Positions 1 to 64,000 of a DNA stretch of 64,000 bases are shown here, one piece after another. Made by a program: the position numbers and the translations under genes. The notes beneath the pieces were generated by a model, which did not search any database, was not told the DNA's origin, and saw only the letters and a program-made list of their open reading frames with translations. The DNA is from Luteithermobacter gelatinilyticus (GTDB taxonomy: Bacteria > Pseudomonadota > Alphaproteobacteria > Sphingomonadales > Emcibacteraceae), in contig NZ_CP040517.1 of NCBI RefSeq assembly GCF_005849285.1, positions 2,486,501-2,550,500 on the forward strand, read 5' to 3'. Numbering within the stretch: the stretch's first letter is position 1; the number at the start of each line of letters is the position of its first letter.

Positions 1-2
1 TG

Positions 3-275
3 AGTGAGGAAACCATCGCCCGGATGATACACCCCCATGTGAAGGTGCTAAACCGCAATGGCGTCGCGCCGGAACCCCCGGAATATTATGGTTATGGCTG
101 GCGCGTCCGGCCCGACGGCGTCTATCATCACGGTGGCTCCGATGGTACCGCCGCCTGGATCGATCCCGAACGGCAGTTGGTTGTGCTGGTCCTCACCCAA
201 AGCCCGAGCGCCGCCGGCAAGACGCTGCGCCGGCGGTTTTTCGAACTGGTCCGGTTGGCTGTGGAAACCCCCTAG
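3..275 (+). CDS. Serine hydrolase, beta-lactamase/PBP class C family, C-terminal end
   Basis: An open frame enters from the left edge and stops with TAG at 273-275, so only the last 90 or so residues are visible. The segment with YGYGW, then HHGGSDG, then AAWIDPERQLVVLVLTQ is the typical C-terminal part of class C beta-lactamase-like serine hydrolases. HGG stands where the KTG/HxG triad of the substrate pocket lies, and the following strand is the usual core beta strand. The N-terminal SxxK motif lies outside the window, so the enzyme could be an esterase, a D-aminopeptidase or a beta-lactamase homologue. It converges with copB, leaving only 5 bp between the stops. Confidence 0.75.
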   Translation, partial: SEETIARMIHPHVKVLNRNGVAPEPPEYYGYGWRVRPDGVYHHGGSDGTAAWIDPERQLVVLVLTQSPSAAGKTLRRRFFELVRLAVETP

Positions 276-280
276 CAGGC

Positions 281-1051
281 TTAATACCAGAGACGCAGGC
301 CAACCACAAAGGACAGGCTATCCACCGTCTCCCCTTCCAGGCGGGCGAAATCTGCCGTATCACCTATTTTGCGGTTCCAGGCAAAGCCGATATAGGGAGC
401 GATCTCACGCTTGATTTCATAACGCAGTCGCATTCCGGCCTCCACCGTAGACAAGCCGGAGCCGATCCCGAGTTCTTCCACATCCTGTGCGGCAAAACTC
501 AACTCTGTGCGAGGCTGTAAAATAAGACGTTGCGTCAGCAACAACTCATATTCGGCTTCGATGCGGGCCGTTACCTCTCCTTCGTCACTGACAAAGGCGG
601 CGGCGTCCACTTCAAACCAGTATGGCGCCAGCCCCTGGATGCCGATCACCGCATGCGTACGTGACGGATTGGGAGTTATGTCATGACGCAGGCCGACCTG
701 CAGATCGAAAAAGGGAGAGATGGCCCGACTATAGAGCGCCTGGACTTCCGCCTCCTCAAATTCATCAGCATCCAAAAAATATTCGCCTTCTGTCTTGAAC
801 CAGAATTTGTTGATATCACCGCCAATCCAGCCCTGGGCATCCCATAACAGCACCCCTTCCCCTTCATTGGTCTGATATTCCAGACGATCAGCCTGAACAA
901 AGGTGAAGGTCTGCCCTCCGGTTTCCTGCCGCAGGGCGGTACGGGCCTTTTCCATCTCCGCCGGATCATAATAGGCGTCAGCGGCTGTTTGCGCATGAAC
1001 CGATGTTGCCGCCAAAGACAAAAGAGCACATAACGTCAGAAGGTATTTCAT
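281..1051 (-). CDS. copB: Copper resistance protein B (outer membrane)
   Basis: The 256-residue protein has a cleavable signal peptide (about residues 1-20, ending SVHAQ), then a short linker and a beta-barrel-like domain of alternating hydrophobic strands ending in an aromatic residue (RLWY), as in outer membrane proteins. Sequence features such as FWFKTEGEY, the VQALYSRAISPFFDLQVGLRHD region and YIGFAWNRKIG match the CopB family, which works with CopA in periplasmic copper tolerance. Its ATG overlaps the copA stop by four bases (ATGA), so the two are translationally coupled. The Met/His-rich N-terminal stretch of many CopB proteins is missing here, so this is a short form. Confidence 0.9.
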   Translation of the reverse strand: MKYLLTLCALLSLAATSVHAQTAADAYYDPAEMEKARTALRQETGGQTFTFVQADRLEYQTNEGEGVLLWDAQGWIGGDINKFWFKTEGEYFLDADEFEEAEVQALYSRAISPFFDLQVGLRHDITPNPSRTHAVIGIQGLAPYWFEVDAAAFVSDEGEVTARIEAEYELLLTQRLILQPRTELSFAAQDVEELGIGSGLSTVEAGMRLRYEIKREIAPYIGFAWNRKIGDTADFARLEGETVDSLSFVVGLRLWY

Positions 1052-2877
1052 TGGGCCTTCTCCCTGGTTTTCTCACGGACGGACACGACCTGCATCATGC
1101 CGGCGTGCATGTGGTACAACAGATGACAATGAAAGGCCCAGTCGCCAACGGCATCCGCCGTAATGTCCACGGACAGTTTTTCACCGGGTTTGACGATAAT
1201 GGTATGTTTGCGCGGCTTGTGGTGATGTTCCCCATTCACCACATCAAAGAACATACCGTGCAAATGAATGGGATGGGACATCATGGTATCGTTGACCAAG
1301 GTCATCCGCAGACGTTCGTCCTTGTAAAACAGGATCGGTTCCGTCACTTCCGAAAATTTGACCCCGTCAAAAGACCACATATACCGTTCCATGTTGCCGG
1401 TCAGATGAATTTCGATTTCCCGTTCCGGCGTCCGGTGATCAGGATTGGGATCCAGACTTTTAAGATCGGCATAGGTCAGAGCCCTGTGTGGCACATCTTC
1501 AAGACCGAGACCCGGTTCATGCAACCGGTTGACCGGCATCATGGCCGTGCTGTCAACGCCCACCCCCGTGGGATGATTATGTTTCTGCATGGTCCCCCCT
1601 TGCGCCATGGTATCATGTCCCATGGCGGCATGATTCATGCCAGAATGGCCCATATTTGAATGATCCATACCGGAGTGATCCATACCGGAGTGATCCATCG
1701 CATCTTGCCCGCTCATATCCCCATGTGTTGTCATGTCCCCATGTGTTGTCATGTCATGAGCCATACCCATGTCTTTCATGGTCAGCAGCGGACGCGGACG
1801 CAAGGGCGGTATCTCGGCCTCCATACCGGGGCGGGGGGCGAGAGTGGCGCGGGCATACCCGCTGCGGTCAATGGTTTCACACATCAAGGTAAAGGCCCGG
1901 TCCGCCTGCGGATGGATAATGACATCATAGGTTTCGGCCACCCCGATCTGGAATTCATCAATCTCTACCGGCTGCACATTCAGCCCGTCCGCCTGCACCA
2001 CAGTCATGGGCAGTCCCGGGATACGGACATTGAAAATCGTCATGGCGGCCGCATTGATAAATCTGAGCCGGACCCGCTCGCCCGGAGTGAACAGGGCCGT
2101 CCAGTTGTCTTTGGGGCCATGACCGTTCACCAGATAGGTATAGGTCGCGCCGGTCACATCCGAAATATCCGTGGGGCTCATACGCATTTTACCCCACATC
2201 AGGCGGTCGTTGAGGGTAGCGCCCAGCCCCTCCTCGCGCACCTCCCGGAAAAAGTCGCCGATGGTGCGTTGCTGGAAGTTATAGGTCTCGCTCATTTTTT
2301 TGAGCTTGGCAAAAAGCCGGTGCGGATGCTCAAAGGTCCAGTCCGACAAAACCACCACATATTCCCGGTCATAGGCAACCGGGTCGGCATCTTTCGGCTC
2401 GATAATAATCGGACCGTAATGACCGGACTGTTCCTGCAGGCCGGAATGGCTGTGATACCAATAGGTACCCGCCTGCTTGAGGGGAAAACGATAGGTAAAT
2501 GTTTCGCCCGGTTTGATGCCGGGGAAAGTCACGCCTGGCACCCCGTCCATCTGGAACGGCACCAGAAGCCCGTGCCAGTGAATAGAGGTATCTTCTTCCA
2601 GGTTATTGGTGACGCGCATGGTCACCTCGTCCCCTTCGCGAAAACGCAGTAATGGCGCCGGCAACTGGCCATTTACGGTAATGGCATGCCCACGCCGACC
2701 ATCAATCATAACCGTGGTTTTGTCGATAATCAGATCAAAATTTGTACCCGACAGAGCCCTGAGCCCCTTAACGTTATTATGAACTCCGCTGCGGGCCCAG
2801 GCGGGCAAAAGCGCCTGAACGGCCACCCCGGCGCCAAAAGCCGCCGTTGTTCCAAGGAGTTTTCTGCGTGTCAGCAT
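1048..2877 (-). CDS. copA: Multicopper oxidase CopA, Tat-exported
   Basis: This is a periplasmic multicopper oxidase of 609 residues that oxidises Cu(I) and binds extra copper. The start at 2877 is preferred over an upstream frame extension because it has a GGAACG ribosome site and begins directly with a twin-arginine signal (LTRRKLLG) and hydrophobic segment. All four copper-site motifs are present: HWHG near residue 100, WYHSHSG near 140, HPIHLHG near 533 and HCHLLYHMHAGMM near 583. Between about 365 and 430 lies a Met/His-rich insert built of MDHSGM-like repeats, typical of CopA and thought to load copper. It follows the small secreted protein gene and overlaps copB. Confidence 0.96.
   Translation of the reverse strand: MLTRRKLLGTTAAFGAGVAVQALLPAWARSGVHNNVKGLRALSGTNFDLIIDKTTVMIDGRRGHAITVNGQLPAPLLRFREGDEVTMRVTNNLEEDTSIHWHGLLVPFQMDGVPGVTFPGIKPGETFTYRFPLKQAGTYWYHSHSGLQEQSGHYGPIIIEPKDADPVAYDREYVVVLSDWTFEHPHRLFAKLKKMSETYNFQQRTIGDFFREVREEGLGATLNDRLMWGKMRMSPTDISDVTGATYTYLVNGHGPKDNWTALFTPGERVRLRFINAAAMTIFNVRIPGLPMTVVQADGLNVQPVEIDEFQIGVAETYDVIIHPQADRAFTLMCETIDRSGYARATLAPRPGMEAEIPPLRPRPLLTMKDMGMAHDMTTHGDMTTHGDMSGQDAMDHSGMDHSGMDHSNMGHSGMNHAAMGHDTMAQGGTMQKHNHPTGVGVDSTAMMPVNRLHEPGLGLEDVPHRALTYADLKSLDPNPDHRTPEREIEIHLTGNMERYMWSFDGVKFSEVTEPILFYKDERLRMTLVNDTMMSHPIHLHGMFFDVVNGEHHHKPRKHTIIVKPGEKLSVDITADAVGDWAFHCHLLYHMHAGMMQVVSVREKTREKAQ
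1630..1760 (-). repeat. Short tandem repeats coding the CopA Met/His segment
   Basis: The stretch contains repeated ATCCATACCGGAGTG-type units (about 1664-1700) and a duplicated CCCATGTGTTGTCATGT block (about 1720-1755). They encode MDHSGM and DMTTHG repeats in CopA. Repeats of this kind vary in copy number between relatives and form the copper-rich loop. Confidence 0.75.
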
Positions 2878-2983
2878 TTTTTCGTTCCAAAAGTGCAAGA
2901 GTAATGAGTTGAAGATAATAGACAAAATGCATCAGTCCGCCAGACGGCATGAGACCGCAGACGGGATCATATTGCAAAAAGTC

Positions 2984-3424
2984 TTAATTCAGGAGAAGGG
3001 TGCCCATCTCGAACAGTGTCGTCACAATTAGGGAAGGAGAGACACCGTTGGGAAAATCGGTAGTCGCGAGGGGCGCAATTTTTTCCTCGGGAGGAGCCGT
3101 AGCAAAAAAGCCGCCCGTAATTTCAGAATGGCCGGAATTTGCCAGTGTGACCCCGAATGCTGGAGATGGCATCTCCACACAGACTTCAGGATCAGAACAA
3201 CCTATCGCACATATGTCGCAATCATGCTTTACGGACGGATCATAGCCCCCGCCATAATTGTCAACGCCCTCATTGCCAGCTGTGTGATGGAGGGAATATC
3301 CCTGCCCCCCGGACAGGACAGGCGAAATATCGCCCTCATTGCCGGAAACACACCGTGCCAGTGCCTCGCCCGAGAGCGAAACGACCAGCAAAAACATCAA
3401 AACTGAAATCAGTTTCTTGTACAT
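2984..3424 (-). CDS. Small secreted Cys/His-containing protein of the cop operon
   Basis: This 146-residue protein was not assigned to a family. It has a clear signal peptide (MYKKLISVLMFLLVVSLSGEALA) and a mature part containing HDCDICAIGC, a compact His/Cys cluster suited to binding a soft metal such as copper. The ATG at 3424 is preferred over 3436 because it follows GGAAG. It is the first gene of the copper operon, 106 bp ahead of copA, and a promoter-like region lies just upstream. Its position resembles that of small leader or periplasmic copper proteins in other cop operons, so a role in copper binding or sensing is inferred, not shown. Confidence 0.6.
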   Translation of the reverse strand: MYKKLISVLMFLLVVSLSGEALARCVSGNEGDISPVLSGGQGYSLHHTAGNEGVDNYGGGYDPSVKHDCDICAIGCSDPEVCVEMPSPAFGVTLANSGHSEITGGFFATAPPEEKIAPLATTDFPNGVSPSLIVTTLFEMGTLLLN

Positions 3425-3442
3425 GGCTTCCGACATAATGAT

Positions 3443-3476
3443 GGGGAAAATACATTCCCCATATAGAAGTTGTCAA
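3443..3476 (-). promoter_or_regulatory. Candidate copper-operon promoter with dyad
   Basis: On the minus strand TTGACA (3471-3476) is followed after 18 bp by TATTTT (3447-3452). A 6-bp dyad GGGGAA/TTCCCC (3443-3460) covers the -10 region. A longer-than-usual spacer with a dyad is seen in metal-responsive promoters of the MerR/CueR type, although there the dyad lies inside the spacer. No regulator gene is adjacent. Confidence 0.5.
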
Positions 3477-3509
3477 TGTGCGAAACAGCCCTGCCCCGTT
3501 ATGTCACAT

Positions 3510-3779
3510 TAGAGTGAATTGTGAAGAGGTTGGCTCAATTCTGTTGGCGGATTGTGGCCCACCTCACGCGAAAGACGGCGCCGGGCGATGCGGGGCATCG
3601 GGCCAGGCGTCTGACAACGTGAGCGGCCCCAAGCCGCCAACCCGAAGGGCCGGTCAGGTCTGGTCCAGTTCCGGCGGGGTTTGGCTTGGCCGTACCGCCA
3701 GTATGGCCTGCGCCAAACCCCTGGCTCCTGAACCAGACCTGACCGGCAGAATGGGTCAACCTATTCACAATTCACTCTA
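3510..3779. mobile_element. MITE-like element, 270 bp, with terminal inverted repeats
   Basis: The left end begins TAGAGTGAATTGTGAA and the right end is its inverted copy, TTCACAATTCACTCTA. The similarity runs on for about 33 bases per end with a few mismatches. The ends begin with TA, compatible with TA target duplication as in Tc1/mariner-IS630-type elements. Inside is a second inverted repeat (GCCGGTCAGGTCTGGT near 3651 against its complement ending near 3746) and a third (TTGGCGG near 3541 against CCGCCAA near 3635), so the whole can fold on itself. It has no convincing coding frame. Its right end supplies the last Leu-Glu codons and stop of the prs homologue. Confidence 0.65.
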
Positions 3780-4653
3780 GATGATCCAGATGCCGGGCAA
3801 TCATGGGACAAAGATCAATTGCATTGGTGAAGTGGGAAATTGTGTTGCAGGTGACAATGCTGTCCACCCCCGCAGCCTTCAGGGCCTCATACCCATCGCC
3901 GGCAAACACCGCATGAACCCCCACGCAGACCGGCGGGCGCATCCCGGCATCACTTAAATGTTTTACCGTTTCAATCATGGTCCGTGCGGTGGAGATAATA
4001 TCATCAACCAGAACCGGCGTATGATCTTTATAGTGCTCTGTGTCCGGGACGGAAACCTGCACATCTTTGTCGCCTCGGCGTCGTTTGGTCAGAACCGTAT
4101 AGGGCGCTCCGGCCCGGCCCGCCACATCCGACACCCACTGCCGGCTTTCTTCATCAGGGCCGATCAGAACCGGCTGGGTTACATGCCGACTGATCCATAC
4201 CGCGATAGACTCCGCCGCATGAACTACTCTGGCCGGAATACTGTATATTTCCTCCAGGGATTTATGGCGATGCAGATGCGGATCGACAGTGATCAGAGCG
4301 TCGAAATATCGGGACAAGAACGCCGCAAAGATCTTGGACGTCACCGCCTCGCCCTCATGGAACCGTTTATCCTGGCGCATATATCCCAGATACGGCGCAA
4401 CCAGGGTCACGGAACGCGCCCCGAACTCCCGCGCGGTCTGGGCAAAAAACATCACCGTCATGGCCTTGTTGTCGGGGTGGTCCAGGCTACACAACAAGAT
4501 CACGTCCTTATCCCGCACCTCTGACTCCAGCCGCACCAGGCTTTCCCCGTCCGGAAAATGGTGCACCGTCATCTGTCCCAGTTCAGCCCCGCTTTCCCGA
4601 GCCAGAGAGACCGCCTGATCTTCATTGCCAGGATAGGCAAACAAAAGCCTCAT
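3772..4653 (-). CDS. Ribose-phosphate pyrophosphokinase (PRPP synthetase) homologue
   Basis: The 293-residue protein has the two Rossmann-like phosphoribosyltransferase domains of PRPP synthetases. It carries HHFPDGES near residue 31, the DPHLHRHKS catalytic region near 125 and the PRPP loop VLVDDIISTARTM near 215. Normal enzymes make PRPP and AMP from ribose 5-phosphate and ATP. This one is shorter than the housekeeping form (about 310-315) and lies last in a four-gene catabolic cassette, its ATG overlapping the phosphorylase stop (ATGA). I infer it links the ribose phosphate made by its neighbours to the pentose phosphate pool, perhaps running towards ribose 5-phosphate. The stop codon lies inside the end of the adjacent MITE-like element. 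Confidence 0.88.
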   Translation of the reverse strand: MRLLFAYPGNEDQAVSLARESGAELGQMTVHHFPDGESLVRLESEVRDKDVILLCSLDHPDNKAMTVMFFAQTAREFGARSVTLVAPYLGYMRQDKRFHEGEAVTSKIFAAFLSRYFDALITVDPHLHRHKSLEEIYSIPARVVHAAESIAVWISRHVTQPVLIGPDEESRQWVSDVAGRAGAPYTVLTKRRRGDKDVQVSVPDTEHYKDHTPVLVDDIISTARTMIETVKHLSDAGMRPPVCVGVHAVFAGDGYEALKAAGVDSIVTCNTISHFTNAIDLCPMIARHLDHLE

Positions 4654-6173
4654 TCCTCGTTCCCTTCTGTAATATCAATTATATCCTGTTTTTCTTCGAG
4701 ATAGGAAAGCGCATAATCCAGTTCGCCCGGCGAGCCGGCATATACGGTAAACAACGGCTGTCCCACATCCACCCGGGTTCCGACCGGTGCATGAAGATCG
4801 ACACCGGCGACATGATCAGCCGGAGCCCCCGCCAGTTTGGCCAGACGGGAAATGGATCTGTTGTCAATGCCCCTTACAAAACCCGCTCTTTTGGCTGGCA
4901 CGGCATAGCTGTACTGCCCCTTCGGAATATCCCGCATGCCCCCCTGAGCTTCGCAAATCGCCTGGAATTTTTTCCAGGCCCGGCCATCCTCCAGAATCGT
5001 CATCGCCAGAGTTCGGCCCTGCCCGTTTTTAACATCCGGCGAAAATTCCAAAATATGCCCGGCCAGATCAAGGGAGCGTTTTTTCAGATCCTCCGGTGCG
5101 TCCTTATCATTTTTCAGCACCGCCACCAGATCACGAGCTTCCAGCGCCGGACCAATGCCGCGTCCTACCGGCTGGCTGCCGTCGCTGATATGGACCCGGA
5201 CACCGGTGCCCATTGTGGAACCGGTGGCTTCCAGATAGGTGGTCAATTCCTCCGCCATAGCCATACTGCGCACCTTGGCGGTGGGGCCGACCGGCATGTC
5301 AATCAGCACATGCGAGGACCCGGCGGCGATTTTTTTGGACAAAACGGAGGCCACAAGCTGTCCTTCGCTGTCAAGATCGAGGGCTTTTTCCACCCGGATC
5401 AGCAGATCATCTGCCGGGCTGAGGGACACTGATCCTCCCCAGACCACACATCCCCCTTCCTGTTCAACCACCCGACGCATCTGCGGTACATCCAGATCTA
5501 CCGGCGCCAAAACCTCCATGGTATCCGCAGTCCCCGCTGGCGAGGTGATCGCGCGGGACGATGTTTTCGGCATTGTCAGCCCATAAGCGGCCACAATGGC
5601 GACAACGATGGGAGTGGTCCGGTTGCCCGGCAGCCCGCCGACACAATGTTTGTCCACCACCAGTTCCCGCCCCCAGTCGAGTCTGTCGCCGCTGTCCACC
5701 ATGGCGCGGGTCAGACTGACAATTTCTTCCCTGTTCAGCCGCCCGCCGGCGCAGGCCGTCAAAAAGGAAGAAATATGAATGTCCGAATAATGCCCGGCCA
5801 CGATGTCCTCAATAATGGTTCTGATCTGGTGATCCGACAAAGCATTGCCATAGATTTTCGAGCGCACAAAACTTAATGAATGCACGGCAGGGGGGTGGGA
5901 AACATGAATTTCATCCCCTTCCCGGGCTCCCAATTTTTCAAAGGCATATTTGGAAAGTCCTGCTTCTCCCTGTTTGAGAATATCCGAATTCACCATATTC
6001 AGGGTCGCCGTCAGCGACGCACCGTTCAGCGAAACCTTGACCCGCGCCTGAACCTCAAATCCTTCGGCCCGGCAGACCGCACAATCCTCGCGCATGTAGA
6101 TCACAGCTTCCTTATAGGTATCAATACCCAGACGGCGCAGTTTCAAAACAGATTTTACCTGGTGCTGTTGCAT
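4650..6173 (-). CDS. Archaeal-type AMP/thymidine phosphorylase family enzyme
   Basis: The protein has 507 residues, the length of archaeal AMP phosphorylases and not that of the 440-residue bacterial DeoA. An extra N-terminal domain (about 1-90) precedes the phosphorylase core. The core shows KHCVGGLPGNRTTPIV near residue 175, PKTSSRAITSPAGTADTMEV near 205 and CVVWGGSVSLSPADDLL near 245, all hallmarks of this family. Archaeal members cleave NMP with phosphate to base and ribose 1,5-bisphosphate, while bacterial members are often annotated as thymidine phosphorylase. The start at 6173 is chosen because GGGGG is well spaced from it, and a second ATG lies two codons upstream. It follows the ribonuclease gene by 13 bp and overlaps prs. 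Confidence 0.9.
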   Translation of the reverse strand: MQQHQVKSVLKLRRLGIDTYKEAVIYMREDCAVCRAEGFEVQARVKVSLNGASLTATLNMVNSDILKQGEAGLSKYAFEKLGAREGDEIHVSHPPAVHSLSFVRSKIYGNALSDHQIRTIIEDIVAGHYSDIHISSFLTACAGGRLNREEIVSLTRAMVDSGDRLDWGRELVVDKHCVGGLPGNRTTPIVVAIVAAYGLTMPKTSSRAITSPAGTADTMEVLAPVDLDVPQMRRVVEQEGGCVVWGGSVSLSPADDLLIRVEKALDLDSEGQLVASVLSKKIAAGSSHVLIDMPVGPTAKVRSMAMAEELTTYLEATGSTMGTGVRVHISDGSQPVGRGIGPALEARDLVAVLKNDKDAPEDLKKRSLDLAGHILEFSPDVKNGQGRTLAMTILEDGRAWKKFQAICEAQGGMRDIPKGQYSYAVPAKRAGFVRGIDNRSISRLAKLAGAPADHVAGVDLHAPVGTRVDVGQPLFTVYAGSPGELDYALSYLEEKQDIIDITEGNEE

Positions 6174-6186
6174 GATCATCCCCCTG

Positions 6187-7554
6187 TTACAGTTCCACCG
6201 TCTGCTTGTATTCCGGCACTGCGCAGTCCCAATCGAACCTGTCTTCTATTTTTTCCTTCATGCTCTGGGCCGCCCCTTCCTCGCCATGGACCACAAACAC
6301 CTTCCGCGGGGGCGCGGTGAAATTTTCCATCCAGGCCAGGATTTCCTCATAATCCGCATGCGCCGACATGTTGTCCAGTTGCACGATCTGGGCCTGAACC
6401 GGCCACATTTCGCCATGAATCTTGATTTCCTTCTCCCCGCGCACCAGCCGGTCCCCCCGGGTACCGCCGGCCTGAAACCCTGCCAAAAGAATGGTATTGC
6501 GCGCATCACCGAGATAGTGTTTCAAATGGTGCAACACACGTCCGCCCGTCGCCATGCCGCTGGCGGAAACGATTACTTTCGGCATACTGTTGGTTCTGGT
6601 ATAGATGGCCTTAGACTGTTCCACCGTCCGGGTATAGTCCGCCACACCGCACACCTCCATGCATAACTTCTGTGGCAAACGGTGATCGTTTAAATGCCGA
6701 CACAGCAAGCTAGAGACATTGATCGCCATCGGGCTGTCCAGGAAAATCGGCAGATTTGCCGGAATCCGGCCCTGCCGTTTCAATTCATAAAGATAATACA
6801 GGATCATCTGGGCCCGCCCCACAGCAAAGGACGGGATAACCACCGTACCACCCCGGATTATTGTTTCCTGAATGATGTGCTCAAGATCATCCACAGGATC
6901 CGTCGCGCCATGACGGCGATCGCCATAGGTGGATTCCACAATCAGATAATCGGCATTCTGTATCTTGGCCGGTTCTTTCATGACTGGGTCGTTTGGCCGG
7001 CCAATATCGCCTGAGAACAAGACGGAGGGGCCGTTTTCCTGAGTGATCCTGACAAAGGACGCCCCCAGGATATGTCCTGCCCGGTGCAGCGTGAACCCCA
7101 GTTCCTCGCTCAAGGCGTGGAACTGTCCGAAATCCACTGGCCGGAAATGCTGAAGCGCGTCGCGGGCTTCCTTTGCCGTGTACAAGGGCAAGGCAGGCTT
7201 ATGCCGCGTATAACCGTACCGGTTGGCACGCTCGGCATCTTCTTCCTGAATGCGCCCGGAATCAGGCAACAGGATTTTACACAGCTCAAACGTGCTCTCG
7301 GAACAATATATCGGTCCTTTGAACCCGGCTCGGGCCAGTTTGGGGATATAGCCACTGTGATCCAGATGGGCATGGGTCAACACCAGCGCATCAATATCCC
7401 GGGGATTGACCGGCAACACATTCCAGTTTCGCAGGCGAAGCTGTTTGTGTCCCTGAAACAGGCCGCAGTCAATCAGGATTTTCCGGCCCTCGGCCTGGAG
7501 CAGGAATTTTGACCCGGTAACGGTTCCCGTTGCGCCTAAAAATGTGAGTTTCAT
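6187..7554 (-). CDS. Beta-CASP metallo-beta-lactamase ribonuclease (YSH1/CPSF type)
   Basis: This 455-residue enzyme belongs to the MBL-fold, beta-CASP nucleases that cut RNA. The metal motif THAHLDHSGYIP lies near residue 58, the later metal Asp in SGDIGRP near 175, the beta-CASP segment VIVSASGMATGG near 325, and motif SAHADYEE plus VFVVHGEEGA near the C terminus. Family members act as RNA endo- or 5'-exonucleases with two zinc ions. The ATG at 7554 follows AGGA, and the codon before it is TTG. It sits 21 bp after the phosphoketolase-like gene and 13 bp before the NMP phosphorylase gene, suggesting it supplies nucleotides to that enzyme. Confidence 0.93.
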   Translation of the reverse strand: MKLTFLGATGTVTGSKFLLQAEGRKILIDCGLFQGHKQLRLRNWNVLPVNPRDIDALVLTHAHLDHSGYIPKLARAGFKGPIYCSESTFELCKILLPDSGRIQEEDAERANRYGYTRHKPALPLYTAKEARDALQHFRPVDFGQFHALSEELGFTLHRAGHILGASFVRITQENGPSVLFSGDIGRPNDPVMKEPAKIQNADYLIVESTYGDRRHGATDPVDDLEHIIQETIIRGGTVVIPSFAVGRAQMILYYLYELKRQGRIPANLPIFLDSPMAINVSSLLCRHLNDHRLPQKLCMEVCGVADYTRTVEQSKAIYTRTNSMPKVIVSASGMATGGRVLHHLKHYLGDARNTILLAGFQAGGTRGDRLVRGEKEIKIHGEMWPVQAQIVQLDNMSAHADYEEILAWMENFTAPPRKVFVVHGEEGAAQSMKEKIEDRFDWDCAVPEYKQTVEL

Positions 7555-7575
7555 CAAACGATCCTTGGTTCTGTA

Positions 7576-10017
7576 TTATGAGAGTTTGGTGATCACGCCG
7601 TCCGGGGACAGGGTACCGTCCAGGGCCTGACGTTCCGCATCGGACAGGATTTCCGCCTCATCCCCTCCCAGAAGAGCGATACTTTCCCGCAAGATATGCG
7701 CCCAGCTGCAACGATTGACAAAATGCATATCGTCCACACCCAGCGTGCCACCCCGATTGATAAACCCCAGCGCGCTCACCGCCCGCCCCCGCCACAAGGG
7801 CTGCAACGTGCCCAGCATCACCTCGGGACGGGTATGACTGACAATCAGCAAATTTTGCACCGCCTTAGGAAGCAGCCGATCCTGTACGCTTCCGGGGGCA
7901 ACAAGCGCCGCCTCCCCAGGGTTGCGGGGCCGGCGAAAGCGTCCCGGTTCGATCAGATAGGATACGGTATGCGGGATTTTTTTGGCCGTAAGCCGGCGTG
8001 AGGCTTTCAGGACCTCAACAAGTTGATAGGCGCCGATAGCCACAAGGGTTAGGCGGGCCTTGTCCGGTTCATATTCTGTCCAAGTCAACCGAAGGCCGCC
8101 CTCCCCCAAAAGGATGCGAGCCTCCGCCGGGGAAAACAGGACGGGCATCTTGCGTTTCGGAACAACCAATGTCCAGATCTGTCCCTGGGTCTGATACAGC
8201 CGGGCGAGCGTTTCCGCCGCGGTGTTGAAATCTGCCGGAAACAGCACCCGGGAAATATCCGACGTTTCCGACAACATGCTTTCCGCAAGCGACGGGTCCT
8301 GATGGGACAGTTCATTCTTGCTGTTCTCCCAGGTATTGGAGGTCAGCACCAGGGGCACAGAAAGCCATTTCGCCGGTCGGCCAAGGTCTTTTTGGTGTTT
8401 GGAAAAGATCACTTCCTGACGCGCACCACCGAACATCTTGGCGCCGAAAGCCTCATAGGTCACGATCAGATTGATCCCCCCTTTATTCCCGAAAGCCGCC
8501 CCGGCCACAGCTTCCTCATTCAGCGCGGTAATCACTTTCCCGAGGGTAGATTCTTCCGCGCCTTTTTCCGGATCCACCACCCGAAATTCAAGAGCCTCCA
8601 GCGTATCATCCATGCGGTTGGACAGCATCTCATCCGGATTGCCGACCCGCGGCCTGAGATGCGGATTGGCTTTAACAATGGCGAGAAACGTCTCATCAAC
8701 TGCATCCATGGGGCTGACAAATTCCCCTGTTCCGGCCTCCACTGCCCGCTCCTTCACCTGTCGGGCCGGCAGGGCGGGAAGCGCCTTGAGACTGACATTG
8801 CGATGGGCCAGCGGATGATCCCGTTCCCGAGGACGAGCGGATGCCTCATGGTTCTGGAACAGGCCGATGGCCTGCTCCAGTTCGGGACGGGGGACAAACA
8901 GTTTTTTGCTATGGGTGTTGAACCGTCGGGCGGCCACCTCATTAAACCGGGGGTTGTCTACCAAAGGCAGGTTATGGGCATAGTTGGTCCCCTCGTTATA
9001 AAACCCCGCGCCTTTGGGGGCTACTGCAATGCCATAAGGGATGGGGACATAATAGCGGTCAATCGAGGTCAGGTTGTCCGCGTAAGCCTGCAACCGGCGT
9101 TCCTGTTCCCAGATCGCCCAAGCAAAGGCTGCCGGATCGCGGCCGTCAAACACGATTGGTTCAAAGCCGTGCAGCTTGAGATGTTTGACAAACCAATCCA
9201 CACCGCCTTCCTGCGACAGCGTTGTGCGTTGGTCGATACGGCGGCCATTGGCAATCATGATGGGCACCACGCTGCCGCAATCCTCGGCCCGCCACCAGCG
9301 CGGCGTCCAGTCCGCCCCGCGCTGCTCCTCGAAAGCACCGTCACTCAAAAACGCCACTAGGGATTCCCCCGGCAAGGGCATATGGACATATTGCAGGGAC
9401 GCAAATCCCAGATAGCCACCTTCCAGATGCCCGCCAGCCGTATGAGGATTGACATGGCTGCCCAGGGGCGAGTCCTGCTGTCCCTGGGCATTCAGTCTGT
9501 AGGAATAAAAATCCTGTGCAAACCGGCTCAGCCCCTCCTCACTGAGATCATACCGTTCGGCATGGGCGGGGGTCATATTGTTCAGCAGCAGATTGACGCT
9601 GTCAATGGCGGCTACCGCGTGGCCCTGCCCCATGACCCAGCTGCGCGTGAAACCGGTCAGGGCATTGGCCAGCATATAGCCCACATAGGCCGGAATCATG
9701 TTCAACGAGCCGCCGAGATGACCCTGCGGATCCGTCTTGAAATCCTCCGGCGCCAGCGCTCGTCCGTCCAGATACACCCGACGGGCATAGGTCTGGTGCA
9801 CCGCCAGCCACATGGCCGCATTGGTGATACGGTCCGCCGCTGCCAACAGAGTATAAAACGGCGCGCCGTCACCAGAAACGCCTTCTGCTGCCAACGCCGC
9901 CGCCATGTCCTCTATGCGCCGGACTGTTTCCGGGGCATGCCGGATGACACCATATCCCTTACGCCATTCTTCCGCCCCCTGTGGAGACAAGGAAGCCGCG
10001 TCTATTTTATCCTGCAT
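7576..10017 (-). CDS. Divergent phosphoketolase (XFP family)
   Basis: At 813 residues this has the length and domain order of thiamine-diphosphate phosphoketolases, which split xylulose 5-phosphate (or fructose 6-phosphate) with phosphate into acetyl phosphate and an aldose phosphate. Recognisable blocks are GHLGGSLNMIPAYVGYMLAN near 105, MGQGHAVAA near 130 (GPGHG in common forms), SHVNPHTAGGHLEGGYLG near 190, SDGAFEEQRG in the ThDP site and FSKHQKDLGRPAKW with LSHQDPS near 540-570. Several blocks differ from standard Xfp, so it belongs to a diverged subfamily. GGAG precedes the ATG by seven bases. It is the first gene of the four-gene cassette and lies 32 bp after nhaA. Confidence 0.87.
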   Translation of the reverse strand: MQDKIDAASLSPQGAEEWRKGYGVIRHAPETVRRIEDMAAALAAEGVSGDGAPFYTLLAAADRITNAAMWLAVHQTYARRVYLDGRALAPEDFKTDPQGHLGGSLNMIPAYVGYMLANALTGFTRSWVMGQGHAVAAIDSVNLLLNNMTPAHAERYDLSEEGLSRFAQDFYSYRLNAQGQQDSPLGSHVNPHTAGGHLEGGYLGFASLQYVHMPLPGESLVAFLSDGAFEEQRGADWTPRWWRAEDCGSVVPIMIANGRRIDQRTTLSQEGGVDWFVKHLKLHGFEPIVFDGRDPAAFAWAIWEQERRLQAYADNLTSIDRYYVPIPYGIAVAPKGAGFYNEGTNYAHNLPLVDNPRFNEVAARRFNTHSKKLFVPRPELEQAIGLFQNHEASARPRERDHPLAHRNVSLKALPALPARQVKERAVEAGTGEFVSPMDAVDETFLAIVKANPHLRPRVGNPDEMLSNRMDDTLEALEFRVVDPEKGAEESTLGKVITALNEEAVAGAAFGNKGGINLIVTYEAFGAKMFGGARQEVIFSKHQKDLGRPAKWLSVPLVLTSNTWENSKNELSHQDPSLAESMLSETSDISRVLFPADFNTAAETLARLYQTQGQIWTLVVPKRKMPVLFSPAEARILLGEGGLRLTWTEYEPDKARLTLVAIGAYQLVEVLKASRRLTAKKIPHTVSYLIEPGRFRRPRNPGEAALVAPGSVQDRLLPKAVQNLLIVSHTRPEVMLGTLQPLWRGRAVSALGFINRGGTLGVDDMHFVNRCSWAHILRESIALLGGDEAEILSDAERQALDGTLSPDGVITKLS

Positions 10018-10049
10018 TGTGTTACTCCGTCTTTAGGATCAGGATTCAT

Positions 10050-11315
10050 TTAAGTTGTTTCCCCGTTAGTTATTTCCCCGTCAGTCATTTCCGGTTGGCC
10101 CATTCGTTCTGCTGGCAGCTCATCGGACTGGTCTTCCGACTGTTTTGCGGGCAGATGGACATGGAGCCAGACAGAACCGATCACCGCCGACAGCAGGGAA
10201 CCGATCAGAACCGCCATACGGCCGGTTTCCGGATTGCCATTATGGGGAAAAGCCAGGGCGTTCAAAAACAACGCCATGGTAAACCCGATGCCCCCCAGCA
10301 GCGCTACACCAAAAACCAGCCGCCAGGTGACATGACTGCCCAGCCGGGCAATTCCCGACATATGAGCCAGCCAGGCAAAGGAAAAGATACCCAGCGGTTT
10401 ACCCACCACCAGCCCCGCGACAATGCCAAGCGATGGCATGACAAGCAACTGGGAAAAAGTAAAATCCGCCAGCACAATCCCGGTATTAAAAAACGCAAAC
10501 AGCGGGACGATAAAAAACGTAACCCACGGATGCAGCCCCCTTTCAACAAAGTGGAGCGGGACATAGACACCGTCTTTATGGAGGCGCAGGGGCAAGGCCG
10601 CTCCTACCATCAGCCCTGCCAGCGTCGGATGAATGCCGGAGTCCTGAAACGCGGCCCATAAAAAGATCCCGATCACAATATACAGGGATGCATGGGTAAC
10701 GTCGAACCGGTTCAGAAAAAACAGCGTGACAAGTCCCAGAACCGTCACGGCCAGAACATTCAGGCTCAGATGGCCGCCATGCAGCAGAACAATAATCAGA
10801 ATGCCCCCCAGATCGTCAAAAATGGCCAACGAGGCCAGAAACAGTTTCAGTTCTACTGGCACCCGCCGGCCGAACAGAGACAGCACCCCCAGGCTCAGCG
10901 CAATATCCGTCGCCGTCGGAATGGGCCAGCCCCGGGAAAATTCAGGATTATTTCCGTTTATCAGAAGATACAGCGTCGCCGGCACCACCATGCCGCCCAG
11001 CGCCGCAAAGGCCGGCAGAAAGATCTGCCGCTGGGCCGACAGGTGACCTTCCAAAATTTCCCGTTTGATTTCCAGGGCAACCGCCAGAAAGAAAAACGCC
11101 ATCAGCCCCTCATTGACCCAGACCACCAGTGGTTTCTCCAGGCTGAAACCGCCAAGACTGATGGACAGCGGGGTATGATGTACCAGGTCATAAAACGGGC
11201 GAAGCGGCGTGTTGGCCCAAAGCAGCGCCACACCGCAAGCGCCGATCATCATCAGGCTGCCCCACTGGTCCATACTCGCGGTTTTGCCGGCAATGATAAA
11301 ATGACGTTTGCGCAT
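10050..11315 (-). CDS. nhaA: Na+/H+ antiporter NhaA
   Basis: The 421-residue inner membrane protein has about twelve hydrophobic segments and the NhaA signatures FFLAVALEIKREILEG near 85 and PIPTATDIALSLGVLSL near 140, with the two Asp pairs of the ion site (TATDIA and AIFDDLGGI). It exchanges sodium or lithium for protons. The start at 11315 is chosen over a longer frame because GGGAG precedes it and the extension is not hydrophobic or conserved-looking. The C terminus is hydrophilic. It precedes the phosphoketolase gene by 32 bp and may share its transcript. A structured leader lies upstream. Confidence 0.95.
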   Translation of the reverse strand: MRKRHFIIAGKTASMDQWGSLMMIGACGVALLWANTPLRPFYDLVHHTPLSISLGGFSLEKPLVVWVNEGLMAFFFLAVALEIKREILEGHLSAQRQIFLPAFAALGGMVVPATLYLLINGNNPEFSRGWPIPTATDIALSLGVLSLFGRRVPVELKLFLASLAIFDDLGGILIIVLLHGGHLSLNVLAVTVLGLVTLFFLNRFDVTHASLYIVIGIFLWAAFQDSGIHPTLAGLMVGAALPLRLHKDGVYVPLHFVERGLHPWVTFFIVPLFAFFNTGIVLADFTFSQLLVMPSLGIVAGLVVGKPLGIFSFAWLAHMSGIARLGSHVTWRLVFGVALLGGIGFTMALFLNALAFPHNGNPETGRMAVLIGSLLSAVIGSVWLHVHLPAKQSEDQSDELPAERMGQPEMTDGEITNGETT

Positions 11316-11327
11316 ATTTTGGTGCCG

Positions 11328-11390
11328 CTCCCGAAAGCGTGAAAAATTAAAATAACGGCCAGTTGTCCCCTTCGGCCCTGAAATCGCTTT
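11328..11390 (-). promoter_or_regulatory. Structured nhaA leader, riboswitch candidate
   Basis: On the transcript, AAAGCG (11385-11390) can pair with CGCTTT (11334-11339), the latter touching the nhaA ribosome site GGGAG (11328-11332). Inside is a GGCC/GGCC hairpin whose loop reads GAAGGGGACAACT. A folded leader whose stem abuts the ribosome site suggests control of translation. nhaA genes are known to carry cation (lithium) riboswitches, but I could not match the consensus by eye. Confidence 0.35.
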
Positions 11391-11467
11391 CCATCTTATT
11401 CTGTTATACGTTTTATGGAACTGATCTGTGTCATGAATGTGTCTCTGGAAGACCACAAAAGGAAATG

Positions 11468-12121
11468 TTACGCACCGGACCCTGACAATACTCTTGGAAT
11501 GAACCCCGGCACCGCTTTGGCGTACTCGTCATAGGCTGTACCGAATGCCGCCCGGGCGTCCGCTTCCTCTTTGCTGGCCAGCCGGATATACATATACGCC
11601 AGCACGGGAAACAGCACCAGGGTCGGCAGGGTCGGCCACTGCAACAGAAAACCGAACATGATCAGGATAAAACCGATATACTGTGGATGACGAACTTTGC
11701 TGTACGGTCCCGTCACCGCCAGCTTTCCTTCCTTCTGAGCCTTGTAGAGAACACTCCAGGCCGCCGACAATATCCAGAACCCACCGCCGATAAACACAAA
11801 ACTGAGAAGATGCATGGGATCGAAATGGGCATCGCCCTCAAACCCCAAAATAGTATGCCACAAATGACCATTCTCATGGGTCAGAAAATCCACGCCGGGA
11901 TATTTTTCCGCGAGCCATCCGGACAGCAGATATATCGTCAGCGGAAAGCCGTACATTTCCGTAAACAGCGCCACAAGAAAGGCTGAAAACGCCCCGAATG
12001 ATCGCCAGTCGGTTTTGGTTTGCGGTTTGGCAAAACTGAAAGCAAAAATAATAAAAATCAGCGAATTCAGGATCACCAGAGACCATAACCCATATGCGTT
12101 GTCCATGCCGTTTTCCATCAT
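11468..12121 (-). CDS. Isoprenylcysteine carboxyl methyltransferase-like membrane protein
   Basis: This 217-residue protein has four to five membrane segments and the PEMT/ICMT-type signature GPYSKVRHPQYIGF near residue 140, where SAM-dependent membrane methyltransferases bind the cofactor, and ends with EYAKAVPGFIPR. The family methylates prenylcysteine or phospholipids in some organisms, but the bacterial substrates are mostly unknown. The ATG follows directly on the stop of the DUF2933 gene (TAAATG), so the two are coupled. Family members of this kind often occur beside DUF2933 proteins in metal-resistance islands, and the setting here agrees. Confidence 0.75.
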   Translation of the reverse strand: MMENGMDNAYGLWSLVILNSLIFIIFAFSFAKPQTKTDWRSFGAFSAFLVALFTEMYGFPLTIYLLSGWLAEKYPGVDFLTHENGHLWHTILGFEGDAHFDPMHLLSFVFIGGGFWILSAAWSVLYKAQKEGKLAVTGPYSKVRHPQYIGFILIMFGFLLQWPTLPTLVLFPVLAYMYIRLASKEEADARAAFGTAYDEYAKAVPGFIPRVLSGSGA

Positions 12122-12382
12122 TTATTCTCCGTCTCTGCCATCCGAATTTCCGGGATGGCCATGTCCGCCATGTCCCCCATGTCCGCCATGCATAAAAATA
12201 TGCAGTAGCGGACATAACAGCAAAATCAGCCAGATCCAGTTGCCCAAGAGATGGGCTTTATGCTCGGCAATCAGGAAATAGCCGATGAGGCCGAAAAAAA
12301 AGATTGCCACAATCCCCGCCGGGGTGCGCCACCAGGCCTTCTGCTTTTCAGGTTTATGGTAATGTTCATGATGTTGGTCCAT
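12122..12382 (-). CDS. DUF2933 small membrane protein
   Basis: The 86-residue protein has a His-rich cytoplasmic start (MDQHHEHYHK), two hydrophobic segments (about 23-41 and 47-62) and a C-terminal His/Gly repeat (HGGHGGHGGHGH). The pattern fits DUF2933, a small membrane family found in copper and heavy-metal clusters. The His repeats suggest metal binding. It lies between the EamA transporter gene (4 bp) and the methyltransferase-like gene (no gap). Confidence 0.8.
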   Translation of the reverse strand: MDQHHEHYHKPEKQKAWWRTPAGIVAIFFFGLIGYFLIAEHKAHLLGNWIWLILLLCPLLHIFMHGGHGGHGGHGHPGNSDGRDGE

Positions 12383-12386
12383 GATC

Positions 12387-13286
12387 CTATCCTGTGATGT
12401 TTTGCCTGTTTTTGTCGTTCCCGTTCACCAGAACGATTCCCAGGACTGTCATAACAATCCCCGCCGCCACCATGGCCCCGATTTTTTCCTGAAAGAAAAC
12501 TTGTCCCAAGGACAGCCCGAAAACCGGCACCAGAAAACTGAAGGCGTTGGCGTGGTTGAGTTCCGCCTGTTCAAGAATACGGCACCAAAGCCAATAAGCC
12601 AGCGCCGTCCCCGGCACGGCCAACCCCAGGAGACTCAGCACAAACGGCCTTTCCCACATAACCGTCCCGACGTCTTCTGTTGCCAAAGCGGGTATGGCCA
12701 AAAAAACACCGCCAAGAACCAACTGCCATCCCATGGCATGTAAGGCATCCATCCGGCCCGCCTGATACCGGATCAGCACATTGCTGACCGTAATGCCCAA
12801 CGCGGCAAGAATAATATAAACAACGCCACGCACATACCTATCGTCGGTGCCGGTTTCCGAGAACAGCGTCGGTAAAGCAATGAACAGAACCCCCAGAAAC
12901 CCCAGAAAAAGACCGGCTTTCCCCCGTCTGTTCAACCGTTCCTTCAACACAATCGCCGCCAGACCGGCGGCCATGAGCGGCTGGGTATTGGCGATCACCG
13001 TGGCAATGCCTGGTGACACAAATTCCGCCGCATGAAACATGCCGAGAAATCCCAATGTCGTCGCCCCGAGCCCGATTGCCCCCAGCATCATCCATGTTCT
13101 GAGGCCAGTGGGGAACGAACAATTCATCATCAGGGCGGGAACAAGCAAAACAACACCCGCCAGAAACGCCCGCAATGCGGCAAAAGTGAGATGTGGCGCA
13201 TAGGGCAGTCCCCAGTAGATCAGGGGAAAACACATGGCCCATAAAAACATGACCAGAATTGTCTGAACCGTCAAACTGGCCGTCAT
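12387..13286 (-). CDS. EamA/DMT-family transporter
   Basis: The 299-residue protein has ten hydrophobic segments in two homologous halves, the layout of the drug/metabolite transporter superfamily. Features include the first-helix MFLWAMCFPLIYWGLPYAP and the short loop GTALAYWLWCRILEQ in the second EamA repeat. The ATG at 13286 is used, because the longer frame begins with TTG. Substrate is unknown, with amino acids, nucleotides and metabolites being the usual guesses in this family. It is divergent from the RND operon and is the first gene of the small membrane-protein group running towards nhaA. Confidence 0.85.
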   Translation of the reverse strand: MTASLTVQTILVMFLWAMCFPLIYWGLPYAPHLTFAALRAFLAGVVLLVPALMMNCSFPTGLRTWMMLGAIGLGATTLGFLGMFHAAEFVSPGIATVIANTQPLMAAGLAAIVLKERLNRRGKAGLFLGFLGVLFIALPTLFSETGTDDRYVRGVVYIILAALGITVSNVLIRYQAGRMDALHAMGWQLVLGGVFLAIPALATEDVGTVMWERPFVLSLLGLAVPGTALAYWLWCRILEQAELNHANAFSFLVPVFGLSLGQVFFQEKIGAMVAAGIVMTVLGIVLVNGNDKNRQNITG

Positions 13287-13410
13287 TCTAATTCCCAAAA
13301 GCCCATGGTATACCCCGCATCTCCCTTTCTTTTACTAGCAACGGCAATCCTGATACCTCTGATACGTCATCAAAGGGGGTCATCCCTCAAAAGTTTGCCC
13401 CCGACAATCT

Positions 13411-13445
13411 ACTTGTCCGGCCACTTGTCCGGCCACCTGTCCGTG
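13411..13445. repeat. Tandem 12-bp repeat, about 2.9 copies
   Basis: Two exact copies of ACTTGTCCGGCC (13411-13422, 13423-13434) are followed by a third, partial and altered copy. They lie in the 222-bp gap between the divergent EamA and RND operons. Confidence 0.8.
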
Positions 13446-13449
13446 AAAA

Positions 13450-13468
13450 TTCAGTTTTATTTCAGTTT
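13450..13468 (+). promoter_or_regulatory. Direct repeat, likely OmpR-family response-regulator site
   Basis: TTCAGTTT occurs at 13450-13457 and again at 13461-13468, an 11-bp period or one helix turn. OmpR/PhoB-type response regulators bind such head-to-tail half-sites. It lies 40 bp before the first gene of the RND operon, which encodes exactly such a regulator further down. Confidence 0.55.
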
Positions 13469-13508
13469 GAGCTGTTAAAACCTCTCCCATGAGTGAAGGA
13501 GCATCTCT

Positions 13509-14783
13509 ATGCCGTTAAGAAAAACCGTGCCGTTTGAAAAAACCGTTCTCAGGGCTTGTCTTCTGGCCACACTGTGTCTGTGGCCAGGCCCGGCGATATC
13601 CGCTGAGGAGGAAAGCGAGCATGTCAGGCTTGTTCCGGACAGCACCCTGTCCCTCAGCAACGTCATAGATGCCGCCGCGAACCAGGCCCCGGACCGGCTC
13701 ATGGCCGCGGCACGGGAGACGACAAGCCGCGCCTATGCCAAACACGCCGGCAGCCTGTTTGCCGACAGCCCGCAGCTTTCCGTCAGCCACCAGAATGATT
13801 TTCTGCTCTCAGACCAGGGGTTGCGGGAATGGGAAGGCCGGCTGGAACTTCCCCTCTGGATCCCCGGCGAAAAATCGGCCTATCAGAACAGGGCCCGCAC
13901 CGCCGAAAACGAGGCCCGGGCCTATCGTGCCCGGATGATCTGGAATGTCGCCCGTGAGGTCAGGGAATTGGTCTGGCAGGTAAAACTGGCGGAAGCGGCG
14001 CTTGAAGAAAGTCGCAAGGGGCTGGAGATGGCCGAAAAACTGCTGCACCATGTGGAACGGCGCATTGCTTCAGGAGATCTTCCCAGAAACAGCTTGATCC
14101 TGGCCCGACAGGAAGTCGCCGCCCGAAAAATTGCCCTCAAGGGGGCCGAACGGGATTATGTGGACAGCGCCGTTGCCTATCAGAGCTATACCGGGCTGGA
14201 AGCCATCCCCGCTGAAATCAACGAGTCCCCTCAAGAGGTCGAAGACGCGTACGCCGTCCCCCCTGTGCTTCATGCCCGGCGGCTGGTTGAATATTACCGT
14301 GCCGAATATAACGCCGTTCGACAAAGCTGGAGCCGTTCTCCCACACTCTCCCTTGGTGTGAAACGCGAACGCGGCGGCTTTGATGACCGTTCGGTGGATT
14401 CCGTAAGCCTTGGCATTTCCATTCCCTTGGGCAGCGGGGCGCACACAGCCCCGAAACGGGCGGAAGCCGCGGCAAGGCTGGCCGAAGCGGAACGGCAAAA
14501 GGAACGCGCCCTCAGGGCCCAGAAAATTGCCCTGCATGAAGCGGAACATGAACTGGAAGTCTGCCTGATCCAGCAGAAGATTTCCCGGGAACACCATGAC
14601 ATGGCCCGTGAAAACCTGCAGCTGGCCCAAAGGGCCTTTGACCTCGGGGAAAGTGACCTGATGGACCTTCTGCGGGTTCAGGACCAATATGTGCGCTCTT
14701 CCACAGCCCACACCCGACAGCAACTTGAATGCGGCCGGGCCATCGCCCGGCACAATCAGACAAAAGGACTCCTTCCGGAATGA
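13509..14783 (+). CDS. TolC-family outer membrane efflux channel (CusC/CzcC-like)
   Basis: The 424-residue protein has a signal peptide (about 1-30) and long amphipathic coiled-coil helices with Ala/Glu/Arg heptads in two similar halves, as in outer membrane efflux proteins of the CzcC group. It would form the exit duct for the RND pump encoded by the next two genes. The stop overlaps the adaptor gene start (ATGA). It is shorter than TolC itself and in the size range of CzcC. The operon starts here and runs through to the sensor kinase. Confidence 0.9.
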   Translation: MPLRKTVPFEKTVLRACLLATLCLWPGPAISAEEESEHVRLVPDSTLSLSNVIDAAANQAPDRLMAAARETTSRAYAKHAGSLFADSPQLSVSHQNDFLLSDQGLREWEGRLELPLWIPGEKSAYQNRARTAENEARAYRARMIWNVAREVRELVWQVKLAEAALEESRKGLEMAEKLLHHVERRIASGDLPRNSLILARQEVAARKIALKGAERDYVDSAVAYQSYTGLEAIPAEINESPQEVEDAYAVPPVLHARRLVEYYRAEYNAVRQSWSRSPTLSLGVKRERGGFDDRSVDSVSLGISIPLGSGAHTAPKRAEAAARLAEAERQKERALRAQKIALHEAEHELEVCLIQQKISREHHDMARENLQLAQRAFDLGESDLMDLLRVQDQYVRSSTAHTRQQLECGRAIARHNQTKGLLPE

Positions 14784-15901
14784 AGAAAAAGACCTTGACC
14801 CTATTGGCTGTGTGCCTGACGGCGGGTTCAGCCCTTCCCCCTATAATCTCCCCGGTTCATGCCCAGGAGATCATTGCCCTGGATGAAACAAAATTCGATA
14901 CACTCGGTATCCGCACCATCAGACCGGAGCCCGCCGAAAATGTCTGGAGTATGGCCTATCCCTCACAGGTCACCATCCCCAATGACCAGATCCGGATCAT
15001 CACCTCTCTTTATCCGGGGCTGATCAAAACCCTTTATGTGGCGGAAGGAGACAAGGTCAAACGCGGTCAGAAACTCGCCGAAATCGCCAGCCCTGCCTTT
15101 CTGGATGCCCAGCAGAACTATCTGGATGCCGTGGCAGCGCTGGAAATGGAACGGAAAAACTTTGCCCGGGACAGTTTGTTGCTTGAGGAAGGTATCATTT
15201 CCGAAAAAAGATATCTGGCGGCGCGCACAGCCCTTACTCAAGCAGAAAACAATCATGCCCGGCAAAAACAGGCCCTGATGGTTTCGGGAATTGACGCTTC
15301 ACAGATTTCCCGACTGGATCAGACCCGGCAGATTTTCGGCACACTCCCCCTCACGGCACCATTCGACGGCGTCATTCTGGAACAGATGGGCCGCCCGGGA
15401 GAAAAAATTGACGAAGCATCAGCACTGTACAGCCTGGGACAGACCAGCCCCATCTGGCTTCAGATCCATGTCCCGCTTTCCTTCCGTCAAAACCTCACAC
15501 CGGGCGGGCGCGTCAAGGTCGCTGATCCGTCCCTTGAAGGCCGGATCATTTCCATCGGGCGTATGATTCATGAGGCGGATCAGGGCATTCTGGTGCGGGC
15601 CGAAATCCGTGAGGAGGCCAATAAACTGATCCCCGGCCAGTTTGTGCGCGTTCATCTGGAACAGAAGTTTGACACCCGCACCGCTTTCCGCGTGCCGCGC
15701 CAGGCGGTTGTTCGCGAGGGCAGCCGGGCCTATGTTTTCCGGCAGGCGGCGCAGGGGTTTGCCCTGCTGAGTGTCTCGGTTCTGGCGGAAGAGCAGGACG
15801 CGATGATCATAGAGGCGGAACTTGCCGCAACAGACCGGTTGGCCATCAGCGGCATTGGCACCCTAAAAGGCATGTGGCAGGGACTGGGGAGTGAGGAATA
15901 A
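14780..15901 (+). CDS. RND efflux periplasmic adaptor (CusB/CzcB-like)
   Basis: The 373-residue protein starts with a signal peptide (MKKKTLTLLAVCLTAGSA). It then has the membrane-fusion layout: lipoyl-like half VAEGDKVKRGQKLAEI near 85, a coiled-coil hairpin, the second half APFDGVILEQMGRPGEKI near 195, and beta-barrel domains. The start at 14780 is chosen because it overlaps the channel gene stop and begins the signal peptide. It bridges the channel and the inner membrane pump. The stop overlaps the pump start by one base (TAATG). Confidence 0.92.
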   Translation: MKKKTLTLLAVCLTAGSALPPIISPVHAQEIIALDETKFDTLGIRTIRPEPAENVWSMAYPSQVTIPNDQIRIITSLYPGLIKTLYVAEGDKVKRGQKLAEIASPAFLDAQQNYLDAVAALEMERKNFARDSLLLEEGIISEKRYLAARTALTQAENNHARQKQALMVSGIDASQISRLDQTRQIFGTLPLTAPFDGVILEQMGRPGEKIDEASALYSLGQTSPIWLQIHVPLSFRQNLTPGGRVKVADPSLEGRIISIGRMIHEADQGILVRAEIREEANKLIPGQFVRVHLEQKFDTRTAFRVPRQAVVREGSRAYVFRQAAQGFALLSVSVLAEEQDAMIIEAELAATDRLAISGIGTLKGMWQGLGSEE

Positions 15902-18900
15902 TGCTGAAACAGCTGATCAAGTTTTCCCTCACCCAGAGGCTGATGATCCTTCTGGTCTCTCTGCTGATTGTCGGCGGCGGCTGGGTGGCGTTCCAGGCCA
16001 CCCCCATTGACGCTTTCCCCGATGTATCAACAACCCAGGTCAAAATCATCCTCAAGGCGCCCGGCATGACACCCGAGGAAGTAGAAGCCCGCATCACCGC
16101 GCCGGTGGAGGTGGAGATGCTGGGACTGCCGAAACAAAGTATCCTGCGTTCCATCACCAAATATGCCCTCACCGATATCACCATCGACTTCGAGGAAGGC
16201 ACAGATATTTACTGGGCCCGCCAGCAAGTGGCCGAACGGCTGAACGCCATCATGGAAGACCTGCCGGACGGGGTGAGCGGCGGCATCGCCCCCATGACGA
16301 CGCCCCTGGGCGAAATGTTCATGTTCAGCATCGAAGGAGACAGCCTGTCCCTGATGGAAAAACGATCCCTGCTGGACTGGGTGATCCGGCCGGCGCTCAG
16401 GACCGTGCCGGGGGTAGCTGATGTGAACGCCTTGGGCGGTCATGTACGCAGTTTCGAGGTGATTCCCGACAATCAGGCGCTTCTGGCGCGGCAGATCCCG
16501 TTGGGCGAACTGATCGACGCACTGAAACAGAACAACCGTAATGACGGGGCTGGGCGCCTTGATGAAGGTGAGGAAGTTCTCTTGGTGCGGACCGGTGGCA
16601 GCATCAACACCCTTGAAGATGTGGCCAATATCGTGGTCCGCCCCCATGCCACGGAGCCTGTCCGGGTGCGCGATATCGCCCGGGTGCAGCTGGGGGCTAT
16701 TACCCGGTATGGCGGCGTGACCGCAAATGGAAAAGGCGAAACCGTGGAAGGGCTGGTGCTGGGGCTGCGCGGCGCCAATGCACGGGAGGTGGTGGACGGC
16801 GCGCGAGCACGTCTTGCCGCCCTGGAACCCAGCCTGCCGGATGGCGTCAGCATCAATATTTTTTATGACCGCGGCAAATTGATCGACAAGGCCATTGCTT
16901 CCGTGTCCAAGGCGCTGGCCGAAGCCATCGTCCTGGTTTTGCTGTTGCTTGTGGTGTTTCTTGGGGATCTCAGAGCCGCCCTTACCGTCGCCCTGATTTT
17001 GCCCTTGGCGGCACTGAGCACCTTTATCCTCATGCATCGTTTTGACATGTCCGCCAACCTGATGAGCCTTGGAGGACTGGCCATTGCCATCGGCATGCTG
17101 GTCGATGCCGCCGTGGTGGTGGTGGAAAATATTGTCACCCATCTCGGACAGCACAAAAACAGCCGCCAGCCCCGCTTGCATATGATTTATCGAGCGGTGA
17201 GCGAGGTTTCACTGCCGGTGGCATCCGGCATCCTGATCATTATTATCGTGTTCCTCCCGCTCTTGTCGTTGCAGGGGCTGGAAGGCAAGCTTTTTGTCCC
17301 CGTGGCGCTGACCATCGTTTTTGCCCTATCGGCCTCCCTTGTGCTGTCGCTGACGGTGATTCCGGTTATTGCCTCTTTTCTGTCGTTTAATTCGGGGCAC
17401 AAGGAAACCTGGCTGGTTCGCAACCTGCAAAAATATTACCGTCCCATATTGGCCTGGTCGCTGGATCATAGCCGGATTGTCGGAATGGCCTCTGTGGTCC
17501 TGCTTGTCCTGGCGGGCGTCACCTATAGCCAGGTGGGCAAAACCTTCATGCCAACCATGGATGAAGGCGACATTATCCTTCAGGCCGAAAAGCTGCCCTC
17601 CATTTCCCTGAATCAGTCCCTGGAAATCGACCTGATGACGCAGAAAAAACTGATGACGGAAATCCCCGAAATCATCGGTTATGTCTCCCGCGCCGGGTCC
17701 GATGAATTGGGGCTGGACCCGATGGGGTTGAATGAAACTGATGGCTTTCTGGTCCTGAAACCCCGGTCAGAATGGACCGTGGACAGCAAGGAAGACCTGA
17801 TTGAAAAAATTCAGGCCGTTATCGCAGATATTCCCGGCGTGGCCTTCAACTTCACCCAGCCTATTGACATGCGCGTCTCCGAAATGCTGACCGGGGTGCG
17901 CGGCGACATTGCCATCAAGATTTTCGGGGAGGATCAAGACAAACTCAACCGCCTCGGCGAAGAAATTGTCAGCCTGCTGTCCGGCATTGACGGTGCGGGC
18001 AACATTTACAAACCGGCCAATGACGGGGCACAGTATCTGCGCCTTTCCGTCGATCGGCTGGCGGCCGGACGGCTGGGGCTGAATGTGGATGACCTGACCA
18101 CGGCGCTCCGGGCCCAGATTGAGGGCATTACGGTAGGCACCGTCTATGAAGGGGCCCGACGCACGCCGCTTTTGGTGCGGGGCGCAGAACAACTGCGCAA
18201 CAATCCGGCGCGATTTCAGAATCTCACGCTCACCCTGCCCGACGGCCGGAACGTGCCGCTATCCAGCGTGGCCCGTATTGACCGGGTCGAGGGCCCGGTT
18301 TCCATCAAGCGGGAAAAAGGATCGCGCATGGTGGTGGTGATCGGCAATGTCAAGGGCCGCGATCTGGTGGGTTTTGTGGACGAAGCCAAACAAATAGTCG
18401 CAGAAAACCTCACCCTGCCCAGCGGCTATTATCTGGAATGGGGCGGCCAGTTTGAAAACCAGCAACGCGCCTCCAAACGGCTGGCGTTGGTGGTGCCGGT
18501 GGCCATTGGCCTGATTTTCCTGCTGCTGTTTTCCACCTTCGGGTCGGTTCGCCAGGCGCTTCTTGTGCTCAGCAACATTCCCTTCGCCATGACCGGCGGC
18601 ATCATCGCCCTGTGGCTGTCCGGGGAATATCTGTCGGTACCTGCTTCTGTGGGCTTTATCGCCCTTCTGGGCATCGCCGTGCTTAACGGCGTCGTGATGG
18701 TCACCTATTTCAATCAGCTGAAGGCCATGGGCAAACCGGTCATGCAGGTGATTTTTGACGGTGCCAGCCGGCGGCTGCGCCCGGTGATGATGACCGCCAG
18801 CATCGCCGCCTTCGGGCTGGTGCCGCTGCTGCTGGCCACGGGACCCGGCTCGGAAATTCAGCGCCCCTTGGCGGTGGTGGTCATTGGTGGCCTGTTCACC

Positions 18901-18966
18901 TCGACGCTGCTGACCCTGATCCTGCTGCCCATTTTGTACCGCCGTTTCGGTTTCACGGAAAATTAG
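15901..18966 (+). CDS. Heavy-metal RND efflux pump (CusA/CzcA family)
   Basis: At 1021 residues it is a proton-driven resistance-nodulation-division transporter with twelve membrane segments and two large periplasmic loops. The heavy-metal family is shown by TPIDAFPDVSTTQVKI near residue 34, DFEEGTDIYWARQQV near 99 and the proton-relay helix IGMLVDAAVVVVEN near 398. The relay sequence is of the broad Cus/Czc type and does not fix the ion. Copper is favoured by the surrounding copper genes, and cobalt, zinc or cadmium remain possible. Confidence 0.93.
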   Translation: MLKQLIKFSLTQRLMILLVSLLIVGGGWVAFQATPIDAFPDVSTTQVKIILKAPGMTPEEVEARITAPVEVEMLGLPKQSILRSITKYALTDITIDFEEGTDIYWARQQVAERLNAIMEDLPDGVSGGIAPMTTPLGEMFMFSIEGDSLSLMEKRSLLDWVIRPALRTVPGVADVNALGGHVRSFEVIPDNQALLARQIPLGELIDALKQNNRNDGAGRLDEGEEVLLVRTGGSINTLEDVANIVVRPHATEPVRVRDIARVQLGAITRYGGVTANGKGETVEGLVLGLRGANAREVVDGARARLAALEPSLPDGVSINIFYDRGKLIDKAIASVSKALAEAIVLVLLLLVVFLGDLRAALTVALILPLAALSTFILMHRFDMSANLMSLGGLAIAIGMLVDAAVVVVENIVTHLGQHKNSRQPRLHMIYRAVSEVSLPVASGILIIIIVFLPLLSLQGLEGKLFVPVALTIVFALSASLVLSLTVIPVIASFLSFNSGHKETWLVRNLQKYYRPILAWSLDHSRIVGMASVVLLVLAGVTYSQVGKTFMPTMDEGDIILQAEKLPSISLNQSLEIDLMTQKKLMTEIPEIIGYVSRAGSDELGLDPMGLNETDGFLVLKPRSEWTVDSKEDLIEKIQAVIADIPGVAFNFTQPIDMRVSEMLTGVRGDIAIKIFGEDQDKLNRLGEEIVSLLSGIDGAGNIYKPANDGAQYLRLSVDRLAAGRLGLNVDDLTTALRAQIEGITVGTVYEGARRTPLLVRGAEQLRNNPARFQNLTLTLPDGRNVPLSSVARIDRVEGPVSIKREKGSRMVVVIGNVKGRDLVGFVDEAKQIVAENLTLPSGYYLEWGGQFENQQRASKRLALVVPVAIGLIFLLLFSTFGSVRQALLVLSNIPFAMTGGIIALWLSGEYLSVPASVGFIALLGIAVLNGVVMVTYFNQLKAMGKPVMQVIFDGASRRLRPVMMTASIAAFGLVPLLLATGPGSEIQRPLAVVVIGGLFTSTLLTLILLPILYRRFGFTEN

Positions 18967-18985
18967 AGAAGTAAGGAAGTCCGCC

Positions 18986-19297
18986 ATGTCTCTTTGCCTT
19001 CTGAACATTATCGTGCCCGCCGCACTGGAAGACCATTTCGTCGACTGGCTCATGGAACATCCCCGTATTGAAGGATTTACCAGCATGGCAGTGTCCGGTT
19101 ACGGCGCCGCAGAACACAAAATGTCACTGGCGGAAAAGGTCAGTGGCAGGTCCCGCCGGGTGATGTTCCAGATCCATCTGCTGGCCTCCGAGGCAGAACA
19201 GATCCTGGACCAGATGAAAAGGGACTATGCGGGCGCCGATCTCCACTATATGCTATATCCGCTTTTGGACGCAGGACACCTGGAACCACATGCCTAA
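18986..19297 (+). CDS. DUF3240 protein of the efflux operon
   Basis: The 103-residue soluble protein lacks a signal peptide. Its alternating beta/alpha pattern (LLNIIVPAALEDHFVDWLME, then FQIHLLASEAEQILDQM) matches DUF3240, a small ferredoxin-like fold resembling PII proteins that is found next to CusA/CzcA pumps. A regulatory role on the pump has been supposed, without proof that I know of. It follows the pump by 19 bp and overlaps the next gene by 8 bp. Confidence 0.8.
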   Translation: MSLCLLNIIVPAALEDHFVDWLMEHPRIEGFTSMAVSGYGAAEHKMSLAEKVSGRSRRVMFQIHLLASEAEQILDQMKRDYAGADLHYMLYPLLDAGHLEPHA

Positions 19298-19637
19298 ACA
19301 TTTAATGCTAAATCTCTGCCGGACCGGCGCGATCTTTTCCCTGCTTGTTGCAGGCATGCTGCCTGTGCAGGGCAGAGCAGAGGATGATCCTCAATACAGG
19401 TCCCACCACCTCAGCCCCGAACAGTTGCAGAAGCTGCGCCAGGACGGCAGCATCCTCAGCCTGGAAGAAATCATCCGCCTGATCCGGCGCAATGACACGG
19501 ACCGGCTGCTGGAAGTGGAACTTCTGGAAAAGGACAATATCCTGTTCTATAAGGTGGAACTTCTGGAACAGTCCGGCATCGTGCGGAAATATTTCCTGGA
19601 CCCCAGGACCGGTACCCCTTTCAGCCTGGAGGACTAA
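19290..19637 (+). CDS. Small secreted PepSY-like protein
   Basis: The 115-residue product has a signal peptide (about residues 1-30, ending VQGRA) followed by one PepSY-like domain: LSLEEIIRLIRRNDTDRLLE, then a paired strand region ending FLDPRTGTPF. Such periplasmic domains occur beside two-component systems and may modulate the sensor. The ATG at 19290 overlaps the DUF3240 stop by eight bases. A later ATG at 19305 is possible. Confidence 0.65.
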   Translation: MPKHLMLNLCRTGAIFSLLVAGMLPVQGRAEDDPQYRSHHLSPEQLQKLRQDGSILSLEEIIRLIRRNDTDRLLEVELLEKDNILFYKVELLEQSGIVRKYFLDPRTGTPFSLED

Positions 19638-19641
19638 CCCC

Positions 19642-20319
19642 ATGCGTCTTTTGCTTGCCGAAGACGACCCCAAGCTGGGCCCCCATCTGCAAAAGGACCT
19701 GCAACAAAAAGGGTACGCCGTGGATCTGTCCGCCTCCGGGCGGGAGGCCGAATATATGGGGTTTGAAATTCCCTATGACATTGTGGTGCTTGATATCGGC
19801 CTGCCCGACAAGACCGGCACCGAAATCCTCAAAAACTGGCGTAAAGGTAATCTTGACGTGCCTGTTCTCATTCTCACAGCCCGGGACAGCTGGCAGGAAA
19901 AGGTGGAAGGGTTTCAGGCCGGGGCCGATGATTATCTGGCCAAACCATTTCATTTCGAGGAATTGGTGGAGCGCCTGGCTGCCCTGATCCGCCGGGCCAA
20001 TGGGCAAACCGCCCGCATGATCACGGCCCACGGCCTGAAACTGGATGAGAACAGCCAGTCGGTTATCCTGCCGGATGGCACCAGACAGGCCCTCACTGGA
20101 ACAGAATACCGCCTGCTGCGGTATTTTATGCTGAATCCGGGAAAAATCCTGTCCAAAACCACCCTGACCGAACATGTCTATGACTTTGATTCGGACAAGG
20201 ATAGTAACGTCATCGAGGTCTATATCCGCCGCCTGCGCCGGAAACTTCCGGACGGCCTGATCCACACCCAGAGAGGACAGGGATATATTTTCAAAGGGCC
20301 ATCAGATGCAGAGCCTTAA
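19642..20319 (+). CDS. OmpR/PhoB-family response regulator
   Basis: The 225-residue protein has a receiver domain with the acidic pair EDD near residue 7, the phosphorylation Asp in VVLDIGLPDKTG near 51 and Lys in DYLAKPFHFEE near 101. A winged-helix DNA-binding domain follows (LTGTEYRLLRYFMLNPGKIL, then VIEVYIRRLRRKLP). A strong GGAGGA precedes the ATG at 19642. It overlaps the kinase by 14 bp. It likely controls its own RND operon through the 11-bp direct repeat at 13450-13468. Confidence 0.93.
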   Translation: MRLLLAEDDPKLGPHLQKDLQQKGYAVDLSASGREAEYMGFEIPYDIVVLDIGLPDKTGTEILKNWRKGNLDVPVLILTARDSWQEKVEGFQAGADDYLAKPFHFEELVERLAALIRRANGQTARMITAHGLKLDENSQSVILPDGTRQALTGTEYRLLRYFMLNPGKILSKTTLTEHVYDFDSDKDSNVIEVYIRRLRRKLPDGLIHTQRGQGYIFKGPSDAEP

Positions 20320-21643
20320 AGATCGCCTGACCGGGAATGTGCTGGTCGTATCCGTCCTGTTTTTCATTTTCCTGATCGGGTTCAACATTTATTATTTCAA
20401 CAGGTTCGGACAGGAATTTGTCAAAACCCGCCTGGAACACGATATTGACACCCTGCTGGCCGCCCTTGAAATGGATCCGGCAACCGGCCGTCTGCGTCTG
20501 GAGGAAAACCGGATCAATCCGATTTTCCTGCAGCCCTATTCAGGACATTATTTCCGGATTGATACACAGGAACAGACCTTTCTGTCCCAATCCCTGTGGG
20601 ATTTTGAAATCCCCTCTCATAAACACCGGCTTGGCACCACTGATCTGCACCGCATTCCCGGCCCGCAGAATCAATCTTTGCTGTTGATGGAAGGCAGCTA
20701 CCGTAAGGAAGACCAGAATGTCTGGATTACCGTGACCGAGAATTATTCCCCGATCCTTGATAATCTGAAATCACTGGGCCTGCTGATCGGGGCACTCGGG
20801 GCAGGTGTGATAGTTTTGCTCAGCCTTTTACAACGCTGGATCGTGATCAAGGGGCTAGAACCCCTGACCGAGGCCCGGCAGGACCTGAAACGGCTGGACA
20901 AAGGTGACGCCACGCTGTTGCGGGAAGACGTCCCCGAAGAAATCCGCCCGCTGGTCCAGGAAATCAATCAACTGCTCAGCCTGGCCGACAACCGGATCAA
21001 ACGCTCCGCCACAGCGATCGGTAATCTGGCTCACAGTCTGAAGACCCCGCTGGCGCTGGTGGAACATGTGCTGAATAATTCCGACACCCGTCTGAACCCC
21101 GAGGACAGGGCCGAATTGCAGCAGGCGCTGGGCGACATCCGTTATCTTTTGGACAGCGAACTCAGAAAGGCCCGCATCATTGGCACCCCGACCCGGGGAA
21201 AAAAGGTGTCCGTGGCGGCGTATGTCCCCCCGCTTGTCGATATGCTGAAAAAAGTTTATGCCTCAAAGGGGCTGGAATTCACCGTTGACATTGACAAAGG
21301 AGCAGAATTTGCCGGGGACAGTCATGACCTGATGGAACTGATGGGCAATCTGCTGGACAATGCCTGCAAATGGGCCCGTCAAAGGGTCGGGCTTTGTGTG
21401 CGCCAGACACCTGAGGGGCTGACCATTGAGGTCAGCGATGATGGGCCGGGGGGGACGCCAGAAGTCTTTGCCCGACTTGAACAACGGGGAGTGAGGCGGG
21501 ACGAATCCGGCGAAGGGCACGGGTTGGGCCTGGCCATCGTCCGGGAAATCATCGACCTATACCACGCCGATATCGACTTTTCCCGCAGTTCTGATGCCGG
21601 CGGGCTCAAGGTTGCCATTCACTTTCCCGAGAAAGACACCTAA
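20306..21643 (+). CDS. Sensor histidine kinase
   Basis: The 445-residue kinase has a membrane segment near 10-30, a periplasmic sensor of about 115 residues and a second membrane segment near 150-173. The phospho-acceptor His lies in NLAHSLKTPLALVEHV near 240, with the N, G1 and G2 boxes in LLDNACKWA, DDGPGG and GHGLGLAIVREI. Metal sensing is inferred from the operon. Its stop falls in the first of three tandem AAAGACACCT copies. Confidence 0.92.
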   Translation: MQSLKDRLTGNVLVVSVLFFIFLIGFNIYYFNRFGQEFVKTRLEHDIDTLLAALEMDPATGRLRLEENRINPIFLQPYSGHYFRIDTQEQTFLSQSLWDFEIPSHKHRLGTTDLHRIPGPQNQSLLLMEGSYRKEDQNVWITVTENYSPILDNLKSLGLLIGALGAGVIVLLSLLQRWIVIKGLEPLTEARQDLKRLDKGDATLLREDVPEEIRPLVQEINQLLSLADNRIKRSATAIGNLAHSLKTPLALVEHVLNNSDTRLNPEDRAELQQALGDIRYLLDSELRKARIIGTPTRGKKVSVAAYVPPLVDMLKKVYASKGLEFTVDIDKGAEFAGDSHDLMELMGNLLDNACKWARQRVGLCVRQTPEGLTIEVSDDGPGGTPEVFARLEQRGVRRDESGEGHGLGLAIVREIIDLYHADIDFSRSSDAGGLKVAIHFPEKDT

Positions 21644-21661
21644 AGACACCTAAAGACACCT
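21632..21661. repeat. Tandem decamer AAAGACACCT, three copies
   Basis: Three exact 10-bp copies span the kinase stop codon (in the first copy) and run into the convergent gap of 50 bp. Extra copies do not change the protein because the stop is in copy one. Confidence 0.85.
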
Positions 21662-21683
21662 GGAGTGAATTTTGAAGAGAAGG
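21661..21683 (+). repeat. Degenerate copy of the MITE end
   Basis: GGAGTGAATTTTGAAGAG here resembles the left end of the element at 3510 (TAGAGTGAATTGTGAAGAG) with few mismatches. It lies between the convergent kinase and decarboxylase genes. No opposite arm is seen, so it is at most a remnant. Confidence 0.35.
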
Positions 21684-21693
21684 CCCGGCGGTC

Positions 21694-23124
21694 TCAGGGG
21701 GTGGTTTCATCCCCGATCTGTTTCAGCAGGGCCAGCAGCTCCCGGATTGCCTTTTTCTCCACCCGCGGATTAATGGTGCACAGCCTCAACGCCTTGCGTC
21801 CCTTCAGTTCCGTTGACGACAAAAACACCCGTTTCGTGGCGTTCACCTGCTGATTAATTTTTTCATTCAGCCGGTTCAGGGCCCCGTCATCCAGTCCCGG
21901 CCGCCGATAGCGAAAAGCGATAATGCCCAGTGTCGCCGGCGAGGCGATCTGCCAGCAAGGATCGGCCCGCAGCAACTCTTCGGCATATTCGGCAAGCCCC
22001 AGCCCCCATTCCACGGCGTCCCTGAACGCCTGCTCCCCAAAAGTCTGCAACGACATCCATAATTTCAGAGCCCTGAGCCCCCGAGTCAGCTGAATACCGT
22101 GATCCCGATAATGGATGCTGCCATGACCTTCCGCCGAGTCTTTTAGATAGCCCGGCAGGATATGAAAAAATTCATGCAGCCAGGCCATCTCGCGGACCAG
22201 GATGGTGCCGCACTCATAGGGCTGGAAGAACCATTTATGCTGATCCATGGCAACGGAATGGGCCCGTTCCACCCCCTTCAGCAGCGATCGTTTCCGCGTC
22301 GACAGCAGGGCGCCACCGCCATAGGCCGCATCCACATGAAACCACAAATCCTCCCGCTCGCAGATCTCCGCCAGCGCCTCCAGTGGATCGACCGTGCCCG
22401 AACTGGTCGTGCCCAGCGTACCCACAACCAGAAACGGCCGCCGCCCCGCCTTGCGGTCTTCGGCGATACGCTGTTCCAGTAAGTCCGTGCGCATACGAAA
22501 GTCCAGATCCGTCGGAATCCGGATCAGCTGGTGCGGTTTAAAACCCAGGATCCGAAGCGCCTTATCCACACAGCTATGGGTTTCATCGGAACAATACAAC
22601 ACCGCCTGGCGGATATCATCTTCCAGCTTGTTATGCCGTGCCAGGATAAGCCCGGTCAGATTGGCAACCGACCCGCCGCTGACAAAGGTGCCGCCGGCCG
22701 TGGCCGGATAGCCGACAAGCCCCTTAAGCCAGTTGATCGCCGCTTCCTCCACTTGGGCGGTGCCGTGGCTGTGGGTGGCGGTGCCGGCAAAAATATTAAA
22801 TCCGGCACACAGCGCATCGGCCATGGCGCCCACAAAATTGCTGGGTCCAGGCACATAGGCGAAAAAATTGGGGTCAGAAACATGCTGAATATCCGCCAGA
22901 ACATGTTTTTCCACCAGTTCCAGAACCTTGAACGGGTCTTGCCCAGCGGCCGGGATTGGCACCTCGCGGGTGCCCAGCCCCGGATCGCGGCCCTCGATGT
23001 TGCGGATCATCTCCCGCTGGCCATGACCCTGATAATAATCGACAATCATGTCCACCACCTTATATCCCAAAGCGATCATCTGCTCGCGGGACAGGGAAAG
23101 CTTGTCATTATCCAGTCGGCTCAT
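21694..23124 (-). CDS. Group II PLP-dependent decarboxylase (aromatic amino acid type)
   Basis: The 476-residue enzyme has the fold-type I PLP signatures of L-DOPA/tryptophan decarboxylases: VDAAYGGGALLS near 290, where Asp and Ala hold the cofactor, and SVAMDQHKWFFQP near 320 with the Schiff-base lysine. The ATG at 23124 has an AGGAG ribosome site, and the frame extends upstream without support. Substrate could be DOPA, tryptophan, tyrosine or an acidic amino acid. It lies 58 bp after nosX on the same strand, so it may be read with the nos operon, but no denitrification role is known. Confidence 0.88.
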   Translation of the reverse strand: MSRLDNDKLSLSREQMIALGYKVVDMIVDYYQGHGQREMIRNIEGRDPGLGTREVPIPAAGQDPFKVLELVEKHVLADIQHVSDPNFFAYVPGPSNFVGAMADALCAGFNIFAGTATHSHGTAQVEEAAINWLKGLVGYPATAGGTFVSGGSVANLTGLILARHNKLEDDIRQAVLYCSDETHSCVDKALRILGFKPHQLIRIPTDLDFRMRTDLLEQRIAEDRKAGRRPFLVVGTLGTTSSGTVDPLEALAEICEREDLWFHVDAAYGGGALLSTRKRSLLKGVERAHSVAMDQHKWFFQPYECGTILVREMAWLHEFFHILPGYLKDSAEGHGSIHYRDHGIQLTRGLRALKLWMSLQTFGEQAFRDAVEWGLGLAEYAEELLRADPCWQIASPATLGIIAFRYRRPGLDDGALNRLNEKINQQVNATKRVFLSSTELKGRKALRLCTINPRVEKKAIRELLALLKQIGDETTP

Positions 23125-23182
23125 CGGCAGGCTCCTTTGATTTTTTTTGGGCGAGACTATACGGAATCCGGTACCCCTAGGA

Positions 23183-24142
23183 TCAGGCCCCGGCAGCAAC
23201 AAAATATCCGGTGACCCCCCTATAGCGATCCAGCAGGGCCCGGGCCTTGGCGTCAGGCAGCAGGCTCGCCGCGGTGGACAGACCATCGGCCAACAGCGCC
23301 GTTGGCGCCCGCACCGCTACTTCCGCCACATAGGCCGGACTTTGGCCCGTTTGCGGGTCCAGAAGGTGATTGAGCCCCGGCCGGCCGGGGAACGGGCTGG
23401 CGCTGCCGCGGCTCACCGCCAGGGCGTTATCGTCCAGCGTCACCTCGCGCAGCGCCTGGCCGGGCCGGGCGGGATCCTCGATGCCCACCCGCCAAGGCGC
23501 GCCGTCGCGACGCGGTCCCAGCGTGCGCGTCTCGCCCAGTTCCACCAGCGAATGTGTCAGGCCATAGTCCTTAAGTAGCGCCACCACCCGGTCGGTGATG
23601 AAGCCCTGGGCGATACCATTGAAGGTCAAGCCCATGCCCAGCGCCTTGAAGCGAATCCCGTCCGGCGAAAATATCACCCGCCCAAAGTCCACGCGCGCCA
23701 GCGCCTGTTGCAAGTCTTCCCCGGAGGCTCCGGCCGCATGGGCCTGCCATACGGGCAGGATGCTGGGATCGAACGCCCCGCCGCTCTGCCGCCAGAGATC
23801 CCGGGATAGCCCCAGCACCGCCAGAAGCTCCGGCGGCGGATTGTCCACCCGGCCTTCCCGGTTTAGTTGGCACAGGACGGAGTCTTCGCGATAGAGGCTG
23901 AAAATATTCTCCAGCCGGTCGATTTCCGCCGTGGCGTGGCGGACGAACTGTTCCGCGACTTTAGGATTTTCCACCCCCAGGACCATCTGCGCCGCGCCGC
24001 CCAGCACCACCCCCCGCCAGCGATAGGCCTCGACCGAAGAAGGCGATGCCAGAGCATCGGGGCGCAGCAGGCCCGGCAGGCTCAGCAGCGGACTCGCCGC
24101 TGCCGCGATCAGCAACCGTCTTCTGGTGTCTCGGAATGTCAT
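23183..24142 (-). CDS. nosX: FAD:protein FMN transferase, NosX/ApbE type
   Basis: The 319-residue protein starts with a twin-arginine-like signal (TRRRLLIAAAA) and an ApbE domain. FNGIAQGFITDRV near 180, VELGETRTLG and NHLLDPQTG near 255 are typical. ApbE enzymes attach FMN covalently to a Thr of periplasmic domains; in nos clusters NosX does this for NosR. Start overlaps nosL stop (ATGA). It closes the nos gene order RZDFYLX. Confidence 0.93.
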   Translation of the reverse strand: MTFRDTRRRLLIAAAASPLLSLPGLLRPDALASPSSVEAYRWRGVVLGGAAQMVLGVENPKVAEQFVRHATAEIDRLENIFSLYREDSVLCQLNREGRVDNPPPELLAVLGLSRDLWRQSGGAFDPSILPVWQAHAAGASGEDLQQALARVDFGRVIFSPDGIRFKALGMGLTFNGIAQGFITDRVVALLKDYGLTHSLVELGETRTLGPRRDGAPWRVGIEDPARPGQALREVTLDDNALAVSRGSASPFPGRPGLNHLLDPQTGQSPAYVAEVAVRAPTALLADGLSTAASLLPDAKARALLDRYRGVTGYFVAAGA

Positions 24143-24708
24143 TGGCTTTTCCTCTTCTCGCTGTTGGGTTGAGGCCGCTGCGGCTCATTCCTCGGGGACA
24201 GGGCGTTTTCTTCCGCCCCTGTCCCCAGGATATAACTCTCCGGGATGTCCCCCAGAGCCACGATTTGCCCGCCATGCTCCTTTACAAAGGCCTGTGCCTT
24301 TGTCCGGTCGGAAAAGGGCACGGTCTCAAGCGCCCCCATGCCACCCCGGCGGTTACTGCCGATCACATAAATAGCGTCTTCCGCCGGGACCCAGGCGTCA
24401 TCTCCCGGATTTTCCCAGCTTTTGGCCCGGGCCATGTCATGGACATACACGCCGGTGATGCGAGGACCACCTTCCGGCATGCGCAGATACGCCACCGCAT
24501 CCCGCACGGAAGTGAACCAGATTGGTGTCGGCCGGTCCTCCAGATGGATCTGCGCCTTGGGGCCTTTATGATCCGCAACAATCATACCGCAGAAGAACCC
24601 CTGCGCCGTACGGTCCAGTGCCGCCGGCGGAGGGGGCGGGACCTGTTCGTCACAGCCGGCCAGTGCAAACAGCCAGACCAAGCCAAAAAGATGCCAAACA
24701 ACCTTCAC
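24139..24708 (-). CDS. nosL: NosL copper chaperone lipoprotein
   Basis: The 189-residue protein has a lipoprotein signal with lipobox LAGC near residue 19. It then shows the NosL pattern with GFFCGMIVADHKGPKAQI, whose Cys-Gly-Met binds Cu(I), and the later FSDRTKAQAFVKEHGG. NosL delivers copper for assembling the CuZ centre of NosZ. A Pro-rich stretch follows the lipobox and a charged tail ends the protein. It lies 3 bp after nosY and overlaps nosX. Confidence 0.94.
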   Translation of the reverse strand: MKVVWHLFGLVWLFALAGCDEQVPPPPPAALDRTAQGFFCGMIVADHKGPKAQIHLEDRPTPIWFTSVRDAVAYLRMPEGGPRITGVYVHDMARAKSWENPGDDAWVPAEDAIYVIGSNRRGGMGALETVPFSDRTKAQAFVKEHGGQIVALGDIPESYILGTGAEENALSPRNEPQRPQPNSEKRKSQ

Positions 24709-24711
24709 AGC

Positions 24712-25533
24712 CTATAACTCCTTACGCCGAAAAATCAGCCAGCACCCTCCCAGGCCAGCTACCAACCAGAGCATCATGACCAGAACCAGCAGCTCGTGCC
24801 CGATATCCGTCCCCGCACTGCCCATGCCGGAAGCCAGCGCCATCGCCTCGGTCGAGGTGAGATTGAGCAAGCGGAACAAATCCGCAGGATTCAGAAAAAA
24901 CAGCCCTGTTACCAGCCAGGATGGCAGATTTTCCCCTGCCAAAACCAGCAGACCCAGGAAAAGCAGGTCATAAATGATCACGAAAATCAACCAGATGCCG
25001 ATGGCCAGACCAATCGCCGTGGCCCTTTCCTTTACCAGCACGCTGGATATGTACCCCAAAGCCAGGAAAATGGCACTCATCAGCAGGGCGCTGCCCACCA
25101 GCGCAGCAAAAGCCGTGATCGCATCGGTGCCGGGCGCGCCGGAACGCAGCCCTACCACCAGCGCCGCCGCCCCATACCCCATCAGGACGGCGAAACCAAT
25201 GATCCCCATATGACCAAGAAACTTGCCCATCAGAAACTGTCCGCGCGTTACGGGATAGGACAGGGTCAGCATCAACGTACCCCGTTCCGCTTCGCCGACA
25301 ATGGCGTCATGGCCTAAAAGCAGCGCAATCAGCGGCAACAGGAAAATGGACAGGCTGGCGAGGCTGACTGTGACGACGGACAGTGCACCCACGCTGACCT
25401 CACCGCCCGGCGCATTGCCCAGAAGCGCCAGCGACAGCGAGAACAGAATCATCAGGGACACCGCGGCCGTCACCCAGAAATTACGCATCCCGGTCTTGAT
25501 TTCCTGCCGGGCCAGGATCAGAACGGGGGTCAT
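24712..25533 (-). CDS. nosY: NosY ABC transporter permease
   Basis: This 273-residue membrane protein has six hydrophobic segments. It matches NosY in length and in features such as EAERGTLMLTLSYPVTRGQFLMGK near 80, the coupling helix region. It pairs with NosF to energise maturation of the CuZ site with NosD and NosL. Start overlaps the nosF stop (ATGA). Confidence 0.94.
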   Translation of the reverse strand: MTPVLILARQEIKTGMRNFWVTAAVSLMILFSLSLALLGNAPGGEVSVGALSVVTVSLASLSIFLLPLIALLLGHDAIVGEAERGTLMLTLSYPVTRGQFLMGKFLGHMGIIGFAVLMGYGAAALVVGLRSGAPGTDAITAFAALVGSALLMSAIFLALGYISSVLVKERATAIGLAIGIWLIFVIIYDLLFLGLLVLAGENLPSWLVTGLFFLNPADLFRLLNLTSTEAMALASGMGSAGTDIGHELLVLVMMLWLVAGLGGCWLIFRRKEL

Positions 25534-26453
25534 GGATTATTCTCCTGTGCCATATGGGCGTAAAGTTCCCCCAGCGTGGGGGGAAAGGTTTCCAGATCAC
25601 AGATCCCATCCGTCTGGCCCAGAATATCCCGCAGAATCTCCAACTTATGCGCGCCGGCACAGATAATTTCCAGATGCTCCTCTGCGGGGCTGGTCACCGT
25701 CGCCCCATTGGGCAGTAAAGCCCGGATCCGGTCCTGACAACCGGGTCGAGTCTTGAGCCTGATCCGCACCGGCAGGTCCGCCGCTGCCCGGATCTCCGGA
25801 AGGCTGCCGACCTTTAACAATTTTCCCCGCGCCATCACGGCAACCCGGTCCGCCTGATGTTCTAGTTCACTCAGCGCGTGCGAAGAAATCAGCACCGCGA
25901 TGCCGGAAGCTTTCAGTTCCGCAACCAGGTTGTAAAATTCCAGCCGCGCCTCGGGATCAAGCCCGGTGGTGGGTTCGTCCAGCAACAGCAACCGCACCTC
26001 ACCCAGCAGGGTTTGGGCAATGCCGAGCCGCTGACGCATACCCTTGGAATATTGCCGCACCCGCCGTCCCGCATCCCGTGACGACAGGCCCACCCGCTTG
26101 AGAAGCGGCTCACCGGCCTCGGCAGATAATCCCTTGAGGCGGGCATAAAATCGTATTACCTGGCGGCCGGTCATCCCTGGATCGAAGGCGACATTTTCCG
26201 GCAGATAGCCGATCAGCCCCTTCTCCCGGGCATTGCCGGGCTGGTTGGGGCCCCGCCCCAGAATTTCTACATCGCCAGCTTCCGGCTGGACAAACCCTAA
26301 CAGTGTCTTGATCAGGGTGGATTTGCCGGATCCATTATGGCCCGACAGTACCAGACATTCCCCCCGCCGAATGTCAAGAGACACCTCCTTAAGGGCCTGA
26401 GTTCCATTATAAGTCTTGGAAACATTCATCAAACGCGCAATCGCATCAGTCAT
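25530..26453 (-). CDS. nosF: NosF ABC transporter ATPase
   Basis: The 307-residue ATPase has Walker A GHNGSGKSTLIKT near residue 40, the Q-loop, the ABC signature YSKGMRQRLGIAQTLL near 135 and Walker B LLLLDEPTTGLDP near 155. It drives the NosDFY complex. Its ATG overlaps nosD by eight bases and its stop overlaps nosY (ATGA). Confidence 0.95.
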   Translation of the reverse strand: MTDAIARLMNVSKTYNGTQALKEVSLDIRRGECLVLSGHNGSGKSTLIKTLLGFVQPEAGDVEILGRGPNQPGNAREKGLIGYLPENVAFDPGMTGRQVIRFYARLKGLSAEAGEPLLKRVGLSSRDAGRRVRQYSKGMRQRLGIAQTLLGEVRLLLLDEPTTGLDPEARLEFYNLVAELKASGIAVLISSHALSELEHQADRVAVMARGKLLKVGSLPEIRAAADLPVRIRLKTRPGCQDRIRALLPNGATVTSPAEEHLEIICAGAHKLEILRDILGQTDGICDLETFPPTLGELYAHMAQENNP

Positions 26454-27759
26454 GGATTACCTCCCGCGCCCCGTCCATCAGGTCGGTTTCCAGGGCCAGT
26501 TTCGGGGGCTGCATCAACGGCGCCGGGTCAATCACACCGCCCGGGTGCAGCGCCGGCAATTGCCGTTGCGCATAGCGCAAAATCTCAATGGCCGGGCTTT
26601 TCAACAGCAGCTTGGCGTCTGGATGAGCCCAGATGATATGATCCACCAGATCATTGGGGCGATAGGGGCGATCGCCAATACCGTCACCACCCAGGTCATA
26701 ATTGGCATAGTCGCTCCAGTAATTGCCACGCCCATCCCGTGACCAGTTCAATCGCCGCGTGCCCACATATTTCACCTGATGGCGATTACCGACAAAGGCA
26801 TTACCGGTGATGACATTGCGTTCCGAACCGGCCGTAAAATGAATACCGATGGCGCAGCCCTCAAACCAGTTGCCGGTAAAAACATTGATATTGGCATTGT
26901 AGATGAAGGTGCATTTGCCGGCACTGTCTTTCACCTTGTTACCATCAATGGTCGAATTCAGCACATAATTCAGGAGCAATCCGTGATCCCGGTCGCCGAC
27001 CGACAGATTGCGCCGAACATCAAGCTTTCGGGAATACATCAACGCATACCCCACATGATTGCCGTAGGAGCGATTCCCCCTCACCCGGCTGTCTTCGGTA
27101 TACATGTAATGAATGGCAAAGCGCACATCCCGAAAGTCGTTATTGGTAAATTCATTGTCCCGGCTGGTGGTCACGAAAATGCCATCGCGACCATAGCGGA
27201 CGACATTACGGTCCACAACCGCGCCCGGCGCGTTCCAGATATGGATGCCGTTGCCGCGTTCATTGAGGCGTGCGTCGCGCTGGCCGTGGATCACATTGTT
27301 GCGCACCACCGCCTTTCGGGCACCTTTTAGATAAATGCCGATCAGATTATTGCCCAGCCGGTTGTCCCGAATCACGCTACCCTCGCCCTTTTCCGTGACG
27401 AATATGCCGGCGTCTTCCCGCGACAGGTCGGACCCGGAATTCACCACCGTCACTCCCTGCACCACAACGCCGGGCGCATCCACGGTCAACACCCGGCCGC
27501 GTCCTTCACCATCCAGGCGGCTGTCAGGTGCCCCGATCAGGGTCAGGGGTTTGTCAATAACGAAATTTCCCGCATAGCGGCCATCCATGAGCCGGAGTAC
27601 ATCACCGGCCGACGCCTGGCGCAGACTGTCAGCCAGCGCCCCTGGCGCCACGGTATATTCGGCGGCATTTGCCGCCGAAATACCGAGCCAGAGTCCGGCA
27701 GTCAGAGTACCCCCCATTCCTGCCAGACTCAACAGGACTCTCACAATCCATCGCGTCAT
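26446..27759 (-). CDS. nosD: NosD periplasmic beta-helix maturation protein
   Basis: The 437-residue protein has a signal peptide (about residues 1-32) and a right-handed parallel beta-helix of repeated N-x-x-x-G-N turns ([29 protein letters not shown] and so on), typical of NosD/CASH proteins. It binds NosL and NosFY at the periplasmic face during copper cluster assembly. The start overlaps the nosZ stop (ATGA). Confidence 0.95.
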
Positions 27760-29717
27760 GTATTCCGCGGCTCCACCAGCATGCGGCCCCGCATTTCCAT
27801 ATGCAAGGCGTGGCAGAAGAACTGGCAGTAATACCAGTGCACGCCCGGCCGATCGGCCGTAAACGTGACGGAGACGGTCTCCTGCGGCGCAATTTCCACG
27901 GCAATACCGTAACCACCCAAGGTAAACCCATGACTCAGGTCATCAACCTCATCAATATTGGTGAGGATGATTGTCACCTCGTCGCCCTGTTTAACCTTGA
28001 ATTCCTCCAGGCCAAATTGAGGCGCCAATGAATACATATAAACCCGGACCTTGTTCGGCCCCTTGCGGATGACCTTCGCGTCCTCTTCCAGGATGATGCC
28101 ATCTTCCTTGGCCCACTGCCGTTCGACTTCAAACAGCGGATCGTCCCGATCAAATACGGCCTTCGGATTCACGATATCCCGACGCACGATAATACAGTCA
28201 TGGGGTTCCGCATAGGTGGGGCCGTCATGGACCAGTTTCATCTTATCACCGGAAATGGAAATCAACTGGTCGTTCTCGGGCTTCATGGGACCCACATTGA
28301 TGAAGCGATCCTTGGAGAACTTGTTGAGGGAAACCAACCACTTGCCGTCGGCTTCCTTGGTTTCGCCCATGGACGTGTGGTTATGTCCCGGCTGATAATG
28401 AACGTCGAGTTTTTCGATAATCGGATCAACTTTCTTACCGGCATAGGCCTGCTTGGCCTTTTCGATATTCCACTTGGCCACCTGGCTGTCGATAAACAGC
28501 GTGGTAAAGGCATTGCCCTTGCCGTCAAAGGCGGTATGAAGCGGCCCGAGCCCCAGTTCCGGCTCCGCCACCACCACGTCGCGGGGCTTGATCTTGTTTG
28601 CAAACAGGTCTGGCAGACGACGCACGTCAATCACCGTCACGGTCGGGGATAACTTGCCATTGATGCACAGATGTATCCCGTCCGGCGCCATATTACAGCC
28701 GTGCGGGCTGGAGGAGATAGGCACATAACGGGTATAGGGAGAATTCGCCTTTTTGCGGCCGTCAAGCACCTTGACGCCATTCATGACTTTATAATCCCCC
28801 TTCTTTACGCCTTCCTCAATGGCCTTGATGTCAAACATGACAGCCCAATCCTGTTCATTGGCGGTCATGCCAGCAAGGTTGGTGGCCTCTTCGGAGTTGT
28901 AGCAGGTGGAAAAGGCGTATTTGCCTTCATAATCCGCATCACAGTTATCCAGGTTGCCATCAACCAGCACCTGCCAGGCCACTTCCATCTTGTCGCCATC
29001 AATGGCGGTGAAGACGCATTTATATTTGCTGCTGTCTTCAAGAACGCTGCCATCATTAGGCATGGGCACCCGGTGTTCCGCATTAACGAAGACATAGCCG
29101 GTGCGCGGATAACGTTGCAGGCGCAGGCCGTGCATGTCGGACCCATTGGGCACCTCGATGACCTTGTCCACGCGCATAATGTCGCAGCGGATGCGGCACA
29201 CCCGGGAATTCGCCTTGTCCTGGGCGAAGATATAACGGCCGTCATAGGTGCCGTCGGTAAACGACATATGCGGATGGTGCAGATCGCCATTCATAAACAT
29301 GCCACCGCGGTTTTTCAGAAATTCCTTGGTTTCCGGCAGCAGGCCCTCAGTCATGATGCGTTTGCTGGCATTGGTAAAGCCCCAGCCGCGCGCGCCGTCA
29401 ATATTGAATACCGGAATGCGCATCAGTTCGCGCATGGACGGCACGCCGAAGATGCGCACCTCGCCGCTCTGACCACTGGACCAAAACCCGTAATATTCGT
29501 CCAGTTGGCCGGGCATTACTGCCCCCTCGACGCCTTCTGCAGCCTGCGCCGAAGACAGGAGGTGACCTCCTTCGCCGAAAGTAAGGCCGCCAACACCGGC
29601 AAGACCCGCCAGCGCCGCCCCCCCGGCTGTTCCTCCAAGAAGGCCACGGCGGCTGATGGTCAGCGCCTTGTCCTTCTCGTGACCCGTATTCGGGTTTTCC
29701 TTCTTATCATTGGGCAT
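27756..29717 (-). CDS. nosZ: Nitrous-oxide reductase NosZ (clade I, Tat-exported)
   Basis: NosZ reduces N2O to N2 in the periplasm. The 653-residue precursor has a twin-arginine signal ([12 protein letters not shown] near residue 22) followed by the seven-bladed propeller with CuZ ligand blocks such as [12 protein letters not shown] near 145 and HTSMGE near 445. The C-terminal cupredoxin carries the CuA motif [14 protein letters not shown] near residue 630. The Tat signal and the nosR and nosX partners place it in clade I. AGGAG precedes the ATG. It lies 48 bp after nosR. Confidence 0.97.
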
Positions 29718-29765
29718 AATACTCTCCTTTTTTGGATAAGTGATTTTTGGATAGGCTGTTATTTT

Positions 29766-32042
29766 TTATTTCTGTTGTTTTTTATTCTTCCCGGAATTGG
29801 CTTTTCTCTCCTGCAGCCTCGCTTTTTCCTCCCGTTGTTTTGCGCTAAGAGTGGAATCCGAAGCTTTCAGCAGGCGCTGCTCACGCTTGATGCGCTGCTG
29901 AATCATATGTGGGCAAAGCTGATCGTCATAATAGAGTTTCTGACAATCCAGGCAGTAGATGCATTCATTGACATTGATGCGCCCGTCCGGATGAATCGCC
30001 GCCGTCGGGCAGATATTGGCACAGCTCTGACAAGGGTTGCCACATTCCTTGTAGCGCTTTAGCCAGTCAAACATGCGCATCTTACCGGGAATAGCCAGCG
30101 CCGCGCCCAGCGGACACAGATAGCGACAGAAAAACCGTTCAATGAACAGGTTGACAACAATCAGCCCGCCGGCAAACAGCACATAGGGCCAGGCGCGATT
30201 GAAATTCATGATAATTGCCGTCTTGAACGGTTCCACCTCGGCCAGTGTTTCCGCCAGGCTCATGGAATAGAAAGAGACCGCAAATAACCCCAGGAAGATG
30301 ATATATTTCACCGGCCACAGACGCTCATTCAACCCCCAGGGCAGTTCGATCTGCGGGATTTTCAGGAACCGACCCAGCCGGTTGGTCAGTTCCTGCAATG
30401 CGCCATAAGGGCACAGCCAGCCACAGAATACACCCCGCCCCCAGAACAGCATGCCGGCCGCAACACCGATCCACAAGATGAAGATCAGCGGCGCCATCAG
30501 GAAATACCCCCAACTGAAATCCGTAATCAGGGCGTTGGCAAAGGTCAATACATTGACCACCGACAACTGCGCATTCAGATAGAAGCCGAGCCAGAGCAGG
30601 ACGATCACAAGAAAGGAAGTGCGCAGCCAGGTCATCAGCTTCTGCCGCCGCACCAACCAGTCCTGAAAGAAGAAAATCACCGTCAAAACGCCCAGTAACA
30701 CGGCAAGAATCGCGATCTCGACCACGCTGCCCTTCCACATGCGCTGCCACAACAGGTTACGGGCCTCGGCCTCATCCTGAGGGGCGGCGGCGGTCGTCCC
30801 CTGCGGCGACACAGCCGGCAACAGTTCAATTCGCTTCAGATAGCGTTCCGGCAACTGATACCCCAGGTCAAAGCTTGTGAAACCTTTTTCCCGCGGTCCC
30901 GTCGCGCGACTGACCAGCAATTCGATGCGCCAGGGCTGGGTCGCCTCAAAGCCGGCACGCCGTGGAATATAAAATAGAGACACTTCTGTGAAATCCGGCG
31001 CGCCTTCGGCCTTCACATCGGACAGACGCTTGTGATGCCGGTCCCGGAACCGCACCGACCGGTCGCCTTGCACCAGTTGCAGGCGGTCAAAGACCCCGCC
31101 GCGCACATAGCCGGACCCTTTGAAGGAATACAGTCCCGATCCCATCACCAGAAAAGCCTGCTGCCCATCCTTGAGGCGCTTTTGAAGATTTCTGTATTCA
31201 CGTTCCCCCAACAGGCTTTTGCCAATGGTAGGAACGCTGACCTGGGCCACATAAAGATCAATAAAACTGGCATTGGGATCTGGGTCTTCAACATTCTGCG
31301 CCGCAGCCATCTGACCGCTCTGCTCAAATGCCCGGGTGACCTCGCCCACCGTAAGCGACATGCGTCGGACCGACCCGTCCCCCACCAAATCCTCCCAGCT
31401 CCGTGTTTCCACGGGCCCATCTTTAAGGACCACCTTTTCCGATACGTCCTTTTTCTCGGCGGTCAGATGCCCCAAACCATATTGCCGGGCAATGATCAGC
31501 GCAGAGCGGCGGATGGAATCATCAATCACCATAATGGTTACTGTGGCCCCGGCGATAATGTCCAGGTCTGACAGATCCACCGGCGTGATGGTCTCCTGCA
31601 CGATGTCATGCCCCACATAACCGTTGATATAATCACGGATCTGCGGTTCAGGAATGCCGATCAGAACAATCGGTTCATGATGATCCATCAAACGCGCGCC
31701 AATGATCTTACCGTCCATATCCAGGGCCACCAGCACATGGATAGGTTTGCCGGAATACCCCACGGCATTGACCACATCAGTATTGAGGAACGCATATCCT
31801 GCGTGTCTGCCGTCTTTCATCACCGGTGCCACGGGCGGTGTGCCCTCAATGGCGCCGAAGGCCTCTGCCCCAGACACCAGTTCACTCGCAGAAATTTCCC
31901 GCAGATATTTTGCCAAACCGGCGTTTGCCGCCTGGGCCGGCGATACCAGAAACACAAAACACAGCAGTAAAAACAGAACCGGAAGAAATAAAGAAAAGGA
32001 AATGACGCCGGGGTGGCATTTGCAATAACCTACTGAGCACAT
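29766..32042 (-). CDS. nosR: NosR flavo-iron-sulfur membrane protein
   Basis: The 758-residue protein supports electron supply to NosZ. It starts with a signal/membrane segment, then a periplasmic FMN-binding domain with the flavinylation motif GATVTIMVIDDSI near residue 155, about five membrane helices and NapH-like cluster motifs CGWLCPYGA and CRYLCPLGAAL. Two [4Fe-4S] sites, CGNPCQSCANICP and CIYCLDCQKLYYDDQLCP, follow near 670-710. A basic Lys/Arg-rich tail ends it. GGAGG precedes the ATG by ten bases. The promoter region with an FNR-type box lies upstream. Confidence 0.96.
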   Translation of the reverse strand: MCSVGYCKCHPGVISFSLFLPVLFLLLCFVFLVSPAQAANAGLAKYLREISASELVSGAEAFGAIEGTPPVAPVMKDGRHAGYAFLNTDVVNAVGYSGKPIHVLVALDMDGKIIGARLMDHHEPIVLIGIPEPQIRDYINGYVGHDIVQETITPVDLSDLDIIAGATVTIMVIDDSIRRSALIIARQYGLGHLTAEKKDVSEKVVLKDGPVETRSWEDLVGDGSVRRMSLTVGEVTRAFEQSGQMAAAQNVEDPDPNASFIDLYVAQVSVPTIGKSLLGEREYRNLQKRLKDGQQAFLVMGSGLYSFKGSGYVRGGVFDRLQLVQGDRSVRFRDRHHKRLSDVKAEGAPDFTEVSLFYIPRRAGFEATQPWRIELLVSRATGPREKGFTSFDLGYQLPERYLKRIELLPAVSPQGTTAAAPQDEAEARNLLWQRMWKGSVVEIAILAVLLGVLTVIFFFQDWLVRRQKLMTWLRTSFLVIVLLWLGFYLNAQLSVVNVLTFANALITDFSWGYFLMAPLIFILWIGVAAGMLFWGRGVFCGWLCPYGALQELTNRLGRFLKIPQIELPWGLNERLWPVKYIIFLGLFAVSFYSMSLAETLAEVEPFKTAIIMNFNRAWPYVLFAGGLIVVNLFIERFFCRYLCPLGAALAIPGKMRMFDWLKRYKECGNPCQSCANICPTAAIHPDGRINVNECIYCLDCQKLYYDDQLCPHMIQQRIKREQRLLKASDSTLSAKQREEKARLQERKANSGKNKKQQK

Positions 32043-32072
32043 ATTCAGAAATCCTCCGGATCCTTTATTACA

Positions 32073-32086
32073 GTTTCTTCAGAAAC
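32073..32086. promoter_or_regulatory. Dyad GTTTCT-TC-AGAAAC before nosR
   Basis: A perfect 6-bp dyad lies 31-44 bp upstream of the nosR start. A similar dyad (TTTCAG-AC-CTGAAA) occurs at 32152-32165. Both may be sites of the same unknown regulator. Confidence 0.35.
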
Positions 32087-32151
32087 AACATATGCCGTCC
32101 CGGAGCATTTATCCAAAACAGGCCACAGCATTTGCCTTATCCCCCCGCTCG

Positions 32152-32165
32152 TTTCAGACCTGAAA
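32152..32165. promoter_or_regulatory. Dyad TTTCAG-AC-CTGAAA in nosR leader
   Basis: A perfect 6-bp dyad with a 2-bp centre, 110 bp upstream of nosR. Just upstream on the minus strand is a weak promoter-like pair (TTGTTC, 16 bp, TAGTCT at about 32166-32193), so the dyad would lie at its start point. Confidence 0.35.
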
Positions 32166-32298
32166 AGACTAGCACATTGCGTTTTCTGAACAAAATGGAA
32201 AACAGAAAAAGTCATTTACACCACAGAGATAACCGATTCACAGCAGACTCCGGCACAACGCCGTCTGCGCAAAGTAACAAATGAGCCATGTCCCAGAC

Positions 32299-32312
32299 TT
32301 GACCCACGTCAA
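32299..32312 (-). promoter_or_regulatory. FNR/Dnr-type binding site
   Basis: TTGACCCACGTCAA is a perfect TTGAC-N4-GTCAA palindrome, the box used by FNR, Anr, Dnr and NnrR regulators at denitrification promoters. It begins one base after the stop of the class V aminotransferase-like gene and 257 bp before nosR. Placed at -41.5 it would give a transcript start near 32264 and a leader of about 220 bases. Confidence 0.75.
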
Positions 32313-32313
32313 G

Positions 32314-34095
32314 TCAGCTCTGACAATTTTCCCAATCCTGGGGAAGGGCAAACCAACGCAACCTTTCCACCTCTTCAGGCAGAGGGGACGACAGTAGGCG
32401 ATCAGGCACCCGCGGCGCGGCGCGAAGGATGTCTTCCGCCGCCTTAAGATAATTCCGAAGATCGCCGGGCGAACAGGTCGTTGCGGCAGTTTCGCCTCTG
32501 TGGGCGAGAGTTTCAGACATGTTTTTATGCAGGGGGAAGACCAACGGCACTGCATCATTTTCCCCATCATCCCGGTGGATCCATTCCCCGCTACCAGCAT
32601 GAAAGTCATATAGCGCATAGAGTTTCCAGCCATGTTCGGCAACCAGTTCCACGGCACGCAGGATATAATCGAATGTCTCGCGGTCGATGAAATAATTGAA
32701 ATTGAGCCGCACCCAGCCCATTTTCAGAATATGAAACCCGGCCTCCACCGCCTTTTCCAACGCCGCGCTGCGGGCAGAATCCAGCCCCAGTAGCTCGTGA
32801 CCATAAGGCCCTGCGCAGGAACACCCGCCGCGCACCTGGATCCCGAACAGATCATTCATCAACGCCGCCACAAACCCGAAATGCAGTGGGCGCCCCTGAC
32901 GCAGAATATTAAACGATACGATGGAAATACGCGGCAGTTCCGGATTGCCCAGGATCTGAATATTCGGATTTTTTCCCCAGCGCCCAAGGGCCGTGCTGAC
33001 CATCTCCCGTTCCAGCCGTTCAATCCGTTCTGCCCCGACGGTCTCTTTCAGTTTAAAAACCAGCCCGGCCCGGATCGATTCCACAATGGCCGGGGTGCCA
33101 CCTTCCTCCCGGGCCTCCCCAGCCGGCAGATAAGTATGGGCCTGAGGCGTGACATACAGCACCGTTCCGCCCCCCGGCACCGCCGGCACCCGGTTGGTCA
33201 GGAGCGCCTTTTTAACCACCAGAACCCCCGGCGTGCCGGGCCCGCCAATAAATTTATGGGGCGAAATGAAGACTGCATCCAAACTGCTGTCGCCCTGATC
33301 GTCGGTCCTGCCGGTCACATCAATCCCCACATAGGGGGCGGCGGCCGCATAGTCCCAGAATGCCATGGCCCCGTGGCGGTGCAGAATCCGGCTTATGGCC
33401 CTCACCTCGCTCAACACGCCGGTGACATTAGAGGCGGCCGAGAAACTGCCAATTTTCAGGGGACGGTCCTGATAATGGTCAAGACAGTCTTCCAGGTGTC
33501 GCTGGTCAATAAGCCCTTCCGGAGTAAGGCGGATCACCACCAGATCGGCAATGGATTCCCGCCACGGCAGTTCATTGGAATGATGTTCATAAGGACCGAT
33601 GAACACCACCGGTCGTTCCGCTTCGGGGATCCGGGCCAGAAAATCATAACGATCATTCAGGTCCGCTGGCAGGCGCAGGTTCAGAATGTCGATTAGCTTG
33701 TGAATGGCGGCCGTCGCCCCTGAGCCGTAAAAAATCACCAGATGATCCTCCCCCGCCTTGACGGCCTGTTTGATCATCTGGCGGGCGGCTTCCCGGCAGG
33801 CCGTGGTCCGTTTGCCACATACCGAACTTTCCGAATGGGTGTTGGCGTAAAAGGGCAGCACCTGATCACGGATATAGTCCTCGACGAAACCAAGCGCCCG
33901 CCCGGACGCTGTATAATCCGCGTAGATCAACGGCCGCCAGCCAAAGGCGGTGCGAAACAGTCGCCGTTCGCCAATTACCGACCGGCGAATTTTTTCGATA
34001 ATGTCCGCCCCTGCCCCGGTCCCGGGTTCGGCCCCGGTCGGGACACCCCTTGCCCCGCCCCGGGCCGCCAAAATGGTTTTGATCAACTGTCTCAT
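32314..34095 (-). CDS. Class V aminotransferase / cysteine desulfurase-like protein
   Basis: The 593-residue protein is long for a class V PLP enzyme (about 400), with extra N-terminal and C-terminal regions. The core has YADYTASGRAL near 57, IFYGSGATAAIHKL near 120, FWDYAAAAPYVGID near 245, the lysine motif FISPHKFIGGPGTPG near 275 and a later RGGCSCAGPYGHELL near 430. The Cys in the last block lies where desulfurases carry a mobile Cys loop, so sulfur transfer or another beta/gamma elimination is possible. It follows the Lrp-type regulator gene by 82 bp on the same strand and is likely its target. Confidence 0.78.
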   Translation of the reverse strand: MRQLIKTILAARGGARGVPTGAEPGTGAGADIIEKIRRSVIGERRLFRTAFGWRPLIYADYTASGRALGFVEDYIRDQVLPFYANTHSESSVCGKRTTACREAARQMIKQAVKAGEDHLVIFYGSGATAAIHKLIDILNLRLPADLNDRYDFLARIPEAERPVVFIGPYEHHSNELPWRESIADLVVIRLTPEGLIDQRHLEDCLDHYQDRPLKIGSFSAASNVTGVLSEVRAISRILHRHGAMAFWDYAAAAPYVGIDVTGRTDDQGDSSLDAVFISPHKFIGGPGTPGVLVVKKALLTNRVPAVPGGGTVLYVTPQAHTYLPAGEAREEGGTPAIVESIRAGLVFKLKETVGAERIERLEREMVSTALGRWGKNPNIQILGNPELPRISIVSFNILRQGRPLHFGFVAALMNDLFGIQVRGGCSCAGPYGHELLGLDSARSAALEKAVEAGFHILKMGWVRLNFNYFIDRETFDYILRAVELVAEHGWKLYALYDFHAGSGEWIHRDDGENDAVPLVFPLHKNMSETLAHRGETAATTCSPGDLRNYLKAAEDILRAAPRVPDRLLSSPLPEEVERLRWFALPQDWENCQS

Positions 34096-34177
34096 GATCC
34101 GGCTGCACTTTGTCGTTTCATGCCATCCTGTTCTTTCATTCAGGACGAATTGGGCACCGGGGTTTCTTGTCTGCGCC

Positions 34178-34639
34178 CTATTTCCTCAGCGGCAGTTCCG
34201 TGGTGTTTTTCAGCTCTTCCATCGCAAAATTGGAGGTCACATCGGTCAGGCTGGTGGCATCAATCAGACGTTTATAAAATTCGTCATAGGCTGCGATATC
34301 GGAAACCACAACCCGGAGCAGATAGTCATATTCCCCCGCCATCCGGTAAAATCCCACCACTTCGGGAAAACGTTTGACCGTTTCCGAAAATTTCTCCAGC
34401 CAGGCACGATTGTGCTGCGACGTTTTGACCTGAACAAACACCGATACCCCAAGATTAAGTCTCTCTGCATCCAGCAAGGCCACCCGGCGTTTGATCACAC
34501 CGCTTTTTTCCAGCTTCTGAATGCGCCGCCAACAAGGGGTTTTGGTCAGTCCCACACGCTGCGCCAACTCGTCGATAGAAAGACTAATATCCCTCTGAAT
34601 TAAGTCAAGAAGTTTCAAATCTGTGATATCAAAGTCCAT
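34178..34639 (-). CDS. Lrp/AsnC-family transcriptional regulator
   Basis: The 153-residue protein has an N-terminal helix-turn-helix (SIDELAQRVGLTKTPCWRRI near 20-40) and a C-terminal RAM ligand-binding domain (GFYRMAGEYDYLLRVVVSD near 95-115). Members respond to amino acids. It precedes the class V PLP enzyme gene and has a matching Lrp-type box at its own promoter, so it probably regulates itself and that gene. Confidence 0.92.
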   Translation of the reverse strand: MDFDITDLKLLDLIQRDISLSIDELAQRVGLTKTPCWRRIQKLEKSGVIKRRVALLDAERLNLGVSVFVQVKTSQHNRAWLEKFSETVKRFPEVVGFYRMAGEYDYLLRVVVSDIAAYDEFYKRLIDATSLTDVTSNFAMEELKNTTELPLRK

Positions 34640-34916
34640 TTTGATCTATCTTTTTAGTTATAAAGAGAATTTTATTCTATAGCCTATACCCTGAAAACAG
34701 GCTCTCGGCAACCCCGTTCCCGCCGATCGCACGCCTGCGAAACACAGTTTCCGGAATCGCCCCGAAAAAAGAGCCGCTCGGAGCCCAAAAAGTTCGTTTA
34801 AAACAAAATAAAGGAGGCTTTTCCCGCGCCGGTGCGCGCCGCACACCCGAATGGGTATAGTCTGCTCCACCGACTCGCCTGGAGCCTCAAGGTGGTGTGC
34901 AAACTCCATGGTTCCC
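34640..34916. other. Promoter region of the Lrp-type gene, no protein gene seen
   Basis: This is most of the 372-bp gap between the Lrp-type gene and the GST gene. The left 40 bp hold the Lrp-type box. Farther right are a short inverted repeat AGCCT/AGGCT near 34681-34703 and GCACACC/GGTGTGC arms near 34848 and 34893, but I recognise no RNA family. Open frames here have no sequence character of real proteins. Confidence 0.5.
34665..34679 (-). promoter_or_regulatory. Lrp-type operator
   Basis: On the minus strand TAGAATAAAATTCTC fits 12 of 15 positions of the Lrp consensus YAGHAWATTWTDCTR. Its core AGAAT-N3-ATTCT is a dyad. It sits 26-40 bp before the start of the Lrp-family gene, where autoregulation is expected. 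Confidence 0.6.
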
Positions 34917-35015
34917 TTAAGAAGACGACAGATATGTCGCAAGATTTTCAAGCGCGCCGGCCCACCCCAGACGCTGCCCGGCAATCATGGTCACACCGAC
35001 CAATACCGCGGTCAT
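34917..35015 (-). CDS. Possible 32-residue peptide coupled to the GST gene
   Basis: The ATG at 35015 overlaps the GST stop (ATGA) and the frame runs 32 codons to TAA. The peptide has a hydrophobic first half (MTAVLVGVTMIAGQ) and ends ENLATYLSSS. It could be a small membrane peptide, a remnant of a longer gene, or chance. Confidence 0.25.
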   Translation of the reverse strand: MTAVLVGVTMIAGQRLGWAGALENLATYLSSS

Positions 35016-35641
35016 GTGTGGTCCTGCTGGGGGGTAAGCTGATCATCCAGTTCCTTGGCCCGCCTGCAAGCAGGCCGATCTTTGAGACGGTCCCAGTAGG
35101 CGATAAATTCCGGACGTTCCGGCATGGTGCCAAACTGAATCCCCCATCCGACATGCGCCCCCACATAGACATCAGCAGCCGAAAACTTTTCTCCGGCGAT
35201 ATAGTCGCTCTGGGAAACGGCATAGGCCAGCGTGTCTATCACGTTCTCATAGGTACCATATCCTGCCATCCTTTGTTGGTCCGCGGGCACCTCAACCCCG
35301 AGCGCCTTATTTGTCAGCGCCGCCTCCATCGGCCCCGCCCCGAAAAAAAGCCAGCGATAATAGGCGCCTCGTCGTGCCGGGGGCGGCGCCAAACCGGCCT
35401 CGGGAAAAGCATCGGCAAGATAAGCACAGATGGCCGCGCATTCCGTTACAATCATATCCCCGTGGCGCAGGGCCGGCACCTTGCCCATGGGATTGATCGC
35501 CAGATAGTCGGCCGATTTCATGGCGGGCCCATAGTCGATCACCCGGGTATCATAGGCCACACCGGTTTCTTCCAGCATCCAGCGCACAATACGCCCGCGC
35601 GACATGGGGTTGGTATAAAAAACAAGGCTTGTATCGGACAT
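35012..35641 (-). CDS. Glutathione S-transferase family protein
   Basis: The 209-residue protein has the GST thioredoxin-like domain, with FYTNPMSRGRIVRWMLEE at 5-22 and VPALRHGDMIVTECAAICAYL near 55-75 binding glutathione, followed by the helical domain. The ATG at 35641 follows AAGGAG, and the longer frame lacks support. Substrate is unknown; such genes near aromatic or steroid clusters may isomerise or detoxify intermediates. It stands alone between the YceI gene and the Lrp region. Confidence 0.92.
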   Translation of the reverse strand: MSDTSLVFYTNPMSRGRIVRWMLEETGVAYDTRVIDYGPAMKSADYLAINPMGKVPALRHGDMIVTECAAICAYLADAFPEAGLAPPPARRGAYYRWLFFGAGPMEAALTNKALGVEVPADQQRMAGYGTYENVIDTLAYAVSQSDYIAGEKFSAADVYVGAHVGWGIQFGTMPERPEFIAYWDRLKDRPACRRAKELDDQLTPQQDHT

Positions 35642-35752
35642 GGACGATCTCCTTTTACGGGCTCTGATCTGAAAAAAATCTGTTTCTGCGATTATACTTC
35701 TTTGGGAATGGCAGGACTTCAACTCCGTCCGGCCTGTTCTCTAACACAAGGC

Positions 35753-36424
35753 TCATTCGACAAGCGGCGGGCCGGTAAACTCAGCTTCGATGATAACGTC
35801 TACCCTGTCCCCGACACCAAAACTGGACCCTTCCGGCGGCAAGCCGTAAGCCATGCCGAACTCAGAACGTTGAAAGCTCCCCATAGCTGAAAAACCGATC
35901 CGTGCGGCCGGGTCATGGGGAATCATGCCCGCATAGCCGCCGTTGAAACGGGCTTCCAGCGCGACGGGTTTTGTCACCCCGTGCAGGCTGAGGTGACCAT
36001 GAATGCGCATGGTCCGCGGGCCGGTCATTTCGATGGCGGTTGAAGCATAGGTGATTTCCGGATAACGCGCCACATCAAGCCAGCCCGGCCCCTGTAGTTT
36101 TTTATTAAAATCAAACCCCGGATCGGGATAATCGGTTTCAAGGGAAGTCGGATCAATTTTTGCCCGCACCCATGATGCGACAGGATTGACGGGATCGAAA
36201 TGAACGCTGGCCTCGAAACGGGTAAAGCGCGCCGTATAATTGGAAAATCCCAGATGATTGACCCGAAACAGCAGGCTGGCATGCGCCTGGTCAAGCGTAT
36301 ACAGCCCCGCTGGCGCTGCTGTCTCTGCCGGGATTGGCGCCTGATCCCCGCCATAGACCGCGCCGCCTGCCCCGCAAAACGCCATGACGAACACTAGCCC
36401 CGCGGTCTTCCCAACCCATTTCAT
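35753..36424 (-). CDS. YceI-family secreted lipid-binding protein
   Basis: The 223-residue product has a signal peptide (about 1-25) and a YceI lipocalin-like barrel: YTLDQAHASLLFRVNHLGFS near 42, ASVHFDPVNP near 75, ITYASTAIEMTG and HGHLSLHGVTKPV near 145. The family binds isoprenoid or amphiphilic molecules in the periplasm. The ATG at 36424 follows GAGAGG. Its closeness to steroid genes makes a role with hydrophobic ligands possible but unproven. Confidence 0.9.
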   Translation of the reverse strand: MKWVGKTAGLVFVMAFCGAGGAVYGGDQAPIPAETAAPAGLYTLDQAHASLLFRVNHLGFSNYTARFTRFEASVHFDPVNPVASWVRAKIDPTSLETDYPDPGFDFNKKLQGPGWLDVARYPEITYASTAIEMTGPRTMRIHGHLSLHGVTKPVALEARFNGGYAGMIPHDPAARIGFSAMGSFQRSEFGMAYGLPPEGSSFGVGDRVDVIIEAEFTGPPLVE

Positions 36425-36594
36425 GCCTCTCTCCCTTTTGACCCTGATCAGGGCAACCCGGCCCGGATGGCGCCCTATCGCCCCCTTTCCCCCCTTTGGA
36501 ACAAAGGGCATCGAATGTGGCCCGACATCTCGACAATACCGCAAAACGGCATGTGATGACAGGCCCAAAGCTGTCTTTGGCCTCTCATTATACA

Positions 36595-36616
36595 GGATAG
36601 GGGCTGGATAGGGGCT
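36595..36616. repeat. Tandem duplicate GGATAGGGGCT
   Basis: Two adjacent exact 11-bp copies lie just beyond the stop of the kstD-like gene. A nearby imperfect hairpin (GGCCC-AAAG/CTTTGGCC, 36562-36582) has no T-run. Confidence 0.7.
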
Positions 36617-36632
36617 ATGTCCGGCCCAGTGC

Positions 36633-38327
36633 TCAATTGGTGGTCAGGTCAAGGGCGGCCAGATAGCCGAACGTCATCGCCGGCCCCAAAGTGGAGCCGG
36701 CCCCGGGATAGCCCGCCCCCATCACGGAAGCTGCACAGTTGCCTATGGCATATAACCCTTCGATGGGGCAGCCGGTTTTGTCCAGGACCCGGGCCTTGCT
36801 GTCCGTCAACAGCCCGCCTTTGGTACCGATATCACCGGGGTAAACTTTCATGCCGTAATAAGGAGGTGTCTCAACAGGCATCAGACACGGATTGGGCTTA
36901 ACCTGCCGGTCGCCGTAATATTGGTCATAATAACTTTCGCCCCGATGGAAGGCCGGGTCCTCCCCCTTCCGGGCATGCCGGTTGAATTCTTCCAGCGTCG
37001 CCATGAGCCCGTCCGGATCAACCCCCATCTGCGCCGCCAGCTCAGATATGGTTTCCGCCTTGAACAAAAGGCCCTCGCGCACCGCCTTGGGCAATGCCCT
37101 ATCGGGCTGGATATTGCCCGGCATCAGGGGCCCCAACGGATATTGCTTCCGAAACCGGGAGTCAAAGATGATATTGGCTGGCACGGCACCGCCGCCTTTT
37201 TCATGGGCTTCATAATAGGACACGGCGGATTCCAGATAGGGCATCGCTTCATTACTGAACCGCTGGCCATGGCTGTTGACGACGACAAGGCCGGGCAAGG
37301 AGCGTTCCGCAAACAATACGCGCGCCGTTGGTTCTCCCGGCACCGGAATTGTTGGCGCCCACCATGCGTGTTCCATCAAGCCGGTCGCCGCGCCATGCGC
37401 CAGGCCGACCCGGATCGCATCGCCCGTATTGTAGCGGTTGCCCCCGCTCCACCCGGCAGAGGTCGGCGAGGGCAGATATTGTTCGCGCATTTTCTGATTA
37501 TGTTCAAAGCCGCCCGCCGCCAGCACCACGCCCCGACGCGCCCTGACCCGGAGCTTCCCCCCCTTATGGTTTAGCACAGCTCCGTTCACCCTGCCGTTCT
37601 GGACGATCAGGTCGGTAAAGGCGGTCTGCAACAACAGGTCAACCCGTCGCCGTTTCAGGGACAGGCGCAGCCGTCCGGTCAATGCATTGCCCAGGGTCAG
37701 CCGGCGGTCCTTTCGGCTTTGCAGGCGGGTCCGCAAATCCAGCCAGTATTTGGCCATAAGCTTCAGGCCCAGCTTCTGCGCCCCCGGAGCCTGTGTGAGC
37801 ATCATGCGTCCTTCCGCCATGGTAATGGCAACCCGCCCGTAAATCAGGGTTTGTACATGCGGGGGGCGCTGCTTTAAAAAATCCTCCCCCAGCAGCCAGC
37901 CATCCAGCGGCACAGGCTCCAGGGTGCGGAACCCTTCCCGTCCGCCCGGCTTTTCGGGAAAATAATCCGGATAGGGGGCCGGCTGATATTTGACATCCGA
38001 ATGATCTTCAAGATATTTCAGCATTTCTGGCGCATGGGTGATATAAGCCAGAAGTTTTTCCTCTGGAACCAGTCCTCGGGTCATTTCCTTCATATAGGCC
38101 AGGGCCGCCTCAGGAGAATCCTGTTCTCCCCGAGCCCTCATCAAATGATTGTCGGGAATCCAGATGGCGCCCCCGGACATGGCGGACGTGCCCCCGAACA
38201 GATCACTTTTTTCCACCACCAGAACCCGGGCCCCATGATCATGCGCCACAAGAGCCGCAGTCATGGCGCCGGCGCCGGAACCTATGACCAGTACATCCGT
38301 CTCCTGCTCCCATTGCGCCGCGCTCAT
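36633..38327 (-). CDS. kstD: FAD-dependent 3-ketosteroid delta-1-dehydrogenase-like protein
   Basis: The 564-residue flavoprotein has the FAD dinucleotide motif VLVIGSGAGAMTAAL near residue 12, EKSDLFGGTSAMSGG near 40 and the C-terminal GLYAIGNCAASVMGAGYPGAG near 530, which matches KstD enzymes down to the YPGAG active-site Tyr. KstD introduces the C1-C2 double bond in the steroid A ring before ring B opening. Related enzymes are fumarate-reductase-like flavoproteins. The ATG overlaps the SDR stop (ATGA), so the longer frame is not needed. The steroid cluster nearby supports the call. Confidence 0.82.
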   Translation of the reverse strand: MSAAQWEQETDVLVIGSGAGAMTAALVAHDHGARVLVVEKSDLFGGTSAMSGGAIWIPDNHLMRARGEQDSPEAALAYMKEMTRGLVPEEKLLAYITHAPEMLKYLEDHSDVKYQPAPYPDYFPEKPGGREGFRTLEPVPLDGWLLGEDFLKQRPPHVQTLIYGRVAITMAEGRMMLTQAPGAQKLGLKLMAKYWLDLRTRLQSRKDRRLTLGNALTGRLRLSLKRRRVDLLLQTAFTDLIVQNGRVNGAVLNHKGGKLRVRARRGVVLAAGGFEHNQKMREQYLPSPTSAGWSGGNRYNTGDAIRVGLAHGAATGLMEHAWWAPTIPVPGEPTARVLFAERSLPGLVVVNSHGQRFSNEAMPYLESAVSYYEAHEKGGGAVPANIIFDSRFRKQYPLGPLMPGNIQPDRALPKAVREGLLFKAETISELAAQMGVDPDGLMATLEEFNRHARKGEDPAFHRGESYYDQYYGDRQVKPNPCLMPVETPPYYGMKVYPGDIGTKGGLLTDSKARVLDKTGCPIEGLYAIGNCAASVMGAGYPGAGSTLGPAMTFGYLAALDLTTN

Positions 38328-39082
38328 ACGCCATATCCCCCGGCCACCGAAATGGTCTGCCCCGTGACATAAGACGCCCGGGACGACGCCAGATACAACA
38401 CCGCTTCCGCCACATCTTCGGGCTGGCCGAAACGTTTCAGCGCCAGACCTTTCAGGACCTCCTCGCACCAGGTTTCATCAAACACGCCCTTTTCTCGCAG
38501 CCGTAAAAAGATTCCGGTTTCGATCACCCCCAAAAGAACACTGTTGGCACGTATCCGATATTTGCCTTCCTCTTTTGCAATGCCCTGGATAAGGGATTCA
38601 ATGGCGGCCTTGGGAGCAACAGACAACACATCTTTTTCCGGCCATTTCAGCAACCCGGCCGAACTGATATGAACATATGATCCCCCCTCCGCCCGCAACA
38701 GAGGAAGGGAATGACGGACCACATGAAAAAAACCGTTCAGATCCTGTTCAATAACGTCACGCCATAACGCCGGGGAAACCTCACTGATGTGGAGCTGGGG
38801 AATATCATATCCCGTAGCCATCACCACGGTATGAAGCCCGGCATATGTGCTGGCAACATGATTGAAAAAGGCCGCCACAGCCTGTTCATCGCGCACATCC
38901 AGCGGTCTGCAGGCAACGCGGGCTCCCCCACGGCTTAATTCTTCAACGATCTGTTCAGCCCGGCATAGGTTATTATGATAGGTAAAACACACCTCTGTAC
39001 CGGCCTCAACGAGTTTTTCACATATGGTCCGGCCGACACCGCCCGTACCGCCGATCACCACCGCCACCCCTTCTGGAAACAT
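38324..39082 (-). CDS. Short-chain dehydrogenase/reductase
   Basis: The 252-residue SDR has VVIGGTGGVGRTICEKL at 8-24 for NAD(P), a central segment with VVMATGYDIP in place of the usual NNAG, and HISSAGLLKWPEKDVLSVAPKAAIE near 155. The Y-x-x-x-K Tyr is not evident: the position before AAIE reads SVAPK with Lys but no Tyr, so catalysis may differ. It could act on a steroid hydroxyl or keto group. The ATG follows AAGGAAAAATC, and the OYE frame overlaps its start by 65 bp. Confidence 0.8.
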   Translation of the reverse strand: MFPEGVAVVIGGTGGVGRTICEKLVEAGTEVCFTYHNNLCRAEQIVEELSRGGARVACRPLDVRDEQAVAAFFNHVASTYAGLHTVVMATGYDIPQLHISEVSPALWRDVIEQDLNGFFHVVRHSLPLLRAEGGSYVHISSAGLLKWPEKDVLSVAPKAAIESLIQGIAKEEGKYRIRANSVLLGVIETGIFLRLREKGVFDETWCEEVLKGLALKRFGQPEDVAEAVLYLASSRASYVTGQTISVAGGYGV

Positions 39083-40331
39083 GATTTTTCCTTTCTTGGA
39101 TCGTTTCTTTGATCATTTCTTGGATCTGGAGTTGATCATTATCCGGCAAGGACAGGGCACACCTTACCCCGCCCGGACGCGCCATTTCCCCCACGCATTT
39201 GTTACACGGCCTACAGGTGGATGTTTTCTGTTTTCCCGCCTGATAGCGGGCAATCAGGTCCGGTTGATGAATGAGAGCCCTCCCCATTGCCACCATGTCA
39301 AACCCTTCTGCCATCGCCTTGTCCAGATGCGCCAGATGCTTGATCCCTCCAAGCAGAACCAGCGGCATCCGAACCGCCGTGCGTATTTTCCGGGCCAGTG
39401 GCAAAAAATACATATCCTCATAAGGCATGTCATAAAAGGCTGCCTTGCCCCCCAGTTTCAGGATCCAGCGATGCCACCAGGATGCTTCGCTGGCGATCAT
39501 GGCCTCAAGCGGAGACTGTCCGCGAAACAGATACATGGGCGTGCGACTGACAAAACCGCCGGACATGACAAGAGCGTCCGCCCCTTCTTTTTCCAAAATT
39601 TGCGCCACCCGTATCGCCTCCTCGATCGTCAGTCCTCCCTCAAAACCGTCACACAAGTTCATTTTGATCAGGATCGGCAGATCCGCCCCCACCTGCCCGC
39701 GCACCCGTTGAAGCACTTCTACCGGGAAACGCATTCGGTTGATAAGTGTCCCGCCATATTGGTCCTGGCGGCGATTGGTGGCGGGACTGATAAACTGGCT
39801 TAACAGATATCCATGCCCCATATGGATTTCTAACGCATCAAACCCAGCCTCTCTGGCGACGGCTGCGGCCCGGCCATACGCCTCCACCGTCCGGGCGATT
39901 TCATTGACGGTCATGGCTCTGGCAAAGGGAATGCCAGAAAACAGGCCGTAACTGTTCAACGAAAAAGACGGGCCCTGAGCCCAGAAGGAGGACAGGGTGG
40001 GGCTGCGGGTAAAGGCCCCGCAATGACTGAGCTGGATGGCCGCTGCTGCCCCTTCCCGATGCACCGCATCGGTCAGTTTTCTCAGAGGGGAAATGACCCG
40101 GTCATCGAGTATAATCTGATCCTTGAAGGTCAGCCCGTCGCCCGAGACGCCCCCATAAGCCACCGTGGTTAACGCCACCCCGCCCGCCGCCATCCCCCGA
40201 TGGTATTCCGTCAAGTGTTTTGTCGGAATACCCCCGGGGGTCATGCCTTCATAAGTCGCGGCCTTGATCACCCGGTTGCGCAGTCTCAAACTGCCCAAGC
40301 GCAGCGGCTCAAATGCTTTACTTTTCACCAT
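39018..40331 (-). CDS. Old yellow enzyme family NADH:flavin oxidoreductase
   Basis: The 437-residue protein is a TIM-barrel FMN enzyme with VIKAATYEGMTPGG near 20, IQLSHCGAF near 95, ALEIHMGHGYLLSQFISPATN near 170 and the phosphate-binding LVLLGGIKHL near 320. Near the end is CRPCNKCVGEMARPGGVRC, four Cys that could hold an iron-sulfur cluster as in 2,4-dienoyl-CoA-reductase-like members. It likely reduces an enone or dienoyl substrate of steroid metabolism. The ATG at 40331 follows AGGA. The C terminus runs through three 12-bp repeats and 65 bp into the SDR gene. Confidence 0.88.
   Translation of the reverse strand: MVKSKAFEPLRLGSLRLRNRVIKAATYEGMTPGGIPTKHLTEYHRGMAAGGVALTTVAYGGVSGDGLTFKDQIILDDRVISPLRKLTDAVHREGAAAAIQLSHCGAFTRSPTLSSFWAQGPSFSLNSYGLFSGIPFARAMTVNEIARTVEAYGRAAAVAREAGFDALEIHMGHGYLLSQFISPATNRRQDQYGGTLINRMRFPVEVLQRVRGQVGADLPILIKMNLCDGFEGGLTIEEAIRVAQILEKEGADALVMSGGFVSRTPMYLFRGQSPLEAMIASEASWWHRWILKLGGKAAFYDMPYEDMYFLPLARKIRTAVRMPLVLLGGIKHLAHLDKAMAEGFDMVAMGRALIHQPDLIARYQAGKQKTSTCRPCNKCVGEMARPGGVRCALSLPDNDQLQIQEMIKETIQERKNHVSRRGGGGDRRYGRCRPDHM
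39090..39125 (-). repeat. Three imperfect 12-bp repeats before the SDR start
   Basis: On the coding strand ATCCAAGAAATG, ATCAAAGAAACG and ATCCAAGAAAGG follow each other. They encode IQEM-IKET-IQER at the OYE C terminus, and the last contains the SDR ribosome site. Confidence 0.75.
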
Positions 40332-40390
40332 ATCGGCATCCTGCTTACGCGATCCGACGGGCCGTTTCCCCGACCATGCCGGCCCCGTTC

Positions 40391-40429
40391 CTAGAGTGAA
40401 TTGAGCCAACTATTTACAATTCACTCTAG
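40391..40429. repeat. Short palindromic copy of the MITE end, possible terminator
   Basis: CTAGAGTGAATTG and its perfect inverse CAATTCACTCTAG flank a 13-base loop. Read from the receptor gene, the sequence matches about 30 bases of the left end of the element at 3510, including GTTGGCTCAATTC. The TonB receptor stop (TAG, 40426-40428) lies in the right arm. It may be a deleted copy of the element that now serves as a transcript end. Confidence 0.65.
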
Positions 40430-42657
40430 AAAGTGAATTTTGCTGCAACCCCGTAGGTGCGGGGATCGCCATAATAATTGATGGAATATCCCGCCGATGC
40501 GATGGGAATTCCGTTCAGGCGATATTCACTGTCGGTGAGATTCTTGCCCCAGACACTCACTTCGATTTCCTGACGATCATTAAACGGCACCATCAGCGCA
40601 ATCCGTGCGTTCAGTACATCATAAGCCTCACTTTTCGACAACAGGGCCTGGTCCACCTCATGGTAAAAGAACTGCTCATCCGTCCAGCTATAATCCAACC
40701 GGCTGTGTAGTTCGCCAAATCCCAGATTGACGACATGTTCCAGGCCGACGGAAACCTTGTTTTCCGGCATGTAGGGAAATTTGGCAATATCCTTTTTCTG
40801 GACACCGCCGCTGGAAAAATCCTGATAATCGCCTTTCATATAACCATAATTCAGGAATGCGGTGAGAGATTCCGTAACCGCAAGAACACCCTCAAATTCA
40901 ACCCCCTTGACCGTGGCCTCCCCGGCATTTTCGATGAAGGAATAGGCCCCGAGGAAACTGGAAAGCTGCATATCCTCCACCGTATTGTAGAAGGCGGCGA
41001 TATTGGTTTGCAGCCGCCCGCCAAGCCAGCGGGCCTTCAAACCAATTTCATAAGACGTCAGCGTTTCCTCATCATAGGGTTTCTGTGCTTCTTCTGCCGT
41101 TGTGGGCTCGCCATTGAAACCGCCGGCCTTCCATCCCCGGGCCACACGGGCATAGGCATTGACGTCATCGTCAATTTTATAACTCACTGTGGCCATCGGC
41201 GAAAAATTGTCCCATGAGGCATTGGCTTCCACGTCAAAGGTCGGGGCCCCGATCAGCGCCCCATCCGGATGGCGGACGAAACTGTCTTTTTCTTCCGTGG
41301 TCCAACGTGCCCCAAAAGAAACCGTCCATTTTTCCGATATGGTCCAGTCCACCTGACCAAAGGCCGCATATGACGTACTTTCCACACCATAAAAATTCCG
41401 GATCGGGACACCGAAACCGAAGTCAAACGGATTGACGGCATCCGCCTTTTCATTGAAATAAAACAGACCCAGCACATAGGACAGGCTTTCTCCGTTGCCG
41501 ACCAACTGGAATTCCTGAGAGGTCTGTGAGTGTTCCACATCCCGAATGGTATGGAACCCCGTAAACGGCACCCCGTCATAATCATTGCTGTCATTAAACT
41601 CCATTTCCCGATAAGCGGAAATGGACTTGAACGTCACCGTATCACTGATATCCCAGGTCACATGCACCGCATGCCCCAGGCTTTTGGACCGGTCAAACAG
41701 CGTGCCATCCAACGACCCCTCTTTCAGACGTTTCGTTTCCGCCGGACCGATCAGTTCGCCGCTGTCATTAAAAGTACCCACCTCGAACTGTCCGAAAGCC
41801 GGGGTATTGTCCCGCCTGGCCCAGTCGAAGGTATAATAAAGCTCAAGATTTTCGGACAATTCAAACAATGCCGCCACGCGGGCCGCTTCCGAATCCAGCC
41901 GGTTAAATTCGTCAATGACCGGCGGATTGGCAAAAGGCAGGCTGGAGGGAACATTGTCATAAAGCCCGTCCCGCTCCCGCTTTTTATAGGAAAAGCTGAG
42001 GCTAAGCAAATCGCCCAGCCGGGCGGTATCCAGCGTGCCCCCAAATTCGTAATACCCGAAATTTCCAAGGCCGCCATGCACCGAACCACTGAATTCTCCC
42101 GCCGGACGCCGGGTGATCAGATTAATGGCCCCGCCGGTGGTGTTTTTCCCATAGAGGGCGCCCTGCGGGCCGCGCAACACCTCAATCCGTTCCAGTTCAG
42201 CCACATCAAACAGCCCCCCCACATTCTTGGCCACAAAAACACCATCAAAATATATCCCCACGGCCGGTTCCCAAGTCACCGCAGGATTGATCATTGCCGA
42301 GCCGCGAATGGCCACCGTCGCCCCCGTTGTCCCGCCCGGGGACGGCGCAATCTGCAAGTTTGGCGTCAAGGCGCTGACATCGCTGATATCACGAATAACC
42401 TGAGCCTCCAGAGCCATCCGGTCAAAGGCCGCCAGTGAAACCGGCGTTTCCTGAAGATTCTGTTCCCTTTTCTGGGCCGTAACCACAATCTCTTCAAGGC
42501 TGAAACCGGCCCCGACATCTTCCCCGAAACTTTCTTCCCCAAAACTTTCTTCCTCTGAAACGGCCGCCAAGGCCGTATTTCCCCAAGCTCCTGACGCCAG
42601 TATTGTCGATATCATAAGCGTTACTGTTTTATTATGATTATTGAGGATCAACATCAT
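40426..42657 (-). CDS. TonB-dependent outer membrane receptor
   Basis: The 743-residue protein has a signal peptide (about 1-35) and a TonB box-like segment SLEEIVVTAQKREQNLQETP near 55. The plug domain runs from about 60 to 180 with VEVLRGPQGALYGKNTTGG-like sequence, followed by a 22-strand barrel ending in KFTF. It resembles the large receptor families of sphingomonad-type bacteria that import bulky substrates. Its place in a steroid cluster suggests sterol or bile-acid uptake. GGGAGG precedes the ATG at 42657. Two five-residue repeats (ESFGE) lie before the plug. Confidence 0.92.
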   Translation of the reverse strand: MMLILNNHNKTVTLMISTILASGAWGNTALAAVSEEESFGEESFGEDVGAGFSLEEIVVTAQKREQNLQETPVSLAAFDRMALEAQVIRDISDVSALTPNLQIAPSPGGTTGATVAIRGSAMINPAVTWEPAVGIYFDGVFVAKNVGGLFDVAELERIEVLRGPQGALYGKNTTGGAINLITRRPAGEFSGSVHGGLGNFGYYEFGGTLDTARLGDLLSLSFSYKKRERDGLYDNVPSSLPFANPPVIDEFNRLDSEAARVAALFELSENLELYYTFDWARRDNTPAFGQFEVGTFNDSGELIGPAETKRLKEGSLDGTLFDRSKSLGHAVHVTWDISDTVTFKSISAYREMEFNDSNDYDGVPFTGFHTIRDVEHSQTSQEFQLVGNGESLSYVLGLFYFNEKADAVNPFDFGFGVPIRNFYGVESTSYAAFGQVDWTISEKWTVSFGARWTTEEKDSFVRHPDGALIGAPTFDVEANASWDNFSPMATVSYKIDDDVNAYARVARGWKAGGFNGEPTTAEEAQKPYDEETLTSYEIGLKARWLGGRLQTNIAAFYNTVEDMQLSSFLGAYSFIENAGEATVKGVEFEGVLAVTESLTAFLNYGYMKGDYQDFSSGGVQKKDIAKFPYMPENKVSVGLEHVVNLGFGELHSRLDYSWTDEQFFYHEVDQALLSKSEAYDVLNARIALMVPFNDRQEIEVSVWGKNLTDSEYRLNGIPIASAGYSINYYGDPRTYGVAAKFTF

Positions 42658-42738
42658 ACAACCTCCCAAACGATAAACCCTGAATTTGTTTCTATGTATC
42701 AGGAGCCTCCCGCTCCCTCCTCTTCTCACAACACAGAC

Positions 42739-42777
42739 TCTATACAACACAACTCAATCAATCAAGATATTTCGTAA
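42739..42777 (-). promoter_or_regulatory. TonB receptor promoter with TTACGAA motif
   Basis: A TATAGA box (42739-42744) lies 82 bp before the start codon. About 27 bp upstream of it is TTACGAA (42771-42777, minus strand) within the dyad ATATT-TCGT-AATAT. The same heptamer occurs at the hsaA and hsaC promoters. Confidence 0.4.
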
Positions 42778-42870
42778 TATTTTATATAAATAACTACGCA
42801 AACGGCAAATTATATTCTGATTCATGTTTTTTATACGCACATATAAGCCTTCTTATATCCCTGTCTGCCG

Positions 42871-43743
42871 TTACATAATTTCAGCTTCTGACGGCTCAGC
42901 CGGCCCTCCCAGGATATGCCGGTAAGACGCGGGAATGTTGCCATCACGGTCTTGCACGTCATATATTTGCCCCAATTCCGCGGTGTACCAGCTCCTGCCT
43001 GACCTTTGGTGCAGATCCGGCGCCTGAAAAAGCGCATCAATGATGCGCCCGGCATACTCTTGGCTTTCAAAACCGTCTTTCAGCGCCGCATATTCCGGCG
43101 GCAACTGTCCGGATTCGACGGCCGGCATGACCCGTTCCGTCAACACAATACCCGGCCACAACGAAACGGCCGCCACCTGATAGGCGCGCAACTCCCGCGC
43201 CATGTCATGCGCCATTTTATCGGTCGCCGCCTTACCCATTCCATAGATGACTGAATGCATATAACAACGGGCCCCGGGGGAGGAAATATTGACAATCAGC
43301 CCATGCCGCTGCGCCACCATGATCGGCGCCGCAAGCCGACTGGCCACATAATGAGCACGCAGGCCCAGATCTATCATATCGTTCCAATGCGATAAGGGGC
43401 GCTGCCAGAATGGCTTGTGCTGCTGAAGATCGCCGGGAACCGCAAACACATTATTGACTAGGATATCAAGTCGGCCCTGCTCCTGTTCTATCTTGCGGAA
43501 CAAGGCTTCAATCTGTGCATCATCCCGATGGTCGCAAGGCACCGCGATCCCCTCACCGCCGCGATTGGCGATTTCTGCCACCGTCTGTTCCAGACTGCCA
43601 GGCAGTCCCGTAGGGCGCTGATGATCGGGTCGGGCGGTGACATATAGGATCGTGCCCTCGCCCGCCAACCCCAGCGCCACCCCCTTGCCAACGCCGCGAG
43701 ACGCGCCGGTGACAATCACCACACGATGTTTCCCCGATGCCAT
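42871..43743 (-). CDS. Short-chain dehydrogenase/reductase, DHRS1-like
   Basis: The 290-residue SDR has [17 protein letters not shown] at 9-25, VNNVFAVPG where NNAG is usual, the Ser in VNISSPGA near 152 and the catalytic YGMGK near 168. A long C-terminal part resembles the DHRS1-type family. Its substrate is not known, and a hydroxysteroid or hydroxyacyl-CoA is plausible. The start follows GGGAG. It lies 78 bp after the thiolase gene and before the divergently controlled receptor. Confidence 0.88.
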
Positions 43744-43821
43744 AATCCGCTCTCCCTCATACCTTTATTATTCATGGGTCATTTATTATTCATCGGTCGT
43801 TCAAGAACAGGACGCACACAC

Positions 43822-45024
43822 CTATACAACCTCGAACAGGCCAGCCGCCCCCATGCCACCACCGACACACATGGTGACCACCACATATTTCGCCCCCCGG
43901 CGCCGGCCTTCCCGCAAAGCATGGCCCACCATGCGCGCCCCCGACATGCCAAAGGGGTGTCCGATGGCAATCGCGCCCCCATTTACATTCAACCGCTCCT
44001 CAGGCAGGCCCAACCGGTCCCGGCAATACACCACCTGACAGGCAAACGCCTCATTAAGTTCCCACAGATCAATGTCAGAAATTTTCAGACCGTGTTGTTT
44101 CAGCAGCTTCGGCACGGCAAAAACCGGCCCGATGCCCATTTCCTCCGGCGCACATCCGCCAAAGGCAATGCCGCGAAAAACGCCAAGCGGGGCCAGTCCT
44201 TTTTGTTCGGCTCGCCGGCCATTCATCACCACGACGGCAGCCGCGCCATCAGACAGCTGAGATGAATTTCCGGCAGTGATGAATTTCCCCTTTGGGACAA
44301 AAGCGCCGTCCTTCCAGACCGGTTCAAGCCGCGCAAGATCCTCGGCCGTGGTCTGCGGCCGGTTGCCTTCGTCCCGCGTCAAAGTGACTTCTTGATGGGT
44401 AACCTCGCCTGTTTCCCGGTTGCGGACTTCCTTTATGGTGCAAAGAGGAACGATTTCATCATCAAACAAACCGGCCTCCTGTGCCCGGGCTGTCCGCTGC
44501 TGGCTGCTCAGGGCATAATCATCCTGCGCCTCACGGGAAATACCATATCGTTCCGCCACAATTTCGGCGGTTTCGATCATCTGGATATACGCCGTTGGCG
44601 CTGCCTCAAGCACGGCTTGTGATGGGGTACGGTAGCTGTTTTTATATTTGTTCTGCACCAGGCTGATGGATTCCACTCCGCCGCCGACGACCACCGCCGC
44701 CCGGCCGGTCATAACATGATCCGCCGCCATCGCAATCGCCACCAAGCCGGAAGAACACTGCCGGTCCACCGTCATGCCCGGCACGCTGTGGGGTAGGCCA
44801 GCGGTATAGGTGCACAAACGCCCCAGATTATACCCTTGGGTGCCCTGTTGCGCCGCGCATCCCAGGATCACATCCTCCACTTCCGCCCCTTCAAGGCCGG
44901 CCCGCTCAACGGCCGCCCGTATCACATGCCCGCCCAGAACCGGGGCTTCCGTATTGTTAAATGCCCCTTTATAGGCTTTCCCAATCGGGGTTCTAGCCGT
45001 GGAAACAATTACCGCTTCATTCAT
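43822..45024 (-). CDS. Acetyl-CoA acyltransferase (thiolase)
   Basis: The 400-residue thiolase has the nucleophile Cys in [17 protein letters not shown] near 90, the NEAFACQVV block near 320, [17 protein letters not shown] near 350 and the general-acid Cys in [15 protein letters not shown] near 388. It splits 3-ketoacyl-CoA with CoA. In this operon it could release acetyl- or propionyl-CoA from steroid C/D-ring intermediates. The ATG at 45024 follows AAGGAG and overlaps the MaoC gene by eight bases. It is the last gene of the long operon. Confidence 0.92.
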
Positions 45025-45496
45025 GTTCCGCTCCTTGTTGCGGGTAAAAACGACTGATGGTGTCAACAACACAACCGGGGCGGTCTTCGCCGTCAATGTC
45101 GATTGTTATCCGAATGACCGCTTGCACACCGCCTTTAACATCCTCGGCACTGAGAATTTCGCCACGAGCGCGAATACGTTGCCCCACTTTCACCGGCTGG
45201 GGAAAGCGGACCCGGTCGCAGCCATAATTGATGCCCATCGCCACACGGCGCACCTCGATCAGTTCCGGCAGGAACTTATTGGCCAGGGCCAGGGTCAGAT
45301 AACCGTGGGCAATGGTGCCACCAAAAGGCCCTTCCGCCGCCCGCCTGGGATCCACATGAATCCATTGATGGTCTCCGGTGGCCTCGGCAAACTGATCAAC
45401 GCGTTTCTGGTCAATCTCCAGCCATGTCGTGGGCCCCAGCCTGTCTCCCGTGGCCTTCCTCAGTGCAGCGGGTGTATCAAAAACCTTTTTCATCAT
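45017..45496 (-). CDS. MaoC-like (R)-enoyl-CoA hydratase
   Basis: The 159-residue protein has the hot-dog fold hydratase motif: the Asp/His pair in [15 protein letters not shown] near 40, [14 protein letters not shown] near 65, and [19 protein letters not shown] near 95. It adds water across an enoyl-CoA double bond. In steroid operons such hydratases serve side-chain or ring intermediates. Two ATG codons in a row are possible starts (45496 and 45493); the SDR stop overlaps the first. Confidence 0.88.
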
Positions 45497-46281
45497 CAGG
45501 CCCTCTGGCTGGAAACCGAGATCGTTTCCCCGGTCATATAGGTTGAATAATCGCTGGCCAGGAAAATCATCACATTGGCCACTTCCCATACCTCGGCAGG
45601 ACGGCCATAAGCTTCTTTCGCCGCCAGTTCCGCAAGCAGTTCCGGCGTCGTCACCTTATGCAGAAAGGCATGCATGGCAAGACTTGGCGCCACCGCATTA
45701 ACCCGGATGCCAAGCTCCGCCCCTTCCACCCCGGCACATCGCGTCAGCGCCATGACACCGGCCTTGGCGGCAGCATAATGCGCCTGCCCCTTCTGTGCCC
45801 GCCAGCCCAGAACCGAGGCATTGTTGACAATGACGCCACCCTGCCCCTGCATGCGTCGAAAAGCTTCACGCACCATGCGGAAAGTGCCGTTTAATGTGAC
45901 GTCCAACACCGCATGCCACTGATCATCCCGCATCTCTCGGATATCCGCCGTCCCCCCCAGTCCGGCATTATTGATCAGGACATCCACCTTGCCCAGTTCC
46001 CGTTCTGCGGCCTGAAAAAGAGCCTCCACCTCTTCCTGCTGTGTGACATTGCACAAGGCATGCGCCGGCCGGACACCAGTGGCCTCCTGAATATTTTCCA
46101 CGGCCTGGCGCAGTCGTTCCTCATGGATGTCCGACACCATGACATGGGCCCCTTCTTCCACGCTGCGTTTGGCCACGGCATAACCGATTCCCGTCCCCGC
46201 AGCAGCGGTGATAAGCACCGTTTTATCTTTCAAAAGGCCATGCGCCGGCGGATAAGGGGGAACATGTTTTAAATCAGCCAT
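45496..46281 (-). CDS. Short-chain dehydrogenase/reductase of the HIP operon
   Basis: The 261-residue SDR has TVLITAAAGTGIGYAVAKR near 20, VLINNAGLGG near 100, the Ser in VNNASVLGW near 150 and YAAAKAGVMALTR near 165. GETISVSSQRA ends it. It resembles the SDRs that oxidise hydroxyacyl-CoA intermediates of steroid rings C and D. GAGGAG precedes the ATG at 46281, and the longer frame reaches into the acyl-CoA dehydrogenase gene without signal. Confidence 0.9.
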   Translation of the reverse strand: MADLKHVPPYPPAHGLLKDKTVLITAAAGTGIGYAVAKRSVEEGAHVMVSDIHEERLRQAVENIQEATGVRPAHALCNVTQQEEVEALFQAAERELGKVDVLINNAGLGGTADIREMRDDQWHAVLDVTLNGTFRMVREAFRRMQGQGGVIVNNASVLGWRAQKGQAHYAAAKAGVMALTRCAGVEGAELGIRVNAVAPSLAMHAFLHKVTTPELLAELAAKEAYGRPAEVWEVANVMIFLASDYSTYMTGETISVSSQRA

Positions 46282-47461
46282 GACATTCTCCTCTCGGTTC
46301 GCGGGGCAATTCCAGAGCGCGTTCCGCAATAATGTTGCGCTGGATCTGGTTGGTCCCGGCATAAATCGTGTCAGAGCGGGAAAACAGGAACAGCCGCTGC
46401 AACAGATTAAAACCGTCCTCACCGACAACTTCCGCCTCCGGCCCCATAACCTCCATGGCCAGTTCCCCCAGATCCCGGTGCCAGGTCGCCCAGAAAATTT
46501 TGGTGATATAGGCTTCGCGAGGCAGACCTCCAGCATGGTCATGGCTGAGCATACGCAGGGCGTTGTACCGCATGATTTTCAGACCTGCATAGGCCGCAGC
46601 AAGACGACGGCGGATTCCGGCGTCTTCAACGGCGCCATTTTCCCGGGCTGTCTCCATGATCCGGTCCAGTTCATTACGAAACAGCATTTGCTGCCCCAAT
46701 GTGGAAATGCCCCGTTCATAGGATAGGGTGGCCATGGCCACCTTCCAGCCCGCGCCGATCTCACCCACAACATTTTCAGCAGCGGTTTCTGCACCATCGA
46801 AATACACCTCGTTAAATTCGCTTGTGCCAGTAATCTGTACAATCGGGCGCACCGTTACCCCTGGTTGATCCATCGGCACCAGAAGATACACCAACCCCTC
46901 GCGCCCCCGGGAGCCGTCCACCGCCCGCGCCAGCACAAAACACCAGTCCGCCTCATGGGCCAGAGACGTCCAGATCTTTTGCCCCTCAATACTCCAGCGC
47001 CCCCCCGCAAGGCGGGCCCGGGTTTTAATATTAGACAAATCGGATCCGGCATTGGGTTCCGAATATCCCTGACACCAGAATTCCTCCCCGCGGCGGATCT
47101 TGGGCAAAAATCGCTCTTTCTGCGCTGTGGTTCCAAACGCCAGAAGCGTCGGTGCCAGAAGGGTTTCCCCGATATGTCCAGCCCGGCCCGGCCCCCCGGC
47201 GCGGGCATATTCCTCGTTAAAGATGACTTGTCGAGACAAATCCAGGTTCCGCCCGCCCCATTCTTCCGGCCAGCCCAATCCAATCCAGCCGCCTTCTCCC
47301 AAACGTCTTTCCCAGCGTTTGCGTTCTTCGACAAAAGCATCTTCATCGCCCGGACCGCCGCGCCCTTTCAGGAGGGCAAATTCCCCCCGCAGATTGTCCG
47401 ACAGCCACTGCGCCACTTCCGCCCGGAAAGCTTCATCCTCAGGTGAAAACGTCAAATTCAT
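46274..47461 (-). CDS. Acyl-CoA dehydrogenase, steroid type subunit
   Basis: The 395-residue flavoprotein has the WCQGYSEPNAGSDLSNIKT FAD block near 130, WTSLAHEADW near 165 and the C-terminal TIYAGTNQIQRNIIAER. The usual YEGT glutamate is Ala (YAGT), as in steroid-type FadE proteins that pair with a second subunit or use another base. It is followed by an SDR gene (8-bp overlap) and preceded by another acyl-CoA dehydrogenase gene (ATGA overlap), suggesting a heteromeric complex. Confidence 0.9.
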   Translation of the reverse strand: MNLTFSPEDEAFRAEVAQWLSDNLRGEFALLKGRGGPGDEDAFVEERKRWERRLGEGGWIGLGWPEEWGGRNLDLSRQVIFNEEYARAGGPGRAGHIGETLLAPTLLAFGTTAQKERFLPKIRRGEEFWCQGYSEPNAGSDLSNIKTRARLAGGRWSIEGQKIWTSLAHEADWCFVLARAVDGSRGREGLVYLLVPMDQPGVTVRPIVQITGTSEFNEVYFDGAETAAENVVGEIGAGWKVAMATLSYERGISTLGQQMLFRNELDRIMETARENGAVEDAGIRRRLAAAYAGLKIMRYNALRMLSHDHAGGLPREAYITKIFWATWHRDLGELAMEVMGPEAEVVGEDGFNLLQRLFLFSRSDTIYAGTNQIQRNIIAERALELPREPRGECHG

Positions 47462-48630
47462 GCGGTATTCTCCCGTGACTGTTTCGGCACAGAAACAAGA
47501 CCGATCATGTGGGCCAGGGTGTCCCGGTGACAGTCGGGCGCGCCAAAATATGACCGAGAAGCCCGGGCCCGCTTGAAATAAAAATGCAAATCATATTCCC
47601 AGGTAAACCCAATCCCGCCATGCAATTGCAGAGCGTTGCCCGCCACCTGGAAATAGGCGTCTCCGCAATAAGAGGCGGCAATGGCGGCCGCCTCGGCAAT
47701 CTCCTGTGCAGCCTGGGCGGAAACCGCAGCCGCATAATAGGCCGCCGAGCGGGACGCTTCAGTCGCGACCATCATATCCGCGCAACGGTGTTTAACGGCC
47801 TGAAACGATCCGATCTTGCGGCCAAATTGTACGCGTTCCTGGACATAATCCACCGTCATATCCAGACAACGTTGCATGCCACCCACCTGTTCCGCCGCAA
47901 GCGCCGCCATACTATGACACAGGGCCGCATAAAATGCCGGCCATGCATCGCGGCCACTGTCCCCCAGTCGTGCCGTTTCCGAGGCGATAACATTGTCATA
48001 TTGCAGGATAAAAAGCGGTCTTGTGGGATCCATGGAACCGGAAGACCGTCTGTTCAAGCCAGGACTATCGGCTTTCAGGGCAAAAACCGCAACCTCACCG
48101 GTCTGAGACTCCCGGGCGGCCACCAGCACAAGGCTCGCCGCCTCCGCCGCCAGCACATAATGCGTTTCACCAGTAAGAAGATATCCCTGCGGTGTTTTTT
48201 CGTATCTCACCCCTAGCGTATCGGGAGACAAAGATCGTGCCCCCTTTGCCCACCACCCCACGGTGGCGCTTTCCCCCTCGTTCAAAATCGGCGCCAACAG
48301 CATTTTTTTCTGTTCCTCATCAGCCAGCGCCAGGATCACATCCGTCGCCAAGCAGCAAGTGGCAAAAAACGGGGCCGCAAACAACACCCGGCCCATTTCC
48401 TCCATGAGAATGGCCCGTTCCACCGCGCCCAGCCCGCTACCGCCGTACCTTTCGGGCACAACAATCCCGGCCCAGCCCAGATCAACTGCCACCTCACGCC
48501 AGGCTCCGCCATCATGGGACAGTTTGCCATCCGCAATCCTGCGCAATCCACCACTTGAGGCCCAGTCAGACAGATATTGCCGCGCCATATCGCGGATCAT
48601 GTTCTGTTCATCGGTGAAACTGAAGTTCAT
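47458..48630 (-). CDS. Acyl-CoA dehydrogenase, partner subunit
   Basis: The 390-residue protein starts FSFTDEQNMIRDMARQYLS and carries VPERYGGSGLGAVERAILMEEMGR near 75, the FGRKIGSFQAVKHRCADMMV helix near 275 and LHGGIGFTWEYDLHFYFKRA near 350. It resembles FadE subunits that form alpha2beta2 dehydrogenases for steroid CoA thioesters. GAGGA precedes the ATG at 48630. It overlaps the next dehydrogenase gene by four bases. Confidence 0.9.
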   Translation of the reverse strand: MNFSFTDEQNMIRDMARQYLSDWASSGGLRRIADGKLSHDGGAWREVAVDLGWAGIVVPERYGGSGLGAVERAILMEEMGRVLFAAPFFATCCLATDVILALADEEQKKMLLAPILNEGESATVGWWAKGARSLSPDTLGVRYEKTPQGYLLTGETHYVLAAEAASLVLVAARESQTGEVAVFALKADSPGLNRRSSGSMDPTRPLFILQYDNVIASETARLGDSGRDAWPAFYAALCHSMAALAAEQVGGMQRCLDMTVDYVQERVQFGRKIGSFQAVKHRCADMMVATEASRSAAYYAAAVSAQAAQEIAEAAAIAASYCGDAYFQVAGNALQLHGGIGFTWEYDLHFYFKRARASRSYFGAPDCHRDTLAHMIGLVSVPKQSRENTA

Positions 48631-48635
48631 CTTCC

Positions 48636-49517
48636 TCAGCTCCCGTAAACTTTCTGTGCCGGTGGGGTGCGGGCAATCAATCGGGGAAGCGCCTGATCCA
48701 GTTCCGCCACAGTCCACCGTGCCCCCTTACTAAGGGCTTCTCCGCTTCGCCAGCCATCCGCCACGGAAATTTCCCCCCCACAAATTTCAAAACACCGCCC
48801 AGTCACTTCGGCCGAACACGCGCTGGCCAGCCAAACCACCAGCGGCGCCACATTCGCCGGGTCAAAGACATCAAAACCGCCATCCTCGGGTTTTTTCATC
48901 ATGTCGGCAAAGACCTCTTCGGTCATACCGGTCCGGGCCTGCGGAGCGATGGCATTGGCCGTGATTCCATAACGCGCCAGTTCCGCCGCCTGCACCAGCG
49001 TGAGGCTGAGAATACCGCCTTTGGCGGCGGAATAATTCGCTTGTCCCACAGATCCCTGAAGTCCGGCCCCGGAGCTTGTATTGATAATACGTCCGGAAAC
49101 GGCGCCACCCGCCTTGGCCCGGGCGCGCCAGTATTTTGCGGCATGACTGGAAATACAGAAATGCCCCTTCAGATGCACCGCCATTACCCGATCCCAGTCT
49201 TCCTCGGTGAGGCTGACAAACATGCGATCCCGGCAGATCCCGGCATTGTTGACCACCGCATGCAGATCCCCAAAAATCTCAAGGGCATCACGGACAATAC
49301 GGCCCGCGGCCTCATAGGACGTGATGTCCCGGGTATCGACCCGTGCTTCCCCCCCGGCGCGGCGAATCTCGTCCACGGTTTGCGCAGCAGTTTGCTCATT
49401 AATGTCATTGACGATCACCCTGGCCCCTTCTGCTGCCAGCGCAAGGGCGTAGCCGCGTCCCAGCCCGCTGCCCGCCCCCGTCACAATCACAACACGGTTT
49501 TGACAGAACCCACTCAT
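48636..49517 (-). CDS. Short-chain dehydrogenase/reductase (multifunctional-enzyme type 2-like)
   Basis: The 293-residue SDR has VVIVTGAGSGLGRGYALALA at 9-28, VVNNAGICRD near 92, INTSSGAGLQGSVGQANYSAAK near 150-170 with catalytic Ser, Tyr and Lys, and TGRCFEICGGEISV near 245. The pattern is close to (3R)-hydroxyacyl-CoA dehydrogenases of the MFE-2 type. It lies between a thiolase gene (9 bp) and the acyl-CoA dehydrogenase pair (5 bp). AGGAGG precedes the ATG. Confidence 0.9.
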   Translation of the reverse strand: MSGFCQNRVVIVTGAGSGLGRGYALALAAEGARVIVNDINEQTAAQTVDEIRRAGGEARVDTRDITSYEAAGRIVRDALEIFGDLHAVVNNAGICRDRMFVSLTEEDWDRVMAVHLKGHFCISSHAAKYWRARAKAGGAVSGRIINTSSGAGLQGSVGQANYSAAKGGILSLTLVQAAELARYGITANAIAPQARTGMTEEVFADMMKKPEDGGFDVFDPANVAPLVVWLASACSAEVTGRCFEICGGEISVADGWRSGEALSKGARWTVAELDQALPRLIARTPPAQKVYGS

Positions 49518-49526
49518 TGCTGCCTC

Positions 49527-50678
49527 CTATAGTCTTTCAATAATGGTCACATTGGCCTGGCCGCCGCCTTCACACATGGTCTGCAATCCGTAACGGCCGC
49601 CCGTGCGCTCCAGTTCATGCAGCAAAGTGGTCATCAGCCGCGCCCCGGTCGCCCCCAAAGGATGGCCCAGGGCAATGGCCCCACCATTCACATTGGTTTT
49701 CTCATGGGCAAACCCGGTTTCCTTGAGCCAGGCCATGGCGACGGAGGCAAAAGCCTCATTCACCTCTGCCAAATCAATGTCCTGCATCGACAAGCCGCTT
49801 CGCTTGATAGCCTTTTCGGTCGCCGGGATCGGCGCCGTCAGCATCCAGACCGGGTCATCCGCCAACACCGTCATATGATGAATGCGGGCCCGCGGCTTCA
49901 GGCCATAACGCTTTACCGCGGTTTCAGATACAATCAACAGGGCTGCCGCCGCATCGGCGGTCTGGCTGGATACTGCGGCGGTAAGTCGTCCGCCTTCCTG
50001 TAGCGGCTCCAGAGCCGCCATTTTCTCCAAGGACGTCTCCCGGCGCGGCGTTTCATCCGCCATAACACCTTCAAGTGCCACGATTTCCCGGTCAAACCGG
50101 CCTTCGTCAATGGCCGCCAGCGCCCGGCGATGGGATTCAAGCGCAAAAACCTCCATATCTTCACGGCTGACCCCCCACTTTTCAGCAATCATTTCCGCCG
50201 ACCTGAACTGGGAGATCGGTCCGTCACCGAACCGCTCTACCCATCCCCTGGACCCCGTAAAGGGGTCATCGAAACCATATTCCCGCCCTGCAAGCATCGC
50301 CGCGGAAATGGGGATTTGCGTCATTGTCTGCACCCCTCCCGCAATCACCACATCATTCATGCCGCTCATAATGGCCTGAGCCGCAAAATGTATCGCCTGC
50401 TGGGAAGAGCCGCATTGCCGGTCAATGGTCACCCCTGGCACATGCAGCGGCAAGCCCGCTGCCAGCCAACAGGTGCGGGCAATATCCCCCGCCAGACTGC
50501 CAATCGTATCCACACATCCGAACATCACGTCATCGTAATCGGTAGCCGGGACGGCATTGCGTTCCACCAGCCGTTTCAGGACAAAGGCACCAAGGTCCGC
50601 TCCATGGACATGGGCCAGCCCGCCCTTCCGCCGCCCGACCGGTGTTCTCAAGGCGTCAATAATGTAGGCTTCAGCCAT
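49527..50678 (-). CDS. Thiolase, FadA6-like
   Basis: The 383-residue enzyme has the active-site Cys in IDRQCGSSQQAIHFAAQ near 88, NEAFASVAMAWLKE near 305, GGAIALGHPLGATGARLMT near 335 and the second Cys in TMCEGGGQANVTIIER at the end. Its size and the operon fit FadA6, the thiolase of HIP ring C/D degradation in actinobacteria. It is flanked by an SDR gene (9 bp) and an acyl-CoA dehydrogenase gene (35 bp). Confidence 0.88.
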   Translation of the reverse strand: MAEAYIIDALRTPVGRRKGGLAHVHGADLGAFVLKRLVERNAVPATDYDDVMFGCVDTIGSLAGDIARTCWLAAGLPLHVPGVTIDRQCGSSQQAIHFAAQAIMSGMNDVVIAGGVQTMTQIPISAAMLAGREYGFDDPFTGSRGWVERFGDGPISQFRSAEMIAEKWGVSREDMEVFALESHRRALAAIDEGRFDREIVALEGVMADETPRRETSLEKMAALEPLQEGGRLTAAVSSQTADAAAALLIVSETAVKRYGLKPRARIHHMTVLADDPVWMLTAPIPATEKAIKRSGLSMQDIDLAEVNEAFASVAMAWLKETGFAHEKTNVNGGAIALGHPLGATGARLMTTLLHELERTGGRYGLQTMCEGGGQANVTIIERL

Positions 50679-50713
50679 TACCTTTACTCCCCTTCCGTCT
50701 CATCTCTTCTTTT

Positions 50714-51742
50714 TTACTCAAATGTCTGCCCCGGCCCCAAGGCAGCACCATCCGCCAACACATATCGTTCCAGGCGACTGGTATGGAAATCTCGATCGCC
50801 CCAAAGCCCTTGGAGCGCCCAGACGCGCTTCATCCAGAAATGCAGGTCCGCCTCATAGGTGTATCCCATGCCGCCAAACACCTGGATTGCAGTTTCCGCC
50901 GCAAAACAGGCAGCATCCCCTGCTGCCAGTTTGGCATGAGCAACGGCAACATCAATTTTTGATGTCTGCGGGGAAAGAGCCGCCGCCCGATAAACCACGG
51001 GCCGGGCAAATTCCAGTTTGACAAAGGCATTGGCCAGATGATGTTTCAGCGCCTGAAAGGAACCAATGGGCTTCCCGAACTGCTCCCGAGTCTTGGCATA
51101 TTCCGTGGCCATTTCAATCATGCCGGCCGCCAGCCCCAGCAATTCCGCCGCCGTCAACACTGCGGCACGGGTAAACACCTGTTTTTCCATCTCCCCTGCC
51201 GCCTCGCCGACCAGCACTTCTTTGCCGTGCCAGGCGTCATAACTCACCCTGGAAAGGGATCTTAAGGGATCAATACTGTTGACTTTTTCCAGGCGCAGCG
51301 CCGCCGCGGGCAATACCCCTATCCTTTCCCGTTTACAGATGATCGCGGCACAGGCCTGTTCCGCATGATTGACAAAAGGCACCGCCGGATGCACCACAAT
51401 GACACGTCCACTCCCGGACATCACCTTGTCCAGCAGTTCGCTCTCCCCGCATTGCGCCAGCAACGGCACAGCCAGTCCCGCATTCTCCACAACCGGCAAG
51501 GGTAATGCTACCCGGCCCGCCTGCTCTACCAAAAGAGTAAGATCAATCAGGTCCAGCCCCAAACCGCCAACCTCTTCCGGCGCCAAAATCCCCAAAAACC
51601 CCATCTGGGCCACCTTGGACCACAGCTCTTCGCACATGCCCCCTTCCAGACGGCGCAACACGGCAGGCGGACATTCGCCCACAAAAAACGCCGCAGCCCC
51701 TTCAACCAGATCCTTTTGATCCTGTGACAGTCGAAATTCCAT
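50714..51742 (-). CDS. Acyl-CoA dehydrogenase, short subunit
   Basis: The 342-residue protein is shorter than typical members. It has EFRLSQDQKDLVEGAAAFF at the start, APEEVGGLGLDLIDLTLLVE near 55, the REQFGKPIGSFQALKHHLAN helix near 215 and FGGMGYTYEADLHFWMKR near 290. The middle domain is shortened. Together with the next gene it likely forms a heteromeric dehydrogenase for a HIP-CoA intermediate. Its ribosome site is weak (GAGG), and it starts 3 bp after the preceding stop. Confidence 0.87.
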   Translation of the reverse strand: MEFRLSQDQKDLVEGAAAFFVGECPPAVLRRLEGGMCEELWSKVAQMGFLGILAPEEVGGLGLDLIDLTLLVEQAGRVALPLPVVENAGLAVPLLAQCGESELLDKVMSGSGRVIVVHPAVPFVNHAEQACAAIICKRERIGVLPAAALRLEKVNSIDPLRSLSRVSYDAWHGKEVLVGEAAGEMEKQVFTRAAVLTAAELLGLAAGMIEMATEYAKTREQFGKPIGSFQALKHHLANAFVKLEFARPVVYRAAALSPQTSKIDVAVAHAKLAAGDAACFAAETAIQVFGGMGYTYEADLHFWMKRVWALQGLWGDRDFHTSRLERYVLADGAALGPGQTFE

Positions 51743-51745
51743 AGT

Positions 51746-52912
51746 CTATGACCTCGGCAAACCGAGACACCGCTCGGCGATAATATTGCGTTGAATTTCA
51801 TTGGTCCCTGCATAGATCGGCCCGGCCAGCGAAAACATATACCCATCCAACCAGCGCCCATCGTCAATCGCCTCGGGTGTCCCCTCCTCCAATTCTGCAA
51901 ACGCCCCCATCAGCGCCATTGCCGCACGATGCATGCGCCGATCCATTTCAGACCAGAAAATCTTGTTGCAACTGGCTTCCGGACCGATGGCCGCCCCGGA
52001 CATCAACCGGGAAGCCGTATAATAGGTATTCAGGCAATAGGCTTCCGTCTCCTGCCAGGCTCTGAGAACAGCCGCCTTGGCTTCGGGTGTGGCCCTGTCC
52101 GCTCGACTTTTATACAGAGCCACCAGCCGTTCGGCAGTTTTCTGAAAACGGGCCGGGCTGCGCAACATCAGCCCCCGCTCAAACCCGGCGGTTGCCATAG
52201 CGATGGACCAGCCCTGTCCTTCCGCGCCAAGACGGTTTCCCACGGGCACCTTGACATCGTCAAAAAAGATCTCGGCAAATCCCGGATCCCCATCAAGCTG
52301 TTCAATGGGACGAACCGTTACGCCCTTTGCCGACAGCGGGATCAACAGGAAGGACAATCCCTTGTGGCGCCGGGAAGCGGGATCAGTGCGGAAAATACCG
52401 AAACACCAATCGGCAAACACCGCCCGGGAAGACCAGATTTTCTGACCGCTGACCACATAATGATCGCCCTCGCGCACGGCCCGGGCGCGGATCGCGGCCA
52501 TGTCGCTGCCGGCATTAGGCTCCGACCAGGCCTGAGCCCAGATTTCATCCCCATTGGCCATCGGCGGCAGAAAGCGGGCTTTCTGTTCCGGCGTGCCAAA
52601 CTCCATCAATGTCGGCCCCAGAAGAAAAATACCGTTCTGGCTCACCCGTAAGGGAGCCTCCGCCCGGTAATATTCCTCTTCAAAAATCAACCACTCAATT
52701 AAATCACATCCCCGTCCCCCATAATCGCGGGGCCAGGTCACCATGCTCCAGCCGCCGGCATGCAAGCGACGTTCCCAGGCGCGGTGCTGCGCGAATCCCT
52801 CGGCTGTATCCAAAGAAGGCAAACGTTGTCCGGGGACATTTTCCGCCATCCACGCCCGCACTTCGGCACGAAAGGCTTTCTGACGGTCGGTATAGGTTAA
52901 ATCAAACGACAT
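51746..52912 (-). CDS. Acyl-CoA dehydrogenase, large subunit
   Basis: The 388-residue protein has WPRDYGGRGCDLIEWLIFEE near 60, WAQAWSEPNAGSDMAAIRA near 130, IWSSRAVFADW near 160 and the C-terminal PIYAGTNEIQRNIIAERCLG, again YAGT and not YEGT. The pair with 50714-51742 matches the IpdE1/IpdE2-type arrangement in which neither chain is a plain homotetramer. Its ATG overlaps the crotonase stop by one base (TAATG). Confidence 0.9.
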   Translation of the reverse strand: MSFDLTYTDRQKAFRAEVRAWMAENVPGQRLPSLDTAEGFAQHRAWERRLHAGGWSMVTWPRDYGGRGCDLIEWLIFEEEYYRAEAPLRVSQNGIFLLGPTLMEFGTPEQKARFLPPMANGDEIWAQAWSEPNAGSDMAAIRARAVREGDHYVVSGQKIWSSRAVFADWCFGIFRTDPASRRHKGLSFLLIPLSAKGVTVRPIEQLDGDPGFAEIFFDDVKVPVGNRLGAEGQGWSIAMATAGFERGLMLRSPARFQKTAERLVALYKSRADRATPEAKAAVLRAWQETEAYCLNTYYTASRLMSGAAIGPEASCNKIFWSEMDRRMHRAAMALMGAFAELEEGTPEAIDDGRWLDGYMFSLAGPIYAGTNEIQRNIIAERCLGLPRS

Positions 52913-53673
52913 TACGCCTCTTCCTCAAATGACGCGGCCGTACCGGATTCAACAAACGCGTCTCGCGCCTTCTGGGAATCCGCATGCATATACATTTCGA
53001 AGGTAAACCCCTGCTCCCAACGATAAGAACGATCCACATCAAAAGGTTCGATTCCGTTGAGGGCCTGCTTGGCAATACGAAGCGCTGTACGGCTTTTGGC
53101 GGCAATAACCGCGGCAAAAGCCCACGCCTCTTCCACCAGATTTTCCCGGGGCACCACCTTTTCCACGCCGCCCAGCCGATAGGCTTCCCGGACCGGAATG
53201 CGCCCGCCGGTCAGAAACGCCGCGCGCACCTTAGGCAACGGCAAGATGCGTTGCAAATGCGACGCCCCGCCCATGGCGCCCCGGTCGATTTCCGGCAGGG
53301 AAAAGAAACAATCCTCCGCCGCAATAATCGCGTCCGCCGCCCCGCAAATCCCTATTCCTCCCCCAATTACAAATCCGTGAGGCGCACAAATCACCGGCAC
53401 CTGACACTGTCGGATTGCCTGAAAGGTCAGGAAATTGCCTTTATTGACTTCGACAATTCTTGAGGCGTCCGCCTGCAACTCCTTTATGTCCACGCCGGCG
53501 CAAAACCCCTTGCCTTCCGCCCGGATCAAAAGACAGCGTACATCGGGCCTTTCGCCAAGCTCCCGAATAAGAGCAGGCAGGCTGTTCCACAGCGCCGCGT
53601 CAAAGGCATTGACCGGCGGGTGATCAAATATGATTTCCGCAATCCTATCCTTAACCTGCGTGCGTACCGGCAT
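52912..53673 (-). CDS. Enoyl-CoA hydratase/isomerase family protein
   Basis: The 253-residue crotonase has IIFDHPPVNAFDAALWNSL near 15, the oxyanion-hole segment AEGKGFCAGVDIKELQ near 55 and PHGFVIGGGIGICGAAD near 95, with EIDRGAMGGASHL near 125. The Glu of one catalytic position is present in PEIDRG. The exact hydratase, isomerase or hydrolase role in steroid breakdown is not fixed. AAGGAGG lies eight bases before the ATG at 53673, inside the ipdC-like reading frame (23-bp overlap). Confidence 0.88.
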   Translation of the reverse strand: MPVRTQVKDRIAEIIFDHPPVNAFDAALWNSLPALIRELGERPDVRCLLIRAEGKGFCAGVDIKELQADASRIVEVNKGNFLTFQAIRQCQVPVICAPHGFVIGGGIGICGAADAIIAAEDCFFSLPEIDRGAMGGASHLQRILPLPKVRAAFLTGGRIPVREAYRLGGVEKVVPRENLVEEAWAFAAVIAAKSRTALRIAKQALNGIEPFDVDRSYRWEQGFTFEMYMHADSQKARDAFVESGTAASFEEEA

Positions 53674-54754
53674 GAGCCTGCCTCCTTCCTTGTTCCAAAT
53701 CCTCACCGATTAATGCCAGACGGCTTTCGGCCTCCTGGATAAGGGTCATGATCAACTCCCGGCATGAGGGCAGATCCCGGATCAGCCCAGCGACCTGCCC
53801 TGCCGGCAGGATACCCTTTTCCGGATCCCCTTCCACCATAGCCTTCTGGATCAGCATGGGCGCGTTGGCCGCCATCAACGTCTGCCCCAGTGTCATGTCG
53901 GTTTTGCGCGACAGGGTCCAGGCTGTACACAGCAGATCCAGAAACGATGCCCTGGTCCGAGAACGGTATTTCAGTCCATTGACCACCCCCCGACACAACA
54001 TCGCCAGCGGGCCGGAGTGTTCCAGGCGGGCCAGAGTTTGGTTCATCACCATGCGTTGGGGCAGGCCATCCAGTTTTTCGGAAACAGGAATGCCCGTCAC
54101 CCGGGCCGACAGATAAGCCTGTTTGGTGGCTTCCGGCACAGGGCTTTCCGCCGTCAGCAGAAAACGGGTTCCCATGGCAATGCCAGCCGCTCCGAAAACA
54201 AGTGCAGCCGCCAGGCCGCGCCCGTCCCGGAAACCGCCGCAGGCCACCACCGGCACCTCCACCTGGTCCAGCACCTCCGCCAGTAACAACCAGGTAGGGG
54301 TAGCCCCAGTGTGGCCGCCGCCTTCGGTCCCCTGGCACACCAGGATATCCGCCCCCATCTCCACGGCCTTACGGGCGTGTTTACCAGCACCGATGGTCGG
54401 TACACATTTGATCCCGGCCGCCTTCAGCTTTTCAATCAGTTTTGCCGACGGTGCTCGCCCATAGCTCACGGCTTTGACCTGATAGTCGATACACAGGTCA
54501 ACAATTCTTTCCGCTCCCGGCTGGAAAGCATGAAAATTGACCCCAAAAGGCCGATCAGTGGCGGTTTTGATCCGTTTGACTTCCGCTTCGGCCTCTTCCG
54601 GCGTCATCACCGCCGCTGCCAGAAAACCAAAGGCTCCTGACGTAATACTGGCCAACACCAGATCCGAAGTGGAAACCCAGCCCATCGCTGTCTGGATAAC
54701 GGGATAATCGCATCCCAATTCCGCCGTCAGCGGAGTATGTCTTACGCGGCTCAT
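53651..54754 (-). CDS. ipdC: Nitronate monooxygenase-like flavoprotein, IpdC
   Basis: The 367-residue TIM-barrel FMN protein shows PVIQTAMGWVSTSDLVLA near 20, GFLAAAVMTPEEAE near 43, CQGTEGGGHTGATPT near 150 and VACGGFRDGRGLAAALVFGA near 180. It belongs to the nitronate monooxygenase family, but its place between ipdAB, echA20 and dehydrogenase genes matches actinobacterial IpdC, which acts on HIC-CoA intermediates. Start and stop overlap the neighbouring crotonase genes. Confidence 0.88.
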   Translation of the reverse strand: MSRVRHTPLTAELGCDYPVIQTAMGWVSTSDLVLASITSGAFGFLAAAVMTPEEAEAEVKRIKTATDRPFGVNFHAFQPGAERIVDLCIDYQVKAVSYGRAPSAKLIEKLKAAGIKCVPTIGAGKHARKAVEMGADILVCQGTEGGGHTGATPTWLLLAEVLDQVEVPVVACGGFRDGRGLAAALVFGAAGIAMGTRFLLTAESPVPEATKQAYLSARVTGIPVSEKLDGLPQRMVMNQTLARLEHSGPLAMLCRGVVNGLKYRSRTRASFLDLLCTAWTLSRKTDMTLGQTLMAANAPMLIQKAMVEGDPEKGILPAGQVAGLIRDLPSCRELIMTLIQEAESRLALIGEDLEQGRRQAHAGTHAG

Positions 54755-55659
54755 CAGCTTTCACCCTCCCCGGCCCGGGACTTGTTGGAACGGGCCATGG
54801 ACTTGCCATCAAAGCCGGCAATATAATCTCCCCGAGTCAGCTGGTTCTGGGCATGGGCAAAGTGATGCATGGCGAAGACCGCATCCATGCCGCTGCGTTT
54901 CCCCTGCAAATCCTCCATGTGGTTGACAGCCTGCTTGACCAACAGAAGCGCCAGGCGAGGCTGTTGTGCAATGGCCTGGGCCATGGCCGTCACGGTCGCC
55001 GCAAGGTGCGCACGCGGCACGACCCGGTTGACCATGCCCATCTGCCATGCCCGTTCTGCCGGCATGCGTTCTCCCAGAAACAGAAATTCCTTAGCAAGAC
55101 GCGGGTTGAGCTCATGGGCATGGGCGAAATATTCCACGCCGGGAAAGCCCATCTGCACCACCGGATCCTGGAAATAGGCGTCCTCGGAAGCGACAATCAG
55201 GTCACAAATCCACGCCAGCATCAGCCCGCCGGCAATACAGGCGCCATGCACCTGGGCAATGGTCGGTTTCGGGATGTCACGCCAGCGCCGACACATGCCC
55301 AGATAAACCTCCTGCTCCCGGATAAAGGCCTTCTCGGCACCGGGTTTATTGGCATGGTCATACCACATCAAACGGCGCTCAAAGGAGGCATGGAAGTCCC
55401 GGCCTGGCGTGCCGATGTCATGACCGGCAGAAAAATGTTTTCCTTCCCCCTGCAACACAATGACCTTGACGGCATCATCATCGGTGGCCCGGCGAAAGGC
55501 ATCATCCAGCGCATAGATCATCTGCGAGTTTTGGGCATTGTGATATTGCGGGCGGTTCAGGCTCACCCGCGCCACGGGCCCCTCTACCTCATACAAAACC
55601 GGTTCGTCGGTCTCATAAGTGGCCTTAGCGTCCACGGGGGGAATGGTCTCATCGCTCAT
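54754..55659 (-). CDS. echA20: Crotonase family ring-cleaving enzyme, EchA20-like
   Basis: The 301-residue crotonase is longer than average. It has VSLNRPQYHNAQNSQMIYAL near 34, GEGKHFSAGHDIGTPGRD near 72, VHGACIAGGLMLAWICDLIV near 135 and a C-terminal charged tail. In actinobacteria EchA20 opens ring D of the HIP CoA thioester by hydrolysis. Next to ipdAB and ipdC the assignment is well supported by context. The stop shares one base with ipdC start. Confidence 0.85.
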   Translation of the reverse strand: MSDETIPPVDAKATYETDEPVLYEVEGPVARVSLNRPQYHNAQNSQMIYALDDAFRRATDDDAVKVIVLQGEGKHFSAGHDIGTPGRDFHASFERRLMWYDHANKPGAEKAFIREQEVYLGMCRRWRDIPKPTIAQVHGACIAGGLMLAWICDLIVASEDAYFQDPVVQMGFPGVEYFAHAHELNPRLAKEFLFLGERMPAERAWQMGMVNRVVPRAHLAATVTAMAQAIAQQPRLALLLVKQAVNHMEDLQGKRSGMDAVFAMHHFAHAQNQLTRGDYIAGFDGKSMARSNKSRAGEGES

Positions 55660-56447
55660 GCCGCCCTCCTGTCGCCCGCGGGATTACCTTCAAACACCGT
55701 CGCCCGTAGATTATGGGGATCCAGAACCTCGCGGATCAGGCGCAGCTGCTCTTGGCTGGGTGCCGGAGTTGGGCCCAGCTCCGGCGCTTTATACAACTCA
55801 AACCCGGTCTGATCTTGCACCTCGTCAAAACTGACGCCCGGATGCAATGACACCACCCGGATGGCATGATCCGGCCCCTGAAAATCCATCACACATAAAT
55901 TCGTCACAATACGCCGGAGATCCAGATAAGGCGGTTTACGCCCATCAGGCCAGCGGGCCGGATTGTAGCCCACGGAACACACCACATCCACTTCCCCCGC
56001 CACAAAGGCCCGTGGACTATGATTGGGCACAAACATGGAATTGATATTATTGATGCTATTGCCGGGAAAACCCCGCACGCCGAGCAAGGCCGCCTTGGGC
56101 CTATCATATGCCCCGATCGCGGAAATATTCATTTGCCCGAAACGGTCTACCTGAACAGGCCCGACGAAACAATGCCGCTGACCGCGATAGACAATATCAA
56201 AGACCCGTTCATAGGTCATCAGTCCTTCGATTTTCGGGCGATAATCCCCCCGCGGGCCAAGCGGCACCGGCTCGGACACAAGATAAGCCTCGCCATCAGT
56301 CATCATCAGATCTGGCGCCAAAGTCAGTTTCGCCAGCCCCCCCGCCAGCCGCGGCACCACACCAATAAGGGTGGCAAGTTTTTCCCCGTCGCCGCGAAAG
56401 GCTTCCGCCCCGGCGCATATACAAAGTTCTGCCAGACTATAGTCCAT
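55656..56447 (-). CDS. ipdB: CoA-transferase-like ring hydrolase, IpdB subunit
   Basis: The 263-residue beta subunit has the family I CoA-transferase fold (AELCICAGAEAFRGDGEKLA near 6, GPVQVDRFGQMNISAIG near 95, GFPGNSINNINSMFVPN near 130). In IpdAB this fold hydrolyses ring C of the COCHEA-CoA intermediate in place of transferring CoA. The ATG is 10 bp after the ipdA stop, and its stop overlaps echA20 start (ATGA). Confidence 0.87.
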   Translation of the reverse strand: MDYSLAELCICAGAEAFRGDGEKLATLIGVVPRLAGGLAKLTLAPDLMMTDGEAYLVSEPVPLGPRGDYRPKIEGLMTYERVFDIVYRGQRHCFVGPVQVDRFGQMNISAIGAYDRPKAALLGVRGFPGNSINNINSMFVPNHSPRAFVAGEVDVVCSVGYNPARWPDGRKPPYLDLRRIVTNLCVMDFQGPDHAIRVVSLHPGVSFDEVQDQTGFELYKAPELGPTPAPSQEQLRLIREVLDPHNLRATVFEGNPAGDRRAA

Positions 56448-56457
56448 GAACCTCTCC

Positions 56458-57333
56458 TCAGAATACCGGCAACGGCAAGCGGCGGATCATTCCCGCACCA
56501 CCCACGGCCGCGCGGTAGCTTTCTTCATCCCGGCCATCAATATAACTGCCACGATAGTCCGCAAATGCCGCCCCCGTAGCTTTGGAATATTCCCCCAGAT
56601 GATCGATATCTATGCCATAGCCGGGCGCACAGGAGGTAGGATGCGCCCCGAACGGCACCTCACACACCCCATGCACCAGCGCGCGTTCAATCGGCATGCG
56701 CAAGGCCATCTCCGGGCTGTCGAACTCCGCCGTCTCCACCAGTTCCTCACAGGTCAGAAACGCCCGCTCTGCGGCCCGGCAAAACCATTCGTCAAAAAAC
56801 GGGTCGGGTCCGTAAATCCAAGAATTGCCTTTCACATCAGCCTTGTTCACATGCACAATTGCCGCATCCAGCTTCAAGGCCGGCATGGCCACAAGTTCTT
56901 CATTGTCTTCATAAGGCGAACGGATGCATTTAAGCCCCGGATTGTATCGCAACACATCAGTCGCCACTCCGACCCGCGTCGGCAAAAACGGCAGACGCAT
57001 CGCGGCCGCCTTCAGGCCCAGCTGCACCATTCCCTCATCCAGTTCCATCACGTCGAACGCTCCGACCTGACGCGCGCGGCGAAAATGCGCATCCAGCGGA
57101 AACACATCCAGCGAAACAAACCCGAAAATCAGCTTTCTGATTTTTCCGGCACTGGCCAAAAGGCCCACATCCGGCCCGCCGTAACTGACGATCGTCAGAT
57201 CCTTAAGGTCACTGCGCAGGATTTCCCGGATCACGGCCATAGGTTTACGCCGGCCGCCCCAACCGCCAATGCCGATGGTCATGCCGTCGCGCAATTCACC
57301 GACCAGTTCGGACAAAGACAAACTCTTATCCAT
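56458..57333 (-). CDS. ipdA: CoA-transferase-like ring hydrolase, IpdA subunit
   Basis: The 291-residue alpha subunit has ELRDGMTIGIGGWGGRRKPM near 12, the CoA-transferase entry loop, then VSYGGPDVGLLASAGKIRKL near 48 and VHVNKADVKGNSWIYGPDPF near 165. With ipdB it forms the heteromeric hydrolase that opens the last steroid ring. It directly follows the extradiol dioxygenase gene by 3 bp, and GGGAGGG precedes the ATG. Confidence 0.88.
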   Translation of the reverse strand: MDKSLSLSELVGELRDGMTIGIGGWGGRRKPMAVIREILRSDLKDLTIVSYGGPDVGLLASAGKIRKLIFGFVSLDVFPLDAHFRRARQVGAFDVMELDEGMVQLGLKAAAMRLPFLPTRVGVATDVLRYNPGLKCIRSPYEDNEELVAMPALKLDAAIVHVNKADVKGNSWIYGPDPFFDEWFCRAAERAFLTCEELVETAEFDSPEMALRMPIERALVHGVCEVPFGAHPTSCAPGYGIDIDHLGEYSKATGAAFADYRGSYIDGRDEESYRAAVGGAGMIRRLPLPVF

Positions 57334-57336
57334 GTC

Positions 57337-58296
57337 TCATCCCTCCCCCCGGGGAAACTGGTAGTCATGCCCCCAGATATCGCCGCTTGTGCTTTGTGTC
57401 GCGGTGAAGGCGGACCAGTCCTGAACCTGCAGCCCATCATAACCGAATTCAAATCCAATACCCCCCGGCGCCATCACATAGAAGGAAACCATATTGTCAT
57501 TGGAATGTCGCCCGAGAGAGGCAAGAAACGGCACGCCGGCCTCTTTGGCCCGATCCATGGCCAGCCCGACTTCATCTAGCGTGCCCACCTCGGCCATGAT
57601 ATGCACCACACCCGAAGGCGTATCAAAATTATACAGGCCCAGACTGTGATGCCGCGGATTGTCCGCATGCAGAAACAGAATTCGTTGATTGGGCAAGCCG
57701 TCTCCGGGCGGCGGCAAAACAAGGTCATCGCTGATGCCGAACCCCAGCAGATCACAATAAAATGCCGAGACCGCCTCAATCTCCGGCGCCGGCAGGACCA
57801 GATGCCCCAGCCCCATCTCGCCGGTAATAAATTCCTTGACATATTCCGTTGCCCGGTATGGCTCCGACGCCGGTTTTCGACCATAAAACAGCTCAAAACG
57901 GTTGCCGGCCGGATCCTGCGTGATGACGAATCTTTCCACTGCCCGAAGCGCCGCGTCATCAGTCTGCCCTTCGGTCACCGACATACCTGCCGTCTCCAGA
58001 CGCCGGCACAGCAGATCAAAGGTAGCCTCGTCTCCCGCATCCCAGCCGGCGGCGACGTACCCCTCCCGATCGCCAGGCCCCTCTTGATCGCCAGGCCCCT
58101 CTTGATCGCCAGGCCCCTCTTGATCAGCCGGAATAATCATATAACGGAACGGCGCCTCATCCATGCGCAGAAAACGCTCTCCTCCCGGACCCGGCTGATC
58201 CACGGGCCTCATACCCAGGATATTGGCGCCAAACGCCACCCAGTCATCCGGTTTCGCCATCCGAAGAATAATATAACCCAGATTGGCTACAGACAT
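57337..58296 (-). CDS. hsaC: Extradiol dioxygenase of steroid A-ring cleavage (VOC fold)
   Basis: The 319-residue protein is a two-module type I extradiol dioxygenase, matching HsaC/BphC. The metal ligands are visible in the second module: the His in MGLGHLVLPAPEIEA near 165, the His in SGVVHIMAEVGTLDEVG near 235 and the Glu in GIGFEFGYDGLQV near 287. HsaC meta-cleaves 3,4-DHSA. The ATG at 58296 follows AGGGAGGGAG. An 18-bp unit is repeated three times in the linker of the first module, giving DQEGPG repeats not expected in the family. Its own promoter lies upstream, after the hsaF stop. Confidence 0.9.
   Translation of the reverse strand: MSVANLGYIILRMAKPDDWVAFGANILGMRPVDQPGPGGERFLRMDEAPFRYMIIPADQEGPGDQEGPGDQEGPGDREGYVAAGWDAGDEATFDLLCRRLETAGMSVTEGQTDDAALRAVERFVITQDPAGNRFELFYGRKPASEPYRATEYVKEFITGEMGLGHLVLPAPEIEAVSAFYCDLLGFGISDDLVLPPPGDGLPNQRILFLHADNPRHHSLGLYNFDTPSGVVHIMAEVGTLDEVGLAMDRAKEAGVPFLASLGRHSNDNMVSFYVMAPGGIGFEFGYDGLQVQDWSAFTATQSTSGDIWGHDYQFPRGEG
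58068..58121. repeat. Three 18-bp tandem repeats inside hsaC
   Basis: GATCGCCAGGCCCCTCTT occurs three times in direct tandem. Read in the gene it gives DQEGPG repeats near residue 65 of the dioxygenase. Confidence 0.9.
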
Positions 58297-58335
58297 GCTC
58301 CCTCCCTTCAATATGCGAATCTAGTAATAATTTAT

Positions 58336-58391
58336 ATTATAAAACCACTTTATGCAAATTATTTTGGGATAAATTTTACGAATTTAATTTA
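58336..58391 (-). promoter_or_regulatory. hsaC promoter and TTACGAA motif
   Basis: A perfect TATAAT lies on the minus strand at 58336-58341, 40 bp before the hsaC start, in an AT-rich gap of 79 bp. TTACGAATTTAATTTA (58376-58391, plus strand) covers the hsaF stop codon and matches 15 of 16 bases of a site before hsaA. Confidence 0.5.
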
Positions 58392-59419
58392 TTTTTGGTC
58401 AAATCCAGGGCCACATCAACAATCATGTCTTCCTGTCCGCCGACCATTTCGCGCGCCCCCAGTTCCACCAGAATTTCCCGCACATCAAGGCCGTATTCCG
58501 CCGCGGCCCTTTCCGCATGACGTAGAAAAGAGGAATATACGCCGGCATATCCAAGGGACAGCGTTTCCCGGTCCACCCGCACCGGCCGGTCCTGTAGGGG
58601 CCGCACCAGATCTTCGGCCGCATCCATCAACCTGAAAAGGTCACAATTGTGCCGCCAGCCCTTGCGACTGGCAGCGGCAACAAACACTTCCAGCGGCGCA
58701 TTGCCCGCTCCCGCCCCCATGGCGGCAAGGGACGCATCCACCCGTCGCGCCCCACTTTGAACCGCCACCAGGGAATTGGCTACTCCCAACGCCAGATTAT
58801 GATGGGCATGTACTCCGCGTTCGGTTTCCGGCTTCAAGACGGCATCAAACGCCTCCAGCCGCGCCTGGATGCCATCCATATCCAGCGCGCCCCCGGAATC
58901 GGTGACATATACACATTGGGCCCCGTATGACTCCATGAGCCTGGCCTGGTCGGCAAGCGTTTGCGGATCAGTCATGTGACTCATCATCAGAAACCCGACC
59001 GTATCCATGCCCAGCTCCCGGGCCATACCGATATGTTGGCGGGCCACATCCGCCTCGGTACAATGGGTCGCCACCCGCACCGACCTCACCCCAAGCTCAT
59101 ATGCCTGTTTCAGCTCCTCAACAGTGGCAATGCCCGGCAGGATCAGCGTTGTCAGAACCGCCCGCTCAACCACCTCCGCCACGGCGGCGATCCACTCCCA
59201 ATCGGTATGAGCGCCAAAGCCGTAATTGAAACTGCTGCCATTGAGCCCGTCACCATGAGCGATTTCAATGGCATCCACCCCTGCCTCATCCAGCGCCCGG
59301 GCAATGGCTTGCACATGGTCCAGACTGTATTGATGGCGGATGGCATGCATCCCATCACGCAATGTAACATCCTGGATATAAAGGTTTTCCCGGGTAGGAT
59401 CGTTCAGTTTGCCCGTCAT
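58376..59419 (-). CDS. hsaF: 4-hydroxy-2-oxoacid aldolase
   Basis: The 347-residue class II aldolase of the DmpG/HsaF family has [18 protein letters not shown] near 13, [15 protein letters not shown] near 55, [13 protein letters not shown] near 170 and the metal His pair in [14 protein letters not shown] near 200. It cleaves 4-hydroxy-2-oxohexanoate or -valerate to pyruvate and an aldehyde, which is passed to the partner dehydrogenase. The start overlaps hsaG (ATGA). It closes the operon. Confidence 0.95.
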
Positions 59420-60354
59420 GCTGCTGCTCCGAAATGTTTGATGGCCAGACGCTCCGCCGTCGCCAGGCCGGCAGACGTCATAATGTCCAGATTGCCCGCA
59501 TAGGGCGGCAGATAGTGGCCGGCCCCCTCCACTTCGAGGAAAATGGACGTCTTCACCCCCGAAAACATCCCATATCCCGGTATGTTCAGCGGGCTGTTAT
59601 GCCCGAACCGCTCAAACTGCACCTCCTGCTTCAGCCGGTAGCCCGGCACATATGCCTGAACCTCCTGCACCATAGCCGCAACAGACTCCGCGATTTCCGT
59701 CTCCTCGGCACCTTCGGAAAGGGTATAGACCGTATCCCGCATGATCATGGGCGGTTCCGCCGGATTAAGAATAATGATAGCCTTGCCGCGCTTGGCGCCG
59801 CCGATGACCTCAACCCCTTTTTTTGTAGTCCGAGTAAATTCATCCAGATTAGCCCGCGTGCCGGGCCCGGCCGAACGTGAGGAAACCGAAGCAACAATTT
59901 CCGCATAAGGTAGAGCTTGCGAAACCCGCCGGACGGCATACACCATGGGAATCGTGGCCTGCCCCCCACAGGTCACCATATTCACATTCTGCTGATCCAG
60001 GTGATCCTCCATATTCACCACTGGCACGCAATAAGGACCAATGGCCGCAGGAGTGAGATCCACCATATATTTGCCATCCATGCGGCAGATGTCGTTATGA
60101 TAGGCGTGCGCTTTGGCGGACGTGGCGTCAAATACGATCCGCACCTCCTGCCATTCCGGCAACATCCGGGCGCCGTCAATGCCGTCATGACTTGTGGCAA
60201 TACCCAGCGACCGCGCCCGCGCCAGGCCCTCTGACTCCGGATCAATCCCGATCACAACAGCAAGTTCGAGATGGGCGGAAGTTTCGCGGATCTTGATCAT
60301 CAGATCCGTGCCGATATTGCCCGATCCGATAATGGCACATTTTGTCTTCGGCAT
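59416..60354 (-). CDS. hsaG: Acylating acetaldehyde/propionaldehyde dehydrogenase
   Basis: The 312-residue enzyme has [17 protein letters not shown] near 6 for NAD, the nucleophile Cys in [17 protein letters not shown] near 130, and [17 protein letters not shown] near 160. It turns the channelled aldehyde into acyl-CoA and forms a complex with the aldolase. The ATG at 60354 follows GAGGAAAATC; a GTG four codons earlier overlaps the hydratase stop. It overlaps the aldolase start. Confidence 0.94.
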
Positions 60355-60362
60355 GATTTTCC

Positions 60363-61148
60363 TCACTTGAATTGAACTTTTGCCTCCCCGATCCCGGGCA
60401 CACTCATATGCAAAACATCGCCAGGTTCCACCGGCTCCAGCGGCACCAGAGACCCCGACAAAATGATTTCTCCCGCCTTGAAGGGAATACCGAACGCCCC
60501 CAATGTATTGGCAAGCCAGGCCACAGCATTTTGTGGCGCCCCCTGAACCGCCGCACCGCGTCCCTCGCTCAGGAACCGGCCGTTTTTATGCACCTTCACC
60601 ACACAGGCCGACAGATCCACATTTCGCGGATCAACCCGGTCCCGCCCCAGGACAAAAACGCCACAGGAAGCATTATCGGCCACCGTGTCCTGAATTTTGA
60701 TTTTCCATCCCTCAATACGAGAATCCACAATTTCAAAACACGGCGTGACATAGTCGGTCGCTTCCAGGACCTGCTCCGCCGTCACGCCCGGCCCCTGCAG
60801 ATCCTGCTTCAACACAAAGGCCAATTCGGCTTCCGCCCGGGGCTGAATCAACCGCCCGGTCTCCACGCTTGCATTCCTGATGAGCATGGCGTCCGTCAAA
60901 AATCCAAAATCCGGTTCAAAAACCCCCAACATGTCCTGAACGGCCTGACTGGTCACACCAATCTTCTTGCCAATAACCCGTTCCCCATTTCCCTGAAGCC
61001 GCTGATCCAGAAACGCCCGAGAGATGGCATAGGCATCCCCAAGGTCCATGTCCGGCAGCCGGTCCGTCAGGGCTGGCACGGGTTGGCGCGTCTCCATCGC
61101 CAAGAACAGCTCCCGCCCCAGATGACAGCAGGTTTCCTGCGTCAACAT
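60363..61148 (-). CDS. hsaE: 2-hydroxypenta/hexa-2,4-dienoate hydratase
   Basis: The 261-residue protein belongs to the fumarylacetoacetase-like hydratases (MhpD/HsaE). It has [21 protein letters not shown] near 65, the metal ligands in [15 protein letters not shown] near 105 with Glu-x-Glu, and [20 protein letters not shown] near 145. It adds water to the dienol made by the ring hydrolase. The ATG at 61148 follows GGGGGAG directly after the hsaD stop. Confidence 0.93.
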
Positions 61149-61150
61149 CT

Positions 61151-61981
61151 TCACTCCCCCTCTTTGAGAAAATTCAGACAGGCCCGGTTGAACATGTCCG
61201 CATGTTCCATCATGACCCAATGACCACAGTCGGGAACAATCTCACAACGGCACCTGGCACATTGGGTGCGGAATTTTTCTGCGCCGGAAACGGGACAGAA
61301 GCCATCTTCCCGTCCCCAGAACACCAGAACCGGACAGGCAATCTCCCCCAGACGCGGGGCAAGATTGGGAATCTTCATGCGCGAAAGCACATCGCGGGGC
61401 TGGGTCTGGAGAATGACAAACCGCTCCTCGACCAGCTCCGGCGTGACAACCGACGGATCGTAAGTCAGTGTCTGAAGCACCTCCCGCAAGGCCGCCCTGT
61501 CCATGCCCCCCGCCACGAAACGGGCAATCATGTTTTTCATGCCGGGCATGGCCAGATACGTTTCCAGATCCTCGACCCCCCCGGGGGCCATCATCACCAT
61601 CCGCTCCACAAATTCCGGGTGATCCAGCGCGATCTTGAGGCTGACGGCCCCGCCCAGCGAATTGCCCACCAGCGCGCATCGCCTCACCCCCAGCGCCTCC
61701 AGCGCCTGTTTTAGTGTTTGCGCAAAAAAATCCAGGGTATAATCAATGCCCTCCGGCTTGTCGCTATAGCCAAAACCGATCATATCCGGCACGATCACCC
61801 GATAACCGGCTGCAGCAAAGGCTTCTATATTCAACTTGAAGTTGCTGTAGCCGCTGGCCCCGGGACCGCTGCCATGCACAAAAACAACTGCTGGCCCCTT
61901 GCCCCTCTCATGATAATGCAGCCGGTATTCTCCGGCCCTGACAAACGCGCCGCGCGGCGGCGCTCCGTTTCTGTCGCGCAT
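61151..61981 (-). CDS. hsaD: Meta-cleavage product hydrolase (alpha/beta fold)
   Basis: The 276-residue alpha/beta hydrolase has the oxyanion block VHGSGPGASGYSNF near 35, the nucleophile Ser in LVGNSLGGAVSLKIA near 108, the Asp in GREDGFCPV near 225 and the His in PDCGHWVMMEHAD near 255. In the steroid route it splits the 4,9-DSHA ring-fission product to HIP (DOHNAA) and a dienoate. The ATG at 61981 is used because the longer frame begins TTG without a ribosome site. It lies 42 bp after hsaA. Confidence 0.93.
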   Translation of the reverse strand: MRDRNGAPPRGAFVRAGEYRLHYHERGKGPAVVFVHGSGPGASGYSNFKLNIEAFAAAGYRVIVPDMIGFGYSDKPEGIDYTLDFFAQTLKQALEALGVRRCALVGNSLGGAVSLKIALDHPEFVERMVMMAPGGVEDLETYLAMPGMKNMIARFVAGGMDRAALREVLQTLTYDPSVVTPELVEERFVILQTQPRDVLSRMKIPNLAPRLGEIACPVLVFWGREDGFCPVSGAEKFRTQCARCRCEIVPDCGHWVMMEHADMFNRACLNFLKEGE

Positions 61982-62023
61982 TGTCGTGTCCCGTTCTGTC
62001 AAGATGAAAGTCAGCTTTCGCGC

Positions 62024-63187
62024 TCAGACGAACTGATCCTGGTTTTCGGCCCCCAGATACATCCCCCCGTAATTACGGGCAAATCCCACGGGATTGTTGG
62101 CCACATGGGCGCGGGCGATATGAATATCGTGCCAGATGTTCTGGATCGGCGCCCCTGTAAAGACGCTGCGCCCCCCTGCCACATCAAACAACATGTCCAC
62201 CACCTTGATCATTTTTTCGATCACCAAGCTTGCCTGGTAACGATATTTCACCCGGTCGATCATGGGAATTTCCCGCCCGGCGGAAACACAGTCCATCATG
62301 GCGTCAAAATTACGGAACAGAACAAGCTCTGTCTCATCAATGATATTGGCGGCTTCCGCAACCCGGCGGGTGATGTCCGGGTCAGTCTGTAATTTGGTCG
62401 GATCGGTACTGCTGCTGGCGGCATTATCCCGAAACAGCCGAAGCGCGCGCCGGGCCGCCCCAATGGCCGGCGTGGACACCACACGTACAAAAAACTGCGC
62501 CCAGGGAATACTGTAGATGGGATCGTCCTGCTCATGCCGGGCAAGAAAACCGTCGATGCGCTTATGGGTTCGATAGTCCGGCACAAACACCGGTTCTTCA
62601 ATAACAATATCGTTGGAGCCCGTCCCCTGTAGCCCCATGGCAAACCAGGTATCCTCAATACGATAGTCCGCCCCCGGCACCAGAAAAGTCCGATAACCTT
62701 CGCCTTTTACGATTCCCCCCAGCAGCGCCCAACTACAATGATCGGCCCCGGAACTCCAGCCCCAGCGGCCAGACAGCATAAATCCGCCATCGCAAGGCTC
62801 CACCTTTGCCCCGACGGGATTGTAGGAACTGCTGATACAAACATCCGGCCCGGCGGCATAAACCTCATCCCGCGCCTGGCGGGACATCAGCGCCAGCTGA
62901 AAGGCGTGCACTGCGACAACGCCGCCAACCCAGGCCGCGCTCATATCCCGCTCGGCAATTTCCATCTGTGCCCTAAAAAACGCCTGCGGTGAAACGGCAA
63001 GTCCCCCATGATTTTTGGGCAACAACGAGCGGATAAATCCGGCGGCCTTCAAATCCGCCATGGTCTGCGCCGACAACCGCCGCACCCGACGACCTTCTTC
63101 GCCCCGCTCCTCAATACCATCAAGATAGGGGGCAATATTTATGCCCTCATAGTCGCCCCCCGTGATCGCTTCCGCATAGTCGTTCAT
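62024..63187 (-). CDS. hsaA: Flavin-dependent 3-HSA hydroxylase, oxygenase component
   Basis: The 387-residue protein is related to acyl-CoA dehydrogenases but belongs to the group D flavin monooxygenases (HsaA). It has SLLPKNHGGLAVSPQAFFRA near 55, the flavin stretch SGRWGWSSGADHCSWALLGG near 140 and ARNYGGMYLGAE near the end. With reduced flavin from a partner reductase it hydroxylates 3-HSA to the catechol cleaved by HsaC. No hsaB reductase gene is visible here. It heads the A/B-ring operon, with a special leader described below. Confidence 0.92.
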   Translation of the reverse strand: MNDYAEAITGGDYEGINIAPYLDGIEERGEEGRRVRRLSAQTMADLKAAGFIRSLLPKNHGGLAVSPQAFFRAQMEIAERDMSAAWVGGVVAVHAFQLALMSRQARDEVYAAGPDVCISSSYNPVGAKVEPCDGGFMLSGRWGWSSGADHCSWALLGGIVKGEGYRTFLVPGADYRIEDTWFAMGLQGTGSNDIVIEEPVFVPDYRTHKRIDGFLARHEQDDPIYSIPWAQFFVRVVSTPAIGAARRALRLFRDNAASSSTDPTKLQTDPDITRRVAEAANIIDETELVLFRNFDAMMDCVSAGREIPMIDRVKYRYQASLVIEKMIKVVDMLFDVAGGRSVFTGAPIQNIWHDIHIARAHVANNPVGFARNYGGMYLGAENQDQFV

Positions 63188-63193
63188 TATGAT

Positions 63194-63235
63194 CTCTCCC
63201 GTTTAGACAAAATTGTTATGCCATAAACGGGAGAG
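63194..63235 (-). promoter_or_regulatory. 12-bp perfect inverted repeat over the hsaA ribosome site
   Basis: CTCTCCCGTTTA (63194-63205) and TAAACGGGAGAG (63224-63235) are exact complements with an 18-base spacer. The arm next to the gene holds the hsaA ribosome site (GGGAGAG). In RNA the hairpin would hide that site. As DNA the arms would straddle a weak -10 (CATAAC, 63215-63220). Confidence 0.6.
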
Positions 63236-63240
63236 GATTG

Positions 63241-63268
63241 TAAACTAAATTCGTAATTTATTAGTTTA
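63241..63268 (-). promoter_or_regulatory. Dyad with TTACGAATTTAGTTTA motif before hsaA
   Basis: TAAACTAA and TTAGTTTA form an 8-bp dyad with a 12-bp spacer. Read on the minus strand, 63256-63241 gives TTACGAATTTAGTTTA, nearly identical to the site at the hsaC promoter. The AT-rich dyad would also suit an Lrp/AsnC regulator, two of which lie next door. Confidence 0.5.
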
Positions 63269-63326
63269 TTTTTTACGTTTTTAGTTCTTTATTGGTTTTG
63301 TTGTTGCTTTTATAGTGAAATAACTC

Positions 63327-63797
63327 CTAACTTTTTTCGACTATCCTCCCCCAGCGATAATCGTATTTTACGGAGTGCACTGCCAGAGTCGTTTCCACAT
63401 GCCGCACCCCCTCGACCCGCATCACCTGGTCATTGACCACATCCAGCAGTTCCCGGCCCGAAGAGACCACCACAAAGGCCAGAATGTCATAACGGCCCAG
63501 CATAGTGGCCGCAAAACGCACAAAATCGAAATCGGCCACCTCCCGGGCCACTTCCTTCAGCCGGTTCAGGTCCGCGCGTATGCCCATATAGGCCATCAGA
63601 TAATTCTGGGTGTCCGGGGTGCTGGTGACAGCGGTGATCTTGATAATTTTAGCTTTCTGCAACTGCTTGATCCGCCCGCGCACCGTGCCTTCTGTTACCC
63701 CGATATGCGAAGCGATTTCCCGATTACTCATCCGGGCATCCCGGGACAAATGCTCCAAGATCAGTCTGTCGACATCATCTATTTCATGTTTTTTCAT
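63327..63797 (-). CDS. Lrp/AsnC-family regulator
   Basis: The 156-residue protein has an N-terminal helix-turn-helix (LEHLSRDARMSNREIASHIG then VTEGTVRGRIKQLQKA, residues 15-50) and a RAM domain (FVRFAATMLGRYDILAFVVV near 95). It lies upstream of hsaA on the same strand, with 139 bp between, and its ATG overlaps the stop of a second AsnC-type gene (ATGA). A ligand related to the steroid pathway is possible in place of an amino acid. Confidence 0.9.
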   Translation of the reverse strand: MKKHEIDDVDRLILEHLSRDARMSNREIASHIGVTEGTVRGRIKQLQKAKIIKITAVTSTPDTQNYLMAYMGIRADLNRLKEVAREVADFDFVRFAATMLGRYDILAFVVVSSGRELLDVVNDQVMRVEGVRHVETTLAVHSVKYDYRWGRIVEKS

Positions 63798-64000
63798 AAT
63801 TCCGGAGTCCATTCAGATTGATATTTCAACACATCCATAGCCAGCCCCGGAGACAGTTTTGCTATACCGGGGATCGCGGCCACCTTGTCCTGCAAGAACG
63901 TGGACAGGTCCGAAAAATTCTTTGCCGCCACCAAAATCTCGATATCATATTCCCCTGTGGTCAGGGTGACGGAAAAAACATCCTCCAACTGCGCCAGTTC
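63794..64000 (-). CDS. Second Lrp/AsnC-family regulator, C-terminal part
   Basis: The frame runs off the right edge. The visible 68 residues (VFSVTLTTGEYDIEILVAAK near the start, then VAAIPGIAKL) are a RAM domain of the AsnC type. The N-terminal DNA-binding part would be beyond the window. It overlaps the next AsnC gene by four bases, so the two regulators are made together and may form mixed dimers. Confidence 0.8.
   Translation of the reverse strand, partial: ELAQLEDVFSVTLTTGEYDIEILVAAKNFSDLSTFLQDKVAAIPGIAKLSPGLAMDVLKYQSEWTPEL

Follow-up and report, generated by a model that had tools for sequence, protein, structure and literature searches.

A mobile trio of a beta-CASP nuclease, an NMP-phosphorylase-type enzyme and an ES-loop PRPP-synthetase homologue, sometimes joined by a phosphoketolase, as a candidate bacterial energy-salvage module

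The degradation of nucleoside monophosphates (NMPs) through ribose 1,5-bisphosphate (R15P) is known from archaea, in which (as in Thermococcus) an AMP/NMP phosphorylase is followed by R15P isomerase and form III RuBisCO; for T. kodakarensis, the available text of PMC12628685 has nucleoside ribose ending as acetate and alanine. A non-carboxylating pentose bisphosphate pathway of halophilic archaea also metabolizes R15P without RuBisCO, using guanosine phosphorylase, R1P kinase, R15P isomerase, RuBP phosphatase and an aldolase, without an NMP phosphorylase and, in the accessible sections of the paper, with no mention of phosphoketolase (PMC9700705). Among bacteria, the closest described arrangement (likened by annotation) is that of Bradyrhizobium diazoefficiens, in which the same annotated families (thymidine phosphorylase family, ribose-phosphate pyrophosphokinase and MBL; phosphoketolase and acetate kinase) are split between two separate operons, bll3117-bll3116-bll3115 and bll2518-bll2517 (retrieved portions of PMC9104804 and of PMC6515984, Table 2, which give them neither function nor pathway). 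Here we describe a cassette from Luteithermobacter gelatinilyticus, contained in a window (i.e. the whole stretch of DNA analysed) of 64,000 nucleotides, that encodes a phosphoketolase-like protein (PKL), a beta-CASP nuclease (bCASP), an NMP-phosphorylase-type enzyme (NMPp) and a PRPP-synthetase homologue (PRS); bCASP, NMPp and PRS are hereafter called the trio. The cassette shares with the archaeal pathway the NMP-phosphorylase family, and presumably the conversion of NMP and phosphate to base and R15P, but differs in that isomerase and RuBisCO are replaced by PRS, an RNase and often phosphoketolase plus acetate kinase, and in being bacterial, often plasmid-borne and set in a copper or low-oxygen context. 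What is new, judged by sequence, is the PRS subfamily (with ES in a loop that otherwise reads GG). We put at roughly 55% the probability that the cassette serves as a mobile module with which cells salvage energy while respiration is blocked (low oxygen, copper stress).

All four minus-strand genes recognized in an earlier note on this DNA are present as open reading frames (Table 1). The ATGA overlap (-4 bp) that it reported is confirmed, its spacings of 21 and 13 bp apply only with inner ATG starts (18 and 7 bp otherwise), and its NMPp length counts from the second ATG of a longer frame. The four genes are contiguous, as one unit would have them, but the unit is larger and probably comprises seven or eight minus-strand genes, extending upstream through NhaA (gap 32 bp), ICMT (11 bp), DUF2933 (0 bp) and possibly EamA. 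At 70-78% identity, the order NhaA-PKL-bCASP-NMPp-PRS is conserved in two Micavibrio-type MAGs (L005 and L009) and, up to the contig end, in L004, a third such MAG. The cassette is situated within a copper-resistance island.

Table 1. Features of the cassette and its surroundings (positions within the window)
Feature	Position	Strand	Remarks
CopB	281..1051	-	copper-resistance context downstream of cassette
Multicopper oxidase	1048..2925	-	copper-resistance context downstream of cassette
PRS, 293 aa	3772..4653	-	NF005537 (PRK07199) subfamily; loop PDEES vs PDxGG; proposed R15P phosphotransferase
NMPp, 509 aa (507 from second ATG)	4650..6179	-	NF003338/TIGR02645
MBL/beta-CASP/RMMBL nuclease (bCASP), 456 aa from TTG (455 from ATG)	6187..7557	-	Pfam domains
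PKL, divergent, 813 aa	7576..10017	-	XFP Pfam domains
NhaA Na+/H+ antiporter	10050..11456	-	probable member of cassette transcription unit; beside PKL in Micavibrio-type MAGs
ICMT/PEMT-type membrane methyltransferase	11468..12121	-	recurrent trio neighbour on plasmids
DUF2933 protein	12122..12382	-	recurrent trio neighbour on plasmids
EamA transporter	12387..13298	-	possible first gene of unit, 4 bp gap
CusCBA-type efflux (OEP, HlyD_D23, ACR_tran)	13509..18966	+	copper/metal context upstream, divergent

By its profile scores (NF003338, 706 bits against a cut-off of 434; TIGR02645, 623 against 435), its nearest solved relative (T. kodakarensis AMP phosphorylase, PDB 4ga5, E 1.8e-105 over residues 62-496) and the motifs GGxPGNxT, PKTSSRAITSxAGTAD and VWGGxxxLxPADD common to both, NMPp belongs to the sequence family of the T. 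kodakarensis enzyme. As it falls below the cut-off of the AMP phosphorylase equivalog TIGR03327 (503 vs 535 bits), we name it NMP-phosphorylase-type and not AMP phosphorylase proper. An ordinary thymidine phosphorylase was rejected, the motifs being those of AMP phosphorylase and not of the pyrimidine-nucleoside phosphorylase compared. The nuclease matches the Beta-Casp and RMMBL domains of Pfam and has ribonuclease TTHA0252 (PDB 2dkf) as its nearest solved relative, in alignment with which THAHLDH, AGH, SGDIG, SAHAD and VHGEE are present; with its HxHxDH metal site and both domains, bCASP is by sequence of the TTHA0252 type. The archaeal continuation of the route was rejected for the host: in agreement with the earlier note, which had seen neither isomerase nor RuBisCO here, neither RuBisCO (PF00016) nor the R15P isomerase family (PF01008) has a single match in the whole 3.15-Mb genome. 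RuBisCO is likewise without a match in 53 of 62 NMPp-bearing genomes, and the PF01008 matches found in 36/62, which we take to be probably MtnA, never lie within 100 kb of NMPp on the same contig.

The link between R15P and the pentose 5-phosphates would have to come from elsewhere, and PRS is our candidate (phosphopentomutase-like handling of R15P was set aside, no such gene being in the cassette). PRS has both PRPP-synthetase domains in Pfam, scores 422.8 bits against NF005537 (cut-off 322) and is 25-26% identical to the host's own housekeeping PRPP synthetase. That enzyme (L002) and a paralogue (L071) keep the stretch PDxGG, and five PDB relatives have GG or GA at the same loop, which we assume to be the pyrophosphate loop of PRPP synthetase (PDxGG; PDxGA or GG in archaea). 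PDxES, on the other hand, stands in 45/45 readable cassette PRS rows (the own gene entering twice, from the window and from L003) and also in L015, which a distance rule had placed with the housekeeping copies and which we treat as a cassette copy; ES thus replaces GG in all 45 distinct readable cassette copies. Furthermore, the glycine of the ribose 5-phosphate (R5P) loop is substituted in 42/45 rows and a HLHR motif is present, whereas the FPDxE and YMRQD motifs are kept and D167, K190, R192, D217 and D218 (catalytic Lys/Arg and metal-site Asp) are conserved in 45/45 readable rows; their equation with human K194, R196 and D171, as numbered in the accessible part of PMC11476008, was made by motif and not by alignment. 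These features define, at the level of sequence, a distinct subfamily with a changed putative pyrophosphate loop and intact catalytic residues. Because of the GG to ES change, we prefer a single-phosphate reaction on R15P as the missing link, which would fit better than ordinary PRPP synthesis; the earlier suggestion of a PRPP synthetase running in reverse fits poorly, as no readable cassette copy has the loop in its usual form. A different reading, which we hold to be unlikely, is that the cassette recycles phosphoribosyl groups: NMPs from damaged RNA would be phosphorolysed and PRS would make PRPP from R15P (with ATP) or from R5P for the rebuilding of nucleotides, NAD or histidine after stress, with phosphoketolase a separate stress-fermentation gene of the same regulon. 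It agrees with the NCBI name of PRS (ribose-phosphate diphosphokinase), with the retained motifs and catalytic Lys and Arg, with the frequent lack of phosphoketolase beside the trio, and with a preprint survey of PRPS which, in its available portion, takes conservation of catalytic residues in bacterial classes to mean a preserved PRPP reaction (PMC13252144). However, a housekeeping enzyme with PDxGG is already in the genome, an acidic residue occupies the loop that would normally hold pyrophosphate in all readable cassette copies, and the clustering of phosphoketolase and acetate kinase with the trio is left unexplained.

PKL is a divergent relative of canonical phosphoketolase (about 23-28% identity), which it resembles in matching XFP (PF03894, 132.3 bits, cut-off 22) and XFP_N (PF09364, 48 bits, cut-off 23.7), while the C-terminal XFP domain (PF09363) finds no match in the window protein; it lies far below every NCBIfam phosphoketolase cut-off (at best 129 vs 777), and its orthologues L008 and L017 are far below them too. 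Aligned with four canonical sequences (and leaving aside L003, L010 and L011, which are duplicates of own genes or a partial protein), PKL retains the equivalents of H97, H142, D183, N215, H320, S440, E479, N549 and H553, but has Lys at that of H548 and SDGA in place of GDGE. Near the thiamine site, GDGEAE has become SDGAFEEQ and DHNGF has become SKNEL. Predicted structures were poor (mean pLDDT 47 for PKL and 41 for PRS), and neither is usable as a model. In Phenylobacterium, gnd lies 28 bp after PKL, a position that suggests pentose 5-phosphates as the feed of PKL. That PKL instead takes ribulose or xylulose 1,5-bisphosphate as its direct substrate, a pentose bisphosphate from which the C1 phosphate would leave in place of water, and that PRS is some other R15P-processing enzyme, is in our view highly improbable: the divergence of the clade and its altered thiamine-site residues would permit a change of substrate, but the catalytic equivalents are mostly retained, other trio clusters have canonical phosphoketolases, and the placement of gnd also speaks against it. 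Most PKL orthologues bear the RefSeq name xylulose 5-phosphate 3-epimerase, under which no paper on PKL was found, judging by titles. This name is probably misleading, as are those given in databases to two of the other three proteins (thymidine phosphorylase and ribose-phosphate pyrophosphokinase).

The conserved core of the cassette is the trio, with phosphoketolase as an optional partner. The trio is carried by plasmids whose hosts are Proteobacteria, Bacteroidota and Chlamydiota, is present in further proteobacterial genomes, and is fully annotated in 14/21 plasmid stretches retrieved for a cassette gene; 14 of 15 PKL-bearing plasmids also have NMPp (12 of them within 1.5 kb). Two distant phosphoketolase clades join it, namely PKL and a canonical type (in Legionella fallonii, Criblamydia and L055), and in L100 a canonical-type phosphoketolase adjoins NMPp-PRS. 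In a phylum sample of 328 genomes, NMPp was found in 40, XFP in 61 and both in 15 (7.4 expected, p=0.002, a value that ignores phylogeny), while in Alphaproteobacteria co-occurrence was not significant (5 vs 2.7 expected, p=0.12, likewise ignoring phylogeny). Co-conservation of all four genes, on which the earlier note had staked its proposal, does not hold as a general rule: there is no XFP match in 57 of the 62 Alphaproteobacteria that have NMPp, PKL occurs without NMPp in at least eight genomes, and 18/60 NMPp neighbourhoods have neither trio partner within 6 kb (some contigs being cut). On co-conservation the outcome is mixed: the trio recurs, and some clusters include phosphoketolase or acetate kinase. 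Acetate kinase, expected to accompany the route, is indeed encoded in the host genome (beside a Pta/Ptb-type gene) and in the same cluster in relatives, lying within the retrieved stretch at 9/25 PKL loci (three of them in close-kin MAGs) and missing from it at 16/25.

Many cassette copies are surrounded by copper or heavy-metal genes and others by FabI or universal stress proteins, as would be expected if four independent stress genes merely travelled together in copper-resistance or stress islands and on plasmids. We regard such hitchhiking as quite unlikely, since within the trio the genes either share 1-4 bp or stand a short gap apart while their flanking genes vary, a copper-type ATPase exceeds the threshold at only 5/60 Alphaproteobacterial NMPp loci, and the two B. 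diazoefficiens operons, although separate, respond together. In the consulted parts of PMC6515984 and PMC9104804, the trio and phosphoketolase of this species are induced together under low oxygen in dependence on FixK2; the portion of PMC6515984 at hand does not mark these genes as FixK2 targets and gives no induction of them in bacteroids. FNR/FixK boxes precede NMPp loci about nine times more often than expected (8 vs 0.87); none was found upstream of the window cassette, and the sole perfect box in the window precedes nosR.

Taken together, these observations lead us to propose that bCASP would initiate RNA breakdown, to be completed by cellular exonucleases to 5'-NMPs, which NMPp (as its family suggests) would split with phosphate into base and R15P. 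PRS would then shift the single C1 phosphate (R15P + ADP -> R5P + ATP, a reaction newly proposed here), presumed housekeeping isomerase and epimerase would supply xylulose 5-phosphate, PKL would convert it to glyceraldehyde 3-phosphate and acetyl phosphate, from which the acetate kinase encoded in the genome would draw ATP; where a genome lacks phosphoketolase, R5P from the trio would enter the ordinary pentose-phosphate route. The RNA-to-acetyl-phosphate route of the earlier note is in this form partly supported, by acetate kinase, the second phosphoketolase clade, low-oxygen co-induction and the lack of isomerase-family and RuBisCO matches, and loses its strict four-gene set and its reverse PRPP-synthetase link. 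The literature searched for the four families together contained no bacterial route of this kind, and that on AMP phosphorylase, by its titles and abstract openings, none on the cassette. More tentatively, with the odds in our estimate leaning against it, we suggest that bacteria may ferment their own RNA, the mobile trio yielding bases and R5P from ribosomal RNA through a new R15P:ADP phosphotransferase of the PRPP-synthetase superfamily and RNA serving as a reserve under copper poisoning or anoxia. If so, the energy of phosphorolysis would be kept as ATP, phosphoketolase and acetate kinase would yield another, and RNA would be a fermentable reserve beside glycogen (the Criblamydia cluster also has GlgP); bacteria would then have their own equivalent, free of RuBisCO, of the pentose bisphosphate pathway of archaea. 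Such a module would explain a pair of low-oxygen Bradyrhizobium operons, would predict that ES-loop PRPP-synthetase homologues handle a bisphosphate and not pyrophosphate, and, being widespread, would let bacteria live off RNA when respiration fails.

The four adjacent minus-strand genes claimed by the earlier note are real in the open-reading-frame listing, and encode a divergent phosphoketolase-like protein (PKL), a beta-CASP nuclease (bCASP), an NMP-phosphorylase-type enzyme (NMPp) and a PRPP-synthetase homologue (PRS). With the starts of the lister the spacings are 18, 7 and -4 bp (the 21 and 13 bp formerly given correspond to inner ATG starts). The strand continues upstream with genes for NhaA, an ICMT-type methyltransferase, DUF2933 and EamA at gaps of 32, 11, 0 and 4 bp, respectively, so that the unit probably comprises seven or eight genes. 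Its setting is a copper-resistance island, with CopB and a multicopper oxidase on one flank, and a CusCBA-type pump and a two-component pair on the other. Among 40 genomes searched (own and 39 relatives), PKL was matched only in the L. gelatinilyticus genome (one contig, 3,145,891 bases) and by one canonical-looking phosphoketolase (28% identical) in another, and thus the cassette is an accessory island in this genome. The closest related loci belong to Micavibrio-type MAGs (L004, whose contig stops within NMPp, L005 and L009), in which the order NhaA-PKL-bCASP-NMPp-PRS is kept at 70-78% identity. The interval from the cassette to the following gene contains an imperfect inverted pair (GGTCAGGTCTGGTCCAG / CTGAACCAGACCTGACC, read by eye), which may represent a terminator or repeat element.

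Coordinates of the cassette and of associated features (window and fetched plasmid loci)
Feature	Record	Position	Remarks
Four-gene cassette	window	3772-10017	minus strand
Interval with imperfect inverted pair	window	3437-3771	335 bp
nos cluster	window	23183-32312	ApbE, ABC transporter, NosD, NosZ, NosR-like
NosZ	window	27756-29717	
NosR-like Fer4_5/FMN_bind protein	window	29766-32042	
Perfect FNR/FixK box	window	32299-32312	only one in the window; upstream of NosR-like gene
ATP-cone domain-containing protein (by annotation)	L021	1972-2817	immediately upstream of MBL gene
ATP-cone domain-containing protein (by annotation)	L022 (Criblamydia sequanensis plasmid)	5807-6649	immediately upstream of MBL gene; no NCBIfam family assigned
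Operon-like run	L022	1667-11692	phosphoketolase/GlgP/ATP-cone/MBL/TP/PRS/acetate kinase
PKL orthologue and 2.2-kb gene	L090 (Phenylobacterium zucineum plasmid)	7968-12558	28 bp gap

NMPp scored 706 against NF003338 (cut-off 434) and 623 against TIGR02645 (435), and did not reach the cut-off of AMP_phos TIGR03327 (503, cut-off 535). Among solved structures it is closest to 4ga5 of T. kodakarensis, with which its phosphate- and ribose-site motifs agree, and not with the pyrimidine-nucleoside phosphorylase compared. bCASP contains Beta-Casp and RMMBL domains and keeps the metal motifs of its nearest solved relative (ribonuclease TTHA0252). PRS belongs to the NF005537 subfamily (422.8 bits, cut-off 322), as do four other cassette copies tested, and the housekeeping PRPP synthetase of the same genome fails this cut-off (154.5). 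PKL has phosphoketolase-family (XFP) domains above the Pfam cut-off and lies well under every NCBIfam phosphoketolase cut-off; its identity is 46-76% with ten orthologues and falls to about 23-28% with canonical phosphoketolases. Most PKL orthologues are named 'xylulose 5-phosphate 3-epimerase' in RefSeq. In the alignment, the positions equivalent to the known phosphoketolase catalytic set (B. breve enzyme numbering) are mostly kept.

The core of the cassette is the trio bCASP, NMPp and PRS, annotated in full in 14 of the 21 plasmid stretches fetched for a cassette gene, with hosts spanning Alpha-, Beta- and Gammaproteobacteria, Bacteroidota (Pontibacter) and Chlamydiota (Criblamydia). The other stretches carried NMPp-PRS-PKL (Sulfitobacter dubius, where bCASP is unannotated and broken across two frames), NMPp-PRS with no bCASP in the stretch (Sphingobium xenophagum; Legionella adelaidensis, which has a bCASP match on another plasmid), NMPp as the sole annotated cassette gene (Shinella), bCASP alone (Bradyrhizobium BTAi1), PKL and acetate kinase only (Alteromonas), or PKL with the trio 58 kb off (Phenylobacterium). 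Among the matches listed (best 60 of 103 PRS and best 60 of 105 NMPp records), 32 records were common to both, with PRS and NMPp within 6 kb in 30 and within 300 bp in 23. Furthermore, 25 of 26 PRS/bCASP pairs among the matches listed (mostly Sphingobium, three overlapping with the 32 records) were separated by 1,573-1,574 bp, which is the length of NMPp (one such gap was checked by annotation), and one by 26.9 kb. NMPp was present in 62 of 387 Alphaproteobacteria genomes; in 60 of their 63 NMPp places (own, G344 and G365 left out; some contigs cut), the partners within 6 kb were bCASP in 37, PRS in 29, both in 24 and neither in 18. ATP-cone neighbours occur in the Bacteroidota and Chlamydiota trios, where the protein beside the metallo-beta-lactamase-type (MBL, i.e. 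bCASP) gene could be a nucleotide sensor.

Phosphoketolase is an optional yet repeated partner of this trio, and comes in two distant forms. Of the 15 (partly related) plasmid records in which a PKL orthologue was found (46-56% identical), at least 14 also bear NMPp among the matches listed, within 1.5 kb of PKL on at least 12, at 9 kb on one and at 58 kb on one. The order PKL-bCASP-NMPp-PRS of the window is replaced by PRS-PKL-bCASP-NMPp in L096, L099 and Ciceribacter, and by bCASP-NMPp-PRS-PKL in L098 and Paracoccus sediminicola. Canonical phosphoketolases accompany the trio in Legionella fallonii, in the Criblamydia run and in L055 (AckA-XFP-PRS-bCASP-NMPp, AckA being acetate kinase), adjoin PRS-NMPp without bCASP in L100, and in L101 form an AckA-XFP pair 7-11 kb from NMPp-PRS on the opposite strand, with bCASP just beyond. 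The Criblamydia run, adjoined by a P-ATPase gene and with NMPp annotated as thymidine phosphorylase (TP), would make up a glycogen and RNA phosphorolysis set. PKL was also detected in at least eight genomes without an NMPp match (L102-L109 fetched), a beta-CASP gene standing divergently beside it in six (L102, L103, L106-L109). On the L090 plasmid the gene after PKL is annotated as NAD-dependent 6-phosphogluconate dehydrogenase.

The earlier note had suggested a survey of co-occurrence. In a phylum sample of 328 genomes (NMPp in 40, XFP in 61), the 15 that had both exceeded the 7.4 expected (Fisher p=0.002, phylogeny disregarded). The two genes are less than 4 kb from each other in G000, G426, G485, G630 and, twice, in G544; some 10-20 kb separate them in G526 and G577, and they are further apart or on separate contigs in the remaining eight. 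The association was not significant within Alphaproteobacteria (17 XFP genomes, 5 shared vs 2.7 expected, p=0.12), where linkage was restricted to G000 and G410 and 57 of the 62 NMPp-bearing genomes gave no XFP match; the class and phylum samples overlap in some genomes. The suggested survey of acetate kinase yielded, in the Alphaproteobacteria sample, 25 genomes shared with NMPp vs 15.5 expected (p=0.003), and this enzyme was found in 16 of the 17 XFP genomes. Moreover, 9 of 25 PKL loci include it within the stretch retrieved (L004, L005, L008, L009, L013, L017, L096, L098, L099); it immediately adjoins PKL in L008 and L017 and accompanies all four cassette genes in L096, L098 and L099.

The archaeal NMP route requires ribose 1,5-bisphosphate (R15P) isomerase and RuBisCO. 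In line with the earlier note, no match for either family was found in the L. gelatinilyticus genome, and 53 of the 62 NMPp-bearing Alphaproteobacteria gave no RuBisCO match. Only in L044 (G238 contig 231), among the 62 genomes searched, is NMPp close to a RuBisCO large-subunit gene, at a distance of about 4 kb.

At the PDxGG stretch, which we take to be the pyrophosphate loop, all 45 readable cassette PRS rows have PDxES (44 distinct, since the own gene appears twice; the frame of a 46th row is broken), as does L015, giving 45 distinct copies. Among eleven further cassette copies it was read directly in nine and was also seen in L098 (L095 is masked by an overlapping match). This change is specific to the subfamily: PDxGG is kept in the own housekeeping enzyme (L002) and in the L071 paralogue, and the five solved relatives compared have GG or GA. 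All cassette rows retain the metal-site Asp, the catalytic Lys and Arg, and the DD in the ribose-phosphate loop, whose glycine is substituted in 42 of 45. PMC11476008 names a pyrophosphate loop and gives roles for human D171, K194, R196 and T225. Bacterial classes II and IV-XI are described in a pan-domain preprint on PRPS (PMC13252144), according to which catalytic residues are kept across classes; its accessible part names no such cassette. With PDxES instead of PDxGG, PRS is probably not the PRPP synthetase run backwards that had been put forward as the missing link. With a Glu at the putative pyrophosphate position and the rest of the machinery intact, handling of one phosphate at C1 would be expected, and on this reading we propose that PRS may catalyse R15P + ADP -> R5P (ribose 5-phosphate) + ATP.

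The genes are under low-oxygen regulation in relatives. In B. diazoefficiens, whose genes we equate with the trio and phosphoketolase by the names given in the papers, the accessible part of PMC6515984 (Table 2) lists microoxic induction of bll3115 (MBL; protein log2 FC 2.9, transcript FC 15.4), bll3116 (PRS; 4.4 and 7.7), bll3117 (TP; 2.1 and 5.1) and bll2518 (phosphoketolase; 4.3 and 8.2), in rows without bacteroid induction or a FixK2-target mark. In the portion of PMC9104804 available, bll3117-3116-3115 and bll2518-2517 are predicted operons with FixK2 boxes, and deletion of fixK2 lowers bll3115, bll3117, bll2518 and bll2517 by factors of 6.6 to 30.6. Among our sampled genomes, NMPp and XFP were both present in four of 6.9-8.0 Mb from one genus, and in the two places examined in G342 the trio (L031) stands apart from an XFP-AckA pair (L111). 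In the 60 Alphaproteobacteria loci, the 23,353 bp that precede the first open frame of the cassette contain 8 perfect TTGAYNNNNRTCAA boxes vs 0.87 expected (p=3.6e-6; background of 35 in the other 944,482 bp of these loci), at loci with the trio (L027, L028, L031), with NMPp and bCASP (L035, L041, L046) or with NMPp alone (L029, L043). No perfect FNR/FixK box precedes the window cassette. The genes for N2O respiration (nos cluster) are not far from the copper island.

In the literature searched, which left most subscription papers outside its coverage, no published proposal of this route was found. The idea of a path from RNA through NMP, R15P and pentose 5-phosphate to acetyl phosphate, each reaction of which we infer, is strengthened in outline by these observations and altered in detail, in that phosphoketolase would be just one of its outlets.
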